NCBI GenBank assembly: GCA_947561715.1
Contig: OX387203.1
Span: 12,586,001 to 12,650,000 of the forward strand
DNA length: 64,000 nucleotides
Reading direction: 5' to 3'
From: Ascidia mentula
Lineage: Eukaryota; Chordata; Ascidiacea; Phlebobranchia; Ascidiidae
In this document: positions 1-64,000 of the stretch, in pieces
Layout: the number at the start of each line of letters is the position of its first letter
Position numbering within the stretch: the first letter of the stretch is position 1
Translations under genes and position numbers: made by a program
Notes under the pieces: model-generated
What the model was told of the DNA's origin: nothing
Database searches by the model: none
The model's input: only the letters and a program-made list of their open reading frames with translations

Positions 1-1132
1 TTCGATCTAAGTAAAAAAACTTGTGTAATGTTGGTAATGGTATGTCAGCTTAAGCTGGAGAAATTTACTGGTTTCTTGTTTTCAGGATAATTGCAAAGCT
101 ATTAAAGCAGCAATAGGTATGTCCTATATCTTGCAGTATATTTGTGAGATGCAATATAAGTAAAAAATAAGCCACAAAAATTATGTTTAAAAACTTGTGT
201 ACTCACAACAGAGTTTTGCTGCCATGGCAGTTGACCTACATCTGAAACAAAAAAATCCCTGAAATAATCCCCACTTGTGAGCAATGTGAAAGTTATACAG
301 TTGGCGACATTGACGCCAGGAAACAAAGTGCATGGTTGGATGCAAAAATTGCAATTACTGATCAAATTAAGCTTATTGATACAGAAAAGTGGAGTAGTTT
401 TGTAAGGTTGTATATGTTGATTTGCGAATTACTTTCTTGAGCTCTTTTTTGTTTCTCTTTTCTTCGTCATTCGTAAAAAGGTCCTTTCACGTATAAATAA
501 ATTTCAGAAATATTTCACACTGCCGCTATCCGTTTACGATTTGCGCGTTCAGTGTGATGCTGTTAAAATACGACGCGAGTCAAATATTACATATGCTCCG
601 AAGTCTTGCAATTAATTTTGTTCAAAAGAAATCCCACATGTATTATGCACAAATCCAGGGCCAAATGATGGTATGTAATGCAATTTAGTGGTGTGGTAGT
701 AATTTTACTGTGACCAGTGTACCTAGACAGTGAATATCCGCGGGTCATAGTACACTCATTGTCACGTAGGCCGTCGTCACGCATGACCGCTTAGGGCCTT
801 AAATATGTGGTGCGACATTTGTTTACGTGCGGTTTTGTTGTGTGTGTAGTTGAAACAATGTTGAAAACACCAAAACGTTGTTGTTAATAAAACTGTGCCT
901 AAATACAGCTGGACTAAAGGGAGGCGTGAGAGCACTCTTTACAGTGTACAGACATGATACGGCGAAAACTGCTGAAAAAAGAGATCACCGACAGGCCTTA
1001 ATTAACTTTTTGTTGAGCGTTAGGAATGCTCAAGCTAGAGATTGTATCGAGGTAGCAGAGGATGGTTAAAAGGTCGCCACCAAAGTTTAACAATGACTTG
1101 CCATATATTCTAATTGGAAGAATAAAGTTGGA

Positions 1133-1345
1133 ATGTGGCAACTGGTCACTGATGTTCCCAAGAAGGAACAAGCATTTGATGGCAATTCCAAGGCCGAAAG
1201 AGCTGCTTCTCAACTTAGAACTGAATTTATACACAATGATGATAGGATGGAGGGCTTGCTCGCCCGTTTAGATATTGCCTTTCTGCATATTCTGCATATA
1301 CAAATTTTTTTTTCAGAAACTTTTCAGAAATGGCAGGTATGACAA
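1133..1345 (+). pseudogene. copia gag fragment
   Basis: The frame opens with a Trp-Gln-Leu-Val-Thr-Asp block, continues through an Ala-rich block (KAERAASQL) and ends in a Gly-Leu-Leu-Ala-Arg-Leu-Asp motif. This resembles the conserved core of metazoan copia capsids (W..VTD..., ArkaA..., G...LL..LD). The upstream part of the gag is in other frames, which implies frameshifts. The strongest support is its position just before a CCHC knuckle and a copia-type integrase. Family assignment is from memory of the motif pattern. Confidence 0.6.
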
Positions 1346-1447
1346 TGAATGATTATGTCTGGCAGTGATTTGAATTTTTTTTACAATGAAGTCAGCTCTA
1401 AAAAGGGTTTTTCAAAACCTCCTGATAAATCCGGCCGTCCCACTAGA

Positions 1448-1489
1448 TGTAGGATTTGTGATTCTATCATGCATTGGGCGCCCACATGT
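1448..1489 (+). pseudogene. CCHC zinc knuckle of copia gag
   Basis: The translation reads CRICDSIMHWAPTC, an exact CX2CX4HX4C retroviral-type zinc knuckle. Such knuckles bind RNA at the C-terminus of Gag. It lies between the capsid scrap and the protease/integrase region, as expected in Ty1/copia. Confidence 0.75.
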
Positions 1490-1826
1490 CGTAAACATGG
1501 GGCACACTGTGTGGAATAATATTGGCTACTGGCCTGTATTCCAATGAAATATTTGTGGTGGAATGTTCACGCTCAGCCATTTTGGACACTGCTTGGTTTG
1601 ATGGGTATTGTAAAAAATTAACTGACCGTCTTAAAAATAAAAATCATTGACCAGCAATCAATCTTTAAAAAGGTAATCTCCTTGGAGCAAGCTGTAATGG
1701 AAAGAATTAAGTGTGTATTGTACCGACAGAAATCCCTCTTTTATCTATTGCATTGATATTATACCTCGTTGCAATAATTCCAGAGGAAGTGATGATATCC
1801 TGATATTGGATAATTTGCCTCCAGAA

Positions 1827-2342
1827 GTTACATGTTCAATTTGGACATGCGTAAGAAGAAAATTTGTTGAAATTATTGAAATGTGCAAAGGCTTGGAAAG
1901 ATGATTTTTCTGAAGTAATCTGTAATGTGATTCAAAATTGTGAAGTTTGTGCTTTACACAAACGTCCTGTTGCAAGACCCGTTGTCGCACTTCCCTGGGC
2001 AAATGATGTGAATGAAACTGTAGCAATGGATTTACATGAAATTTAGCCTAGTTTATGGTATTTTCATATGATTGATTTGTTCTCACGGTTTAGTTGTGCT
2101 GTGATTACACGAAACAAGTAAGCATTTTTGGTGCCCCAAAGAATGTTCTGAGTGATAATGGCAGAGAATTTAACAACCAAGAGTTCAGAGACATGTGCTC
2201 TAGGTTTTCAATTAAAGTAAAAACCACTCTTGCATACTCTCCATGGAGTAATGGTGTTTGTGAAAGGGAAAAAATACTTACGAAGACAAGTCAGGTAAGA
2301 CTCGCCTTTTGGATGGTGTCGATTGTACTGCAAAAGTGTTAA
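1827..2342 (+). pseudogene. copia integrase (HHCC and DDE core, broken)
   Basis: The HHCC zinc-binding module is visible, with an H-x-x-x-x-H start near 1830 and CNVIQNCEVC near 1930. One in-frame TAA sits near 1852. The core follows with VAMDLHE (first catalytic Asp), LSDNGREFNN (second Asp) and a SPWSNGVCERE block (catalytic Glu). A stop and a frameshift separate the first Asp (frame ending at 2046) from the rest (2094-2342). The spacing and the NG-x-x-E block fit Ty1/copia integrase. The enzyme would have inserted the element's cDNA but is clearly dead here. Confidence 0.85.
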
Positions 2343-2614
2343 GTAGAGCTGGAAAGACAACCGGGAATCCAAAAACACGTTTAACATTGAATTGATTATT
2401 CCTGGCAATCTAGCTGGAAAAACAACATGGGTTAATTTTGATAAAGTAAATGATTTGTCGGTGATGCCAGAAACAGTTGAAGTTATGGATGAAGTTTATA
2501 ATTGTAATGTTTCTTTTCAAACAGCAAAAAGAAGAACTTGAAAGCTGGAAAAGAAATGGTGTTTATGAAGTTGCACCCAAGAAAAATCAAAAGTGCATGT
2601 TACAGCGAGAATTA

Positions 2615-3145
2615 ACGCTTTACCTTTCACCGTGTTTGTATTCATCCGCGCATGTGGCTGTCTTTAGGACGACATGTTGTGGGCGAGATTGTGCTGCTGT
2701 TGAATTGTACTGCTGTTAAAATGCTAACTATATTTATCTGGTTTATAGTCAAAATAAGGGTTAAGACGTTCTTTTTCCATGTGACTTTCCATTTTGAACT
2801 TGTAAAGTGCTTTGACTCGGTGACATAATTCCCGAATCTTGTATATTTGAAATGTTAATGATTAACGTAGATACAAATTGTTAACTGAATAAGGAGGCAT
2901 ATTTTGTTGTCCATTGTTTCACTACGTACATTGTGACGTGGCAATCTGCTATTTATAATTATTGTGGTTGCAGAAAAACCGCTACGCAACCTAATACACA
3001 AGACGACCAGGAGTGGATTGTCCTGTTGGTTATAAAGTTGGGTGGGCGCGTTTTTGCCTAGTGGGACGACAGCGCAGGACCAGGCTGCGCACCAGCGGTC
3101 GTAACAGTGCATCTCTGTGCGGTGGGTTTGCATATTAAAAGAAAA
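2615..3145. mobile_element. unclassified insertion inside copia RT
   Basis: About 530 bp with no similarity to copia protein separates two adjacent RT blocks (QKCM and KARSVARGFEE). The edges show tgcatgtta on the left and tgcatatta on the right, a possible 9-bp target duplication with one mismatch. I see no clear terminal inverted repeats, polyA tail or tRNA-derived head. It could be a decayed SINE, a MITE or a plain insertion. Confidence 0.45.
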
Positions 3146-3387
3146 TGGAGTCAATGCCAAAAGCCAGGTCAGTTGCAAGAGGATTTGAGGAAACCAATAC
3201 GGATTCACTTAATAGCGAATCACCAACTTGTTCTAAAGACAGCTTACGTGTTCGTCTGAGTGTGGCCAGACATCAGAAATGGGAAATTAACTCATTGGAC
3301 AGGGATATTTTTTGTGAACCTCCAAAAGAAGCAAGTTGTTCTGGTAATGTTATTTGGAAGCTAGTTTAATGTGTTTGTGGCCTAGTA

Positions 3388-3624
3388 CAGTGTTTCTTAA
3401 CCTTTTTTGGATCACGAACCCCTAAAACATTCTTTGAAAAGCCATGGACCCCTTTGCAAGAAACACATGCAAATGTCGAAAAATTATAAATCGTGGACAG
3501 TGAAACCGTATGGACAGAGGAAAATACGTGGATTTTCGGAATAATTGTATTTCGTTTCATGGACCTCTTAATGCACCTTCTCGGACCCTTTGGGGGTTCA
3601 TGGACCCCAGGTTAAGAACCCCTG
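3388..3624. mobile_element. hAT-type MITE inside copia RT
   Basis: A 237-bp non-autonomous element. The left end begins cagtgtttcttaacc and the right end finishes ggttaagaacccctg, imperfect terminal inverted repeats of the common hAT CAGTGGTTCTTAACC type. It is flanked by a perfect 8-bp direct repeat gcctagta (3380-3387 and 3625-3632), the hAT target-duplication length. Removing it brings the two copia RT blocks together. Confidence 0.9.
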
Positions 3625-4129
3625 GCCTAGTAGATACTTCTAAATCCTGGTACCGAAGAGTAAAACAATTCATGCTTAATCATGGTGGCAAAATAAGTGT
3701 GCTGGACCATGCAATATTTTACTGGCATAATGGTCAGGTGCTTCATGGATTTGTTTGCGTTTACGTGGATGATTTTCTGTGGGCTGAAGAGAAACAGCAA
3801 TTTAAATACATTGGATTAGAATTGAAACAGGATCAGGAGAGCATTTTGCTAAGTCAAAAACTTGCTTGAAATTCCAATATCATCTCAACGAAAAAAACAA
3901 CATACTGATGAAATCACACCGGAAGAAAGGGATATTTTACGGTCAAAAATTGGACAGCTTCTTTGGCTTGCAACTCAAACTAGACCAGATTTAAGTTTCG
4001 ATATTTGTGTCGCAGCAACGAATTACAAAAATGCTGAAGTCCGGGACTTGTTGCGTGTAATAAAATAATTCGAAAGGCACAGTCAAGCTGTATTAATTTG
4101 AAATATTCTAATCTTGGAAGCAACTCCTC

Positions 4130-4300
4130 TTTAAAAAAATTGCAAATCTTTCTGATGGAGGAAGTCAAGGAGTTTATTTAGTTTTTCTCGTTGGCCAAAA
4201 TGGAAAGTGTAATTTGCTAAGTTGGCAATCTAAACGAATAAGAAGAGTAGTAAAGAGCACCCAGGCTGCTGAGACTTTAGCCATGTCTGATGGACTGGTA
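4130..4300 (+). pseudogene. copia RNase H fragment
   Basis: A reading frame with the blocks LLSWQSKRIRR, VVKSTQAAE and LAMSDGL matches the copia RNase H signature (SWqSkkq..VarST.eAE). It follows the RT directly, as in complete copia elements. It is split by stops. Downstream to about 4530 the frame continues with copia-like residues but no diagnostic motif. Confidence 0.7.
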
Positions 4301-4544
4301 TGAGATAAAAGTGTGGAACTTTTTTCCAATTTATACAATTCGTTTATATGGGTCCACAAGATATCTTTACCGTGTCCTTTCATATTCATGTATCTTAAAC
4401 CAGTTGGTTTGGACGCAAATAGTGAATTTCTTGTTGTCTGCATTAAATCACACATATTTCGAAAGTCAGTTGGCCCCAGGAAAAAAAAGTTTCCTAATAC
4501 TATGTTCCTCTGTGAATGGGTTAGGAGCTGTTAGGATGGATCTC

Positions 4545-5711
4545 CTAACCCTGTTTACATGGCCAAATCGACTTGAGCATCAAGTCGACTCGTGACCGGG
4601 TCACGTGATTTTCAAATACGACGCGCGAAAGCGACGAATTTACATGGGGCTTTTAAGTCAGCTTAAGTTAAGCTGTCTCAGGCTGACAGGCTGTAAATTC
4701 AGACTCTGTACTAAATAAATTATCAGTATTTCTTATCTAAGCATGCAGAGAAAAGTTATTGGCAGGTAGTTTACGCAAATTGGTCCTTGATTGTAATGGG
4801 AGTTTACTTTGCCAAATATAATAGATGATTAAACTAAAAGGCTGCATTTTCCTAGAATGTGTTCACAACAACACCATGGTAAGAGTATTCAAGTGAAAAT
4901 TTCATGTTTAATAGTATTAATTATCTCTGTCCTTCTTCACAGGATCCTTTTCAGAAGCTGTCTAATCCCGTAACCCCCACATACAATTGAGTGTCAGAAA
5001 AGGCTGAATGGAATGTTTCATAGCAGCCCAATGTTAATTAAATTGAAACAAACATACAGAAGATGTGATAGTTACATAACATAAACTTGTGTCATGGCAT
5101 TCTTGTCATTTTTATTTTATTTTGACAAACAGAAAAGGTTTATATAAGCCTGCTTTTGTATTTTATGGTTGATCGTTGTTCACATAATCCTTGCATAAAT
5201 AAGATGCAGTAACCTAAATATGAATAAACAACCAGTTTGCATCGTCCAGCAGCAAATGAAAACAGTTAACACAAGTGCATTCTTCTTTCAAGGAAGTGTC
5301 AGCATTCCTGCAATGCATTTATTTCCGTCAGGTCTCCAAAATGCAACTTAGGTCCTCAAAACGAATGCTGCTTGTTTGTATCTTGATGCTTGTACAATTC
5401 ATTTAGCACTTGCGCAGTAATTATCAAATTTAACTCGAGTAAGCACATCCTTCTCGCCCCTGCAGCATAGAGCATACTCACGTAGTTTTACTAGAACTAG
5501 TTTATTCATTTCAAGGTTTATTGTAAACAGCAAACCCTCAACGCACAACCTTATAAACAAATTACCTGATCCTAACTTCTTCGCGGCACTTGTCGCAACT
5601 GGGTTTAAGCTGACTTAATCGCTTAAGCTGTCCCGTAAACCATTCTCCGCGTTAGATCGAAGGCTGAGATGGCTTAAGACGCTTGCCGGCGAGTCATGTA
5701 AACGGGATTAG
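4545..5711. mobile_element. DNA transposon with terminal inverted repeats (1.17 kb)
   Basis: The ends ctaaccctgtttacatg (4545-4561) and catgtaaacgggattag (5695-5711) are inverted repeats with two mismatches. Subterminal blocks rich in cagcttaag / cttaagctg also occur in inverted arrangement (about 4660-4690 and 5610-5635). No transposase ORF lies inside, so this is a non-autonomous element. I see no target-site duplication that would assign a superfamily. A cagcttaagctg block at 48-59 suggests another truncated copy at the window edge. Confidence 0.7.
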
Positions 5712-6556
5712 TGTATAAATCACAAATAGTGCATAATAAAAAAGCGATTTACAAACCAAGGATGTGGGTTGCCAGTTTCAAGTCATTGCAACCTTCGCCT
5801 TCCGGAATATCTACAAACCCAACCAATTTGCCATCTTTTATAGTAAGATTTCCACGAACTGCAAATAATTGTTGCAAATAAAACAGAGATATGCTGCAGT
5901 TAGATTTGTTATACTTTTCATTTCATCGAGGGTTAAATAAGATGGCAGGGGGCCATTTTTATTTTGTAAACGCTCCATTTCACGTAGTACAAGTATGCTT
6001 TTGGCGAAATACAATTTCTAGAATAAATTGTGTTATATTTTTAAAAATACAGGCAGTTCAAAATAATCTTTTTGCAGACTGACCGATATTGTTTGATTGT
6101 TAAAGTCAAAACACCACTGGTTCTGGCATGTTCGTATGCTGCTGGTGATCTAGAGTAGAACTCAACAGCCCATCTAATTATGTTATGGCAACCAGCACCA
6201 CAAGATCTATGATCAGTGCACACAGTTTACATTCAAGGACAACATTACCTGCAGTACACAAGTTTACCAAGAGCTAAATGGCTGAACATGTTTAGCAATT
6301 TCATAACGGTTCTAAAAACAATATATTAAACCAAAAAATTATCGACAGATTTTGCACTTTAATTATCTAGATCTTCCAGATGTTTCTACAACATTTGAAT
6401 GTCTTGCTTGTTATCTAAACAATTTTTTCTGCTCCCAAATTTTCTTGCTAACCATGTGAAATCATTATTGATACCACCGTATTATTATACCATAACTGTT
6501 ATGACATAACACCAATGAATAACAATTTAGCCAATATCACCAGTTGCTTGGATTTC
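5712..6556. other. no gene recognised
   Basis: AT-rich sequence with only short, unrelated open frames. I see no motif, terminal repeat or splice pattern that supports a gene. Confidence 0.6.
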
Positions 6557-6687
6557 TTTATTGTGCATTTGTAACGCAGTAGTATCAACGTGAAATTGTT
6601 GCACAGTTGAATACACGATGTCAGAATTACTTCAACACTGCAACAATTTCACGTTGATACTATTGCGTCACAAATACACAATAAAGA
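6557..6687. repeat. long hairpin (56-bp arms)
   Basis: The left arm (about 6557-6612) and right arm (about 6631-6687) are inverted repeats with only a few mismatches and an 18-nt loop. Both arms carry the block tatcaacgtgaaattgttgc or its complement. This could be a palindromic MITE or a foldback. As RNA it would form a long near-perfect hairpin. Confidence 0.85.
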
Positions 6688-6898
6688 ACACCAACATCAT
6701 GTATTTGCAGCGGTTTTGGCTTCTGCAAAGTGCGGCAAATTGTATAGAGTAGACTAAAACGCGTGCCACAGTTTGAGAACCATTGGTTTAGGGTCTTAAG
6801 TACTGTTTTGTCATGATCTTTGATACCCCAGATCACGAATTTTCTTTTTTAAAATCACCATTTTTGTACATATTTACAATTTGTATTTGAAAGCACAG

Positions 6899-7090
6899 TT
6901 ACATTGGGCTTTCATAGAACGCACATTGGTTGGGATCTGGATAAGAAACTAAATAAAACCACGCATCGCACGCTTCACAGCCCAACCAGGTATCATTTTC
7001 TACATTTATGCTGCTTGATGTTGGTGCATCCCAATGGCCACAAGTGCAGCACAACACTTCAGCATTAAGATCACTTTTATGTTCAGACAT
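6899..7090 (-). pseudogene. PHD-finger-like exon fragment
   Basis: The 63-aa frame contains CCTCGHWDAPTS and then TWLGCEACDAWFY. This resembles the C-x2-C and W-x-x-C-x-x-C-x-x-W-F core of a PHD finger, which binds histone tails or acts as an accessory domain in some transposases. The final His/Cys pair is missing. The frame continues into ordinary sequence, so this is either one exon whose partner exon I cannot place or a relic. No neighbouring exon was found. Confidence 0.45.
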
Positions 7091-7479
7091 GACATGACTT
7101 TATTTTTGTGCATTTTGCTTTCTGGTCATTTTCTCACCTCAATGTATGAGAAACACTATCGTGTAGAATAACCTCGTAAACTGATCTGTATTGTCACCAA
7201 GGTATTTCAGTGCACATTTAGATGAAGTTTTTATAGCATAACAGTCTATCTATTGTCTAGTTTCAATTAACACACTATAAAATTTACATTGCCAAAGTTT
7301 TACACATTATTTCTCTGAACAAAAACCTGAGCCCTAATTTAATGGCAATCATGCACGAAGTTGTATGTTATTTATTTTGTAAAATTTTTATTAATGCTCA
7401 TGCAAAAAAATATTTCAGTCGTTAAAATGTATACGAAAAGTGATATTTTTTGAAAATGACCTTTATTACCCCGTGATCT

Positions 7480-7690
7480 CATACTTATTATTTTTACTGC
7501 AATAATGATTTACCCTTATAAATCGATCAGGGAAACCCTCAGGATCCACCCCGTGATCAATACTTTTCTTATATATGGCATATGTAGAAACAGGGCACAA
7601 AAATCTTGGGTTTTGTGGATCCTGTGAGGGTTTCCCTGATCGATTTATAAGGGTAAATCATTATTGCAGTAAAAATTGTTGCTGTGAGTA
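7480..7690. repeat. foldback: inverted repeat with about 70-bp arms
   Basis: The arms (about 7480-7552 and 7612-7690) are near-perfect inverted repeats. Both contain cagggaaaccctca or its complement, and the loop is about 60 nt. The similarity includes gatcgatttataagggtaaa on the right. It may be a palindromic MITE or a local inverted duplication. The block inside the loop also repeats the ccccgtgatc phrase seen near 7470. Confidence 0.85.
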
Positions 7691-9187
7691 AATGATCTAA
7701 AATAGGGGTGAGAAAGCCGTGCTGACTTGTGCTGCAATTTGCAGAAGAATTTTTTTTAGGACTGTATAGATTTCCCAACCACAAACAACCCCTATTCTTC
7801 TGAATTTATAGAATGGAGGAAATCCATAATTGTTTTGGTTTTGAAAAATAAGCGTCTTGTGTTAGCCGCCTGGACATTAAAAAAACTTGTAGGTGCCATG
7901 TACAACAGACTGCTTGTGACAAACTGGTTTTGGCCGATTTTATTCCTGATTGCAAAGTTGACTAACATCTTGTAACGTGCTTTTTCTAGCCGATCGGTAA
8001 CGCTACACGTTGCACAGCGGTTCAGCACAAAATGTCTCGAAACGCGCTCCTAGCTTCCCAGGTAGTCACCAAGTACAGGACACAAAACACAGTTGTATTC
8101 AATGTGAAATGAATGACGGGCGCAAAGTCACGGCGCCGGAACGGGAGCGGTTTCTAGTAAAGAAACGCAATTGTACAATCAATACGTAAACAAATTTACA
8201 CTATAGCAAAATCAGTCGCACTCACCGAACTGTTTTGCGACCGATCTTATTCAGAGAATTGTCCGTCGTGACAACACATTTTCAGTAGCATTATTATAAT
8301 CCAGTAAAGTTTCAATTGCTGCAAGGCACAGTAAACAAACTATTTCGCAGTTTTGCTTATTCAAATTATTATTAAAGATACCACAATAACTGGTAACACA
8401 ACTAGCCAAGAAAAAACACAACCATGCGGTCTGCACGCGCACGGCTACTGCGCAGCCTTTGTGACGCAATAACGGAAGTTGTGCCAAACATAGAAAACGT
8501 AATGGAAAGAACTAACGAAATCGGGTTTGGGAATCTACACATCTAAACTTATTTTTTTGTCAAATTTAAGTGCAGATATGCTATATCTGCTTGAGAATTG
8601 ATTCTGGGATCATTTCCCATTCTGTTGCAATTAGGCCCTGAAGATTTCCACCTTATTATATACATAACAACTGTCTAGGAAACTTGCGTTTCAGGTTAAA
8701 ATCTTTCAGTCAGTTGATATGCTATATCATTAGAAAAATGTCAAACCATTTATTAATATATATAGACAACAACATTTTGATGACGTTTGTTCTTTGGAGC
8801 TGCCATATTTGCCATCATTTTGTGATGTGGTGTTGGTTAAATATGTAGACCCTCCTTCCTCAGTAACCGGGATTTTAAAGAACTTAAGTTGCATAAAAAT
8901 GCTGAGTTAAGTGCGCTTTGTACAAACGTTGTATTTGGTGAGGCACATCTGAATTGGCTTAAAGTTCTAATTTTTTTGTAGAATAAATGGATATTGGGGG
9001 CATAACAATCATTGTTATACCGGTTTAATTGAAATCACAAGTTTTGAATTGTAACTAATATAAAAACAGTCATCATTTCCCTATCACCAATACAAAATAA
9101 AAGCCCCCTTTCCTATCCCCCCCCCCCTCTTTCATTAGTTAGCAGGGTATAACGAACTCCATGTACATTACAGGCTGTGCTTAAGGT
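7691..9187. other. no gene recognised
   Basis: Only short chance frames occur here, none with a recognisable domain. There is a polypyrimidine-rich stretch near 9110-9135. I see no transposon ends. Confidence 0.55.
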
Positions 9188-10130
9188 ATGGTTATTCCCG
9201 ATTCCTTGATAATTTGTGCCAGGATATCGTCATCTTCATCCATGCTTTTTTGCCATTCTTCCATCTCCAAGTTGTTTAATTCACAGAGGCATTGTGCCTC
9301 CATTCATGTTCTTCCATCTTTGATTGGCTCTGCGTTCATTATTCTTTCAAGAAAACTCTCTGTTAGGACTAGGCTTCGTATCTTTTCGGACTTTTCTTCT
9401 GTGCCGTGCCCTCGTCGTCCGTCAGTTCTACATATTCCGGTAGGCGGCGCTTCAAGGGCGCGCCACCTTTCCCTTTTCTCGGACTATCCGAGATATGGCA
9501 TCTGTGACACACTGGTTGGTTTCCATGTTTGCAGAACGAAGCACTCCTCTTCTTCCTTCATGTCTATCTCGTCGCTGCTTTCTGTGTCGATACTGTCCAC
9601 AAAGTCGCGGATGTAGTCAGCGAGTGGACATATATCTTTATCAATGGGAAGGCCATCTTCTACCTCTTTTGCTACTTCCTGTGCTAGTTCCAGTACGATA
9701 TCATCGGTAAGGCTCCCGGTTATTTTTTTCTCGTTGCCTGTTTGAGGGTTCTTTGCCTCTTCTGTCCATTGAGCTTCTACGAAACGCCTCTCTATTGGAG
9801 GTTACTAAGTCGCGTTATTGGGTCTTCTAGATCAGGGGTTATGAAGCAGCATGTTGCCTTGTTATTTTGTCTGTCTCCATGGGTCTTTGCACTCCAGTTG
9901 TTATGGTACATGAATTTTATCGCTGAGATTAGTTTGTCATCTTGGAAAAGCGCTATACCTGCGTCGTCTATTTTTAATACACCTGCTTCTCCGTGTAAAA
10001 CGATATGAGGTGCCAGTGTGATACCGTCTTCTTCCGGATTTCAATTCTTTTGGGTTCAGCTTTATTCCATTCCATAACTGCTTTCGCTTCTTCTTTCACC
10101 CATGGTTTGTTCTGCTTTTGGGTATCAACA
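9188..10130 (-). pseudogene. decayed acidic ORF, unrecognised
   Basis: The minus strand holds several coherent open stretches in series with frameshifts between them. About 10005-9820 contains HGEAGVLKIDDAGIALFQD. About 9830-9494 contains SLTDDIVLELAQEVAKEVED and an acidic Asp/Glu/Ser-rich segment. About 9450-9188 contains KIRSLVLTESFLERI and ends in DILAQIIKESGITIP before a TAA. The strong acidic bias and lack of stops within pieces suggest former coding sequence, from a host gene or a transposon. I do not recognise the family. The long plus-strand frames here are its antisense shadows. Confidence 0.45.
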
Positions 10131-10377
10131 AGAAAAGTGACTACCAATCAACGAATTGGGGAATCATCAAATCACAGCAAATACAATCAAAAAGGAATGG
10201 AAATGTTTTTCATGCGAAAAGTTGTTTATCCGATGAGATTTATTGCATAAAATTCGGAGGAACAAATGATTTGAGTTGAGTACACACGGTTCTTGATCCA
10301 GATAATGTCAGTCAACTATCTGATCGACAAGGCTCAAGAAAATGAATGAACCTGCAACCAAGCCATTCACATTTTTA

Positions 10378-10512
10378 AGGGCTCTGCACACCAGACGCGG
10401 TTGACGGTAGCGGTTGGCGATGCGGTGCCGTCGCGGTTTTTTCGCGCGTCGTTCGAAGCGGCAGGGGGCTTCACACCCGCAGAGCGGTTGGCGCTGACGG
10501 CAATAAATCATT
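10378..10512. repeat. Harbinger left terminal inverted repeat
   Basis: GC-rich terminus with two nested copies of a sub-repeat: the outer one near 10384-10404 and the inner ggggcttcacaccc block near 10467. It is partly complementary to 12590-12750. Confidence 0.8.
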
Positions 10513-10666
10513 TTTCGTTGCCACGAAAACTAGGCCAATGTGCCAGCCAATTTCAGCGTCTCTGCATCGTAAAATGTTGTGACAAAGCCAATTATCGTTT
10601 GAACGTTTAAATCTGTGATAAAATAAAATATTTATGTCTAGTGTGTTTCCTTAGCACAAGTGTAAA

Positions 10667-11140
10667 ATGAATAATTTTGATTTAGTTGTGATATTACTGC
10701 TAAATCAGCAAGTGATATTGTTAGTGGCACTGATGTACAACATTTTGTACCCCAGAAGGTAAGTTGGTGTGTATATTGGTTGCTCCAAAATGAACTTTAT
10801 GTGTCAAACAGAGTTGTTGCTATAACAAAAGCTGCATGCTGTTTACATAATTTTTTGCAGATCAAAAATAGGCAATGTGTGCGAAATGAAAAGTTCTATT
10901 GTACTGCTTCGTTTGTTGACCGAGAAGACAGAATGGGTGATGTAATTATGGGAGAATGGAGATCTGAAATGCAGAGTTATTCAAACTTCCAATCTATTGG
11001 TCGATCTATACAAATATGTTCCAATCTATACAAATATGTATACCAGAGGTGCTGCTGCAGTAGGAGACCATCACAAAGATTATTTCATTTCAGAGCATGG
11101 TGCACTGCCTTGGCAGAATGCTGCTGTAAATCGATCATAA
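10667..11140 (+). pseudogene. Harbinger transposase, first and last exons only
   Basis: The first exon (10667-10758) starts with an ATG, encodes a short hydrophobic leader (LLLNQQVILLVALMYNILY) and ends at a consensus donor, AG|gtaagt. The last exon (from about 10780) carries the KAACCLHNFLQIK block, typical of the C-terminal end of the DDE_Tnp_4 (Harbinger) catalytic domain. It then shifts frame near 11030 and ends in EHGALPWQNAAVNRS with TAA at 11138-11140. The central DDE region is absent, so the enzyme is dead. The frameshift sits at a 20-nt tandem duplication (ctatacaaatatgt at 11006 and again about 20 nt on). Confidence 0.8.
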
Positions 11141-11362
11141 TTGTTTTCAGTTGTTTTTTTCTATTCAGTGCATTATCTTGTTTGGTGTATATTTTTTTCT
11201 TTTTCACACTCAATAAATCACACAATTTCTTTGATCTGGTTTCATGTTTAGAAGTGAACAGAGAATACAGTGAGGTAACACATGGTGCATGACAATTTAA
11301 AATTGCTGGAATAGAAAAGTAGAAAAGAAAGAACCATTGAAGAATAAACAGTAAAAAACACA

Positions 11363-12313
11363 TTATGCATTGTCAATTAAATTAGCTCTTAGTAATGACA
11401 GATGCTCTGTAATTGCAGACATGGCCTCGTATGCCTTTTTTTTTGGCAGGCTTCTTAAGCTGCAAGCAACAAAATTTCCAAAGCCTGTAAATTCATCATC
11501 TTGTCCGGTGTTGGATGCTGTTAATTTTGAAATGCTTTCACTATTTTTGCGGAGCATGCTGCAAATGCTTTCCTGAAGCAGTATGAAATATATGAGTGGC
11601 ATAAATTACATTTCAACCTAAAAACACTAACCTGAAAATCCAATCGATCAGAGCGTTTCCGTTTCATGCCCTGCCTTGAAGTTGATGGCAGAGATGTACT
11701 TGGTGGGGTAGCTATATCTTCTTCCACCTCCACCTCCTCAAGTGTTATCTCCTCTGCAAACATCATTTGAATGTTTGTTTGAAATAATAAAAACACAAAT
11801 AAATATATATAAATACCTTGTTCTGGAACAGGTTCATCTTGTGTAAAATCAACCACACGTGTTGATGGTCGGGAAAAGTTTCCAACAGTCCTGCAACAAA
11901 CCATACTTGTTAGAAGTGCAATATATTTATAATTTAGCCTATACCAAAGTCACTCACATTTTATGCCTCAAATGATCCTGCAAAAAATTTTAATGCTTCA
12001 TAATGCTCCCATATTTGCAGGTTTTCAGCAGCAGCCCCACTCTTCCGTGCATTTTCAATTTTTCGCTTTTCTTTTGCAAAACGGTCTCTTAAGCTTTTCC
12101 ATCGTTTCATGCAATTCTCCACTGAATCAACAATTAATTAGTTGCTGGTCCAGACAACAACAGTACATTTATCCTACCTGACTGTCCAGTGCACTCACTA
12201 ATGTTCTTCCAAATATTTTCTTTTCGCTTCTGGTCTTTATATAGTTTGCTGCCAGAGTCATATATACATGGAGAATCATGTACCATCTGTATTAGCATTT
12301 CATTGAATTCCAT
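11363..12313 (-). CDS. Harbinger MADF-BESS DNA-binding protein (five exons)
   Basis: This is the accessory DNA-binding partner of Harbinger transposase; in this superfamily it takes the transposase into the nucleus and to the transposon ends. Exons, read on the minus strand, are 12313-12178, 12121-11958, 11890-11817, 11753-11632 and 11572-11363. Every intron has a GT donor and AG acceptor, and phases agree across all four junctions. Exons 1-2 encode a MADF (Myb/SANT-like) domain: MVHDSPCIYD, IWKNISECTGQS, then the CMKRWKSLRDRF block. Exon 4 has an acidic stretch and a basic KRKR segment. Exon 5 encodes a BESS-like tail (GNFVACSLRSLP...AMSAI). Exon 2 is one base too long, with the shift near a T/A run at about 11978, so this copy is probably inactive. 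The start could instead be at 12346. Confidence 0.8.
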
Positions 12314-12589
12314 TAATAAACTTTTAAACAAACAAACTGCAAACAAAATTTCTCCACCAAATATTAATCACAATTTAATTTATAAAATTTAATTGGTAAT
12401 CAGTATATTCATATGACTAAATAATGATGAAATAACAAAACAAGTGTCAAAACCATTAACTTTAACCAGAAAATTTACGCCAACTTACCACAAAACAATT
12501 AATTTACAAACAAAACTAGCTAAAATTGTCTGAAATAAGTCAAATAACCCACAAAAATAAGTTTCTGCAGGCAGCAGACCTACCAGCAA

Positions 12590-12750
12590 ACAAAGCGTCT
12601 GACGGAAAAGTTAAATCAGATTTAACTCCGCCGTCAGACGCTTCGAGCGAGAAAATCACGCCGTCACGGCATGACGCCGGCTGGTGTGAATCCCCCGCCG
12701 CTTCGAAACCGCGTCGCCAGCCGTTAACCGCGTCTGGTGTGAATCCCGCT
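12590..12750. repeat. Harbinger right terminal inverted repeat
   Basis: Mirror of the left end. Subterminal ctggtgtgaatccc blocks occur twice (about 12681 and 12733). An internal perfect stem, gcgtctgacgg with ccgtcagacgc (about 12595-12644), adds a hairpin. Confidence 0.8.
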
Positions 12751-12759
12751 TTATGAATA

Positions 12760-14179
12760 AAACAACGTGCCTTCGGAAAAAATTTCAAAGTTGCAGAAAA
12801 GCGTAACAAAGGCCTTGCTCAACATGTCCTATTCTTATTGAAACAATATTATTCACATTTTCTAATACATGTTCTTTTGACAGTAGCTTCAAAATAATTC
12901 AAACACAGAAATTGAAGTCGTTGAAAAGAAACAGGCGATGAGCAGCCACTAGTAAACAGCCAAGTTTTTTGCTTCAAGGGTTGGTGTTCGGGCAATTAAG
13001 CAAAATTATTTGTTCTTCAGTTTATTGGAGAGAGCTATCGAGTCTTAAGTCAGTTACCTCGGAGTCTTAATTTCTTGACTGGTAACGATCCTGTACAGTT
13101 ACTTACTACTGTCTTGCCATAAGGCACAGGTATTGCAGTGCAGTTACTTACTATTAAAACAAGGTTAAAAAAGAATTGACTCAAAAATTTGGTGTACATG
13201 TATTATATAGCCTATATTTATATGCGATGTTTGTGGAACTACTTAAAAACAGGAACCCTCAGTATGCAAGAACACCATCCCCAGCTGAAATCGCATCCAA
13301 AAGTCTGAAAAGTATCACATTTTATGACAATTTCTCGATCAGAAATATAACTACAATTTTCCTACTAAGGAAATTTATCAAAGCAGTTCTCATTTTGCTG
13401 GCATTTGATTCTGAAATTCTAAACATCTTCCTGGACTGACATGTGTTTTCTTTGGACACTGTTACTATAAAGTAATTGTCAAAAACTTGCCTACAAACTA
13501 TGCATACTTACTCTTAATCTGTTTTTACAGTCATTTGACTTACCAGACTTGGGGTACCATTTCAGTAAGACATTCTTTCTGTCTGCAAGAGAATTTGTAA
13601 GATGGCAATCCTGATATGGTGAATAATTATAGGTGCAAAAAGGTAGCACAGCCGCTTATTAGTGATGCTTATCATGATTGTGTGACTAATTGCACTATTG
13701 TTGCCAATATTAATTTTGCCTGCGTATCCATTTTTAGTTACTCTCTGTATCAGTTGAACTTTATTCTCAGTGAAGTTTTGGATTCAGTTTGGTTATATCA
13801 ACTGAATCCATGTTAGCAAGAATTGTGAACACAGTTGGGTGTGGAGCTGGGCCACCTTACACCAAATTTGCAGCTACCATAAGGAAAGAATTGTTCACAA
13901 ATACTTTGCAAAACAAGAGTGAAGTTGAAACAACTGGCCTAAATAATCAACCTTTTTATGCAACGACTCCAGTGCAGAGTAAGTCACATGGACTGTTCAG
14001 TTCACTAGAATCAAAGTAGTCTAGAATAGAGGGAGATTGTTTTCCAGTACTAGAGCATTTAATAATACTTCTAACGTGATCTTTTTGTAATCTTTACCGA
14101 TGCTCTCCTTGTATTTGACTAGAGTGAATGGCTCATTTGTTCAGACATAAGTAATAGAATTTTAAACCTTCGGATTCTG
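12760..14179. other. no gene recognised
   Basis: Contains short frames only (for example 13176-13439 and 13789-14019) with no recognisable domain. A small hairpin ggattcagt...actgaatcc lies at about 13780-13810. Confidence 0.5.
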
Positions 14180-14420
14180 GGGGATGAGTAATCCTGAGCT
14201 GGCCAAAGGCTTATGAAGTCCATACCTACCAAATAATCCCAAAAACGCTCACATGCCCACGTCACTGCTAATGCTGCCTTTTCAATTTGTGCATACCTTT
14301 TTCTCGGTTTCGTTCAATGATCTTAAACTGCACATGACAGGGCGCAGCAGTCTATCCGTTTGTCTGATCACCGCTCCCAATCCGTGGTAAGATTCATCAG
14401 TTGAAACCACAACTTATGAG
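14180..14420 (-). pseudogene. Ty3/gypsy RT-RNase H scrap
   Basis: The minus strand reads HGLGAVIRQTD, then EKRYAQIEKAALAVTWACE and DYLVGMDF. These are the junction of gypsy reverse transcriptase and RNase H (LGAvL.Q ... E.rYa.iEkEaLAivwa.e.f..Yl.G). It is related to the Mag-like element at 55-62 kb, which has the same blocks, but is a different and older copy. No LTRs are near it. Confidence 0.8.
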
Positions 14421-15490
14421 GTGACAACGCTTTTCCAAAATTTGCGACGTACCGGTATTTAGAAATTTTGGACGCCCAGCGTGTAATTTGGATCAGCAGC
14501 TTGTTTCTCTTCCACGGACATGATAAAAAGTAATGACAACCTCACATGGTATAAGATATGGGTCAGTAAAATGAACATGCAAAACAGTACCATAAAATAG
14601 AGATACTTAAAGCAAGCATCACATTAGTGCCGGTCTATAACAGTAGTAAAAATATCAGAAACTACATCTTATCATACCTTCTTTCACAATTATCTCAATA
14701 GTCATACTACTTGTCTCTAATTTATGCGTTTTCCTCTCTTGTGTGCAGTCCTTGCAACGGATGCACTGTCACCAATCTTCAATTGTGCTTTTCTTTGCTG
14801 TAACAGAATGAATAGACCTTTAAAAAACTTGTTTCTTCTTTTTCGGTTTTCTCTAAAATCTCCCTGACTGCAACACTTAACAAAATTGTAGCTTTTATTG
14901 ATTTTCTTTTTCTCTGGCCTTCTCCGTATATCTTGTATTGATTGATGTCATTTACTGTGCAGTTTTGGGGCTCAGCAACAGTTAAAAGAATCGCAGGATT
15001 TGATTTACTGAAGCAAAAAATATGAGTCTCAATCGGGTCTTAACAATATTATTTATGATCGATGGGAATCCTATTTGATTAGCGCATTTGACAATAGATC
15101 GCACGTGAGTTCTAATTGTTGTTTTCCTAACCTGACTTTACTTGAAACTTGATGCAAAGTGAATTTACGAACTGAGGTGAGCACAGTACAGCTTCGCTGC
15201 CCCGCTCCACCTCAGCTAAACGCACACGGAACGTCACATTATTTTGAACCGGAGAGAAACAAAGCGAACGAAGGATTTTGAAAAGAAGGACTAACGGTCA
15301 GCGAACAGTTATTTTAAGCTGGCCAATAAAAACACAGCTGTTGCTATACATTTTAAAATGAGATGCTGGACAAGACGCTACCTATAGAATGCCTTTACAC
15401 AAAAAACCCATAGAAAGAGATTCCGGATGTTGATGACGAAACAGGCATATTTTATTGCTAATACTGCTCTTCTGGCAAACTTTATTGTAT

Positions 15491-15547
15491 TTACGTTTCT
15501 CGACGTTTCGGCTATTATGCAACAGCCTTCATCAGGAGGAAGTATCT
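15491..15547 (-). ncRNA. hammerhead ribozyme motif of a Penelope-like element
   Basis: On the minus strand the core CTGATGA (15535-15529) is followed by a stem II hairpin (GGCTG...TAGCC) and GAAAC (15509-15505). A minimal palindromic stem III (ACGT) and a GTC cleavage triplet follow, with predicted cleavage after 15502. Three base pairs of stem I form next to the core. Very short palindromic stem III hammerheads are known from pseudo-LTRs of Penelope-like elements and may act as dimers. Self-cleavage is inferred from the motif only. Confidence 0.8.
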
Positions 15548-15559
15548 AAGTTTAGCACA

Positions 15560-17030
15560 GCGGACACATTTAAGGCACATAAACACGAACACACCTGCAC
15601 AATATACTTATCACTAACCGTTCATCGGCATAATTTTTCTCTAGCAAGTGTCGGTACACTGGTGGAAACAGAGTTTGTTTCTTGTCATTGAGTGATGACG
15701 CATGCGTATTGATCGTTCTCGTAAAGTCCACCGCATGTCATTTACCACAAGCTAACCCAAATTAGTTGGAAACTGAAACAGACCTTCCTGGATTTGCATT
15801 CTATGACTGGTGCGCGGTAGCAAAGACAATATTATAACATCACCTGGAGGCGAGTTGCAGACCGTCTAAATCAACAGAACCTTTGTTTGATTTGATGGGT
15901 TAATACGTTTAATAAAATGTTCCAACCAATTGTAGAAAATTTCGTTTCATCCATCCTTCCCCTGTAACAAACTAATCCAATTTGTAACTCATTTGTACAC
16001 AAGTCCCATAACTGGCAGGAAAACATGGTTACACGAGGTGTACCACTAACACAAAATACCAACCCACTGACGGCAATGACGTAAGGGGTTGGTGTAATTG
16101 ATACTCATCCTTCAAACAAAGAATATAATTGTAGTAGGGTGCTGTTTTAAACCACAATGGTTGCTGGTAATTGATCAATATTTTCAATCCCAGAAGTTTC
16201 AAAAAAAGGCCATTGTAGCAAAACGGTTTGTACCGAAGAATTTTCATTTATTAATTCACGTTGCATGGAGTATGTCTGCTTCGTGAGAGTTTTAACATGT
16301 TTCACATCCCGATCGGACTTTGGAGAAACAAATTTTTTATACAAACACATGTCAAATCAAAATATTGATGATTTGTGAAAACAACAAGCAAACACACTTG
16401 TAAATTCGATGCAATCGTGGTGGTAAGAAGTATATGCGGTTAATAAATTGTTGATCACTCCTTCAAATAATAACGAAATTGAGAGCCCAATATTGCGACT
16501 TATTTTACATTACGGGTTTTATGTTAATTTCCGAACGTTTACGTGATACCGGATTCCAACGGTTTGAATCGTCTGCTTTTGCCCCCTTTTTTGCAATACT
16601 TTCGTTCTGAAAGACAATTGACTTAAGCTTGCTCTTCGACAACTTGCTTTCTGACAAAATTAGTAATATCTTCAAGATCGGACGGAGTGTGAAATACATC
16701 GGAAATGTCGACATAAATACCAACATGATTACGTTGTCGATGGTAACCCGAAGTTGTGAATGCAGCTCCATAATAAACAATAAACATCAAAGCATTGGTT
16801 TGACTTTTGCATGGGGTTTTTATATTGGAAGACGAAGCTGGGCGTTTTCGGAAGGAACACTGCTGGAAAAAAAGAACGTTGACTTCTTTCCACGCCTCTC
16901 TCGTATTTTAGCTACATGTCTTGCTCTTTTTCGGTGCGAGCTTGGAGGTTTATATAATGTGTAGTTACAGAATAAACACACTGTATAACTATATGATTGA
17001 CTGAAATGTTGCCAGAACAACTGTCTGTCC
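15560..17030. other. probable PLE-derived or non-coding sequence
   Basis: Lies between two hammerhead motifs of the same orientation. The open frames are short and on both strands, and I recognise no RT or endonuclease motif. It may be remnants of more than one pseudo-LTR. Confidence 0.4.
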
Positions 17031-17034
17031 ACGC

Positions 17035-17090
17035 TTTTAATTTTATAAAACATGTTTCGCTTTTTAATAAAGCATCTTCAGTTCAATGAA
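17035..17090 (-). ncRNA. second hammerhead ribozyme motif (PLE type)
   Basis: The minus strand carries CTGAAGA (17081-17075), a stem II hairpin GCTTT...AAAGC, then GAAA (17058-17055), a palindromic stem III (ACATGT) and a T at the cleavage position (17049). All invariant core bases (CUGANGA, GAAA) are present. The sequence outside the core differs from the motif at 15.5 kb, so it comes from another PLE family. Confidence 0.78.
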
Positions 17091-17151
17091 AGGAAGAAAC
17101 AATGACTATTATTTGAAACAGTTCCTTTCGAATGCCATTGTTCCTTAGTAT

Positions 17152-17688
17152 TGATTAGTTCATTTGTTTGCAGCGCGCTGGAAGGGTAAAAACTGTAATA
17201 TTCTGTAAATGTTGCAGTAAATAGAGCTGTTGATTAGAAAACGTAAGTGCTTGCTATTGTTTATTTTTGGCTGTGTTGTGATCGCTGATTTTTCATAGAA
17301 AACCGTCGTCAGTTGTGCCGGGCGTTAAGTGTACATAGAGAAGTTTCCAACTGTTTCTAACTGAAAAAGGGTGGATTATATTGTAGCAGCAAATCACCAC
17401 AAGAGAAAATAGTGAAGAGCAGTTCCAATCGTTGCACCGTTCTTTACAGGAATCGTATATCCGTACAGTCCTAAGCCCTTACAAACGAAAGATATAAGTT
17501 TCTTGCGGATCATTTGAACGGGGATGAAATTGATGAATCTTCACGGGATTTAATTAGACGACTGGCTGCTGAAAAACAGGAGTTTGACGTCTGGGTTGAT
17601 GATTGGACAGAGACCCGGTCTGATTCACCTTTGCTTTTCGCCAGGACTTCAAACAAATCGACTTGGCGCCGGACGTTCAGAGTCCACA
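17152..17688 (+). mobile_element. BEL/Pao element, internally deleted (copy 1)
   Basis: The 5' LTR runs 17152-17335, beginning TGATTAGT and ending gtgtaca. A gag start homologous to the copy at 25.7 kb follows (same gagcagttccaatcgtt block), then an abrupt jump to the last bases of the 3' LTR (ggacgttcagagtccaca, ending 17688). Most of gag and all of pol are deleted. Unit U1 starts at the next base, as in U3 and U4. Confidence 0.75.
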
Positions 17689-18676
17689 CTTACATTTAAT
17701 GTTCTAACATTGTTAATATGTCATAAAAGTTAAATTTCTTACATTTTTCAAAACTTGTTTCGATACAAACGCAGCTTCATCCAGTTTTACCGTACTGAGG
17801 TAGAAACAGTACATATGTTCCAAATATAAACCAAGCAAAGACATCGAGATAATACTAGAGTAAATCATCGCTCATCATCAAGCACACACAAAACTCTGGG
17901 ATGTGTTTTCGAACTTCCCCATGCAAACCAAATTGTGCGTTTCCACTTGACTAACCTCGCGCTTACGTGATATGCTCTTATCTACATTCCAGCACCAGTT
18001 TTTTAATCACGAAGGTGGTAACCTGTATTTTAAACAAATGTACAACTAGATGGAATCAGGAAAAAAGTGATGCGCATTGAATAACATTCGCACGAATTTA
18101 ACAAATTTATATTTCTATGTTAAATTTGAGGACAAAGTTAACGCAAAACAATTTATCCAAGATGGGTTTTCCCAACCACCTCACTTACGGATAACAATAC
18201 TATTGCACGAACAAAGCTTTGGATTCTTTACATCTTCTTTCAAACCAAGTAGAACGGTGTAACATCGACATTCTCCACATGACTTACAGCGCGTGACGTA
18301 CGCAAAGGTAACAAACGCAACGTCATCTACGCTTCAAAGCATCTCCCCCAGTGTATCCGAGATTTGTTTAACAATGAAGTTTTATTTTCATCTTGTAATA
18401 ATTTACATGTTTGTAGAGTCTAATATGTTCATCTCATTGTGTTAAACCAGATATTAATGATAAAAATTCTGGTCCACATAAACAATGTGTTCAAAATCCT
18501 CAGTTATTTGTTAACAAACCTCCTGCGTTACGCGCAAACAAAAATTCTCATCAAGTGATCCATAGCGTTACGCGCAAGCCAGGAAGCTACCATTTATGCC
18601 AACACTGGCGTTCGTATTTTGCAATGCTCGACCACAATAAATTAGTCTACACTCCAAAATTCTAACGTAACAAGTT

Positions 18677-18773
18677 TGTGTATTATCTCTATGTATATGT
18701 AACATTGCTCGACAAAACGCACGACCTTCTCATAATCTTCCTCTTTCAAATGCTTCAACTTTACGTTTTTCAT
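18677..18773 (-). pseudogene. GNAT N-terminal scrap (U1)
   Basis: From an ATG at 18773 the minus strand reads KLKHLKEEDYEKVVRFVEQC, close to residues 34-53 of the complete GNAT ORFs, then stops about 32 codons in. Every unit has this scrap just 3' of its full GNAT gene (also 30697-30796, 37877-37976, 50888-50987). A second GNAT copy therefore stood in tandem before the unit was amplified. Confidence 0.8.
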
Positions 18774-19039
18774 TGTGTAAAATAATGACAAACTCCACGA
18801 GCAATAATACATACAAAAGTCAAGTCAGACAAGCAATTGAAAAAAAGCATTCTTTACAGAAATTGTGCTGCGCGAATATAAATTCGTTTGGTTCAAAATA
18901 AATTAGGACACATTTACATGATACAACACAAGAAAAGCGTGCTCTACTGCAACTGCTGGCGACTTGACATAATAGCTCACAGTTTTGCTTACAAAAGTAT
19001 TTTATAGTTAATTGCAGCTTCAGTTTCGTTTTCTTGTTC

Positions 19040-19480
19040 ATTCGGAAAAACCTTCATGACCAATCCAGGTGGTTGGAAAAATTCTTGTATTTTACCGACT
19101 TGACCCTTATGTAGCCATTTGAATTGAAAAGGCGGCGGGCGTAATGAGATGTGCAGGATGCCACGATAAAATTATGATTCCAATGAAACAAAAGCTTTTC
19201 TAATTCTTTAAGCAGTCGCCGAGCAAGACCAATATTTCCGTATTCTGGTCTAACACCCATGGGACCCAAATGAACATACGACTTGGGATTCAAGCTTCTA
19301 CAAAATTCTTCCTGTACCTCGTCGTAAAACTTCAATATCCCCACGATTTGTTCGGTCGGGTTGACACCGAGATCCTTTAAAATTTAACTTCAGCGACATA
19401 ATCTTGGTTTATGCGACTCATCAACAATCCAAGAGGCCTTTGTCGATGTACCTTGGCCACAAAATCCCCGTGAAACCGAA
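19040..19480 (-). pseudogene. GNAT N-acetyltransferase pseudogene (U1)
   Basis: The C-terminal half (19344 downward) is recognisable: YVHLGPMGVRPEYGN, then GLARRLLKELEKL and FIVASCTSHYARRLF. A short insertion near 19080 disturbs the tail. The N-terminal part is largely deleted or scrambled upstream of 19390. Compared with the 248-aa copies this is the most diverged member and cannot make a full enzyme. Confidence 0.85.
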
Positions 19481-19974
19481 AACCTCACCGGGAGCAGATC
19501 TCGCTCTGATTTATTGCGAAAAGTGGCTCGGGCAGTGAAGTCTTTAAACCTAATGATAAGAGTATGTACCAGTTTCTTTTGCACTAATGTGACGAACATA
19601 TACGGTAGGTATTGCTGGGTGACGATTTCTGATTCTTACCGCGCCACTGAGATCCTCGAAATCACTGTTCCGCACAACAGACAAAAACACGGTAGAATTC
19701 TGCGAAAGCTTGACACAAGGTAAATAATACTAGAAAAGGTAAATGAGACAAACTATTGGGACGGGATCATATATAACTATAACGGCTATTGTGCCAATTT
19801 AAGCGAACCTCCGGTATCGATTGTTAATGTATAAAACTAGTAATAAAAGTGCGATCTCTGATCACTCTTCTAGAGCAAGGTTCTTCAATTGGAGCGATTT
19901 CAGGTTTTTGTAGATTTGGGGGGCGAATATATAATGAAGCAACAAGCCTCAGATTGAAGTCAGCAGATTTTATT

Positions 19975-20020
19975 GTAAAAAAATCGATTTCGCTTATGTA
20001 AGCATCGTCAGTTTCTGCAA
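19975..20020 (-). ncRNA. third hammerhead ribozyme motif (PLE pseudo-LTR of unit U)
   Basis: The minus strand shows CTGACGA (20011-20005), stem II GCTTA-CAT-AAGC, GAAA (19991-19988), a palindromic stem III (ATCGAT) and T at the cleavage site (19982). The flanks can pair as an A/U-rich stem I. It sits downstream of where the GIY-YIG endonuclease lies in later units, as expected for a 3' pseudo-LTR. The same region of U2, U3, U4 and U4' has lost the CUGANGA strand. Confidence 0.78.
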
Positions 20021-20368
20021 AAATTACAAAGCAATAAAATGCACACAAAAAACTCCCTTGAGAGTGTGGTATTTCGATCTTACTAGACTTATCACCATGT
20101 CATGTATGATGATACGGCAGTCTAGCCATATCTCCCCCATTGTTATTATCCTAGGGTGTGTAAGGAAATGTAACATCGGTCAAAGATAGATTGTCGTGCA
20201 TAAATCATCTCTGATATCATGCTTATACAATGCTAGAGATCACAGGTATTACCCCTATATCTTTCTTCATCCACGCTCGATTCAGTCACACTAAACATGT
20301 TAGGCATACAGTGAAATTTATTCACATACAGTTTTGTGAAACGAAATTAGATATGACTGCAAATACAC

Positions 20369-21783
20369 TCAGTCTGAGGCACTTGATGAAAGACTATCAT
20401 CAGATGACACATATTTATCTGTATCAGCAAAGGAAACAGATGTTGCTGTATCGCCAGTGGATGTGGATGTTCCTCTGTCATGAGATTGTTCTGTATTATG
20501 ACTCTCATCATTGTTCCATCCCTTGGCCTCTTTCTTATTTTTCCTCCATCCCAATCTGCAGCACCTGACAGTGTAACCGAAATTAGCTTCTCTCTAACTC
20601 CGCACTAACGGCCTATCGCCAAGACCTGGAGTCACACGACCAAGGTGGCTAGAAATGGTAAAAGTACGGATAAAACAACGGTTGTTTTTTTTCACAATAA
20701 GGACTTTCACTGCACATATAGCGTTCACAACAATTACTTCTCGCCACAATAGAAACAGTGCTTTTCGCTTATTATTTCTAGAAATAATTACAAATATATT
20801 ACAAAAAGGTGAGTGTAAGTAAACAAAGAAAAACATGTGAGTAAAAGTGAAAATACAAAAAGAAATAAAGCGTGTGAAAAACAAAACGATATTCCGTGAG
20901 GTGATCACCTCAAAGACGGCGCTTGACTCGATAACATTTATGCTTTTATCGGTGCTCATACCATTTTGTTTCTTTCGCACATGTTCATCTGCGTGATTGC
21001 TTTTCGCCACTAAAAAAGTTTTTATTTTGTGTTGTGCTAAGCCAATAAAGTTTGGGATGCACTGCGGTAAGTCACATTTTTTAATTACCTTCATGTTCTC
21101 CATGGTAACCTCCAATTCCTGTTCTTCTTTAGCTGGTTTGAAATTAATTACCAAAGGTGCGGCTTTTGTTTCCTTGTTTACCAACTTAGCCAGTTGATTT
21201 TCCATTGCAATGAGCTTCACTTGAATGGAGTGCAACTCATTTGAGTTTTTTATGACCATATGAAAAATGTTGGCTAAATGATCTTGTTCCACCTTTCTTC
21301 TTTTTTTTCGAGGCGACATCTTTTTCGGAATAGCAAATGGTCTGAAACAGAGTTTACCGGCTTTAATTTTATTTTGCATTTGGGCATACCTTGGTGGTGA
21401 ACTGGCAAAGATTTTTGGCAGAAGGAGAGGTGGTACCATTACATTGTCGTCACTCTCTGAAAATAATGACTCTATTTCTTTTGTAGTGTATGCTTTTGTT
21501 GCGCAGCGATCGTATGAATCTGAAAAAATATGGTACTAGATTCACATTAAATACAAGCTCTCCTACTTCACCCTCATTTGGCCACTTGTTTGTCGTTCAA
21601 CATCCATTTTTTATAAACAATATCAGTCTTCCCGATCCTTTTGCGAACTGTGTGTGAACCATTTCTATTGCAACAAACTTCTTCTTGTACGGTAGTAGAA
21701 CACATTTTGTAACACAACAGTCTAATACAAATGACTCTAATTGTGAGCTTCAAAAATTCAAAAAAAAAAGTGACGAACTTCAA
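20369..21783 (-). pseudogene. second ORF of CACTA-like element (exon pieces)
   Basis: The longest frame (21439-20594) starts with a Pro-rich stretch, then a basic PRKKRRKVEQ segment and a helical region (HMVIKNSNELHSIQVKLIAM). An AG acceptor near 21517 would extend it upstream through FSESDD. A GT donor after MENMK near 21090 would end the exon, making the rest intron. Further pieces lie at 21783-21574 and at 20554-20369, the last being Ser/Asp-rich. The matching region of the second relic carries a WP-rich module often found with this transposase. Function is unknown; DNA binding is possible given the basic segment. Confidence 0.45.
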
Positions 21784-22038
21784 AAATTCCTACATGGGTC
21801 GAGCAAACAGGCGACGTAAAAAATGGTTGGAAACTCTCATATTTTCTCACTATGAAATATTTGCACGAAGATTTGACACAAATATGAACAACATGTGCAA
21901 TCACACTTCCAACTTTAATAGCAATCACTGTACAGTCTTGCCTTTTTGTAATAAACATCATTTTCAAAATTAGGCATTGGTATGGTAGTAATTGCTTTTG
22001 AAACAGAACTGACTCCACCCTTTTTTAACTTGTGACGG

Positions 22039-22697
22039 TTACAGCATTACTATTTGCATGGTGAAAATAAGAAGCAACTTGTTGTAATGGTTTAAAGTCA
22101 TACCATTATTTTGTAGGTGATATAACATGTAAAAAAGTCTGAACTCTGATGCCTTCCAGCAGGCCACTTCAGATAGTTTTCGCATTTTGCGGTTAAATTC
22201 TACAGGAATGAAATCTTTGAATTGTTGAATGTGCTGATCCATCTTTTGTACAGCAGTCGCTGACAGCTTTGCTTGGTTTTGTCTGAAGAAGTTTAAAAAT
22301 TCAAGAATATTCATTGGAAAAGTTACAAATTTATTATACCCTCTGACACCTTTCCACCAATTAAGCAATCGTTTTGTAACTCCGAGACAAAACCATGTAC
22401 CATATTTACTTCAAATTCAGCTAATACTGATGTTCCACGGTGATGATTTTTATCAATTTGCGAAATAAAATCTTTATTTTTTCTTGGTGAGTCATAATTA
22501 CCAGTGATTTGACACCTCTCACAAGAATTATATCCACTGTGGGCCTTTATTTTCTTGAGTGAAGACCTTGCAGGTGCATTAATGTCCTTTAAAAATTCCC
22601 TCAGAAATACATCGCCTTCAGGTATTTCACGATTGGTAGACTTCACTGTGCAATAAATCCCAGCACAATAACTCTGCTGTTTCTCAATGATCTCCAT
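22039..22697 (-). pseudogene. CACTA/EnSpm-like transposase fragment
   Basis: Two overlapping frames form one protein. The first has APARSSLKKIKAHSGYNSCE and a C-x2-C...HHRGTS stretch. After a shift, the second has LLNWWKGVRG, FKDFIPVEFNRKMRKLSE and WKASEFRLF. These match a widespread animal transposase family (HsGy.sC.rC..G, DYMH..CLGV..rLL..W, P.eF.Rk.R.l..v..WKAsEfR.FLLY) usually placed with CACTA/EnSpm. The DYMH..CL segment is missing, apparently deleted between the first and second frames. Superfamily placement is from memory of the motifs. Confidence 0.7.
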
Positions 22698-22699
22698 TT

Positions 22700-25363
22700 A
22701 TTGTTATTACTATCTAAGGAAATATCATCAACTTCTTCTTTCAGTTTGTGCCACATTGGCAATTTTGCGACGTTTCCATTGCTGTGTTCTTGCAAGTTTA
22801 TGGTAAGGTTTGTAAAACGAACATATGCGTCCCATAACGACCTCCTAATTAATAAACCTACACATTTATATCACTTACTGTTATTGATTAATGCTTGTCA
22901 CCAAATACTAGTTGGGTTACAACGTTTTGGTCGTCGTTCTAATAATGCGGACCTACATGGTTTCTCCAACACAGTCATTATTATTCTTTCATTATTTCGT
23001 AAACGTTGTTTTACGAATTGTGAAAGAAAATGCATGTGTTTTTATAGATAAAAAAATATGTGAAATGTATACTTCTTCGGACGTAAAAAGTTTTTTCCAG
23101 TTTTGCTAACGTAATTACCTTTAAATTGCGCCGTTCTCGGTTTTTTTCCTGTTAAGTCAATAATACTTTTGCTCTAACCAAATTGCATCCCTAGGACGGC
23201 ATAAATCCACTTACTCGCATTATATTTGGGGTTACCAACCCGATCTATCATACATCATCGATTTATGCAGATACAGCCATTTCTATCATACGCCTCTAGT
23301 AACTCAACTGTAATTGAGACCAATTCCAGCAGTGTTTTTGATACTTGTTCATGTAAGTTTCTATGCTAATTTCGACAAATATCTCTGTGCTACGGTTGTC
23401 AAGGAAAGCCCGGGTATTTGTCGAACAATTCTGGCAAGGCCCGGTGATACGACAACTATAATTTCTGACTGGGTAGAGGCGGAAAACCTAAACAAACAAA
23501 TAAATCATGTCAATGTTTTTCACAGTATTATGGGTCAGTCTCTTTATTCTCAATTCAGTTTATTTACATCATAAACCGACAAAATAAAAAGCGGAACAGT
23601 GAAGGTAGAAACCTCAATTGGTTATTTGAAACCGCCCCTGTGGGTTCTCAGAATTTGATTAGACCTGTAAATAGTGTTCCTACATACACTCGTATCGTAA
23701 TGAAATATTTGCGACCACCCAACATTCCCATGACACGAAGTGACGTATAGGTACCGACCCGCAACGGAATGCGAAGTCAATGTTCCCAGTGTGAAAATAT
23801 GGAGTGCAATGAACGACCGGCTGACATGGTTTATGACCCAGGGTGGGCATTACGACGGCGTTTTATTAAGATACAGCTTCGGCTTTACTCTTGAATGATG
23901 AACGACGTTACGCAAACCAACGAGTTCAGTCGTTATTCGGATGACGTCATCAAACTACACGCACTGGCAAGTCCCAAAATTCGACAAATGCAAAGTTGCG
24001 CCCTTCTCGAACAACTCCTGCGTAACAGAGTTAATTGTGCGTAACAAAGCAATAGGTCATGCATGGCGCCAGTGTTTTGGTTGAATGAGCACAGATGAAC
24101 AGGCTGTTGCCAGGGATTTTCAGCTTGTTTGTGGAAAAATGAATCACAGAAAGTATGGTCAATTTGTGATTTTCTGTTAGTCCCGACCCTTGTCAAACGA
24201 GATAGCTACTTTAACCGCTCCCCCAGGGGCTATTTGCCCTCCTGTTGAACATTATTTTGGCTGAAAAAGCAGAAAAAAATGTTTTGTTTTGTAAAAAAAC
24301 GAATCACAGAAAGTACCCTCCATTTGCGATTAAGTGAAGCCATCGACCCTCCTACACAATTCATTCAGTGCCAGACAAAGCAAGCAACACTACGGTTTAT
24401 TTGTTTAAGCCAGTATTAAAGCTTGCAGACAAGAAAAAATGTTTTGACGTCACCAAATCACCCCACCAACCCCATATCACACTGGTTCACATACATTCTA
24501 CACTCAACGCGAAAAACTCTCCAGACACAGAACGACACAGGTAGCGTAAGTGTAAAACCCCACGGTACATTGTAGAACCTTTCCCACCGACCAATGGTAT
24601 ATTTAATTTAGAGTGTATTGTTAGTTATCGGACTTAATCTTACATGCCTCGTGACACGACACAAGTGACCTGGAGTAACCCCGACGGACTGTACCGTTAC
24701 GGAAGTGGTTTCAGTTTACAATAAAAGATATGTTTGGGTGATAGTTTGCTTATCAACAGTCATTACATCGCTGCTTTTCTATGCACTGTAAATATGTTTA
24801 CTAGTTTTGACGTCAACACAAGCCGCTGTCTCTGCAGAACTCTGATACCTTCCAGTGTTGTTTTCGTCTTAGCCTTGTATTCAAAGGGAATATGGACAAT
24901 TTTAGGTAAATTTAAGTTGATATTTGCTGCCAACGATTACATACGGTAAGCTGGCAATATTAATTGTGCTGTATTACCTAATGGTAAATAACTTTGTTTA
25001 CAGTGATAAAAAACACAATTATTTGCTGGATAATAGTTCGGTAAAAACCATTTTGTATTTAATTTTTTAGTATTTTGGTCGCTATTCCTACACATGTGTA
25101 GAAACCGCAGCGCCTTCGGAATAAAGTTTATCGGTTTCTGTTCACCGGAGTCCTGGGCTGTTGTAGAAATCCCCGCTTGTTGCTCTGTCCGGGACCATAG
25201 GGTCGCGCCCGCCGAACTACCAAGGGCACTGCAACACTGGTTAACACCTAAGATATTAATGGATTGACGGAATTGCGGATGACGTTGCCTTGGTGATCGT
25301 TACATCTGCACGTCATTCATAGTGACGAAACAACGACCACTATGCGTAACACTTCTTTGGTAG
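22700..25363. other. no gene recognised
   Basis: About 2.6 kb without a supported gene. Short frames exist, for example 23314-23574 and 23933-24196, but lack recognisable domains. I see no clean terminal repeats. The polypyrimidine and GTGAC-rich stretches look like old repeats. Confidence 0.5.
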
Positions 25364-25629
25364 TGATTAGTTTGCTTGTTTCCTGCGTGCTGGAAGGGTG
25401 AAATAGTTTGTGTTAGTAAAATTGTTTATTTACCCATTACAGGAGACAATTTTGGCTTAAATAGTAATGTCATTTAAATAAGAAGCTGTTATTAGAAAAC
25501 GTGGCCTGTTCAAAAACAGTTGGTGAGTGCTTGCTGGCATTTATTGTTTTTTGGCTGTGTTGTGATCATGAACTTTTCATAGAAAACCGTCGTTACACAG
25601 TGAATGTTTTCGTGCGTTCAGAGTCTACA
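25364..25629 (+). repeat. BEL/Pao 5' LTR (copy 2)
   Basis: 266 bp, TGATTAGT...gagtctaca, so it has the TG...CA ends. It shares the block ggctgtgttgtgatc with LTRs at 17270, 36360 and 49370 and the terminal block gttcagagtctaca with those ending at 36503 and 49514. Confidence 0.75.
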
Positions 25630-25692
25630 TAGAGAAGTTTTCAACTCTTTCTAATTGAAGAAGGTTGGACTATATTGTAGCAGCAAATCACT

Positions 25693-26674
25693 ATGGAAGA
25701 AAATAGTGAAGAGCAGTTCCAATCGTTCCAGCGTTCTTTACAGGAATCGTATATCCGTACAGAACATTTAATGGTTAGCCCAGAAAACTTGTCTGCAGTC
25801 CTAAGCTCTGTACAAGTTACAAACGAAAGATACAAGCTTCTTGCGGATCATTTGAACGGGGGAAACTTCACGGGATTTAATTAGACGCCTGGCTGCTAAA
25901 ACACATGAGTTTGACGTCCGGGTTGATGATTGGACAGAGAAAACCCGGTCTGCTTCAAACAAATCCTCAGGAAGTAGACCTTCAAGTTGTCCTTCATCGG
26001 CGAGTAAGAGTATGAGCGTAAAGAGAACCGTGGTTCGAATTTAGGCGGAAATAGCTCGCACAAAGCTTCGCCAGACGAAAAAAAGGCAGAAAGAAGAAGT
26101 ACGACGCGTTGAGGAGCAGAAAATGCGGGAGAAGGAGAGAAATTGAGAAACGACGCTGAAGTTAGTGAAGCGCACTGAAATTAAAGCCCGTTGCTGGGAG
26201 GATGGATTTGGTCATGATGACGTTTGCTCACCCTCGCCGATGCAGGTTATGCAAACAGTGGTTGAGCGTCCAAACCGTTCTCCGAATTTTGAAATGCAAG
26301 ACCCTTGAAAAGTAAGTCGTTTGCCTGATGATGGCAATAATTTTCAATGTGACCTAAAAAGTACGGAATTTCCCGCCCGTGTACATGAAGCGCGTTGCAG
26401 CTTGGACGAACGTTTTCTGCCTCGTCCGAAAATAATGACCTTCAATGGCGATCCCATGGAATATTGGACGTTCATTCGTAACTTCGAAACACATGTTGCT
26501 ACTAAAGTTCATTCAGAAGAGTTGCGTTTGGTTTATTTACTGCAACATTGTGATGATAAAGTGCGATTAAATATTGATCACTTAACGAAAAGACCTGTCG
26601 AGGGTTACCGTCAGGCCCGTCAAAAAGCTGTTTCAGGAGTACGGACAGCCCCACATTATTGCAAATCCTTGTGA
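25693..26674 (+). pseudogene. BEL/Pao gag capsid region
   Basis: The ATG at 25693 opens a 64-codon frame (EENSEEQFQSFQRSLQESYI) shared with copy 1. After shifts, the frame at 26321-26674 reads LPRPKIMTFNGDPMEYW, FIRNFETHV and LVYLLQHCDDKVRLNIDHL. This is the conserved capsid region of BEL/Pao Gag (L...F.GDp.ew..F...F...V). Lesions between the two parts, in a Lys/Glu-rich stretch around 26040-26170, break the protein. Confidence 0.8.
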
Positions 26675-27005
26675 GCAGCATCTCAAGAAGAGTCCTCGTT
26701 TAAAGGGTGATCAACCCGAATAGCTGATGCAATGCGCAGACCTGCTGGAAAAGTGTCTTTCCACGTTGGTCGACATCAATAAATATGCGGGTTTGAACTT
26801 ACTCGATACAATGTTGCAGCTGATTGATAAGTTGCCTTATCGCTTACAGGAACAGTGAATTAAACGATCGGTTGAAGTTCTTCATCAAACCGGTAGCGAA
26901 GCCATGTTTAAACATTTTGTTGAGTTTGTTTTGGAACGTGCCGAGGTGGAGAATTCTCTTTGCGTTTAAGGAGTTGTTAACCCGATAAAAGTTCAGCAGC
27001 CTCCA

Positions 27006-27568
27006 ATGGAAAGCGTATTGCCTTCCGATTCCTGTCAGTTCTGCGGAAAATTACATGACTTGGCAAACTGCTTCGACTTCAGGCACAAAACCTCCTCCGA
27101 ACGAATAGAGTCCGTTAGCCGAAAAAAATGTGCTTCAGATGTCTTGCTCCGGGTCATCGCGTTCGAAGATGCAAGGCACAGACCGCTTGCGAGGAAAAGT
27201 GTTGTTCAAGCCACTACCATCATACCTTGTTGCACAAGTGCGCCTGTGAAGCCGGAGACTCCAGCATCGCCACTACCAGTGATGAAGATTGTTCGGGCGA
27301 CGTGTATCAGTGCGTAGTTCTGGTCCACGTAAAATACAGGGGCCGAAAGGTTTTGACTTACGCGTTTTTGGATATCGGATCTACTGGAATCTTTTGTTGC
27401 CAAAGGTTGATCGACACTTTGGGTATGGAAGGTGAAGCAAAGGAAATTCTTGTTCTGCAAACCCTTACCGATAACGCTAAAGAGCAATGCGGGTGTTTCA
27501 GTGAGTTTCTCTGTCTCCCCTGTGGGTTGTGGAGAGGAGATAGTTCTCCAGAAGGTAATATCCGTTGA
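27006..27568 (+). pseudogene. BEL/Pao Cys-His knuckles and aspartic protease
   Basis: The knuckle region reads CQFCGKLHDLANC and, after a frameshift, CFRCLAPGHRVRRC followed by a Cys/His-rich stretch. These are the tandem CCHC motifs usual in BEL/Pao. The protease follows with YAFLDIGSTGIFC, where the family has (L/F)LD-S/T-GS; here the residue before Gly is Ile. The pol polyprotein would be processed by this domain. It is broken by frameshifts. Confidence 0.8.
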
Positions 27569-27675
27569 GTAGTATCCAGTACGACCCAATCCTGTTTTTA
27601 CTCCCAAAAAGATCTGTTTGGCGTACCACATTTACGCAACATAAATTTTCCATCGATCGAGGGAGGTACCGTAAC

Positions 27676-28216
27676 CAGGGACGATCCAGGAATTTTTAAA
27701 GGGGGGGAGTCCAATTTTTTTTAGGGAATTCCCCGATTTTCAGGTATAAACTAAGTGAAAACTATTGTGGGCGAGAATCGCAAAATACGAACGCCGGTGT
27801 TCGGGCCAATCGTCACATAAACGGTGGCTTTCTGGCTTGCGCAATTTTGTAACGCCATGGAAAGTTTAACAACTAAACTAATTGACTTTCACGCAAATAA
27901 ACCGCTTGTCATTACAACGTGGCCACTGAAAAACGACGTTTCGTCTTTGAGCTGACGAAAAATGACACTTGTTTCGTAACAATGCAACATGTTTGGTAAC
28001 AATGCCAAGTGTTCGGTAACAATGCTTCCTGTTTGGAAACAAAGGCGAATGCAACACGATGCGGTTTTTAGGTCAACGTCAAAGAAAATTTCTGGTTTTC
28101 ACGCGGATTTTGACAAAAAAAATACAGTGGCGTTTGTTTAGTTATCAAAAAAGACCAAAATATTTCACAAAAGGGGGGGTCCGGACCCCTCGGACCCCCC
28201 CCTGGATACGCCCATG
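27676..28216. mobile_element. hAT-like MITE inside BEL copy 2
   Basis: 541 bp between an imperfect 8-bp duplication (accgtaac at 27668-27675, agcgtaac at 28217-28224). The ends cagggacgatccagg and cctggatacgcccatg are inverted. G-rich and C-rich runs flank the ends inside. Internally, four roughly 20-bp tandem repeats of the gtttggtaacaatg type occur at about 27972-28050. It separates the protease from the RT linker of the BEL element. Confidence 0.8.
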
Positions 28217-28429
28217 AGCGTAACACTTTTAATTGGTTTGGATAATCCAGACGCGCTGTTCATCCAAGAAATGCGTCGAGGTCCAAAGGAAAATCGTTTG
28301 CTTTCGAAACACCCTTTGGATGGTCACTGTTTGGTCCCTCACTGTTTCCGTCTGCTTCATCGAAATGTCCGGTGAACTTTATTAAATCACGCGATAGTCG
28401 TTAACAGAATCAGATATCTAGCCTGTGGG

Positions 28430-29262
28430 AGACGGATTTCGGAAACGAAACTACCGTGTTGGAGTTTCCAAAGTCCCGTGAAGATAGGAAGGCGTACGAG
28501 ATTATGCGAAGCAACGTGAAGAGCGTGAAAGGTCATTACGAGCTGCCTTTACTTTGGAGAGAGAGAGCTCTGTCTGTTTGCCGGATAACAAGCCCATGGC
28601 TCGATTGGAATACCTGAAGAGACGTTTGGGGAGAGATTATCGACTTCAGGAAAAGTACGTGGCCACTATGCAATCCTATATTGACAATGGGTATGCAAGA
28701 GAAGTACCCAAAGACGAAGTTTATTAACGTGATTATGTTTGTTGGTACTTACCACATCACCCTGTAAACCAGACAAGGTTCGTGTGGTTTTTTATTGTGC
28801 TGCAAAATATAAAGGGGTTGTTTCCCTTAATGATGTAAAATAATTTTGGTGGGTGTTTTAACTCTATTTTGCAGAGAACGGTTCGCATTGGTGTCCGATA
28901 TAAAGGCAATGTTCTACCAGATTCGTGTTACTCGAAAGAATAGAAATGCTTTGAGATTTTTGTGGTGGCCTGATGGTAATTTAGCCAAGGAACCCACGGA
29001 ACACCAAATGACTGTGCATCTGTTTGGGGCGACTTCATCGCCAAGTTGCGCGAGTTTTCGCTTAAAGCAAACGGCTATTGATTTTGGCCACAACTTCGAT
29101 GCACATGCATCCTTCGTGGTAAGAAGAAATTTTTACGTGGATGACTGTTTAAACTCAGTTGCGTCAACAGCGGAAGGAATTCGATTTCATTTAACTAAAT
29201 GGCTCAGCAACAACCCGACGATTCTGTCTGAGATTTCTGAAGAGGAGAGGTCAAAGGTCTAG
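28430..29262 (+). pseudogene. BEL/Pao reverse transcriptase
   Basis: The linker before RT (WETDFGNETT..., SREDRKAYEIM, GHYELPLLW) is recognisable at 28430-28560. The frame at 28846-29262 has RFALVSDIKAMFYQIRV (first catalytic Asp), LFGATSSPSCASFRL and FYVDDCLNS (the YVDD catalytic pair). These are the A, B and C motifs of BEL/Pao RT. Stops and shifts around 28590-28845 break it. Confidence 0.85.
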
Positions 29263-29340
29263 CGGAACAGAAGGTTCAGCGATGACGTCACGGAATGGTG
29301 TGTGCTGGGATTCGGATTTAAGGTCAATTTTCCCGAAACA

Positions 29341-29655
29341 CCGATGACGCATCGAGGGATCCTTTCTGCCTTGGGTTCACTGTACGACTCTGCAGTGGAA
29401 GAATTGGATAAGTCGTTTGCGAAAACTTCATGACCTGCGAATTCCTCGGGTGTTTTAAGCCGTTAGGTTTTAGTGATTTTTGCGGATGCTTTATCCGTTG
29501 CCTACGGAGCCGTGTGTTACCCTGAGGTTAGTCGACTAGAACTTACTGCCGCAGTGTTGTCCGTGAAGCTTGATGTAATGATGCGGCGAGAACTTGAACA
29601 GACTCCACAGCTGTGCTCCAAAGTATTATCATTTCGAAGAAGCGACAAGTTGGAC
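29341..29655 (+). pseudogene. BEL/Pao RNase H start (truncated)
   Basis: The frame from 29473 carries FADALSVAYGAV and SRLELTAAVLSVKLD, the start of the BEL RNase H domain. Two internal deletions relative to copy 4 (47413-47780) remove further blocks. The sequence then passes directly into unit U2. Confidence 0.75.
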
Positions 29656-29742
29656 AGCACCAGTTTTTTAATTCACGAAGGTGGTAACCTGTATTTTAAA
29701 CAAATGTACAACTAGATGGAATCAGGAAAAAAGTGATGCGCA

Positions 29743-29976
29743 TTGAAACATATTCGCACGAATCCAATGCGACGATTTAATTCAATCTTTCTAATTTACA
29801 ATCGCAACAACGTTGGATATTTTTATGTTAAATTCAAGGACAAAGTTAACGCAAAACAAATTATCCAAGATGGGTTTTCCCAACCACGTCACTTACACAG
29901 CTGGATAACAATACTATTGCACGAACAAAGCTTTGGATTCAATGCATCTTCTTTCAAACCAAGTGGAACGGCGTAA
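29743..29976 (+). other. short open frame present in all units, coding doubtful
   Basis: 77 codons with a conserved core (NAKQIIQDGFSQPRHLHSW). Counterparts are 18077-18262, 36988-37197 and 49999-50208. The differences between copies mostly change amino acids (E/K, V/I, S/L, G/R, A/T), unlike those in the GNAT gene. The frame therefore may be open by chance. No domain is recognisable. Confidence 0.3.
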
Positions 29977-30696
29977 CATCGACATTCTCCACATACGCGT
30001 GACGTACGCAAAGGTAACAAACGCAACGTCATCTACGCTTTAAAGCATCTCCCCAGTGTATCCGAGATTTGTTTAACAATGAAGTTTTATTTTCATCTTG
30101 TAATAATTTACATGTTTGTAGAGTCTAATATGTTCATCTCCTTGTGTTAAACCAGATATTAATGATAAAAATTCCGTTCCACATAAACAATGTGTTTAAA
30201 ATCCTCAGTTATTTGTTGACAAACCTCTTCTTTTCGACAAACATATTGTTGATGATCTAGAATGCATTTTTGTTATTAACTACAGGTGACGTGTGTTATT
30301 TTTCAATTAACTTTGTAACGGTGTTATATTTTTTAGTTACCACATTTTTCACGAATAATATTTGGTGAAGAGATCAGACTGCCGTTGATGGAAAGCAGTA
30401 ATTTTTTATTTATCTTCTGTAGTAGGTGGCCTTTAGGTTACGTTGCTGTCGCAACAGGTGCAGAGGAATATTAGGTCACCACATGAAAAATAGTTTTAAG
30501 CCCACATTTGATTCTTTTTGATTAAAGTAATTGTGAAAAAACTACGGCGCAAGCACTACCGCAAAAATTCTTATCGAGTGATCCATAGCGTTACGCGCAA
30601 GCCAGGAAGCCACCATTTATGCCAACACTGGCGTTCGCATTTTGCAATGCTCGACCACAATAAATTAGTCTACACTCCAAAATTCTAACGTAACAA

Positions 30697-30796
30697 GTTT
30701 GTGTATTATCTCTATGTATATGTAACATTGCTCGACAAAACGCACGACCTTCTCATAATCTTCCTCTTTCAAATGCTTCAACTTTACGTTTTTCAT
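30697..30796 (-). pseudogene. GNAT N-terminal scrap (U2)
   Basis: About 33 codons similar to residues 34-66 of the neighbouring full GNAT ORF (VRFVEQCYIYIEIIHKL). It lies about 200 bp beyond the stop codon of that ORF, in the same orientation. It is a remnant of a tandem second copy. Confidence 0.8.
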
Positions 30797-31008
30797 TATG
30801 TAAAACAACGACAAACTCCACGAGCAATAATACACACAAAAGTCAAGTCAGACAAGCAATCGAAAAAAAGCATTCTTTACAGAAACTGTGCTGCGCGATT
30901 ATAAATTCATTCGGTTCAAAATAAATTTGGTAAGATTTGCATGATACAACACAAGAAAAGCGTGCTCTGTAACTGTTGGCGACTTGACATAATAGCTCAC
31001 AGTTTTGC

Positions 31009-31755
31009 TTACACAAGTATTTTATAGTTAATTGCAGCTTCAGTTTCGTTTTCTAGTTCATTCGGAAAAACCTTCATGATCAATCCAGCTGGTTGGAAAT
31101 CCTTGTATTTTACCGACTTGACCCTTATGTAGCCATTTGAATTGAAAAGGCGGCGGGCGTAATGAGATGTGCAGGATGCCACGATAAAATTATGATTCCG
31201 CTGAAACAAAAGCTTTTCTAATTCGTTAAGCAGTCGCCGAGCAATACCCATGTTTCCGTATTCTGGTCTAACACCCATGGGACCCAAATGAACGTACGAC
31301 TTGGGATTCAAGCTCCTACAAAAATCTTCCTGTACCTCGTCGTAAAACTTCAATATCCCCACGATTTGTTCGGTCGGGTTGACACCGAGATCCTTTAAAA
31401 GTGGCACCGATTTAACTTCAGCGACATAATCTTGGTTTACCCGACTCATCAACAATCCAACGAGGCGGCCGCCTTTGTCGAAGTAGCCAACTGCAGTTTT
31501 CTCTTTGAGAGACTTTTTGATGCGAACGTAATGGTAAGGCAAAAATTCCCTGTTGGATATGCCCGCAAGTTTGTGTACTATCTCTATGTGTATGTAACAT
31601 TGCTCGACAAAGCGCACGACCTCCTCATAATCTTCCTCTTCCAAATGCTTTAACGTTAGGTTTTCCATTTGATTTCTGCAATGTCCTTCCAAGTATTGCG
31701 ATGAATTGTTGGCTGCACTTTGGTCGTCCCTGTCTTTTATGCTCATTTCGAACAT
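31009..31755 (-). CDS. GNAT-family N-acetyltransferase, AANAT-like (U2 copy)
   Basis: A 248-aa single-exon ORF with a GNAT fold signature. The N-terminal strand and helix (LTLKHLEEEDYEEVVRFVEQ) cover residues 33-52. The acetyl-CoA pyrophosphate loop, motif A (VRPEYGNMGIARRLL), is at 162-176, followed by FIVASCTSHYARRLF (190-204) and an NGY block near 207-209. This arrangement resembles insect-type arylalkylamine/dopamine N-acetyltransferases, which acetylate amines in the cytosol, but the substrate cannot be read from sequence. No signal peptide or membrane segment is visible. The U3 copy encodes exactly the same protein with six synonymous differences, which suggests selection. Start at 31755 is the first in-frame ATG; Met30 (before ENLTLKHL) is an alternative. 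A 72-codon frame overlaps its start upstream (31961-31743). I saw no clear promoter. Confidence 0.82.
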   Translation of the reverse strand: MFEMSIKDRDDQSAANNSSQYLEGHCRNQMENLTLKHLEEEDYEEVVRFVEQCYIHIEIVHKLAGISNREFLPYHYVRIKKSLKEKTAVGYFDKGGRLVGLLMSRVNQDYVAEVKSVPLLKDLGVNPTEQIVGILKFYDEVQEDFCRSLNPKSYVHLGPMGVRPEYGNMGIARRLLNELEKLLFQRNHNFIVASCTSHYARRLFNSNGYIRVKSVKYKDFQPAGLIMKVFPNELENETEAAINYKILV

Positions 31756-32100
31756 GTGCTGAAAAAGGTTAGCGGATTCTCCGAATGACTGGCTTTGAGA
31801 AATTGCGTAAAATCGGACAGCAACTCATTTTGGAGGGATTGATTGCACTTTTCCTGTTTAACTTCTGCATCATTGCGTTTTTTTTGAGAAAAAAACAAAA
31901 AACATCGACCATTGGCGAAATATAACTGTGGTATAAAAGCTGCGATTAAACGTAACCTCAAGCAATAATTCCAACCAATATTGAGTTAAATCCAACACCA
32001 CGACATTATCGCAATGTAAACCAAATAAAATCGATTCTTCCCATTTCTTGGTTTTAATACGTTGATCATAATAACCGGTAGCTGTAATATTTCATGCAAT

Positions 32101-32241
32101 GGCATGATTAGCTGGATCTTTCCACTGCGCAGGTCCTTGCTTGGCGATCACAGCTAACGTATCGCGATCCTGAGGTTTGTAGGCTTCGCAGCCTAGCTGG
32201 ATCAGCCACTTTTTCCTGACATGTCGGAGCAAGATTTAAAA
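32101..32241 (-). other. unassigned coding-like fragment
   Basis: The minus strand is open for about 46 codons ending in a TGA, with a balanced composition and the block KKWLIQLGCEAYKPQD followed by QWKDPANHAIA. It recurs at about 39290-39420 and 52250-52380. It looks like an exon piece, but I do not recognise the family and no adjoining exon is certain. Confidence 0.35.
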
Positions 32242-32640
32242 AATCAAGCTCCCGGCGAGGTTTTTTCTAACAACCGGTAGCTGTGTAGATGTTTTTTCAT
32301 TTTTCAAAAGAAATCTAGTTGAATAAGCAATCTCAGCAGAGACTGGTCATGTTTTTAATACCAAAAAAAACAAAGAATTCAAGAATTATTTTGTAAATAT
32401 TCGATGTGGATTCTAACGTTTACTGAATAAAGGATCTGAATCACAAACCCCTCTGCAAGCAAGATAAGTCTGAAGTGTGTAAGCTGCAGACAGATGGCCA
32501 CTGTTTCGACCTATAATGTGTCGTCAGTGCAACTGGTGTGACTTTCAGACGACTTTGCTGACCAAACGGCCAAGCAAAGACTTCCGCCTTGTGGTGACTG
32601 TATTGCCGTAATTGCTACAAGCGGTAAGGGCTCACATTAG

Positions 32641-32838
32641 CCCTGGACGGCACGATTACTGAGGCTCCAGTTACTATAAAATTACCGTCATCCGTTGGGT
32701 ACCAAGAAAAGCCTGGTTTGTCAAGCAAACTATACCCAAAAGGTTTTTTAGCTAATCAGACTGATCTTGTATCCAAAGCAAGTCCTTTTTGTGCGTGTGA
32801 TCGATATGGAATTTGGCTGGTCCCCTAACCCTGTGGTC
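32641..32838 (+). other. unassigned coding-like fragment
   Basis: A plus-strand frame of about 66 codons (PSSVGYQEKPGLSSKLYPKG, then ANQTDLVSKASPFCACDRYG) ends at a TAA. It is preserved in U4 (52801-52998) and partly in U4' (from 56030), and deleted from U3. No ATG or domain is recognised. It could be an exon of an old gene carried in the unit. Confidence 0.35.
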
Positions 32839-33024
32839 CCAACAAATTATTATGCTCCATCACGCCCACCACTTTTCCCTATTTTTAACGCATGATTAAG
32901 TTGCAAAATAAGGAAGTCGTCCCTTTGTTTTTTTTCGACAAACACGCTATCGAATTCAACGAATGCTCCGCAACAAATTCCAAGTACTACTTATGGGAGG
33001 GATTCCCATCGGACAAAAAGCAAG

Positions 33025-33220
33025 GTAGGGGAGACCGGGGATAGCTCGGACTTTTTCAAAAAATTGCTCATATTTTTTTTAAATTTTGAACCACATTCTT
33101 AAATTAGTAAAGCATTGCTCAAAAACCAAAAGGTTTTTCGCTCGTTTTAGCTCAAGAAAAATGATCATTCAGCCCATTTTTGAAACAGGTCTCAAATGTC
33201 CGAAGTCACCCCGGTACCGG
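33025..33220. mobile_element. small MITE with ACCGGGG-type inverted ends (U2)
   Basis: The left end gaccggggatagctcggac and the right end gtccgaagtcaccccggta are inverted repeats with a few mismatches, enclosing about 150 bp of AT-rich DNA. Counterparts lie at 53185-53380 (U4) and 56375-56570 (U4'). The family is not identified and no target duplication is clear. Confidence 0.65.
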
Positions 33221-33339
33221 GATAAGTGTCTTAACAATTCCTAATTTTGACGTAAAATACTTGGTCCGAGGTCATATGCAAATTTTATAGATGTCTAAAT
33301 CTAAATTACCCAAGTTAATTATAAAAGTGGTAGAGATCG

Positions 33340-34668
33340 CCTACGTATATATCAAACCTAATGATAAGAGTATGTACCAGTTCCCTTTGCACTAATGTGA
33401 CGAACCTACGGTAGCTATTGCTGGCTGACGATTTCTGATTCTTACCGCGCCGCTGAGACTGTGAATAACAAGGAAGCCTTCCCTTTCCCCGAAATCTGAT
33501 CCGCGCACAACAGACAGACAACACGGTAGAATTCTGCGAAAGCTCGACACAAATCCCAAGGTAGGTCATTACTTTCGAATCGGACAAAACAACGTCAATA
33601 ATACTAGGAAAGGTAAATGAGACAAACTATTGGGATGGGATCATATGAAACTATAACGGCCTTTGTGCTAATTTAAGCGAACCTCCGGTATCGATTGGCA
33701 ATGAATAAAACTTGTAATAAAAGTGCGATCTCTGATCACTCGTCTAGAGCAGGGTTCTTCAACGGGAGCGATTTCAGGTTTTTGTAGATTTGGGGGGCGA
33801 ATATATAATGAAGAAACAAGCCTCGGATTGAAGTCAGCAGATTTTATTGTAAAAAATCGATTTCGCTTATGTAAGCATCTGCAAAAATTACGTAGTAGTT
33901 ATAAAAGCAACAAAAAAACACCCTTGAGAGTCTTTTCTTTACGCTATCACCTAAAGCTCACACTGTGAACTACAGTGTGGTAACGAACCTATAGTAGGCG
34001 ATAGCGGAGATAAGGAAACAAAACACGCTCACACGTGACCGCAAATCATGAAGCACAAACGAGTGTGCCAGAAGCAATGAATGCGACTGAAAATGGGAGA
34101 TAATTAGTAGAAGGTAAAATCGAATGCAATAAAATTATCTAATTCTTGGTAAAATCATTTTCTGGATGTTTATAGATGCTTGCGTCATATCAGCCATTTG
34201 GCCTCACAAACATGTAAAGACTTTGCCGCCGGTTGTTGAACAAATGTCACCGAGAAATAGGTTTCGATGGGTGGGCGCCGTGATGGTGAAGAAGGGCCGT
34301 TTTTGTCATTTTTACCAATATCGCTGGTTGCCCTGTTCCAGTCGGACCGGTGTTGCGTCCAACGGGTGGAAAACTTATTTTTTGTCTGGCCGACATATTG
34401 TTCTTTGTATGTGCGGCACGTTGCTACATATATACCAAAATTGAAGCAAGTTAGGTGTTGTGTCAGTTTGTACACCTTTCCAGTTATGGTTTCCTTGTGG
34501 TCGCCATGATGTCCGTATACCGCGCATCTCTCGCATGGGTAGCTGCCCGCAGTATTGTTGCTGTGAGGCGGGTTCGTAACCATATATGGGCATGGCACCA
34601 TAGAAATCATAACACAAATATGAAAACGTACTTATTAATTGTGTGCGTGAAACCTTGGTGTTGACCAA
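33340..34668 (-). mobile_element. Penelope-like element, 5'-truncated tail (U2)
   Basis: On the minus strand a GIY-YIG endonuclease (34610-34185) is followed by a 3' pseudo-LTR (about 34000-33340). The pseudo-LTR retains stem II and GAAA of a hammerhead at 33850-33880, but the CUGANGA strand is gone through a 9-nt deletion relative to U1. No RT domain remains. Truncation at the 5' side is typical of PLE insertion. Confidence 0.8.
34185..34610 (-). pseudogene. PLE GIY-YIG endonuclease domain (U2)
   Basis: A Cys pair (YPCERCAVYGHHG) precedes the catalytic module FGIYVATC...EQYVGQTKNKFSTRWTQH. The latter has the GIY, YVG, catalytic Arg and His positions of the GIY-YIG nuclease fold. In PLEs this domain nicks target DNA for reverse transcription. 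A shift near 34280 changes the C-terminal frame, so the domain is probably incomplete, and the RT that should precede it is absent. Confidence 0.8.
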
Positions 34669-34921
34669 CCTATTGTGTAAGAAAAGGGCTGTTAAGCACC
34701 TCCTTAATATAGTTATGAATTGCTTTTACAAATTTAAATTATTGTGAGAAGAGGACAGGCGCTTGGAGAATTTCCCATATCCCGCTAAGCGCCACGTTCA
34801 ATATTTAACAATTTAAGGTTTTTGATTGCTTAAGTTCAGGTAGCTATAACTTTTTATCTACAAACGCTAGACTAAAAATTAAAACACAAAAATCATATGA
34901 AAATTAATACTCTACACCAGT

Positions 34922-34964
34922 GGTTCTTAACCTTTTTTCTATCACGCCCCTTTTAGTAACGGAC
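34922..34964. mobile_element. hAT MITE left end, truncated at unit junction
   Basis: Begins caccagtggttcttaacc like the full MITE at 54973-55154, preceded by the same ctctacac flank. It is cut off after gtaacgg, where BEL copy 3 begins. Confidence 0.8.
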
Positions 34965-34965
34965 T

Positions 34966-34992
34966 CTGTCACGCGTTCGGCGTGACAGAGTG
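34966..34992. repeat. perfect palindrome at U2/BEL junction
   Basis: The arms ctctgtcacg and cgtgacagag are exact inverses around a 7-nt centre (cgttcgg). In the otherwise identical region at 47985 only the right arm exists. The left arm was therefore added when this junction formed. Confidence 0.9.
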
Positions 34993-36268
34993 CCCATGGA
35001 GAAATGTGGCGTATCGGTAGAGGAATTGGATGCTGCCGAATTGGCGTTGATTAAGCACGTACAACGAGGACACTTCGTCGCCGAGTTTGTCGCTTTGGAA
35101 AAGGGCTCACATGCGAAGTCCTCTTTAAAACGACACATGTTTAAATTGAGTCCTGTAGTTGCCGATTCTGTTCTACGTGTCGGGGGTCGGTTGGAAAGGG
35201 CGTCAATCTCAAACGATGCCAAACATCCGATAATTTTGCCGCATTTATCGCATTTTACTGATTTAATTATTGCAAGACATCATCGCCTTGTCGGACATTC
35301 TGGAATGGGACATACCTGGTCGTCGTTGCGCCAGAGGTTTTGGATAATCAAAGGTGGCGTTGCCGTGCGCCGAGTGATCGGAAATTGCTTGTTCTGCAAA
35401 GGACGAAATGCTTCCGTTGGTGTGCAGATAATGGCCGATCTTCCTTCGGCAAGACTTCATCCCGACGAGCCGCCGTTTGCACATGTCGGCGTTAACTATT
35501 TTGGTCCCTTTCCGGTTAAGCAGGGCATCGTCAAACGGTACGGGGCAGTGTTTACCTGTCTAACAGTACGGGCTGTTCATATTGAAGTTGCTCACAGACT
35601 CTTTTATCGACGCACTTCGTCAATTTGTTGGTCGTCGTGGAAATCCAGTTCACATTTACTCCGACAACCGAACGAATTTCGTTGGTGCGGAACGGATTTT
35701 GAGCGAATCGTTGCAATCGTGGAACTGTTCGCAGATCGATAAGTACCTGAAGCAGAGAAACATTCGTTGGTCGTTCAATCCTCGGACCGCCAGTCATATG
35801 GGTGGTGCGTGGGAAAGAATGGTCCATCCGGCGAATCCTGCCGTCTTTGATCACTCAGAGTCCATAATTAATTCTCTTGTATCGGTGACGTTTGACCCTC
35901 GAGATGACGAACCTATCACACCCAACCATCTATTGATAATGAGATCGAATGCGAACCCTCCCGGTTTGTTCGACAAAAAGGACTGCTACGTTCGGCGCCG
36001 CTGGGCGCAGGTCCAATACTTGGCGAACCAATTCTGGATTCGCTGGGTACGAGAATATTTACCAAATATCATCTCCCGACAGAAGTGGTTTCAGAAGAAG
36101 AGAGATCTTACACAGCCACGGTCTAATTGATTGATGGGTCGAGTTGCGGATACGTTCCCCGATAAAACCGGAACTGTGCGCTCGGTGCTTGTGCAAACCC
36201 GACACAACCGTGTCAAACGACCGATTGCAAAACTATGTTTGATTGTCGCCGCGAATAGCGATGTTTAA
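34990..36268 (+). pseudogene. BEL/Pao integrase (copy 3)
   Basis: The zinc-binding module HHRLVGHSGMGH...NCLFCKGRNA precedes the catalytic core. The first catalytic Asp should lie in GVDYFGP; here the protein reads HVGVNYFGPF, an Asp-to-Asn change. The second (YSDNRTNFVGAE) and the Glu block (ASHMGGAWERMV) are intact. The core is split between two frames with a shift near 35590. The C-terminal frame (GRVADTFPDKTGTVRSV, ending KLCLIVAANSDV at 36268) is again shifted. The missing Asp and shifts make it inactive. Confidence 0.87.
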
Positions 36269-36269
36269 T

Positions 36270-36503
36270 GTGTTGTGCTGAACTATTTCGTGATTCGTTT
36301 TTTTTTTTTGTTGAACGTTCTATGTTTGTGCTACGAAATGTATTTCCTGGGTCATCTTGGCTGTGTTGTGATCGCTGATTTTTTACAGAAAACCGTCGTC
36401 AGTTGTGATAATACACCTGTGAAAGAAAACGGCGTGTTTCAACGAAGTATAGGCTACCCTTTGTGCGACTTGGCCCTCGCAGGCCTGACGTTCAGAGTCT
36501 ACA
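36270..36503 (+). repeat. BEL/Pao 3' LTR (copy 3)
   Basis: Starts near the TG at 36270, right after the pol stop, and ends gttcagagtctaca. It shares ggctgtgttgtgatcgctga with the 17.3-kb LTR. Its left part differs from the 5' LTR of copy 2, so the boundary is approximate. Confidence 0.65.
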
Positions 36504-37876
36504 CTTATATTTAATGTTCTAACATTGTTAATATGTCATAAAAGTTAAAATTCTTCCATTTTTCTAAACTTGTTTCGATACAAACGCAGCTTCATCCAGT
36601 TTTACCGTACTGAGGTAGAAACAGTACATATGTTCGAAATTCAAACCAAGCAAAGGCATCGAGATAATAAATCTAATACAAGACTCGGAAGGTCGGATCC
36701 ACACGCGCTTTGCTACTAGAGTAAATCATCGCTCATTAACAAACACACAAAACTCTGGGATGTGTGTTCGAACTTCCCCATGTAAACCAAATTGTGCGTT
36801 TCCACCTCGCGTTTACGTGATATGCTCTTATCTACATTCCAGAACCAGTTTTTTAATCACGAAGGTGGTAACCTGTATTTTAAACAAATGTACAACTAGA
36901 TGGAATTAGGAAAAAAGTGATGCGCATTGAAAAATATTCGCACGAATTTAACATACCTATGATCACCTTTTGTGTTGAGATTTTCCAATGCGACGATTTA
37001 ATTTAATCTTTCTAATTTACAATCGCAACAACGTTGGATATTTTTATGTTAAATTCGAGGACAAAATTAACGCAAAACAAATTATCCAAGATGGGTTTTC
37101 CCAACCACGTCACTTACACAGCTGGATAACAATACTATTGCACGAACAAAGCTTTGGATTCAATGCATCTTCTTTCAAACCAAGTAGAACGACGTAACAT
37201 CGACATTCTCCATATGACTAACAGCGCGTGACGTACGCATCCGAGATTTGTTTAACAATGAAGTTTTATATTTATCTTGTAATAATTTACATGTTTGTAG
37301 AGTCTAATATGTTCATCTCCTTGTGTTAAACCAGATATTAATGATAAAAATTCCGTTCCACATAAACAATGGGTTCAAAATCCTCAGTTATTTGTTGACA
37401 AACCTCTTCTTTTCGACAAACATATTGTTGATGATCTAGAATTCATTTTTGTTATTAACTGCAGGTGACGAGTGTTATTTTTCAATTAACTTTGTAACGG
37501 TGTTTTATTTTTCAGTTACCACATTTTTCACGAATAATATTTGGTGAAGAGATCAGACTGCCGTTGATGGAAAGCAGTAATTTTTTATTTATCTTCTGTA
37601 GTAGGTGGCCTTTAGGTTACGTTGCTGTCGCAACAGGTGCAGAGGAATATTAGGTCACCACATGAAAAATAGTTTTAAGCCCACATTAGATTCTTTTTGA
37701 TTAAATTAATAGTAAAAAAAACTACGGCGCAAGCACTACCGCAAAAATTCTCATCGAGTGATCCATAGCGTTACGCGCAAGCCAGGAAGCCACCATTTAT
37801 GCCAACACTGGCGTTCGTATTTTGCAATGCTCGACCACAATAAATTAGTCTACACTCCAAAATTCTAACGTAACAA

Positions 37877-37976
37877 GTTTGTGTATTATCTCTATGTATA
37901 TGTAACATTGCTCGACAAAACGCACGACCTTCTCATAATCTTCCTCTTTCAAATGCTTCAACTTTACGTTTTTCAT
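37877..37976 (-). pseudogene. GNAT N-terminal scrap (U3)
   Basis: Same remnant as in the other units: starts with an ATG and covers the DYEKVVRFVEQC region, then stops about 33 codons in. Confidence 0.8.
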
Positions 37977-38188
37977 TATGTAAAACAACGACAAACTCCA
38001 CGAGCAATAATACATACAAAAGTCAAGTCAGACAAGCAATCGAAAAAAAGCATTCTTTACAGAAACTGTGCTTCGCGATTATAAATTCATTCGGTTCAAA
38101 ATAAATTAGGAAAGATTTGCATGATACAACACAAGAAAAGCGTGCTCTGTAACTGTTGGCGACTTGACATAATAGCTCACAGTTTTGC

Positions 38189-38935
38189 TTACACAAGTAT
38201 TTTATAGTTAATTGCAGCTTCAGTTTCGTTTTCTAGTTCATTCGGAAAAACCTTCATGATCAATCCAGCTGGTTGGAAATCCTTGTATTTTACCGACTTG
38301 ACCCTTATGTAGCCATTTGAATTGAAAAGGCGTCGGGCGTAATGAGAAGTGCAGGATGCCACGATAAAATTATGATTCCGCTGAAACAAAAGCTTTTCTA
38401 ATTCGTTAAGCAGTCGCCGAGCAATACCCATATTTCCGTATTCTGGTCTAACACCCATGGGACCCAAATGAACGTACGACTTGGGATTCAAGCTCCTACA
38501 AAAATCTTCCTGTACCTCGTCGTAAAACTTCAATATCCCCACGATTTGTTCGGTCGGGTTGACACCGAGATCCTTTAAAAGTGGCACCGATTTAACTTCA
38601 GCGACATAATCTTGGTTTACCCGACTCATCAACAATCCAACGAGGCGGCCGCCTTTGTCGAAGTAGCCAACTGCAGTTTTCTCTTTCAGAGACTTCTTGA
38701 TGCGAACGTAATGGTAAGGCAAAAATTCCCTGTTGGATATGCCCGCAAGTTTGTGTACTATCTCTATGTGTATGTAACATTGCTCGACAAAACGCACGAC
38801 CTCCTCATAATCTTCCTCTTCCAAATGCTTTAACGTTAGGTTTTCCATTTGATTTCTGCAATGTCCTTCCAAGTATTGCGATGAATTGTTGGCTGCACTT
38901 TGGTCGTCCCTGTCTTTTATGCTCATTTCGAACAT
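38189..38935 (-). CDS. GNAT-family N-acetyltransferase, AANAT-like (U3 copy)
   Basis: A 248-aa single-exon ORF, identical in protein to the U2 copy. Motif A (residues 162-176, PEYGNMGIARRLL) and the SCTSHYARRLF block are intact, so acetyl-CoA binding is expected. The six DNA differences from the U2 copy are all in silent positions: changes near 38332, 38347, 38432, 38687, 38696 and 38791. About 7.2 kb separates the two starts. The flanking DNA is also highly similar, so transcription signals would be shared. Expression and substrate are unknown; arylalkylamine acetylation is an inference from family resemblance. Confidence 0.82.
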   Translation of the reverse strand: MFEMSIKDRDDQSAANNSSQYLEGHCRNQMENLTLKHLEEEDYEEVVRFVEQCYIHIEIVHKLAGISNREFLPYHYVRIKKSLKEKTAVGYFDKGGRLVGLLMSRVNQDYVAEVKSVPLLKDLGVNPTEQIVGILKFYDEVQEDFCRSLNPKSYVHLGPMGVRPEYGNMGIARRLLNELEKLLFQRNHNFIVASCTSHYARRLFNSNGYIRVKSVKYKDFQPAGLIMKVFPNELENETEAAINYKILV

Positions 38936-39829
38936 GTGCTGAAAAAGGTTAGCGGATTCTCCGAATGACTGGCTTTGAGAAATTGCGTGAAATCGGATAG
39001 CAACTCATTTTGAAGGGATTGATTGCACTTTTCCTGTTTAACTTCTGCATCATTGCGTTTTTTTTGAGAAAAAAACAAAAAACATCGACCATTGGCGAAA
39101 TATAACTGTGGTATAAAAGCTGCGATTAAACGTAACCTCAAGCAATAATTCCAACCAATATTGAGTTAAATCCAACACCACGACATTATCGCAATGTAAA
39201 CCAAATAAAATCGATTCTTCCCATTTCTTGGTTTTAATACGTTGATGATAATAACCGGTAGCTGTAATATTTCATGCAATGGCATGATTAGCAGGATCTT
39301 CCCACTGCGCAGGTCCTTGCTTGGCGATCACAGCTAACGTATCGCGATCCTGAGGTTTGTAGGCTTCGCAGCCTAGCTGGATCAGCCACTTTTTCCTGAC
39401 ATGTCGGAGCAAGATTTAAAAAATCAAGCTCCCGGCGAGGTTTTTTCTAACAACCGGTAGCTGTGTAGATGTATTTTCATTTTTCAAAAGAAATCTAGTT
39501 GAATAAGCAGTCTCGGCAGAGACTGGTCATGTTTTTAATACCAAAAAAAACAAAGAATTCAAGAATTATTTTGTAAATATTCGATGTGGATTCTAACGTT
39601 TACTGAATAAAGGATCTGAATCACAAACCCCTCTGCAAGCAAGATAAGTCTGAAGTGTGTAAGCTGCAGACAGATGGCCACTGTTTCGTCAGTGCAACTG
39701 GTGTGACTTTCAGACGACTTTGCTGACCAAACGGCCAAGCAAAGACCTCCGCCTTGTGGTGACTGTATTGCCGTAATTGCTACAAGCGGTAAGGGCTCAC
39801 ATTAGCCCAAGGTAGGTCACTACTTTCTA

Positions 39830-40937
39830 ATCGGACAAAACAACGTCAATAATACTAGGAAAGGTAAATGAGACAAACTATTGGGACGGGGTCATATGAA
39901 ACTATAACGGCCTTTGTGCTAATTTAAGCGAACCTCCGGTATCGATTGGCAATGAATAAAACTTGTAATAAAAGTGCAATCTCTGATCACTCGTCTAGAG
40001 CAGGGTTCTTCAACGGGAGCGATTTCAGGTTTTTGTAGATTTGGGTGGCGAATATATAATGAAGAAACAAGCCTCGGATTGAAGTCAGCAGATTTTATTG
40101 TAAAAAATCGATTTCGCTTATGTAAGCATCTGCCAAAATTACGTAGTAGTAATAAAAGCAACAAAAAAACACCCTTGAGAGTCTTTTCTTTACGCTATCA
40201 CCTAAAGCTCACACTGTGAACTACAGTGTGGTAACGAACCTATAGTAGGCGATAGCGGAGATAAGGAAACAAAACACGCTCACACGTGACCGCAAAAACA
40301 TGAAGCACAAACGAGCGTGCCAGAAGCAATGAATGCGACTGCAAATGGGAAAGAATTAGTAAAAGGTAAAATCGAATGCAATAAAATTATCTAATTCTCG
40401 GAAAAATAATTTTTTAGATGTTTACAGATGCTTGCGTCATATGAGCCATTTGGCCTCACAAACATGTGAAGACTTTGCCGCCGGTTGTTGAACAAATGTC
40501 ACTGAGAAACAGGTTTCGATCGCCGAGCTGGTATACCGTGTTTGGAAGTGTGATGGTGAGGAAGGGCCGTTTTGTCATTTTTACCAATATCGCTGGTTGC
40601 CCTGTTCCAGTTGGACCGGTGTTGCGTCCAACGGGTGGAAAACTTATATTTTGTCTGGCCGACATATTGTTCTTTGTATGTGCGGCACGTTGCTACATAT
40701 ATACCAAAATTGAAGCAAGTTAGGTGTTGTGTCAGTTTGTACACCTTTCCAGTTATGGTTTCCTTGTGGTCGCCATGATGTCCGTATACCGCGCATCTCT
40801 CGCATGGGTAGCTGCCCGCAGTATTGTTGCTGTGAGGCGGGTTCGTAACCATATATGGGCATGGCACCATAGAAATCGTAACACAAATATGAAACCGTAC
40901 TTATTAATTGTGTGCGTGAAACCTTGGTGTTGACCAA
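39830..40937 (-). mobile_element. Penelope-like element tail (U3)
   Basis: The endonuclease region is at 40870-40499, upstream of a 3' pseudo-LTR. The hammerhead remnant at 40110-40140 keeps GAAA and stem II but lacks CUGANGA, as in U2. The upstream pseudo-LTR border is cut by the U3 deletion. Confidence 0.75.
40499..40870 (-). pseudogene. PLE GIY-YIG endonuclease domain (U3)
   Basis: Contains the YPCERC Cys pair, FGIYVATC, EQYVGQTKYKFSTRWTQH and a longer C-terminal part (SDIGKNDKTALPHHHTSKHG) than the U2 frame, with a His-rich stretch. It is the most complete of the window's endonuclease copies, but still lacks an RT and shifts frame at its end. Confidence 0.8.
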
Positions 40938-41647
40938 CCTATTGTGTAAGAAAAGTGCTGTTAAGCACCTCCTTAATATAGTTATAAATTGCTTTTACAA
41001 ATTGAAATTATTGTGAGAAGAGGACAGGCGTTTGGAGAATTTCCCATATCCTGCTAAGCGCCACGTTCAATATTTAACAATTTAAGGTTTTTGATTGCTT
41101 AAGTTCAGGTAGCTATAGCTTTTTATCCACAAACGCTAGACTAAAAATTAAAACACAAAAATCATATGAAAATTAATACTCTACACAATCATCACTTTTC
41201 CAGTTCGAGTAGTTATACCTAAAAATACAACCATCCCTACTAAAACAGCTTCCAAGCCATAGTACCCTGTATAAAAATGTCCATAACTCCCGAAATTGTG
41301 CGAATTTTGAAAGAAATAATTCGACTTTTTTTTCTGAATCAGTGTGAACACCAAGACGCAATGAAGCGAAAAAACTGGATCGCTGCATTTGATATTTTTG
41401 AGCGACGGTGCTGTCTAGTAAACTGACATTTTAGGTAGTTTTTTGGGTATAACCTACTTATACTGTTAGTAATTGCTTGTAAAAGGGCTTGTAAGCTTTG
41501 TTACACAGCTCAGGCGTTTGCTAACTCATAGCAGATGAATTTGACAACACCTCTAAAAAAATTATTTTCTTTGTTTTTTTTTGTTTTCAACTGGTAAGTG
41601 TATGTCAGCAAGTTGATGAAAAAGAGTGCATAACATGAATATATAGT

Positions 41648-42560
41648 GATAATTGAATAGACAAGTCTTCTACCAGTGCATGTAAACCTTTTCCACAACA
41701 TGAAACAGACAATGTATAAAAAAGACAAGGAAAGAATCAGCTGTATACATTTGAAACTACCCTAGTTACTGGGTGACGCCCACACCCACATGTGTTTGAT
41801 TCTTGAACAAATTGCATGAATATGCTTCCATATATGATGCTTTGACAGCAAATTATGCATCAGAGATGTGACTGTGACTTGACCAAATCATCATCATGGA
41901 ACTTTTTGTGGATATACCCTTCCGAGAATAATTGTTGATTGTTATGCAAAGAAAAGAATGTGAATAATTAAACAAACAAGCCAACTACCAGTGTATAAGC
42001 CTTAGTCACAACGTTACATAGACACTCTGGAAAAAAGACAAGGAAAAAATCAGTTGTATGAAATTGAAGCGACCCTATTTACTGAGTGACGCCCACAGCC
42101 ACACCCACATGTGTTTCATTCTTGAACAAATTGCATGAATATGCTTCCATATATGATGCTTTGACAGCAAATTATGCATCAGAGATGTGACTGTGACATG
42201 ACCAAATCATCATCATGGAACTTTTTGTGGATATACCCTTCCGAGAACAATTGGCGATTGCTATGCAAAGAAAAGAATGTGAATAATTGAATAAACAAGC
42301 CAACTACCAGTGTATAAGCCTTAGTCACAACATTACATAGACACTCTGGAAAAAAGACAAGGAAAATATCAGTTGTATGAAATTGAAGCGACCCTATTTA
42401 CTGAGTGACGCCCACAGCCACACCCACATGTGTTTGATTCTTGAACAAATTGCATGAATATGCTTCCATGACCAAATCATCATCATGGAACTTTTGGATA
42501 TACCCTTCCGAAAACCATTGGCGATTGTTATGCTGAGGAAAGAATTACTCAATTGTCTAT
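41648..42560. repeat. tandem repeat, about 316-bp monomer, three units (U3)
   Basis: The block gtgacgccca recurs at 41773, 42086 and 42405 (periods 313 and 319). Each monomer contains tgaacaaattgcatgaat, atcatcatcatggaac and an actaccagtg start. The first monomer is the most diverged and the last is shortened. It could be a local satellite. Confidence 0.9.
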
Positions 42561-42825
42561 TGTTAGGAAGCAAAACCACCTGTAACTAAAATAAATGAAG
42601 GTTTTCTACTTTTTTTGTAAATTGGAGTTTTTTTTGGCTTCGGTGAAAAAAAAAATTCTTTCTTTATTTATCATAATTTTTATTATTATTTTTTTTATAC
42701 TGCACCCTCATAATGTTTATTTTATGTTATGTACATTTCTTCCTGCTATTTTGTTGTTTTGTACGCAAAAAATACAGCAATCCCACCAGTCTAAATTTGC
42801 ATGCGCACATCTCGCCATTGTGACG

Positions 42826-43431
42826 TCATAGAGAGAAACCGAATACAACGTTCGAAAGGTTAGACCCTCCTCTACAATTTTTCTGTAGATCATTTTCAGC
42901 TACAACCAACACATAATTAGCAATGTTTACAAATGTGCAGTCACTCCTTTTGTGAAGTGCAATATTGGCAATGGACACAAAATGATAGTCACCCGTGGCA
43001 ATCCCCACTTTTGCCGGTATGTGTTGGTTCCAAACTGTACCAGCAAGTTTAACCAGCGTTTGTTCTGCGCAGGAACTGTAATTGGAGTGGCGGTGCACAC
43101 GCCAAGGCTTGGATTCGGATACAACCCAATCAAAAAACTTCCGCCGTTTATCTGCGGCCTTTCTTTTCGCACAATCGGCTCTTCCACGATTATGTCTTGT
43201 GTGGCCAAGCATCACACAAACGGAGTGCATACATACAAGGCTAGAGTATGGTGTTACCATGCCAAGGCTAAAGTGTGCCGTTGCGGCAGTTACCAGACCT
43301 GCGTTTGTATGTTTACTACTCATGGAAACCCCAAACATGGAGTGCCATAAATGATGAGTAATGACGATTTTAGCTTTTCCCTTGTATCTCCGACGCAACG
43401 TTGTCCCAATAAAGTTAAATTCTGTAGCCAC
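42826..43431 (-). CDS. hypothetical ORF, doubtful
   Basis: A 201-codon frame with a basic segment (CAKRKAADKRRKFFDW) and no recognised domain. It spans the right border of unit U3 (42956), so its 3' part is repeat-derived. The opposite strand is also widely open (42952-43350), which weakens the case. It could be part of the neighbouring CACTA-like element or a chance ORF. Confidence 0.25.
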   Translation of the reverse strand: MATEFNFIGTTLRRRYKGKAKIVITHHLWHSMFGVSMSSKHTNAGLVTAATAHFSLGMVTPYSSLVCMHSVCVMLGHTRHNRGRADCAKRKAADKRRKFFDWVVSESKPWRVHRHSNYSSCAEQTLVKLAGTVWNQHIPAKVGIATGDYHFVSIANIALHKRSDCTFVNIANYVLVVAENDLQKNCRGGSNLSNVVFGFSL

Positions 43432-43941
43432 ACCATACAGTGCAGGTGTGGTGATGGAGGACCGTGTTCAAACATTTTCGGGTATATTGCTTGGTCTTGT
43501 CAAGTCCACGAGGCCAGACGTCATCGCTTTAAAAATGTTCAGGTGTATCTCTGTAAATGTATTTATGGCAAGATTAGGAAAATCCTTGTCTGCTACTTGT
43601 CGGTTTATCAGTTGTCGGGGTATGTCCCCGCTGGGTGACCGAGGGGGGCGACTGCGTCTCGGGCCTCGCACCTTACGGATCCGACGGAGATTCGATGGCA
43701 AAAATGTTGACCTAGTTTCGCTTGCGTAGCTGACATCGGTTGTTGCAACGTCGGTCTTGCAGTATACTATGCCAACAGGTTCTTATTGGTCGTGTCGTAG
43801 ACCGATCTCGTGCGTTCATCGTCAACACCGCCCTTTTGGTTAAAACGCCTCATGCATTGAAATTCAAACACAGTTTTTCGATACTTGATGACGCCATAGT
43901 AACAAATTATGACGTCATAATATAGCCGTCCCCCTGGAAAA
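43432..43941. other. no gene recognised
   Basis: GC-richer sequence with overlapping frames in several phases and no domain. A cccgctgggtgaccgagggg stretch at about 43628-43650 looks repeat-like. It may be the 5' part of the CACTA-like element that follows. Confidence 0.4.
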
Positions 43942-44885
43942 ATGAAAACTAGGCACCTATGCACTAATGATAATTTTATGCACCAACGTCATGCTAGTCA
44001 TCACACTGGGATTTCAGTCTTAACTACTGTCAAGTTAGACATGGTATCCGGCTTTGTTTTGGACTATATGCATATGGCTTGTTTAGGAGTTATGAGAAGG
44101 CTTTTGTTATGGTGGCGAGAAGTTCCTAAATAGCTGCAGTCAAGGCTGCCATCTCCAGCAGTCCTTACAATGAGCCAAGTTATTAAAGATTTTCAAATAT
44201 TCGTTCCTGTTGATTTTAACAGAAAACTGAGACCTATGCGTGACATTTTGTTTTGGAAGGCATCAGAATTTAGATTGTTTTTATTGTATGTAGGCATTGT
44301 GCTGCTTAAAAAAAACCTGGCATAATCTCTTGCATTTCTTAAACTTCTCTGTAGCAATGCGATTTTTACTTGCAACTGGAACATTAGAAAAGGACTTGTG
44401 TTAACTTGCTTGAGCAGTTTGTGGAACAATGTGTTTTTATTTATGGAGAATCTTTTGTGAGTCACAATGTTCATTCCTTGATACATTTACCAGATGACTA
44501 CAGACAGTATGGTTCCTTGGAAGGAGTGAATTGCTTTTCCTTTGAAAGTTATTTGGGACGATTGAAAAAATTTGTGAAGTCTGGTTTTAAACCATTGCAA
44601 CAGATTAGCAAGTTTGTGTATTATGGAAACCAGCATGTTTCTGCAGGTTGTGACAATGAAACCTATGGAAAGCCCGCAATACCGTTACTAAATATTAATG
44701 AAACATTAAATTTTTCTTTGGACATGTCATCTATTGTGCATTATAAATCATGTGTGCTGCCTGGTAGAAACTCATTTACACGTCGAAACACACAAGCAGA
44801 TTCAACCATTTTATACAAAGGCCTGTTCATTCCAGTCGAGTTGGCATTGATAGAGTGCTCCAGTTGCAAACAAAATATGAGCTAA
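43942..44885 (+). pseudogene. CACTA/EnSpm-like transposase fragment (copy 2)
   Basis: The first frame keeps the segment missing from copy 1: GFVLDYMHMACLGVMRRLLL. After a stop, pieces with FQIFVPVDFNRKLRP, FWKASEFRLFLLYVGIV and finally VSHNVHSLIHLPDDYRQYGS and SFESYLGRLKKFVKSG appear. These are consecutive blocks of the same transposase family as 22039-22697. It is broken by stops and frameshifts (44130-44400). Confidence 0.72.
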
Positions 44886-44913
44886 TTCAGTAACTTTTGA
44901 AGTAAAAAAATGT

Positions 44914-45195
44914 ATGATTTTGCCACATGAACACATGACTTTGTTTGTATTGTGCTACTTCACTGTTAAAAACCTTTATAGAGATTGTAAGGTTGTAGAA
45001 ATGAAAAATTTTGTATGTGTTAAATTTGTGGATGGCTCAAATGATGTTGTGCCAAAGAATTGGATGGTTTCAAAAACTGCTTGTAAATGGTCAATTGATG
45101 TACGAAACGTTCAGGAACTTTAAAAAAAGAAAAACTGAGCCTGAATATTCGTGGATAACGTGCCCATTTGTCATGTTATGTCAAGCAAGTTAGTA
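44914..45195 (+). pseudogene. ORF2 piece of CACTA-like element
   Basis: The frame reads VKFVDGSNDVVPKNWMVS, then CKWSIDV and EPEYSWITCPFVML. A VxF.DGS..VVP.nW...C.WP module followed by W..yP is seen in small proteins that travel with this transposase in animals (DUF4806-type partners), recalled from memory. Its function is unknown. A frameshift lies near 45120. Confidence 0.5.
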
Positions 45196-45200
45196 AAGTT

Positions 45201-46099
45201 TGTGTTGCTTAACTATGAAATTTCTATAAGTGTATTAGGTACATAAAGAACATGTTTTTTAGGTTGCCAATTGTTTTAGAACCTTCGTAAACCCCAGTGT
45301 GTATTACATTTCAGACGTGCTTCAGTATACAAGACACAGCAGTGCCACCCACAGTGAAATCGGTTGTGCAGTGCAAAGGGTGCTGGCAGGAATTCGTGAC
45401 TGGGATGGTGGGCGGTCTGTCAGGGCTGCGGACAGTGTTCACTAAGACCCTGAAGACTAAACGTTCACCAACTTTCGTTTTAATAAATTTGTGAAACCTG
45501 AATTCATGCAGTGTAGATGATAAAATACATAAGGTCATATTAGGTTGAGTTTGGATAATAAGCCTAACAAAGCATAGTGAAATTATCCGGCCATACTTTG
45601 GAACCAAGCATGTGCCAAACAACACCCGCATGTACGGCCATCGCTGGTAGTGTTTCTCTGTCGAACTTTTACCAGAGATATATGTCTGGCTGAGGTTCGA
45701 CACCCATATCTGTCTGCCAAGTTAACCGAAGAAAAGTGGTTAAGGCACGGAAGAAATTTTTTGATTGGGAACGAGACAACATCAGCGGCGACAATGAAAA
45801 TACTCTTGAGTTCCCACTTCAAAATCTGCATTTTGTTGTTGCCATGCTACCAGTTCTTTTGAGGTAGTGCTGGCTGTCCTGGCAATACTCGTTGACAATT
45901 GAGCAACAGAAAGTAGTGGCGATCGGTTTTAATATGTGCTCAAGGACAGCTGTGGTGCGGAATGTGCATGAGCCACAAGCTGATTGCACCAGTCTAACGG
46001 GACTGTCACAGACGTGTAAACTTTCAAGTTGTAAAATTGATAGTTTGTGTGTTTTGAAGAGCGGGATTCCGATTGCTGAAGTACTTAGCGGATAGGCCT
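45201..46099. other. no gene recognised
   Basis: About 900 bp with short frames (for example 45297-45494 and 45892-46095) that show no known domain. Nothing here is supported as a gene. Confidence 0.45.
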
Positions 46100-46390
46100 G
46101 TGATTTTATGAAGATGACCGTTGGTTATCATAAGTCCCGTGGTGTGGTAAAACAATTCTTCGGAAATAGCACCCATGTTAAGCAATGTGGTAATGTGGGA
46201 GTTTCATTTCGCTTGCATAAAATCTTATTTTCGGGATGTCAACTTGCGGTCGGAACTAACCTGCTCAAAACCCACTAACCCAGAAAGTTCGCTTTTCATT
46301 ATTGCGTTGTAATCATAAACAGATGCAAGTATAATTTTACCGTCTTTGTCAGATTTGCATATAACAACATTTTTATCAGGGTGGACAGAA
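46100..46390 (-). pseudogene. PLE reverse transcriptase N-terminal fragment
   Basis: The minus strand reads NVVICKSDKDGKIILASVYD, then YNAIMKSELSGLVGF. Penelope-type RTs carry a conserved (v/i)i.K.DKgg.(i/v)v...dY....L block at this position. The following frame (MGAISEELFYHTTGLMITNG) fits the start of the next RT block. The rest of the RT is absent. Confidence 0.65.
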
Positions 46391-47133
46391 GTGGAGAACA
46401 TTCAACATCGATGAAGCGGGAGCCCAGGACACTACAGAGCTGGCTTACTGCTTTTAGGTCTATTGCAATCCGTACCCACACAGGGCCAGGGTGTTCAAAA
46501 CTATGCCGAAAATGTGGCGTATGTGGACATTTCAAAGGCTTTGACAGCATGGTCGACGAAGTTCACCAGGTTGAAACACTATCTGGTGCAGTCAAGCTTC
46601 ACGACCAATTGGATTGTGTAAGCTGTGGAATTTATACGACAATTTGCAGGGTATGTCAAGAAAAATACGTCGGAAAAACAAAGAATAAGTTCTCCACAAG
46701 GTGGAACAAGCACAGACAGATGTGGAGAACATTCAACATCGATGAAGCGGGAGACAAAAGTGCGCTACTCCGCCATTTTCAGGTACATCACCCAGCGACG
46801 TTCTACAAAAGTCCTGATTTGGCTACATGCTACTCTGTGGTGTTTCTAAAACAACCCCTTATGGAGCATTTCACAAATCAATATACAAAATATGGTACTA
46901 ACTGCGATCACGTGATATGCCCAACGTTTTTATCTACATGCAACGCATGCTTGCTGCCTCGGCGCTACACCACGCAAGTAGGTCACCAGACATGGCTACT
47001 CAAGTGTGCCTTGGAGGTTACCACCAGCCGCCCATTTGTTCGGCCAGTTTGTAGCATTTATTTTATAGCATTTTGTTTTCCGTTTTATTTTAGTACTGGA
47101 AATGCTTATTTTCAGCGAAACATGTATTCTTAA
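46381..47133 (+). pseudogene. PLE GIY-YIG endonuclease (second family)
   Basis: A 250-codon open frame. Cys-rich zinc-like segment (CSKLCRKCGVCGHFKG) near residues 39-54, then CGIYTTIC (GIY), EKYVGKTKNKFSTRWNKHR (YVG and the catalytic Arg and His), and SALLRHFQVHHPATF. The GIY-x(n)-YVG spacing fits Penelope endonucleases. A 29-bp stretch (gtggagaacattcaac...) is repeated at 46391 and 46722, so the start is probably a rearrangement artefact. The region beyond 47010 is not domain-like. Open length suggests a fairly recent insertion, but there is no RT in frame. Confidence 0.75.
47096..47126 (+). ncRNA. degenerate hammerhead motif (PLE 3' pseudo-LTR)
   Basis: On the plus strand CTGGAAA stands in place of CUGANGA, followed by a stem GCT...AGC, GAAA and a palindromic stem III (ACATGT) with A at the cleavage position. 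Two core substitutions probably abolish activity. The location downstream of the endonuclease supports its PLE origin. Confidence 0.6.
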
Positions 47134-47412
47134 CAATAAATGCGTTTAACATAAGGTTATTTTATATTGTAATTCTGCAAACATTTTCATCTCGCACTAA
47201 TTTCTGGAGGTGAAAAAGACTTTCCCATGTGAAAATTCAAATTGTATTTTACCTTGTACTCCTGTATTGCTTTAGATCCTTTCTGCCTTGGGTTCACTGT
47301 ACGACTCTATTGGGTTTGTTGCGGAAGCCACGCAGTGGAAGAATTGGATAAGTCGTTTGCGAAAACTTCATAACCTGCGAATTCCTCGGGTGTTTTAAGC
47401 CGTTAGGTTTCA

Positions 47413-47934
47413 GTGATTTTTGCGGATGCTTCATCCGTTGCCTACGGAGCCGTGTTTTACCCTGAGGTTAGTAGACTAGAACTTACTGCCGCAGTGTTGT
47501 CCGTGAAGCTTGATGTAATGATGCGGCGAGAACTTGGTCTTGGGACATGTCGTCTGTGTTTTGGACAGACTCCACAGCTGTGCTCCAGAGTATTAGCAAT
47601 TCGAAGAAGCTATTTCCTACATTTGTTTCCAATCGAATTGCGAAGATTGAAAGGGAAAGTGATTTGTCAAGTTGGACACACGTTCCATCCTGCGGACGAA
47701 GCTTCCCGAGGGTTGACGGTTGAAACGTTGTTGACGTCAGGGCGCTGGTTACACGGCCTCATGTTCTTGTTGGAGTCCGAGGATCACTGGCATGTCAGCC
47801 CTATCGTACTACCAGACTTGCCTGCTGAGTGCGTTTCCGAAAAAAAACAAGAGGTGTCCATTCATTTGATTGTGGAAAAGCAATTCATTGTTGACCGGAT
47901 TATTAATCGATATTCTTCCCTATACATCGTTTAG
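47413..47934 (+). pseudogene. BEL/Pao RNase H (copy 4)
   Basis: Reads FADASSVAYGAV (catalytic Asp in DAS), SRLELTAAVLSVKLDVMM, a VGHTFHPADEASRGL block (NPADdaSRG in the family) and SGRWLHGLMFLL. This is a BEL/Pao RNase H and the connector to integrase. It is longer than the copy 2 remnant (which lost internal blocks) but still has internal deletions. It stops at 47934. Confidence 0.82.
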
Positions 47935-47977
47935 AAAAGAGCGTCGCATGGCTGCTTCGATATAAGCAGTTTTTTTT

Positions 47978-49278
47978 TTGCGCGTTCGGCGTGACAGAGT
48001 GCCCATGGAGAAATGTGGCGTATCGGTAGAGGAATTGGATGCTGCCGAATTGGCGTTGATTAAGCACGTACAACGAGGACACTTCGTCGCCGAGTTTGCC
48101 GCTTTGGAAAAGGGCTCACATGCGAAGTCCTCTTTAAAACGACACATGTTTAAATTGAATCCTGTAGTTGTCGATTCTGTTCTACGTGTCGGGGGGTCGG
48201 TTGGAAAGGGCGTCAATCTCAAACGATGCCAAACATCCGATAATTTTGCCGCATTTATCGCATTTTACTGATTTAATTATTGCAAGACATCATCGCCTTG
48301 TCGGACATTCTGGAATGGGACATACCTGGTCGTCGTTGCGCCAGAGGTTTTGGATAATCAAAGGTGGCGTTGCCGTGCGCCGAGTGATCGGAAATTGTTT
48401 GTTCTGCAAAGGACGAAATGCTTCCGTTGGTGTGCAGATAATGGCCGATCTTCCTTCGGCAAGACTTCATCCCGACGAGCCGCCGTTTGCACATGTCGGC
48501 GTTAACTATTTTGGTCCCTTTCCGGTTAAGCAGGGCATCGTCAAACGGTACGGGGCAGTGTTTACCTGTCTAACAGTACGGGCTGTTCATATTGAAGTTG
48601 CTCACAGACTCTTTTATCGACGCACTTCGTCAATTTGTTGGTCGTCGTGGAAATCCAGTTCACATTTACTCCGACAACCGAACGAATTTCGTTGGTGCGG
48701 AACGGATTTTGAGCGAATCGTTGCAATCGTGGAACTGTTCGCAGATCGATAAGTACCTGAAGCAGAGAAACATTCGTTGGTCGTTCAATCCTCGGACCGC
48801 CAGTCATATGGGTGGTGCGTGGGAAAGAATGGTCCATCCGGCGAATCCTGCCGTCTTTGATCACTCAGAGTCCATAATTAATTCTCTTGTATCGGTGACG
48901 TTTGACCCTCGAGATGACGAACCTATCACACCCAACCATCTATTGATAATGAGATCGAATGCGAACCCTCCCGGTTTGTTCGACAAAAAGGACTGCTACG
49001 TTCGGCGCCGCTGGGCGCAGGTCCAATACTTGGCGAACCAATTCTGGATTCGCTGGGTACGAGAATATTTACCAAATATCATCTCCCGACAGAAGTGGTT
49101 TCAGAAGAAGAGAGATCTTACACAGCCACGGTCTAATTGATTGATGGGTCGAGTTGCGGATACGTTCCCCGATAAAACCGGAACTGTGCGCTCGGTGCTT
49201 GTGCAAACCCGACACAACCGTGTCAAACGACCGATTGCAAAACTATGTTTGATTGTCGCCGCGAATAGCGATGTTTAA
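47978..49278 (+). pseudogene. BEL/Pao integrase (copy 4)
   Basis: Same layout as copy 3: zinc module (HHRLVGHSGMGH), VGVNYFGPF with Asn in place of the first catalytic Asp, IYSDNRTNFVGAE and MGGAWERMV. A one-base insertion near 48192 (a g run) shifts frame before the zinc module, absent in copy 3. The shared shift near 48600 and the C-terminal shift near 49140 are also present. Not functional. Confidence 0.85.
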
Positions 49279-50887
49279 TGTGTTGTGCTGAACTATTTCG
49301 TGATTCGTTTTTTTTTTGTTGTTGAACGTTCTATGTTTGTGCTACGAAATGTATTTCCTGGGTCATCTTGGCTGTGTTGTGATCGCTGATTTTTTACAGA
49401 AAACCGTCGTCAGTTGTGATAATACACCTGTGAAAGAAAACGGCGTGTTTCAACGAAGTATAGGCTACCCTTTGTGCGACTTGGCCCTCGCAGGCCTGAC
49501 GTTCAGAGTCTACACTTATATTTAATGTTCTAACATTGTTAATATGTCATAAAAGTTAAAATTCTTCCATTTTTCTAAACTTGTTTCGATACAAACGCAG
49601 CTTCATCCAGTTTTACCGTACTGAGGTAGAAACAGTACATATGTTCGAAATTCAAACCAAGCAAAGGCATCGAGATAATAAATCTAATACAAGACTCGGA
49701 AGGTCGGATCCACACGCGCTTTGCTACTAGAGTAAATCATCGCTCATTAACAAACACACAAAACTCTGGGATGTGTGTTCGAACTTCCCCATGTAAACCA
49801 AATTGTGCGTTTCCACCTCGCGTTTACGTGATATGCTCTTATCTACATTCCAGAACCAGTTTTTTAATCACGAAGGTGGTAACCTGTATTTTAAACAAAT
49901 GTACAACTAGATGGAATTAGGAAAAAAGTGATGCGCATTGAAAAATATTCGCACGAATTTAACATACCTATGATCACCTTTTGTGTTGAGATTTTCCAAT
50001 GCGACGATTTAATTTAATCTTTCTAATTTACAATCGCAACAACGTTGGATATTTTTATGTTAAATTCGAGGACAAAATTAACGCAAAACAAATTATCCAA
50101 GATGGGTTTTCCCAACCACGTCACTTACACAGCTGGATAACAATACTATTGCACGAACAAAGCTTTGGATTCAATGCATCTTCTTTCAAACCAAGTAGAA
50201 CGACGTAACATCGACATTCTCCATATGACTAACAGCGCGTGACGTACGCATCCGAGATTTGTTTAACAATGAAGTTTTATATTTATCTTGTAATAATTTA
50301 CATGTTTGTAGAGTCTAATATGTTCATCTCCTTGTGTTAAACCAGATATTAATGATAAAAATTCCGTTCCACATAAACAATGGGTTCAAAATCCTCAGTT
50401 ATTTGTTGACAAACCTCTTCTTTTCGACAAACATATTGTTGATGATCTAGAATTCATTTTTGTTATTAACTGCAGGTGACGAGTGTTATTTTTCAATTAA
50501 CTTTGTAACGGTGTTTTATTTTTCAGTTACCACATTTTTCACGAATAATATTTGGTGAAGAGATCAGACTGCCGTTGATGGAAAGCAGTAATTTTTTATT
50601 TATCTTCTGTAGTAGGTGGCCTTTAGGTTACGTTGCTGTCGCAACAGGTGCAGAGGAATATTAGGTCACCACATGAAAAATAGTTTTAAGCCCACATTAG
50701 ATTCTTTTTGATTAAATTAATAGTAAAAAAAACTACGGCGCAAGCACTACCGCAAAAATTCTCATCGAGTGATCCATAGCGTTACGCGCAAGCCAGGAAG
50801 CCACCATTTATGCCAACACTGGCGTTCGTATTTTGCAATGCTCGACCACAATAAATTAGTCTACACTCCAAAATTCTAACGTAACAA

Positions 50888-50987
50888 GTTTGTGTATTAT
50901 CTCTATGTATATGTAACATTGCTCGACAAAACGCAGGACCTTCTCATAATCTTCCTCTTTCAAATGCTTCAACTTTACGTTTTTCAT
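50888..50987 (-). pseudogene. GNAT N-terminal scrap (U4)
   Basis: Same 5' remnant of a tandem GNAT copy as in the other units, on the minus strand, ATG at 50987. Confidence 0.8.
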
Positions 50988-51202
50988 TATGTAAAACAAC
51001 GACAAACTCCACGAGCAATAATACATACAAAAGTCAAGTCAGACAAGCAATCGAAAAAAAGCATTCTTTACAGAAACTGTGCTGCGCGATTATAAATTCA
51101 TTCGGTTCAAAATAAATTAGGAAAGATTTGCATGATACAACACAAGAAAAGCGTGCTCTACTGTAACTGTTGGCGACTTGACATAATAGCTCACAGTTTT
51201 GC

Positions 51203-51914
51203 TTACACAAGTATTTTATAGTTAATTGCAGCTTCAGTTTCGTTTTCTAGTTCATTCGGAAAAACCTTCATGACCAATCCAGGTGGTTGGAAATCCTTGT
51301 ATTTTACCGACTTAACCCTTGTGTAACCATTTGAATTGAAAAGGCGTCGGGCGTAATGAGATGTGCAGGATGCCACGATAAAATTATGATTCCGCTGAAA
51401 CAAAAGCTTTATTTCCGTATTCTGGTCTAACACCCATGGGACCCAAATGAACGTACGACTTGGGATTCAAGCTCCTACAAAAATCTTCCTGTACCTCGTC
51501 GTAAAACTTCAATATCCCCACGATTTGTTCGGTCGGGTTGACACCGAGATCCTTTAAAAGTGGCACCGATTTAACTTCAGCGACATAATCTTGGTTTACC
51601 CGACTCATCAACAATCCAACGAGGCGGCCGCCTTTGTCGAAGTACCCAACTGCAGTTTTCTCTTTGAGAGACTTCTTGATGCGAGCGTAATGGTAAGGCA
51701 AAAATTCCCTGTTGGATATGCCCGCAAGTTTGTGTACTATCTCTATGTGTATGTAACATTGCTCGACAAAGCGCACGACCTCCTCATAATCTTCCTCTTC
51801 CAAATGCTTTAACGTTAGGTTTTCCATTTGATTTCTGCAATGTCCTTCCAAGTATTGCGATGAATTGTTGGCTGCACTTTGGTCGTCCCTGTCTTTTATG
51901 CTCATTTCGAACAT
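51203..51914 (-). pseudogene. GNAT N-acetyltransferase pseudogene (U4)
   Basis: The start and first 168 residues match the U2 and U3 copies (one change, V77A). A 35-nt deletion at about 51409 then removes the rest of motif A (NMGIARRLLNELE) and shifts the frame. The C-terminal part remains readable from 51433 in another frame, with additional substitutions (PPGLVMKVF for PAGLIMKVF). Loss of the acetyl-CoA loop and the frameshift make it a pseudogene. Its N-terminal near-identity shows the loss is recent. Confidence 0.88.
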
Positions 51915-53184
51915 GTGCTGAAAAAGGTTAGCGGATTCTCCGAATGACTGGCTTTGAGAAATTGCGTGAAATCGGATAGCAACTCATTTTGAAGGGATTG
52001 ATTGCACTTTTCCTGTTTAACTTCTGCATCATTGCGTTTTTTTTTGAGAAAAAAACAAAAAACATCGACCATTGGCGAAATATAACTGTGGTATAAAAGC
52101 TGCGATTAAACGTAACCTCAAGCAATAATTCCAACCAATATTGAGTTAAATCCAACACCACGACATTATCGCAATGTAAACCAAATAAAATCGATTCTTC
52201 CCATTTCTTGGTTTTAATACGTTGATCATAATAACCGGTAGCTGTAATATTTCATGCAACGGCATGATTAGCAGGATCTTCCCACTGCGCAGGTCCTTGC
52301 TTGGCGATCACAGCTAACGTATCGCGATCCTGAGGTTTGTAGGCTTCGCAGCCTAGCTGGATCAGCCACTTTTTCCTGACATGTCGGAGCAAGATTTAAA
52401 AAATCAAGCTCCCGGCGAGGTTTTTTCTAACAACCGGTAGCTGTGTAGATGTTTTTTCATTTTTCAAAAGAAATCTAGTTGAATAAGCAATCTCAGCAGA
52501 GACTGGTCATGTTTTTTATACCAAAAAAAACAAAGAATTCAAGAATTATTTTGTAAATATTCGATGTGGATTCTAACGTTTACTGAATAAAGGATCTGAA
52601 TCACAAACCCCTCTGCAAGCAAGATAAGTCTGAAGTGTGTAAGCTGCAGACAGATGGCCACTATTTCGACCTATAATGTGTCGTCAGTGCAACTGGTGTG
52701 ACTTTCAGACGACTTTGCTGACCAAACGGCCAAGCAAAGACTTCCGCCTTGTGGTGACTGTATTGCCGTAATTGCTACAAGCGGTAAGGGCTCACATTAG
52801 CCCTGGACGGCACGATTACTGAGGCTCCAGTTACTATAAAATTACCGTCATCCGTTGGGTACCAAGAAAAGCCTGGTTTGTCAAGCAGACTATACCCGAA
52901 AGTTTTTTTAGCTAATCAGACTGATCTTGTATCCAAAGCAAGTCCTTTTTGTGCGTGTGATCGATATGGAATTTGGCTGGTCCCCTAACCCTGTGGTCCC
53001 AACAAATTATTATGCTCCATCACGCCCACCACTTTTCCCAATTTTTAACGCACGACTAAGTTGCAAAATAAGGAAGTCGTCCCTTTGTTTTTTTCGACAA
53101 ACACGCTATCGAATTCAACGAATGCTCCGCAACAAATTCCAAGTACTACTTATGGGCGGGATTCCCATCGGACAAAAAGCAAGG

Positions 53185-53380
53185 TAGGGGAGACCGGGGA
53201 TAGCTCGGACTTTTTTAAAAAATTGCTTATATTTTTTTTAAATTATGAACCACATTCTTAAATTAGTAAAGCATTGCTTAAAAACCAAAAGGTTTTTCGC
53301 TCGTTTTAGCTCACTAAAAATGATCATTCAGCCCATTTTTGAAACAGGTCTCAAATGTCCGAAGTCACCCCGGTACCGGG
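53185..53380. mobile_element. small MITE with ACCGGGG-type inverted ends (U4)
   Basis: Counterpart of 33025-33220, with the same ends and the same position in the unit. Confidence 0.65.
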
Positions 53381-53499
53381 ATAAGTGTCTTAACAATTCC
53401 TGATTTTGACGTAAAATACTTGGTCCGAGGTCATATGCAAATTTTATAGATAATTTATGCCACAATTTGTTTATTCTTGGAAAGTGGTAGAGATCGCCT

Positions 53500-54720
53500 A
53501 CGTATATATCAAACCTAATGATAAGAGTATGTACCAGTTCCCTTTGCACTAATGTGACGAACCTACGGTAGCTATTGCTGGCTGACGATTTCTGATTCTT
53601 ACCGCGCCGCTGAGACTGTGAATAACAAGGAAGCCTTCCCTTTCCCCGAAATCTGATCCGCACACTAATCGGACAAAACAACGTCAATAATACTAGGAAA
53701 GGTAAATGAGACAAACTATTGGGACGGGGTCATATGAAACTATAACGGCCTTTGTGCTAATTTAAGCGAACCTCCGGTATCGATTGGCAATGAATAAAAC
53801 TTGTAATAAAAGTGCAATCTCTGATCACTCGTCTAGAGCAGGGTTCTTCAACGGGAGCGATTTCAGGTTTTTGTAGATTTGGGGGGCGAATATATAATGA
53901 AGAAACAAGCCTCGGATTGAAGTCAGCAGATTTTATTGTAGAAAATCGATTTCGCTTATGTAAGCATCTGCAAAAATTACGTAGTAGTAATAAAAGCAAC
54001 AAAAAAACACCCTTGAGAGTCTTTTCTTTACGCTATCACCTAAAGCTCACACTGTGAACTACAGTGTGGTAACGAACCTATAGTAGGCGATAGCGGAGAT
54101 AAGGAAACAAAACACGCTCACACGTGACCGCAAAAACATGAAGCACAAACGAGTGTGCCAGAAGCAATGAATGCGACTGAAAATGGGAAATAATTAGTAA
54201 AAGGTAAAATCGAATGCAATAAAATTATCTAATTCTCGGCAAAATCATTTTCTAGATGTTTATAGATGCTTGCGTCATATCAGCCATTTGGCCTCACAAA
54301 CATGTAAAGACTTTGCCGCCGGTTGTTGAACAAATGTCACCGAGAAATAGGTTTCGATGGGTGGGCGCCGAGCTGGTATACCGTGTTTGGAAGTGTGATG
54401 GTGAAGAAGGGCCGTTTTGTCATTTTTACCAATATCGCTGGTTGCCCTGTTCCAGTCGGACCGGTGTTGCGTCCAACGGGTGGAAAACTTATATTTTGTC
54501 TGGCCGACATATTGTTCTTTGTATGTGCGGCACGCCAAAATTGAAGCAAGTTAGGTGTTGTGTCAGTTTGTACACCTTTCCAGTTATGGTTTCCTTGCGC
54601 ATCTCTCGCATGGGTAGCTACCCGCAGTATTGTTGCTGTGAGGCAGGTTCGTAACCATATATGGGCATGGCACCATAGAAATCATAACACAAATATGAAA
54701 ACGTACTTATTAATTGTGTG
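53500..54720 (-). mobile_element. Penelope-like element tail (U4)
   Basis: The endonuclease region is at about 54720-54275. It is damaged by a 14-bp deletion that removes the bases encoding the GIY end of the module and by another near 54595. The YVG block (EQYVGQTKYKFSTRW) and His-rich tail (ALLHHHTSKHG) remain at 54538-54275. The hammerhead relic (53945-53975) lacks CUGANGA. Not functional. Confidence 0.78.
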
Positions 54721-54972
54721 CGTGAAACCTTGGTGTTGACCAACCTATTGTGTAAGAAAAGGGCTGTTAAGCACCTCCTTAATATAGTTATGAATTGCCT
54801 TTACAAATTTAAATTATTGTGCGAAGAGGACAGGCGCTTGGAGAATTTCCCATATCCCGCTAAGCGCCACGTTCAATATTTAACAAAAGTTCAGGTAGCT
54901 ATAACTTTTTATCTACAAACGCTAGACTAAAAATCAAAACACAAAAATCATATGAAAATTAATACTCTACAC

Positions 54973-55154
54973 CAGTGGTTCTTAACCTTTTTTCTATCAC
55001 GCCCCTTTTAGTAACGGACTTGTGCCTTACTTGTGTGATTTTTGTTCTGAAACTGTAAGAAAAGTCACTACAAAAAATGAAGTTTTGGCATAGAGCTTGC
55101 GCCCCCCATGAGAATTGGTTGACGCCCCCCTCCCCCCCCGGTTAAGAACCACTG
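54973..55154. mobile_element. hAT MITE with 8-bp duplication (U4)
   Basis: 182 bp with ends cagtggttcttaacc and ggttaagaaccactg, a perfect inverted pair. It is flanked by ctctacac on both sides (54965-54972 and 55155-55162). U3 has the same site empty, with one ctctacac at 41179-41186. The interior is C-rich near the right end (cccccctcccccc). Confidence 0.95.
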
Positions 55155-55376
55155 CTCTACACAATCATCGCTTTTCCAGTTCAATAACTCCATGTTTTCG
55201 AGTAGTTATACCTAAAAATACAACCATCCCTACTAAAACAGCTTCCAAGCCATAGTACCCTGTACAAAAATGTCCATAACTCCCGAAATTGTTGTGCGAA
55301 TTTTGAAATAATTCGACTTTTTTCTGAATCAGTGTGAACACCAAGACGCAATGAAGCGAAAAAACTGGATCGCTGC

Positions 55377-55491
55377 TGTAGCGTTTATTCGCCAAGCCAA
55401 GCAGTTTCAAAGAGAAGGTCACACTGCATCGATCGTGAATATATATGCGTGTGCGACACCTAGTGGATTTGTACATAGAAATAATACCACA
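55377..55491 (-). repeat. gypsy 3' LTR
   Basis: 115 bp, homologous to the 62-kb LTR. Preceded on the element's strand by a purine tract. Confidence 0.93.
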
Positions 55492-55502
55492 TCTCCCCTT
55501 TT
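55492..55502 (-). other. polypurine tract
   Basis: On the minus strand AAAAGGGGAGA abuts the start of the 3' LTR (TGTGGTA). It primes plus-strand synthesis in LTR retrotransposons. Confidence 0.85.
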
Positions 55503-55580
55503 GCAAAGGCAACATAATCAAACACAATTAGCGCAACAAAACACAATTGCACTACAAATCCAGTCGTTGTGGTTTTTTAA

Positions 55581-56025
55581 CTAATCTACCAGAACGTGTA
55601 GTATAGGACTGTTCCTGAGTGGGCACTGGGTGAATGTGCCTTCTGTTCTCAGTTCACCACTTTCCCCACGGACAATGTATGACCGCGGTACAGCATGAGG
55701 TGATATCACTTCGCAGTGACGAAAATCACCGTCCTTGTTAATCCAGGCATACGTTTCCGGACATAAGTTAGGTAACCGATGTGCGCGATGTCGCGCATCA
55801 TATTGTCTTTTTTGGTCAGCTTTAATTCTTTGATCACGTCGCCGAAAATCTTTGAGGAAGTTCCAATTTGGCACAAGGAGGTTCTTCCTGATGGGGACGG
55901 TTGTTCGCACTCTTCTGCCCATTGACAATTCTGCGGGAGACCAACCAGACTTCATAGGGGTTGATCGGTATGCCAGCAACGCTGTGGGAATGTCTTCTGC
56001 TTTTCGAAGTAGCCCTTTGATCGTT
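55581..56025 (-). pseudogene. gypsy integrase C-terminal part (duplicated)
   Basis: Repeats the end of the integrase (MKSGWSPAELSMGRRVR) and continues to the true stop of the element (NSPILHVLVD). About 345 bp (55681-56025) overlap with 58449-58793 at near identity. It directly precedes the polypurine tract. Confidence 0.88.
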
Positions 56026-56374
56026 TGAAAAAAATACCGTCATCCGTTGGGTACCAAGAAAAGCCTGGTTTATCAAACAAACTATACCCGAAAGGTTTTT
56101 TAGCTAATCAGACTGATCTTGTATCCAAAGCAAGTCCTTTTTGTGCGTGTGATCGATATGGAATTTGGCTGGTCCCCTAACCCTGTGGTCCCAACAAATT
56201 ATTATGCTCCACGCCCACCACTTTTCCCAATTTTTAACGCACGATTAAGTTGCAAAATAAGGAAGTCGTCCCTTTGTTTTTTTTCGACAAACACGCTATC
56301 GAATTCAACGAATGCTCCGCAACAAATTCCAAGTACTACTTATGGGCGGGATTCCCATCGGACAAAAAGCAAGG

Positions 56375-56570
56375 TAGGGGAGACCGGGGATAGCTCGGAC
56401 TTTTTCAAAAAATTGCTCATATTTTTTTTAAATTATGAACCACATTCTTAAATTAGTAAAGCATTGCTCAAAAACCAAAAGGTTTTTCGCTCGTTTTAGC
56501 TCACTAAAAATGATCATTCAACCCATTTTTGAAACAGGTCTCAAATGTCCGAAGTCACCCCGGTACCGGG
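56375..56570. mobile_element. small MITE with ACCGGGG-type inverted ends (U4')
   Basis: Third copy of the element at 33025 and 53185, at the same position of the unit. Confidence 0.65.
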
Positions 56571-56699
56571 ATAAGTGTCTTAACAATTCCTGATTTTGAC
56601 GTAAAATACTTGGTCCGAGGTCATATGCAAATTTTATAAATAATTTATGCCACAATTTGTTTATTTTTTGAAAGTGGTAGAGATCGCCTACGTATATAT

Positions 56700-58024
56700 C
56701 AAACCTAATGATAAGAGTATGTACCAGTTCCCTTTGCACTAATGTGACGAACCTACGGTAGCTATTGCTGGCTGAAGATTTCTGATTCTTACCGCGCCGC
56801 TGAGACTGTGAATAACAAGGAAGCCTTCCCTTTCCCCGAAATCTGATCCGCACAACAGACATACAACACGGTAGAATTCTGCGAAAGCTCGACACAAATC
56901 CCAAGGTAGGTCACTACTTTCTAATCGGACAAAACAACGTCAATAATACTAGGAAAGGTAAATGAGACAAACTATTGGGACGGGGTCATATGAAACTATA
57001 ACGGCCTTTGTGCTAATTTAAGCGAACTTACGGTATCGATTGGCAATGAATAAAACTTGTAATAAAAGTGCAATCTCTGATCACTCGTCTAGAGCAGGGT
57101 TCTTCAACGGGAGCGATTTCAGGTTTTTGTAGATTTGGGGGGCGAATATATAATGAAGAAACAAGCCTCGGATTGAAGTCAGCAGATTTTATTGTAAAAA
57201 ATCGATTTCGCTTATGTAAGCATCTGCAAAAATTACGTAGTAGTAATAAAAGCTACAAAAAAACACCCTTGAGAGTCTTTTCTTTACGCTATCACCTAAA
57301 GCTCACACTGTGAACTACAGTGTGGTAACGAACCTATAGTAGGCGATAGCGGAGATAAGGAAACAAAACACGCTCACACGTGACCGCGAAAACATGAAGC
57401 ACAAACGAGTGTGCCAGAAGCAATGAATGCGACTGAAAATGGGAAATAATTAGTAAAAGGTAAAATCGAATGCAATAAAATTATCTAATTCTCGGCAAAA
57501 TCATTTTCTAGATGTTTATAGATGCTTGCGTCATATCAGCCATTTGGCCTCACAAACATGTAAAGACTTTGCCGCCGGTTGTTGAACAAATGTCACCGAG
57601 AAATAGGTTTCGATGGGTGGGCGCCGAGCTGGTATACCGTGTTTGGAAGTGTGATGGTGAAGAAGGGCCGTTTTGTCATTTTTTCCAATATCGCTGGTTG
57701 CCCTGTTCCAGTCGGACCGGTGTTGCGTCCAACGGGTGGAAAACTTATATTTTGTCTGGCCGACATATTGTTCTTTGTATGTGCGGCACGCCAAAATTGA
57801 AGCAAGTTAGGTGTTGTGTCAGTTTGTACACCTTTCCAGTTATGGTTTCCTTGTGGTCGCCATGGTGTCCGTATACCGCGCATCTCTCGCATGGGTAGCT
57901 GCCCGCAGTATTGTTGCTGTGAGGCAGGTTCGTAACCATATATGGGCATGGCACCATAGAAATCATAACACAAATATGAAAACGTACTTATTAATTGTGT
58001 GCGTGAAACCTTGGTGTTGACCAA
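56700..58024 (-). mobile_element. Penelope-like element tail (U4')
   Basis: The endonuclease frames 57966-57745 (YPCERC pair) and 57794-57531 (EQYVGQTKYKFSTRW) are offset by the same 14-bp deletion seen in U4. The hammerhead remnant at 57200-57230 lacks CUGANGA. Confidence 0.78.
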
Positions 58025-58448
58025 CCTATTGTGTAAGAAAAGGGCTGTTAAGCACCTCCTTAATATAGTTATGAATTGCTTTTACAAATTTAAATTATTG
58101 TGCGAAGAGGACAGGCGCTTGGAGAATTTCCCATATCCCGCTAAGCGCCACGTTCAATATTTAACAATTTAAGGTTTTTGATTGCTTAAGTTCAGGTAGC
58201 TATAACTTTTTATCTACAAACGCTAGACTAAAAATCAAAACACAAAAATCATATGAAAATTAATACTCTACACCAGTGGTTCTTAACCTTTTTTCTATCA
58301 CGCCCCTTTTAATAACGGACTTGTGCCTTACTTGTGTGATTTTTGTTCTGAAACTGTATTAAAAATATAACAGACAGAATAGGACATTAAAGTCACTACA
58401 AAAAATGAAGTTTTGGCATAGAGCTTGCGCCCCCCATGAGAATTGGTT

Positions 58449-59203
58449 GACCGCGGTGCAGCATGAGGTGATATCACTTCGCAGTGACGAAAATCACCGT
58501 CCTTGTTAATCCAGGCATACGTTTCCGGACATAGGTTAGGTAACCGATGTGCGCGATGTCGTGCATCATATTGTCTTTTTTGGTCAGCTTTAATTCTTTG
58601 ATCACGTCGCCGAAAATCTTTGAGGAAGTTCCAATTTGGCACAAGGAGGTTCTTCCTGATGGGGACGGTTGTTCGCACTCTTCTGCCCAAAGACAATTCT
58701 GCGGGAGACCAACCAGACTTCATAGGGGTTGATCGGTATGCCAGCAACGCTGTGGGAATGTCTTCTGCTTTTCGGAGTAGCCCTTTGATCGTTTGAACAG
58801 CACGCTCTGCCCCGCCATTTCTCTGAGGAAAATATGGACTACTAGTAACACGCCTATACCTATACGCAGCTGAAAATTCTTTAAAATATCTTGAAGCGAA
58901 TTGTGGTCCGTTGTCGGAAACAACCTCTTCAGGAATGCCATGGCGAGCAAAAACAGACTTTAAATGCAGTATCGCACTCTCCGAAGTGGTGTCTTTTAAC
59001 ATTTGGGCGATTTCGATGAATCTGGAAAAATAATCCACCACCAACATGTACGTTTTGTTGTTAAACAGAATAAAGTCGCAAGCCACTCGTTGCCACGGAT
59101 AATCTGGCAATACAGACGGATTAAGTGGTTCAGCAGATTTTCTACGCCATTTCGCACAAACGGCACAATTGCCAACATAATTTTCAACGTCCGTATTTAT
59201 TCC
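58449..59203 (-). pseudogene. gypsy integrase core, cut at 58449
   Basis: MLVVDYFSRFIEI, VVSDNGPQFASRYF and RNGGAERAVQTIKGLL supply the three catalytic positions and are intact. The C-terminal part (TPMKSGWSPAELSLGRRVR, then YDARHRAHRLPNL) runs to 58449, where it joins PLE/U DNA through a tgac overlap. The lost end is in the second copy at 55581-56025. Confidence 0.88.
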
Positions 59204-59209
59204 GGGGCA

Positions 59210-59842
59210 CTACACAAATTTCGCCCTCTCTCTACATTTTACAACCCCTTGATGTCCTGCATGAATATTTTTTAGCACACTTGAACGCAACGAAGCAGGT
59301 ATTAGCAAACGATCGCCTCTCATAATCAGACCTTGTTGAATGGACAGGTCTTCCGAGACCCTTTTAAATGGTATTAATTTGCAGTCTAACTTTGCAGGCC
59401 ACTTACTTTGACAGTACTGCATCACCTTTGAACAAACTGGGTCCAAATTGATTTCATGAACAATTTCCTTGAGTCGCCGATCAGATACTGGCAAGGAGGC
59501 TATTACTGCCGACACATATTCCTCCACTTCATCAGAAAACATTTCTTCTTTTTCCGTTTTGCCAACAAGTGGAAATCTGGACAGTGTATCTGGAGTATAA
59601 AGACTCTTTCCGAGTACAAATACCATGTCATAATTGTACCACATTAGTCTGATGCGAAATCTTTGTATTCTGGGAGAAAGGTCATCTATATTTTTTTTGC
59701 TTAAGAGGCACAGTAATGGCTTGTGATCGGTTTTAATTGTAAATTTTAAACCAATGAGATAATCTCTAAATTTTTCACAGGCCCAAGTTACCGCTAGAGC
59801 TTCCTTTTCAATGTGAGCGTAACGTTGCTCAGTTTTACTCAA
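59210..59842 (-). pseudogene. gypsy RNase H and integrase zinc-finger start
   Basis: The RNase H block SKTEQRYAHIEKEALAVTWA and KFTIKTDHKPLL are intact, followed by the gypsy connector (PDTLSRFPL). The integrase HHCC module begins with HAGHQGVVKCRERAKF. The frame ends at a TAG where the family has Trp, a single-base change. The rest of the zinc module (CPGINTDVENYVGNCAVC) is open beyond the stop. Confidence 0.88.
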
Positions 59843-60651
59843 TGATCGTGAGGCATAAGCAACAGATGCCCTTGAACCTCCTGTCTGATGAGAGCACCAA
59901 GGCCATAAGAGGATGCATCAGCTGAAACTACAGTGCGCCTGTAAGGGTCATAATGAGTTAACGTTGGTGGACTAATCAAGCGTTCTTTAATGATCTTAAA
60001 AGCTTTATCTTGAATATCCTCCCAAACCCAGTCAGTACTTGTTTTTAGAAGATTTCGTAGGGGTTGAGAAATTTCTGCCAAGTCCGGAATAAACTTTGAC
60101 AACTGATTTGCCATGCCCAGGAACCCTCTAACCCCTGATACATTGCTAGGTCTCGGCATATTTTTAATTGCAATTAGTTTTTCGGGATCAGGTTTAATGC
60201 CGTTTTGGTCTATAACGTGACCCAAGAACTTTATGCTCTGCTTGGAAAACTCACATTTATCATTTAACGTGACACCCGCTTCCCGCAGTCTATTTAGAAC
60301 ACTTACTAGACGTTCATCATGCTCCTGTTTGGTGTTTCCAAACACTAAAACGTCGTCCATGTGACAAACAACACCGTCCAGATCAACAAGAATGGACGAC
60401 ATCTGACGCCGGAAGTGCTCCGGCGCTAGCGATATGCCAAAGGGAAGTCCATTGAAGCAAAAACGGCCACTGGGAGAGATAAATGTCGTTAGTAGTTTTG
60501 AACTATCGTCCAAAGGAATTTGCCAAAAACCCGAATTAGCGTCAAGTTTAGTAAACAATTTTGACAATGTTTCATCTACAGTGGGGAGCATTAATCTCTC
60601 GCGGAGTACACTTCTGTTTAAATTTGTGTAATCCACACATATTCTTTCCAC
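59839..60651 (-). pseudogene. gypsy reverse transcriptase
   Basis: A 270-codon frame with FTKLDANSGFWQIPLD (first Asp), NGLPFGISLAPEHFRR and VVCHMDDVLVFGN, the HMDD variant of the YMDD box. FLGMANQLSKFIPDLAEI follows, as in gypsy RTs. The three catalytic Asp are kept. A frameshift at the C-terminal end near 59839 breaks the link to RNase H. Confidence 0.9.
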
Positions 60652-61174
60652 TTTTCTTTCGAACCACCACCATACCTGAACACCACGCTGTCGGCTGGGT
60701 TACTCTAGATATAACACCAGACCGTTCCATTTCCTGCAATTCTTTGCGGACAGCTTCTTGAAGTGGAAGTGGCACTCTTCTGGGCGTAATCAGACAAAAC
60801 GGGTTTTCATCTGGTTGTAGGCGAATTTTACAAGTCTCTGTAAATTTTCCTAATCCCGTGAAAACAGTGGGAAACAACTTATGATAATGCTCAGCGGAAT
60901 CAAGGTGATTTATTTCGGAAAGCAAACACAGTTCTTTAATTGCAGGCCACCCAAGCAATGGCTTACTGACGGTATTAATCACGAAAATGTCATGAAATAT
61001 TTCACGGTGGTCACTTTTTAAACAAGCACGAAACTTTCCACAGACTGCTAATTGCTCTTTCTGTGCACCTAGCAGTATTTGCGATGTTGGCGATAATTTG
61101 ACTGATGGTGTATTGCGAAAATGTTCTAAACCGACGACTGTAACGTCTGCACCGGTGTCTATCCTAAAATGCAT
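60572..61174 (-). pseudogene. gypsy aspartic protease and RT N-terminus
   Basis: FRIDTGADVTVVG contains the DTGA catalytic triplet of retroviral-type proteases. After LLGWPAIKELCLL the RT N-terminal region begins (PRRVPLPLQEAVRKELQEME, then VISRVTQPTAWCSGMVVV). A frameshift before 61174 separates it from gag and another near 60640 from the catalytic part of RT. Confidence 0.88.
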
Positions 61175-61212
61175 TGGTTTTCCATTAATCTTCAGCCATA
61201 CCGTTGGTGCAT

Positions 61213-62005
61213 CTAACGCAAAGTTAGTTTTAACGTTATACCTACAAATGGTTCAGAGTCATTCCAGCTTGCCTGTTGAACACAATTAGTTGCCCGTTCC
61301 TTGCACAGTCTTTGGTAATGCCCCCTCCTTCCGCAATTAAAGCAGTTTCTTTGTGCTGCGGGACAGGTGTGTCGGCCCTTAAGGAATAGACCACAATTCG
61401 GCGGCTGCTTCCTGAATCTGGAAAAGTTCAATCGTCGCACCGCATTAACTTTCCCAGGTTGACTTGACACCTGTAGGAAAGCTTGTTGCTTTTTTATAAA
61501 CTCCGTATTACGCACGGTTTGTACAGCTTTGGCCAATGTCAGTTGAGAATCCATTTGCAGCCGTTCCGATAAACTTTTGTCAGTTAAACCAACCACAATT
61601 TTGTCACGAATTAATTCTTCTTTCATGTTTCCATAGGTTACATCTGTCCGCTTGGACATACAAAGAAGTTATGAATTCATCACATGTGTTATCATTCTGC
61701 TCAAGGCGATTAAAAACGGCCCGCTCGTATATGACATTGATGCGGACATTGAAATATTCATTAAATTTTCCCACAACTACCTCAAATTTTGCGGAGTCTT
61801 CGTTTGATAAACAGAATGACGAAAGGATGTCATCACCTTTGTCACCCAGCAAATATAATAAAAGATTTACTTGCTTTTTCGAACTTTCCTTGTTCAACTC
61901 CGACGCTTGCCTATATCGTTCAAATCTTCGCACCCAGTTGTTCCAACTGTTAGGATTATCAAAATTGAACATTTCTGGTGGTGATATCTGCGCTTGAAAA
62001 GCCAT
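61213..62005 (-). pseudogene. gypsy gag
   Basis: Starts at the ATG 28 bases past the LTR (62005) and reads PPEMFNFDNPNSWNNWVRRF, a capsid-like region of the Mag group. A frameshift near 61640 moves it to the frame 61659-61213 (KEELIRDKIVVGLTDKSLSE). The nucleocapsid holds a single CCHC knuckle (CFNCGRRGHYQRLC). It ends at a stop at 61213. Confidence 0.85.
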
Positions 62006-62015
62006 GCTCCTGAAG

Positions 62016-62033
62016 ATCCAACTTCTGACACCA
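62016..62033 (-). other. primer-binding site, tRNA-Leu type
   Basis: Read on the minus strand directly after the LTR: TGGTGTCAGAAGTTGG. It is complementary to the 3' end of a tRNA-Leu of the kind used by SURL/Mag gypsy elements. One mismatch is likely after the first 13 bases. Confidence 0.8.
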
Positions 62034-62148
62034 TGTAGCGTTTATTCGCCAAGCCAAGCAGTTTCAAAGAGAAGGTCACACGGCATCGATCGTGAATATA
62101 TATGCGTGTGCGACACCTAGTGGATTTGTACATAGAAATGTTACCACA
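62034..62148 (-). repeat. gypsy 5' LTR
   Basis: 115 bp with TG...CA ends (tgtagcgttt...gttaccaca on the plus strand). It differs from the other LTR at three positions (about 2.6%), so insertion is not very recent. Confidence 0.93.
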
Positions 62149-63685
62149 GCTGCATTTGATATTTTTGAGCGACGGTGCTGTCTAGTAAACTGAAATTTTA
62201 GGTAGTTTTTTTGGTATAACCTACTAATACTGTTAGTGATTGTAAGCTTTGTTACACTGCTAACTGATAGCAGATGAATTTGACAACACCTCCAAAAAAA
62301 TTATTTTCTTTGTTTTTTTTTGTTTTCAACTGGTAAGTGTATGTCAGCAAGTTGATGAAAAAGAGTGCATAACATCAATATATAGTGATAATTGAATAGA
62401 CAAGTCTTCTACCAGTGCATATAAACCTTTTCCACAACATAAAAGAGACAATGTAAAAAAAGACAAGGAAAGAATCAGCTGTATACATTTGAAACTACCC
62501 TAGTTACTGGGTGACGCCCACCGCCACACCCACATGTGTTTGATTCTTGAACAAATTGCATGAATATGCTTCCATATATGATGCTTTGACAGCAAATTAT
62601 GCATCAGAGATGTGACAGTGACATGACCAAATCATCATCATGGAACTTTTTGTGGATATACCCTTCCGAGAACAATTGGCGATTGTTATGCAAAGAAAAG
62701 AATGTGAATAATTAAATATACAAGCCAACTACCAGTGTATAAGCCTTAGTCACAACGTTACATAGACACTCTGGAAAAAAGACAAGGAAAAAATCAGTTG
62801 TATGAAATTGAAGCGACCCTATTTACTGAGTGACGCCCACACCCACATGTGTTTGATTCTTGAACAAATTGCATGTATATGCTTCCATATATGATGCTTT
62901 GACAGCAAATTATGCATCAGATATGTGACTGTGACATGACCAAATCATCATCATGGAACTTTTTGTGGATATACCCTTCCGAGAACAATTGGCGATTGTT
63001 ATGCAAAGAAAAGAATGTGAATAATTGAATAAACAAGCCAACTATCAGTGTATAAGCCTTAGTCACAACATTACATAGACACTCTGGAAAAAAGACAAGG
63101 AAAAAATCAGTTGTATGAAATTGAAGCGACCCTATTTACTGAGTGACGCCCACAGCCACACCCACATGTGTTTGATTCTTGAACAAATATGCTTCCATAT
63201 ATGATGCTTTGACAGCAAATTATGCATCAGATATGTGACTGTGATATGACCAAATCATCATCATGGAACTTTTGGATATACCTTTCCGAAAACCATTGGC
63301 GATTGTTATGCTGAGGAAAGAATTACTCAATTGTCTATTGTTAGGAAGCAAAACCAGTGTTATGGAAACAGAATAAAAACCTGGAACTAAAATAAATGAC
63401 GGATTAATTCTTTTTTTATTATCATTTTTTTTATACTGCACCCTCATAATGTTTATTTTATGTTATGTACATTTCTTACTGCTATTTTGTTGTTTTGTAC
63501 GCAAAAAATACAGCAATCCCACCAGTCTAAATTTGCATGCGCACATCTCGCCATTGTGACGTCATAGAGAGAAACCGAACACAACGTTCGAAAGGTTAGA
63601 CCCTCCGCTACAATTCTTCTCTAGATCATTTTCAGCTACAACCAACACATAATTAGCAATGTTTACAAATGTGCAGTCACTCCTT
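62149..63685. repeat. composite repeat unit U, copy 4 (right part)
   Basis: Continues U4 beyond the gypsy element and matches 41382-42956 of U3. It includes the tandem repeat. Similarity to U3 ends at about 63685 (after gtgcagtcactccttt). Confidence 0.88.
62386..63330. repeat. tandem repeat, about 316-bp monomer, three units (U4)
   Basis: The block gtgacgccca recurs at 62511, 62830 and 63143 (periods 319 and 313), the same array as in U3. Confidence 0.9.
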
Positions 63686-63920
63686 TCACACCTTTTGTTA
63701 GTTTTTGCAAGAAATTGCCTCCAATTAATTGGCTAATTAGAGAAAAATTTCAAATGGGAAGTTAATTTTTTTTTTTTTTGTGAAAACTATTGCGTTCAAG
63801 CTATCTAGTGGTAAAAACCTTTTGTCCCTAGGCCCACTATAGCGCGAGATATGCGCATTTGAAAAATGTGCTGTAATTACAGGTGTTGGTCCCATACAGG
63901 GGACAAGTGGCGGTTAACGG
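63686..63920. other. no gene recognised
   Basis: Non-repeat spacer with a T run at 63769-63779. I see nothing gene-like. Confidence 0.5.
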
Positions 63921-64000
63921 GGCAAGTTAGGTGTTGTGTCAGTTTGTACACCTTTCCAGTTATGGTTTCCTTGTGGTCGCCATGATGTCCGTATACCGCG
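63921..64000 (-). pseudogene. PLE endonuclease start, cut by window end
   Basis: Matches 34444-34523 (gcaagttaggtgttgtgtca) and so begins another endonuclease region of the unit U PLE. The Cys pair and GIY module would lie outside the window, except for the stretch read here on the minus strand. Confidence 0.8.

Follow-up and report, generated by a model that had tools for sequence, protein, structure and literature searches.

A GNAT acetyltransferase gene is present in two intact copies, separated by six silent differences, in a 64,000-nucleotide stretch of the Ascidia mentula genome (the window), and we think it likely that this is a host AANAT-like gene in a repeatedly duplicated segment, with selection acting on its lineage and exchange between copies later reshuffling the block. 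Several nearby duplications would have multiplied the gene within repeat-rich surroundings, after which two copies (A and B) would have remained intact and two (C and D) decayed. Purifying selection on the lineage, seen through an older copy on another contig (C1), would have purged amino-acid changes, and subsequent exchange (non-allelic gene conversion or unequal crossing-over) would have rearranged the block, so that the six silent differences may be variants from functional ancestors and not only new mutations in A or B. That conversion caused the mosaic, that the gene functions today and that the enzyme is active are all things that we infer from the sequence. The A/B pair is a case of ordinary gene family duplication and decay in a recently duplicated, reshuffled stretch; its silent-only difference may be taken as a real sign that the gene was kept working, and exchange between copies appears to be a serious factor.

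Two open copies and their silent differences

Copy A occupies 31009..31755 on the minus strand as an open reading frame of 248 codons, and copy B lies 7180 bases away at 38189..38935, also on the minus strand; the plus strand, translated in a single frame, has stops in both. Over 747 sites the two copies show six differences (codons 48, 80, 83, 168, 196, and 201, found in A at window positions 31612, 31516, 31507, 31252, 31168, and 31153), each difference being third-position and silent, and their 248-residue translations are identical. The coordinates, the shared strand and the differences given in the earlier note were all reproduced. The note had described two GNAT genes of 248 amino acids, of which the length of the open reading frame stands, but the window holds four GNAT copies (A, B, C, and D), with a short GNAT fragment downstream of each, and the true protein start is probably Met30, giving 219 residues rather than 248 (31009-31668 in A). 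The first 29 codons are probably non-coding because the C1 copy is frame-shifted upstream of Met30 and because Met stands at this column in 17 of 20 aligned paralogue loci, a count that is partly built in, as the script took the nearest Met (21 loci were passed to it; the 20 with a hit were aligned, and L042 gave none). Many GNAT matches across the genome start at residues 26 to 30.

The claim that such a pattern is improbable by chance is borne out, as six of six silent changes would arise without selection with a probability of 0.9e-4 to 4.4e-4 (modelled as random point mutations within the 219 codons, with transitions weighted 1 to 4), that is, about 1e-4 to 4e-4. Counted by sites, silent differences affect 6 of 150 and replacement differences 0 of 507 (Fisher P 1.3e-4). 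The earlier note had held that a silent-only pattern in the non-coding flanks would speak against selection. Read in coding phase, the upstream flank shows no such lean, with 5, 2, and 3 A-B differences in phases 1, 2, and 3, but the downstream flank leans to the same phase as the gene (6, 12, and 19, P 0.03, with indels shifting the phase in this flank). When the indel-side cluster is removed from the downstream differences (window 29655-31008), the counts become 3, 9, and 17 (P 0.006), and none of the downstream tests reaches the strictness of six silent changes out of six. This phase-3 lean makes the phase argument for the six sites somewhat weaker.

Decayed copies, duplicated units, and constraint on the lineage

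Copy C (51203..51827, minus strand, from the Met30 equivalent) carries a 35-bp frame-shifting deletion and replacement changes, and copy D (18992..19439, minus strand) has a broken frame, replacement changes and a 5' part that is lost or unalignable. The short fragment downstream of A, which belongs to a further GNAT copy and resembles residues 30-66, lies at 30686..30796 on the minus strand and has counterparts at 37866-37976 (B), 50877-50987 (C), and 18663-18773 (D). The duplicated unit around A covers 29655..32643 with its partner at 36840-39808, and when stretched to 33508, it finds a partner at 49851-53665. Another unit, comprising B and a retroelement piece, covers 34972..39808 and has its partner at 47981-52803, with 24 substitutions of which none falls in 35389-37924, where there is one 1-base indel. 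The retroelement piece (34990..36130, plus strand) has integrase H2C2 and DUF5641 matches, and its open reading frame at 34990-35742 served as a control. Among other repeats, the minus strand at 58331-60651 carries retroelement open frames, split among several reading frames, that match integrase, RNase H, and reverse transcriptase; a piece of a satellite that is arrayed at 366-base spacing on several contigs occupies 32081-32263 in the upstream flank of the gene; and two arrays of a 313-319-base tandem repeat (41649-42469 and 62388-63323) form part of a duplicated stretch.

A mobile element carrying the GNAT gene as cargo is a further conceivable reading, with observations on both sides. The upstream DNA at 32678-34965 has at least 58 matches (40 of 567 candidates scored), and among the matches listed, most of those outside the window hit its inner part, about 1121-1887 of 2288. 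Cargo would fit the recurrence of its gene-nearest part at GNAT-bearing loci, namely near D, near the fragment at 13.83 Mb of contig C71 and near the C1 copy, but the same part is also present at 56030-58321 without a GNAT copy, and the inverted repeats of at least 20 bases in 29000-42000 amount to two T-rich pairs. The C71 fragment itself lies near 13.836 Mb, about 8 kb from an open frame that matches NACHT and the NOD2 winged helix (13825967-13827346; L032:967-2346). It is highly improbable that the pair is an assembly artefact in which the two haplotypes of one locus were laid in tandem, for which the largely collinear course of 29655-34917 and 36840-41186 and an A-B divergence of 1 to 3%, within the allelic range of many invertebrates, would speak; against this stand four window GNAT copies with different neighbours, deletions and breakpoints.

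The gene on C1 is an intact fifth copy of 223 residues (7556665-7557321; L016 6666-7322) with 93% protein identity. Compared with A, it has 34 silent differences over 149 sites and 18 replacement differences over 508 sites (Fisher P 6e-12), which correspond to dS 0.27, dN 0.036, and a dN/dS of 0.13, a value well below 1 as the earlier note had anticipated for a codon-based comparison. The coding sequence including the stop differs at 53 of 660 bases with zero gaps, whereas over the 900 bases that follow upstream the count is 172 of 579 aligned positions and 379 gap columns, and over the downstream stretch it is 141 of 363 and 55 gap columns, the flank figures (about 30 to 39% differences) containing some misalignment; by BLAST, identity is about 81% over the best 1.36-kb stretch, gene included. 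The 87 bases directly before Met30 differ as little as the coding sequence (9 of 87, with 16 gap columns), which counts against the favoured explanation. Contig C1 carries TTAGGG arrays close to its end (among the matches listed), which, together with the NACHT frame on C71, would argue against a typical arthropod.

The private changes of D comprise two silent and seven replacement changes by manual count, against six and none for A/B (Fisher P 0.007), those of C two silent (codons 90 and 212) and two replacement (77 and 210), a count that omits codon 208, where C equals C1, and the retroelement pair in the B-C duplicate differs by one silent and three replacement changes. A and B thus differ in behaviour from their decayed neighbours C and D. 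The proposal of a host-type GNAT under purifying selection is supported at the level of the lineage, with the ratio of 0.13 and with D and the retroelement pair decaying as expected of controls, and the C1 copy is better evidence of it than the A-B pair.

The genome of the species (195.8 Mb, 79 contigs) contains 91 six-frame GNAT matches (122 candidates scored), of which many are clustered and some are fragments. A young tandem GNAT array with a unit of 9482 bases lies on contig C70 at 13086751-13108069 (G000), with matches at 13088452, 13097934, and 13107416. The C70 paralogues L006-L008 differ by 1 to 3 silent and 2 to 7 replacement changes per pair, and L012-L014 by 0 silent and 2 to 5 replacement changes per pair; other GNAT pairs, with larger dS, have dN/dS values of 0.20 to 0.51. 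Since the young C70 pairs differ mainly by replacement, strict constraint on young copies is not general in this GNAT family. The weak constraint seen in L012-L014, together with the small number of differences (six) and the fact that the pattern was picked after reading 64 kb, would suit chance, that is, young unselected duplicates whose silent-only differences were singled out as striking. We hold this to be quite improbable in view of the probability given above for six silent changes, the open frames of A and B over 219 codons where C and D have none, and the low dN/dS against C1.

Mosaic relations of copies A, B, and C

Counted only where A, B, and C all align, the downstream 1314 bases contain 36 sites that set A apart, one that sets B apart, and one that sets C apart; the corresponding numbers are 5, 5, and 3 in the upstream 873 bases and 3, 3, and 7 in 622 bases of coding sequence. 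Taken together, the upstream and coding parts (1495 bases) have 8, 8, and 10 such sites, and the contrast in A-apart sites with the downstream part has a Fisher P of 6e-8, or 9e-7 without the 8 of 36 downstream sites that lie at most 15 bases beside an indel and may represent one event or misalignment. Over the 3' flank, copy B is nearly the same as copy C, with A diverging by 2.8%, whereas the three lie at similar distances from one another in the gene block. A stretch of 2536 bases has 0 substitutions between B and C (and one 1-base indel), the 1884 bases after it have 20, and the 4.8-kb duplicate as a whole has 24. An unrestricted maximum chi-square test for a B-C breakpoint was not significant (535/5000), and three tests performed after it were significant: the same statistic with breakpoints confined to the inner 80% (18/20000), a longest-run test in which the substitution-free run was matched in 0 of 20000 random placements, and a split of the substitutions where the gene ends (Fisher P 3.7e-5).

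When C1 and D serve as outgroups, two of the six A/B sites are changes private to A (codons 80 and 168) and one is private to B (codon 48); at codons 83 and 196, A has the state of C and B that of C1, contrary to the pairing of B with C in the 3' flank; and at codon 201, B has the state of C. A further codon, 226, unites A and B. At three of the six sites, the state that seems to be derived also occurs in C. The genealogy changes in a tract-like manner along the copies, as gene conversion would produce, in a form that does not tell conversion, crossing-over and allelic recombination apart. Copies A, B, and C look like mosaics, for which the simplest account would be exchange between copies, with the variants filtered by selection beforehand. 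The earlier note had read the six sites as if mutation and selection had left an undisturbed trace in two copies independent of each other, which is not supported, as the block is mosaic and C shares derived states; it had also dismissed gene conversion on the ground that it does not favour silent sites, but a tract from a functional copy would be expected to carry mostly silent differences. On this account, about three private changes are left for judging whether A and B were selected separately. As copy-private and shared states are mixed, the six sites would show constraint on the lineage and not present selection on both copies, and the A-B pattern does not prove that both are functional now.

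It seems unlikely that A and B have each been under independent purifying selection since the duplication, for dosage and with no exchange. The six of six silent differences would agree with this, as would a replacement rate of 0/507 where the upstream flank has 10/873 (Fisher P 0.017), but the genealogy is mosaic along the block, few changes are private to either copy, and the silent rate of 6/150, although above the upstream flank (10/873, P 0.02), is not above the downstream flank (37/1314, P 0.44). The preferred explanation, lineage selection followed by exchange, is itself weakened by the small number of conflicting sites in the coding sequence, which could be repeated mutation, by the scarcity of copy-private silent changes in A and B, by the indel-side sites and the unrestricted test described above, and by the similar mosaic that recombination among alleles or a false assembly duplication could yield. 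A further suggestion, doubtful though possible, is that exchange repeatedly restores two working AANAT-like copies, with each other or copies not seen here as the source, in a decaying repeat-rich segment, so that selection and conversion together would keep a dosage pair alive. For the reading of such segments, divergence confined to silent sites can mark off an open gene from the dead copies beside it, and dN/dS can be misleading for tandem copies that exchange sequence.

Enzyme class and comparison with known systems

The protein is a member of the GNAT acetyltransferase superfamily by its match to Pfam PF00583 (36.6 bits, curated cut-off 20.7, E 6.2e-9), and the intact gene enlarges an already large family of AANAT-like enzymes. 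Among solved structures, the protein is closest to agmatine, polyamine, and dopamine/arylalkylamine N-acetyltransferases (E 2e-6 to 7e-4 for the best ones); nine distinct chains were found at E up to 0.001, of which seven are arylalkylamine or dopamine, one agmatine, and one polyamine N-acetyltransferase, all of remote similarity. Of 28 matches to solved structures with E up to 1, none bears the name serotonin N-acetyltransferase, a protein search of a large collection, perhaps poor in animal proteins, gave 171 candidates with 0 at E 0.001 or better, and the NCBIfam profile matches were all under their cut-offs. The C1 copy has Arg-Asn in the active-site motif where A, B, C, and D have His-Tyr, and this exchange may change substrate use.

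The solved structures closest to the copy A protein, at remote similarity, are insect AANATs (PDB 3te4, dopamine, and 7ciu, agmatine N-acetyltransferase), presumably both from Drosophila, and CTSHY of copy A matches CSSHY of 3te4. The catalytic triad of insect AANATs is given as Glu47, Ser182, and Ser186 in PMC7427786. Read off the alignment, with a 15-position shift between the chain and the published numbering deduced from the motif, the triad is incompletely retained in copy A, where the Glu47 equivalent is kept as Glu58 but Ser182 is changed to Thr196 and Ser186 to Ala200; Arg153 is changed to Gly167 and Asp46 to Ile57. Because the Glu is retained but the two Ser are Thr and Ala, the enzyme of copies A and B is, as judged from this alignment, an AANAT-like GNAT and not an insect AANAT. 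The AANAT-like label of the earlier note agrees with the sequence relation to the insect enzymes, but the incomplete triad leaves its placement loose.

Tandem duplicates can be reshuffled by gene conversion, and the GNAT copies resemble such duplicates in the mosaic relations of neighbouring copies and in the identical proteins; the present case differs in that conversion is proposed from sequence and that two of the four window copies have decayed. For AANATs of non-vertebrate type, a lineage-specific expansion of seven intronless genes is described for amphioxus in PMC2897805, which also lists regulatory flanks, a histidine pair, and a proline-containing loop as marks of the vertebrate type. 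The likeness to that expansion is that many of the matches in the A. mentula genome span almost the entire protein in one frame, and the difference is one of number, with seven genes in amphioxus against 91 six-frame matches, some of them fragments, in this one genome.
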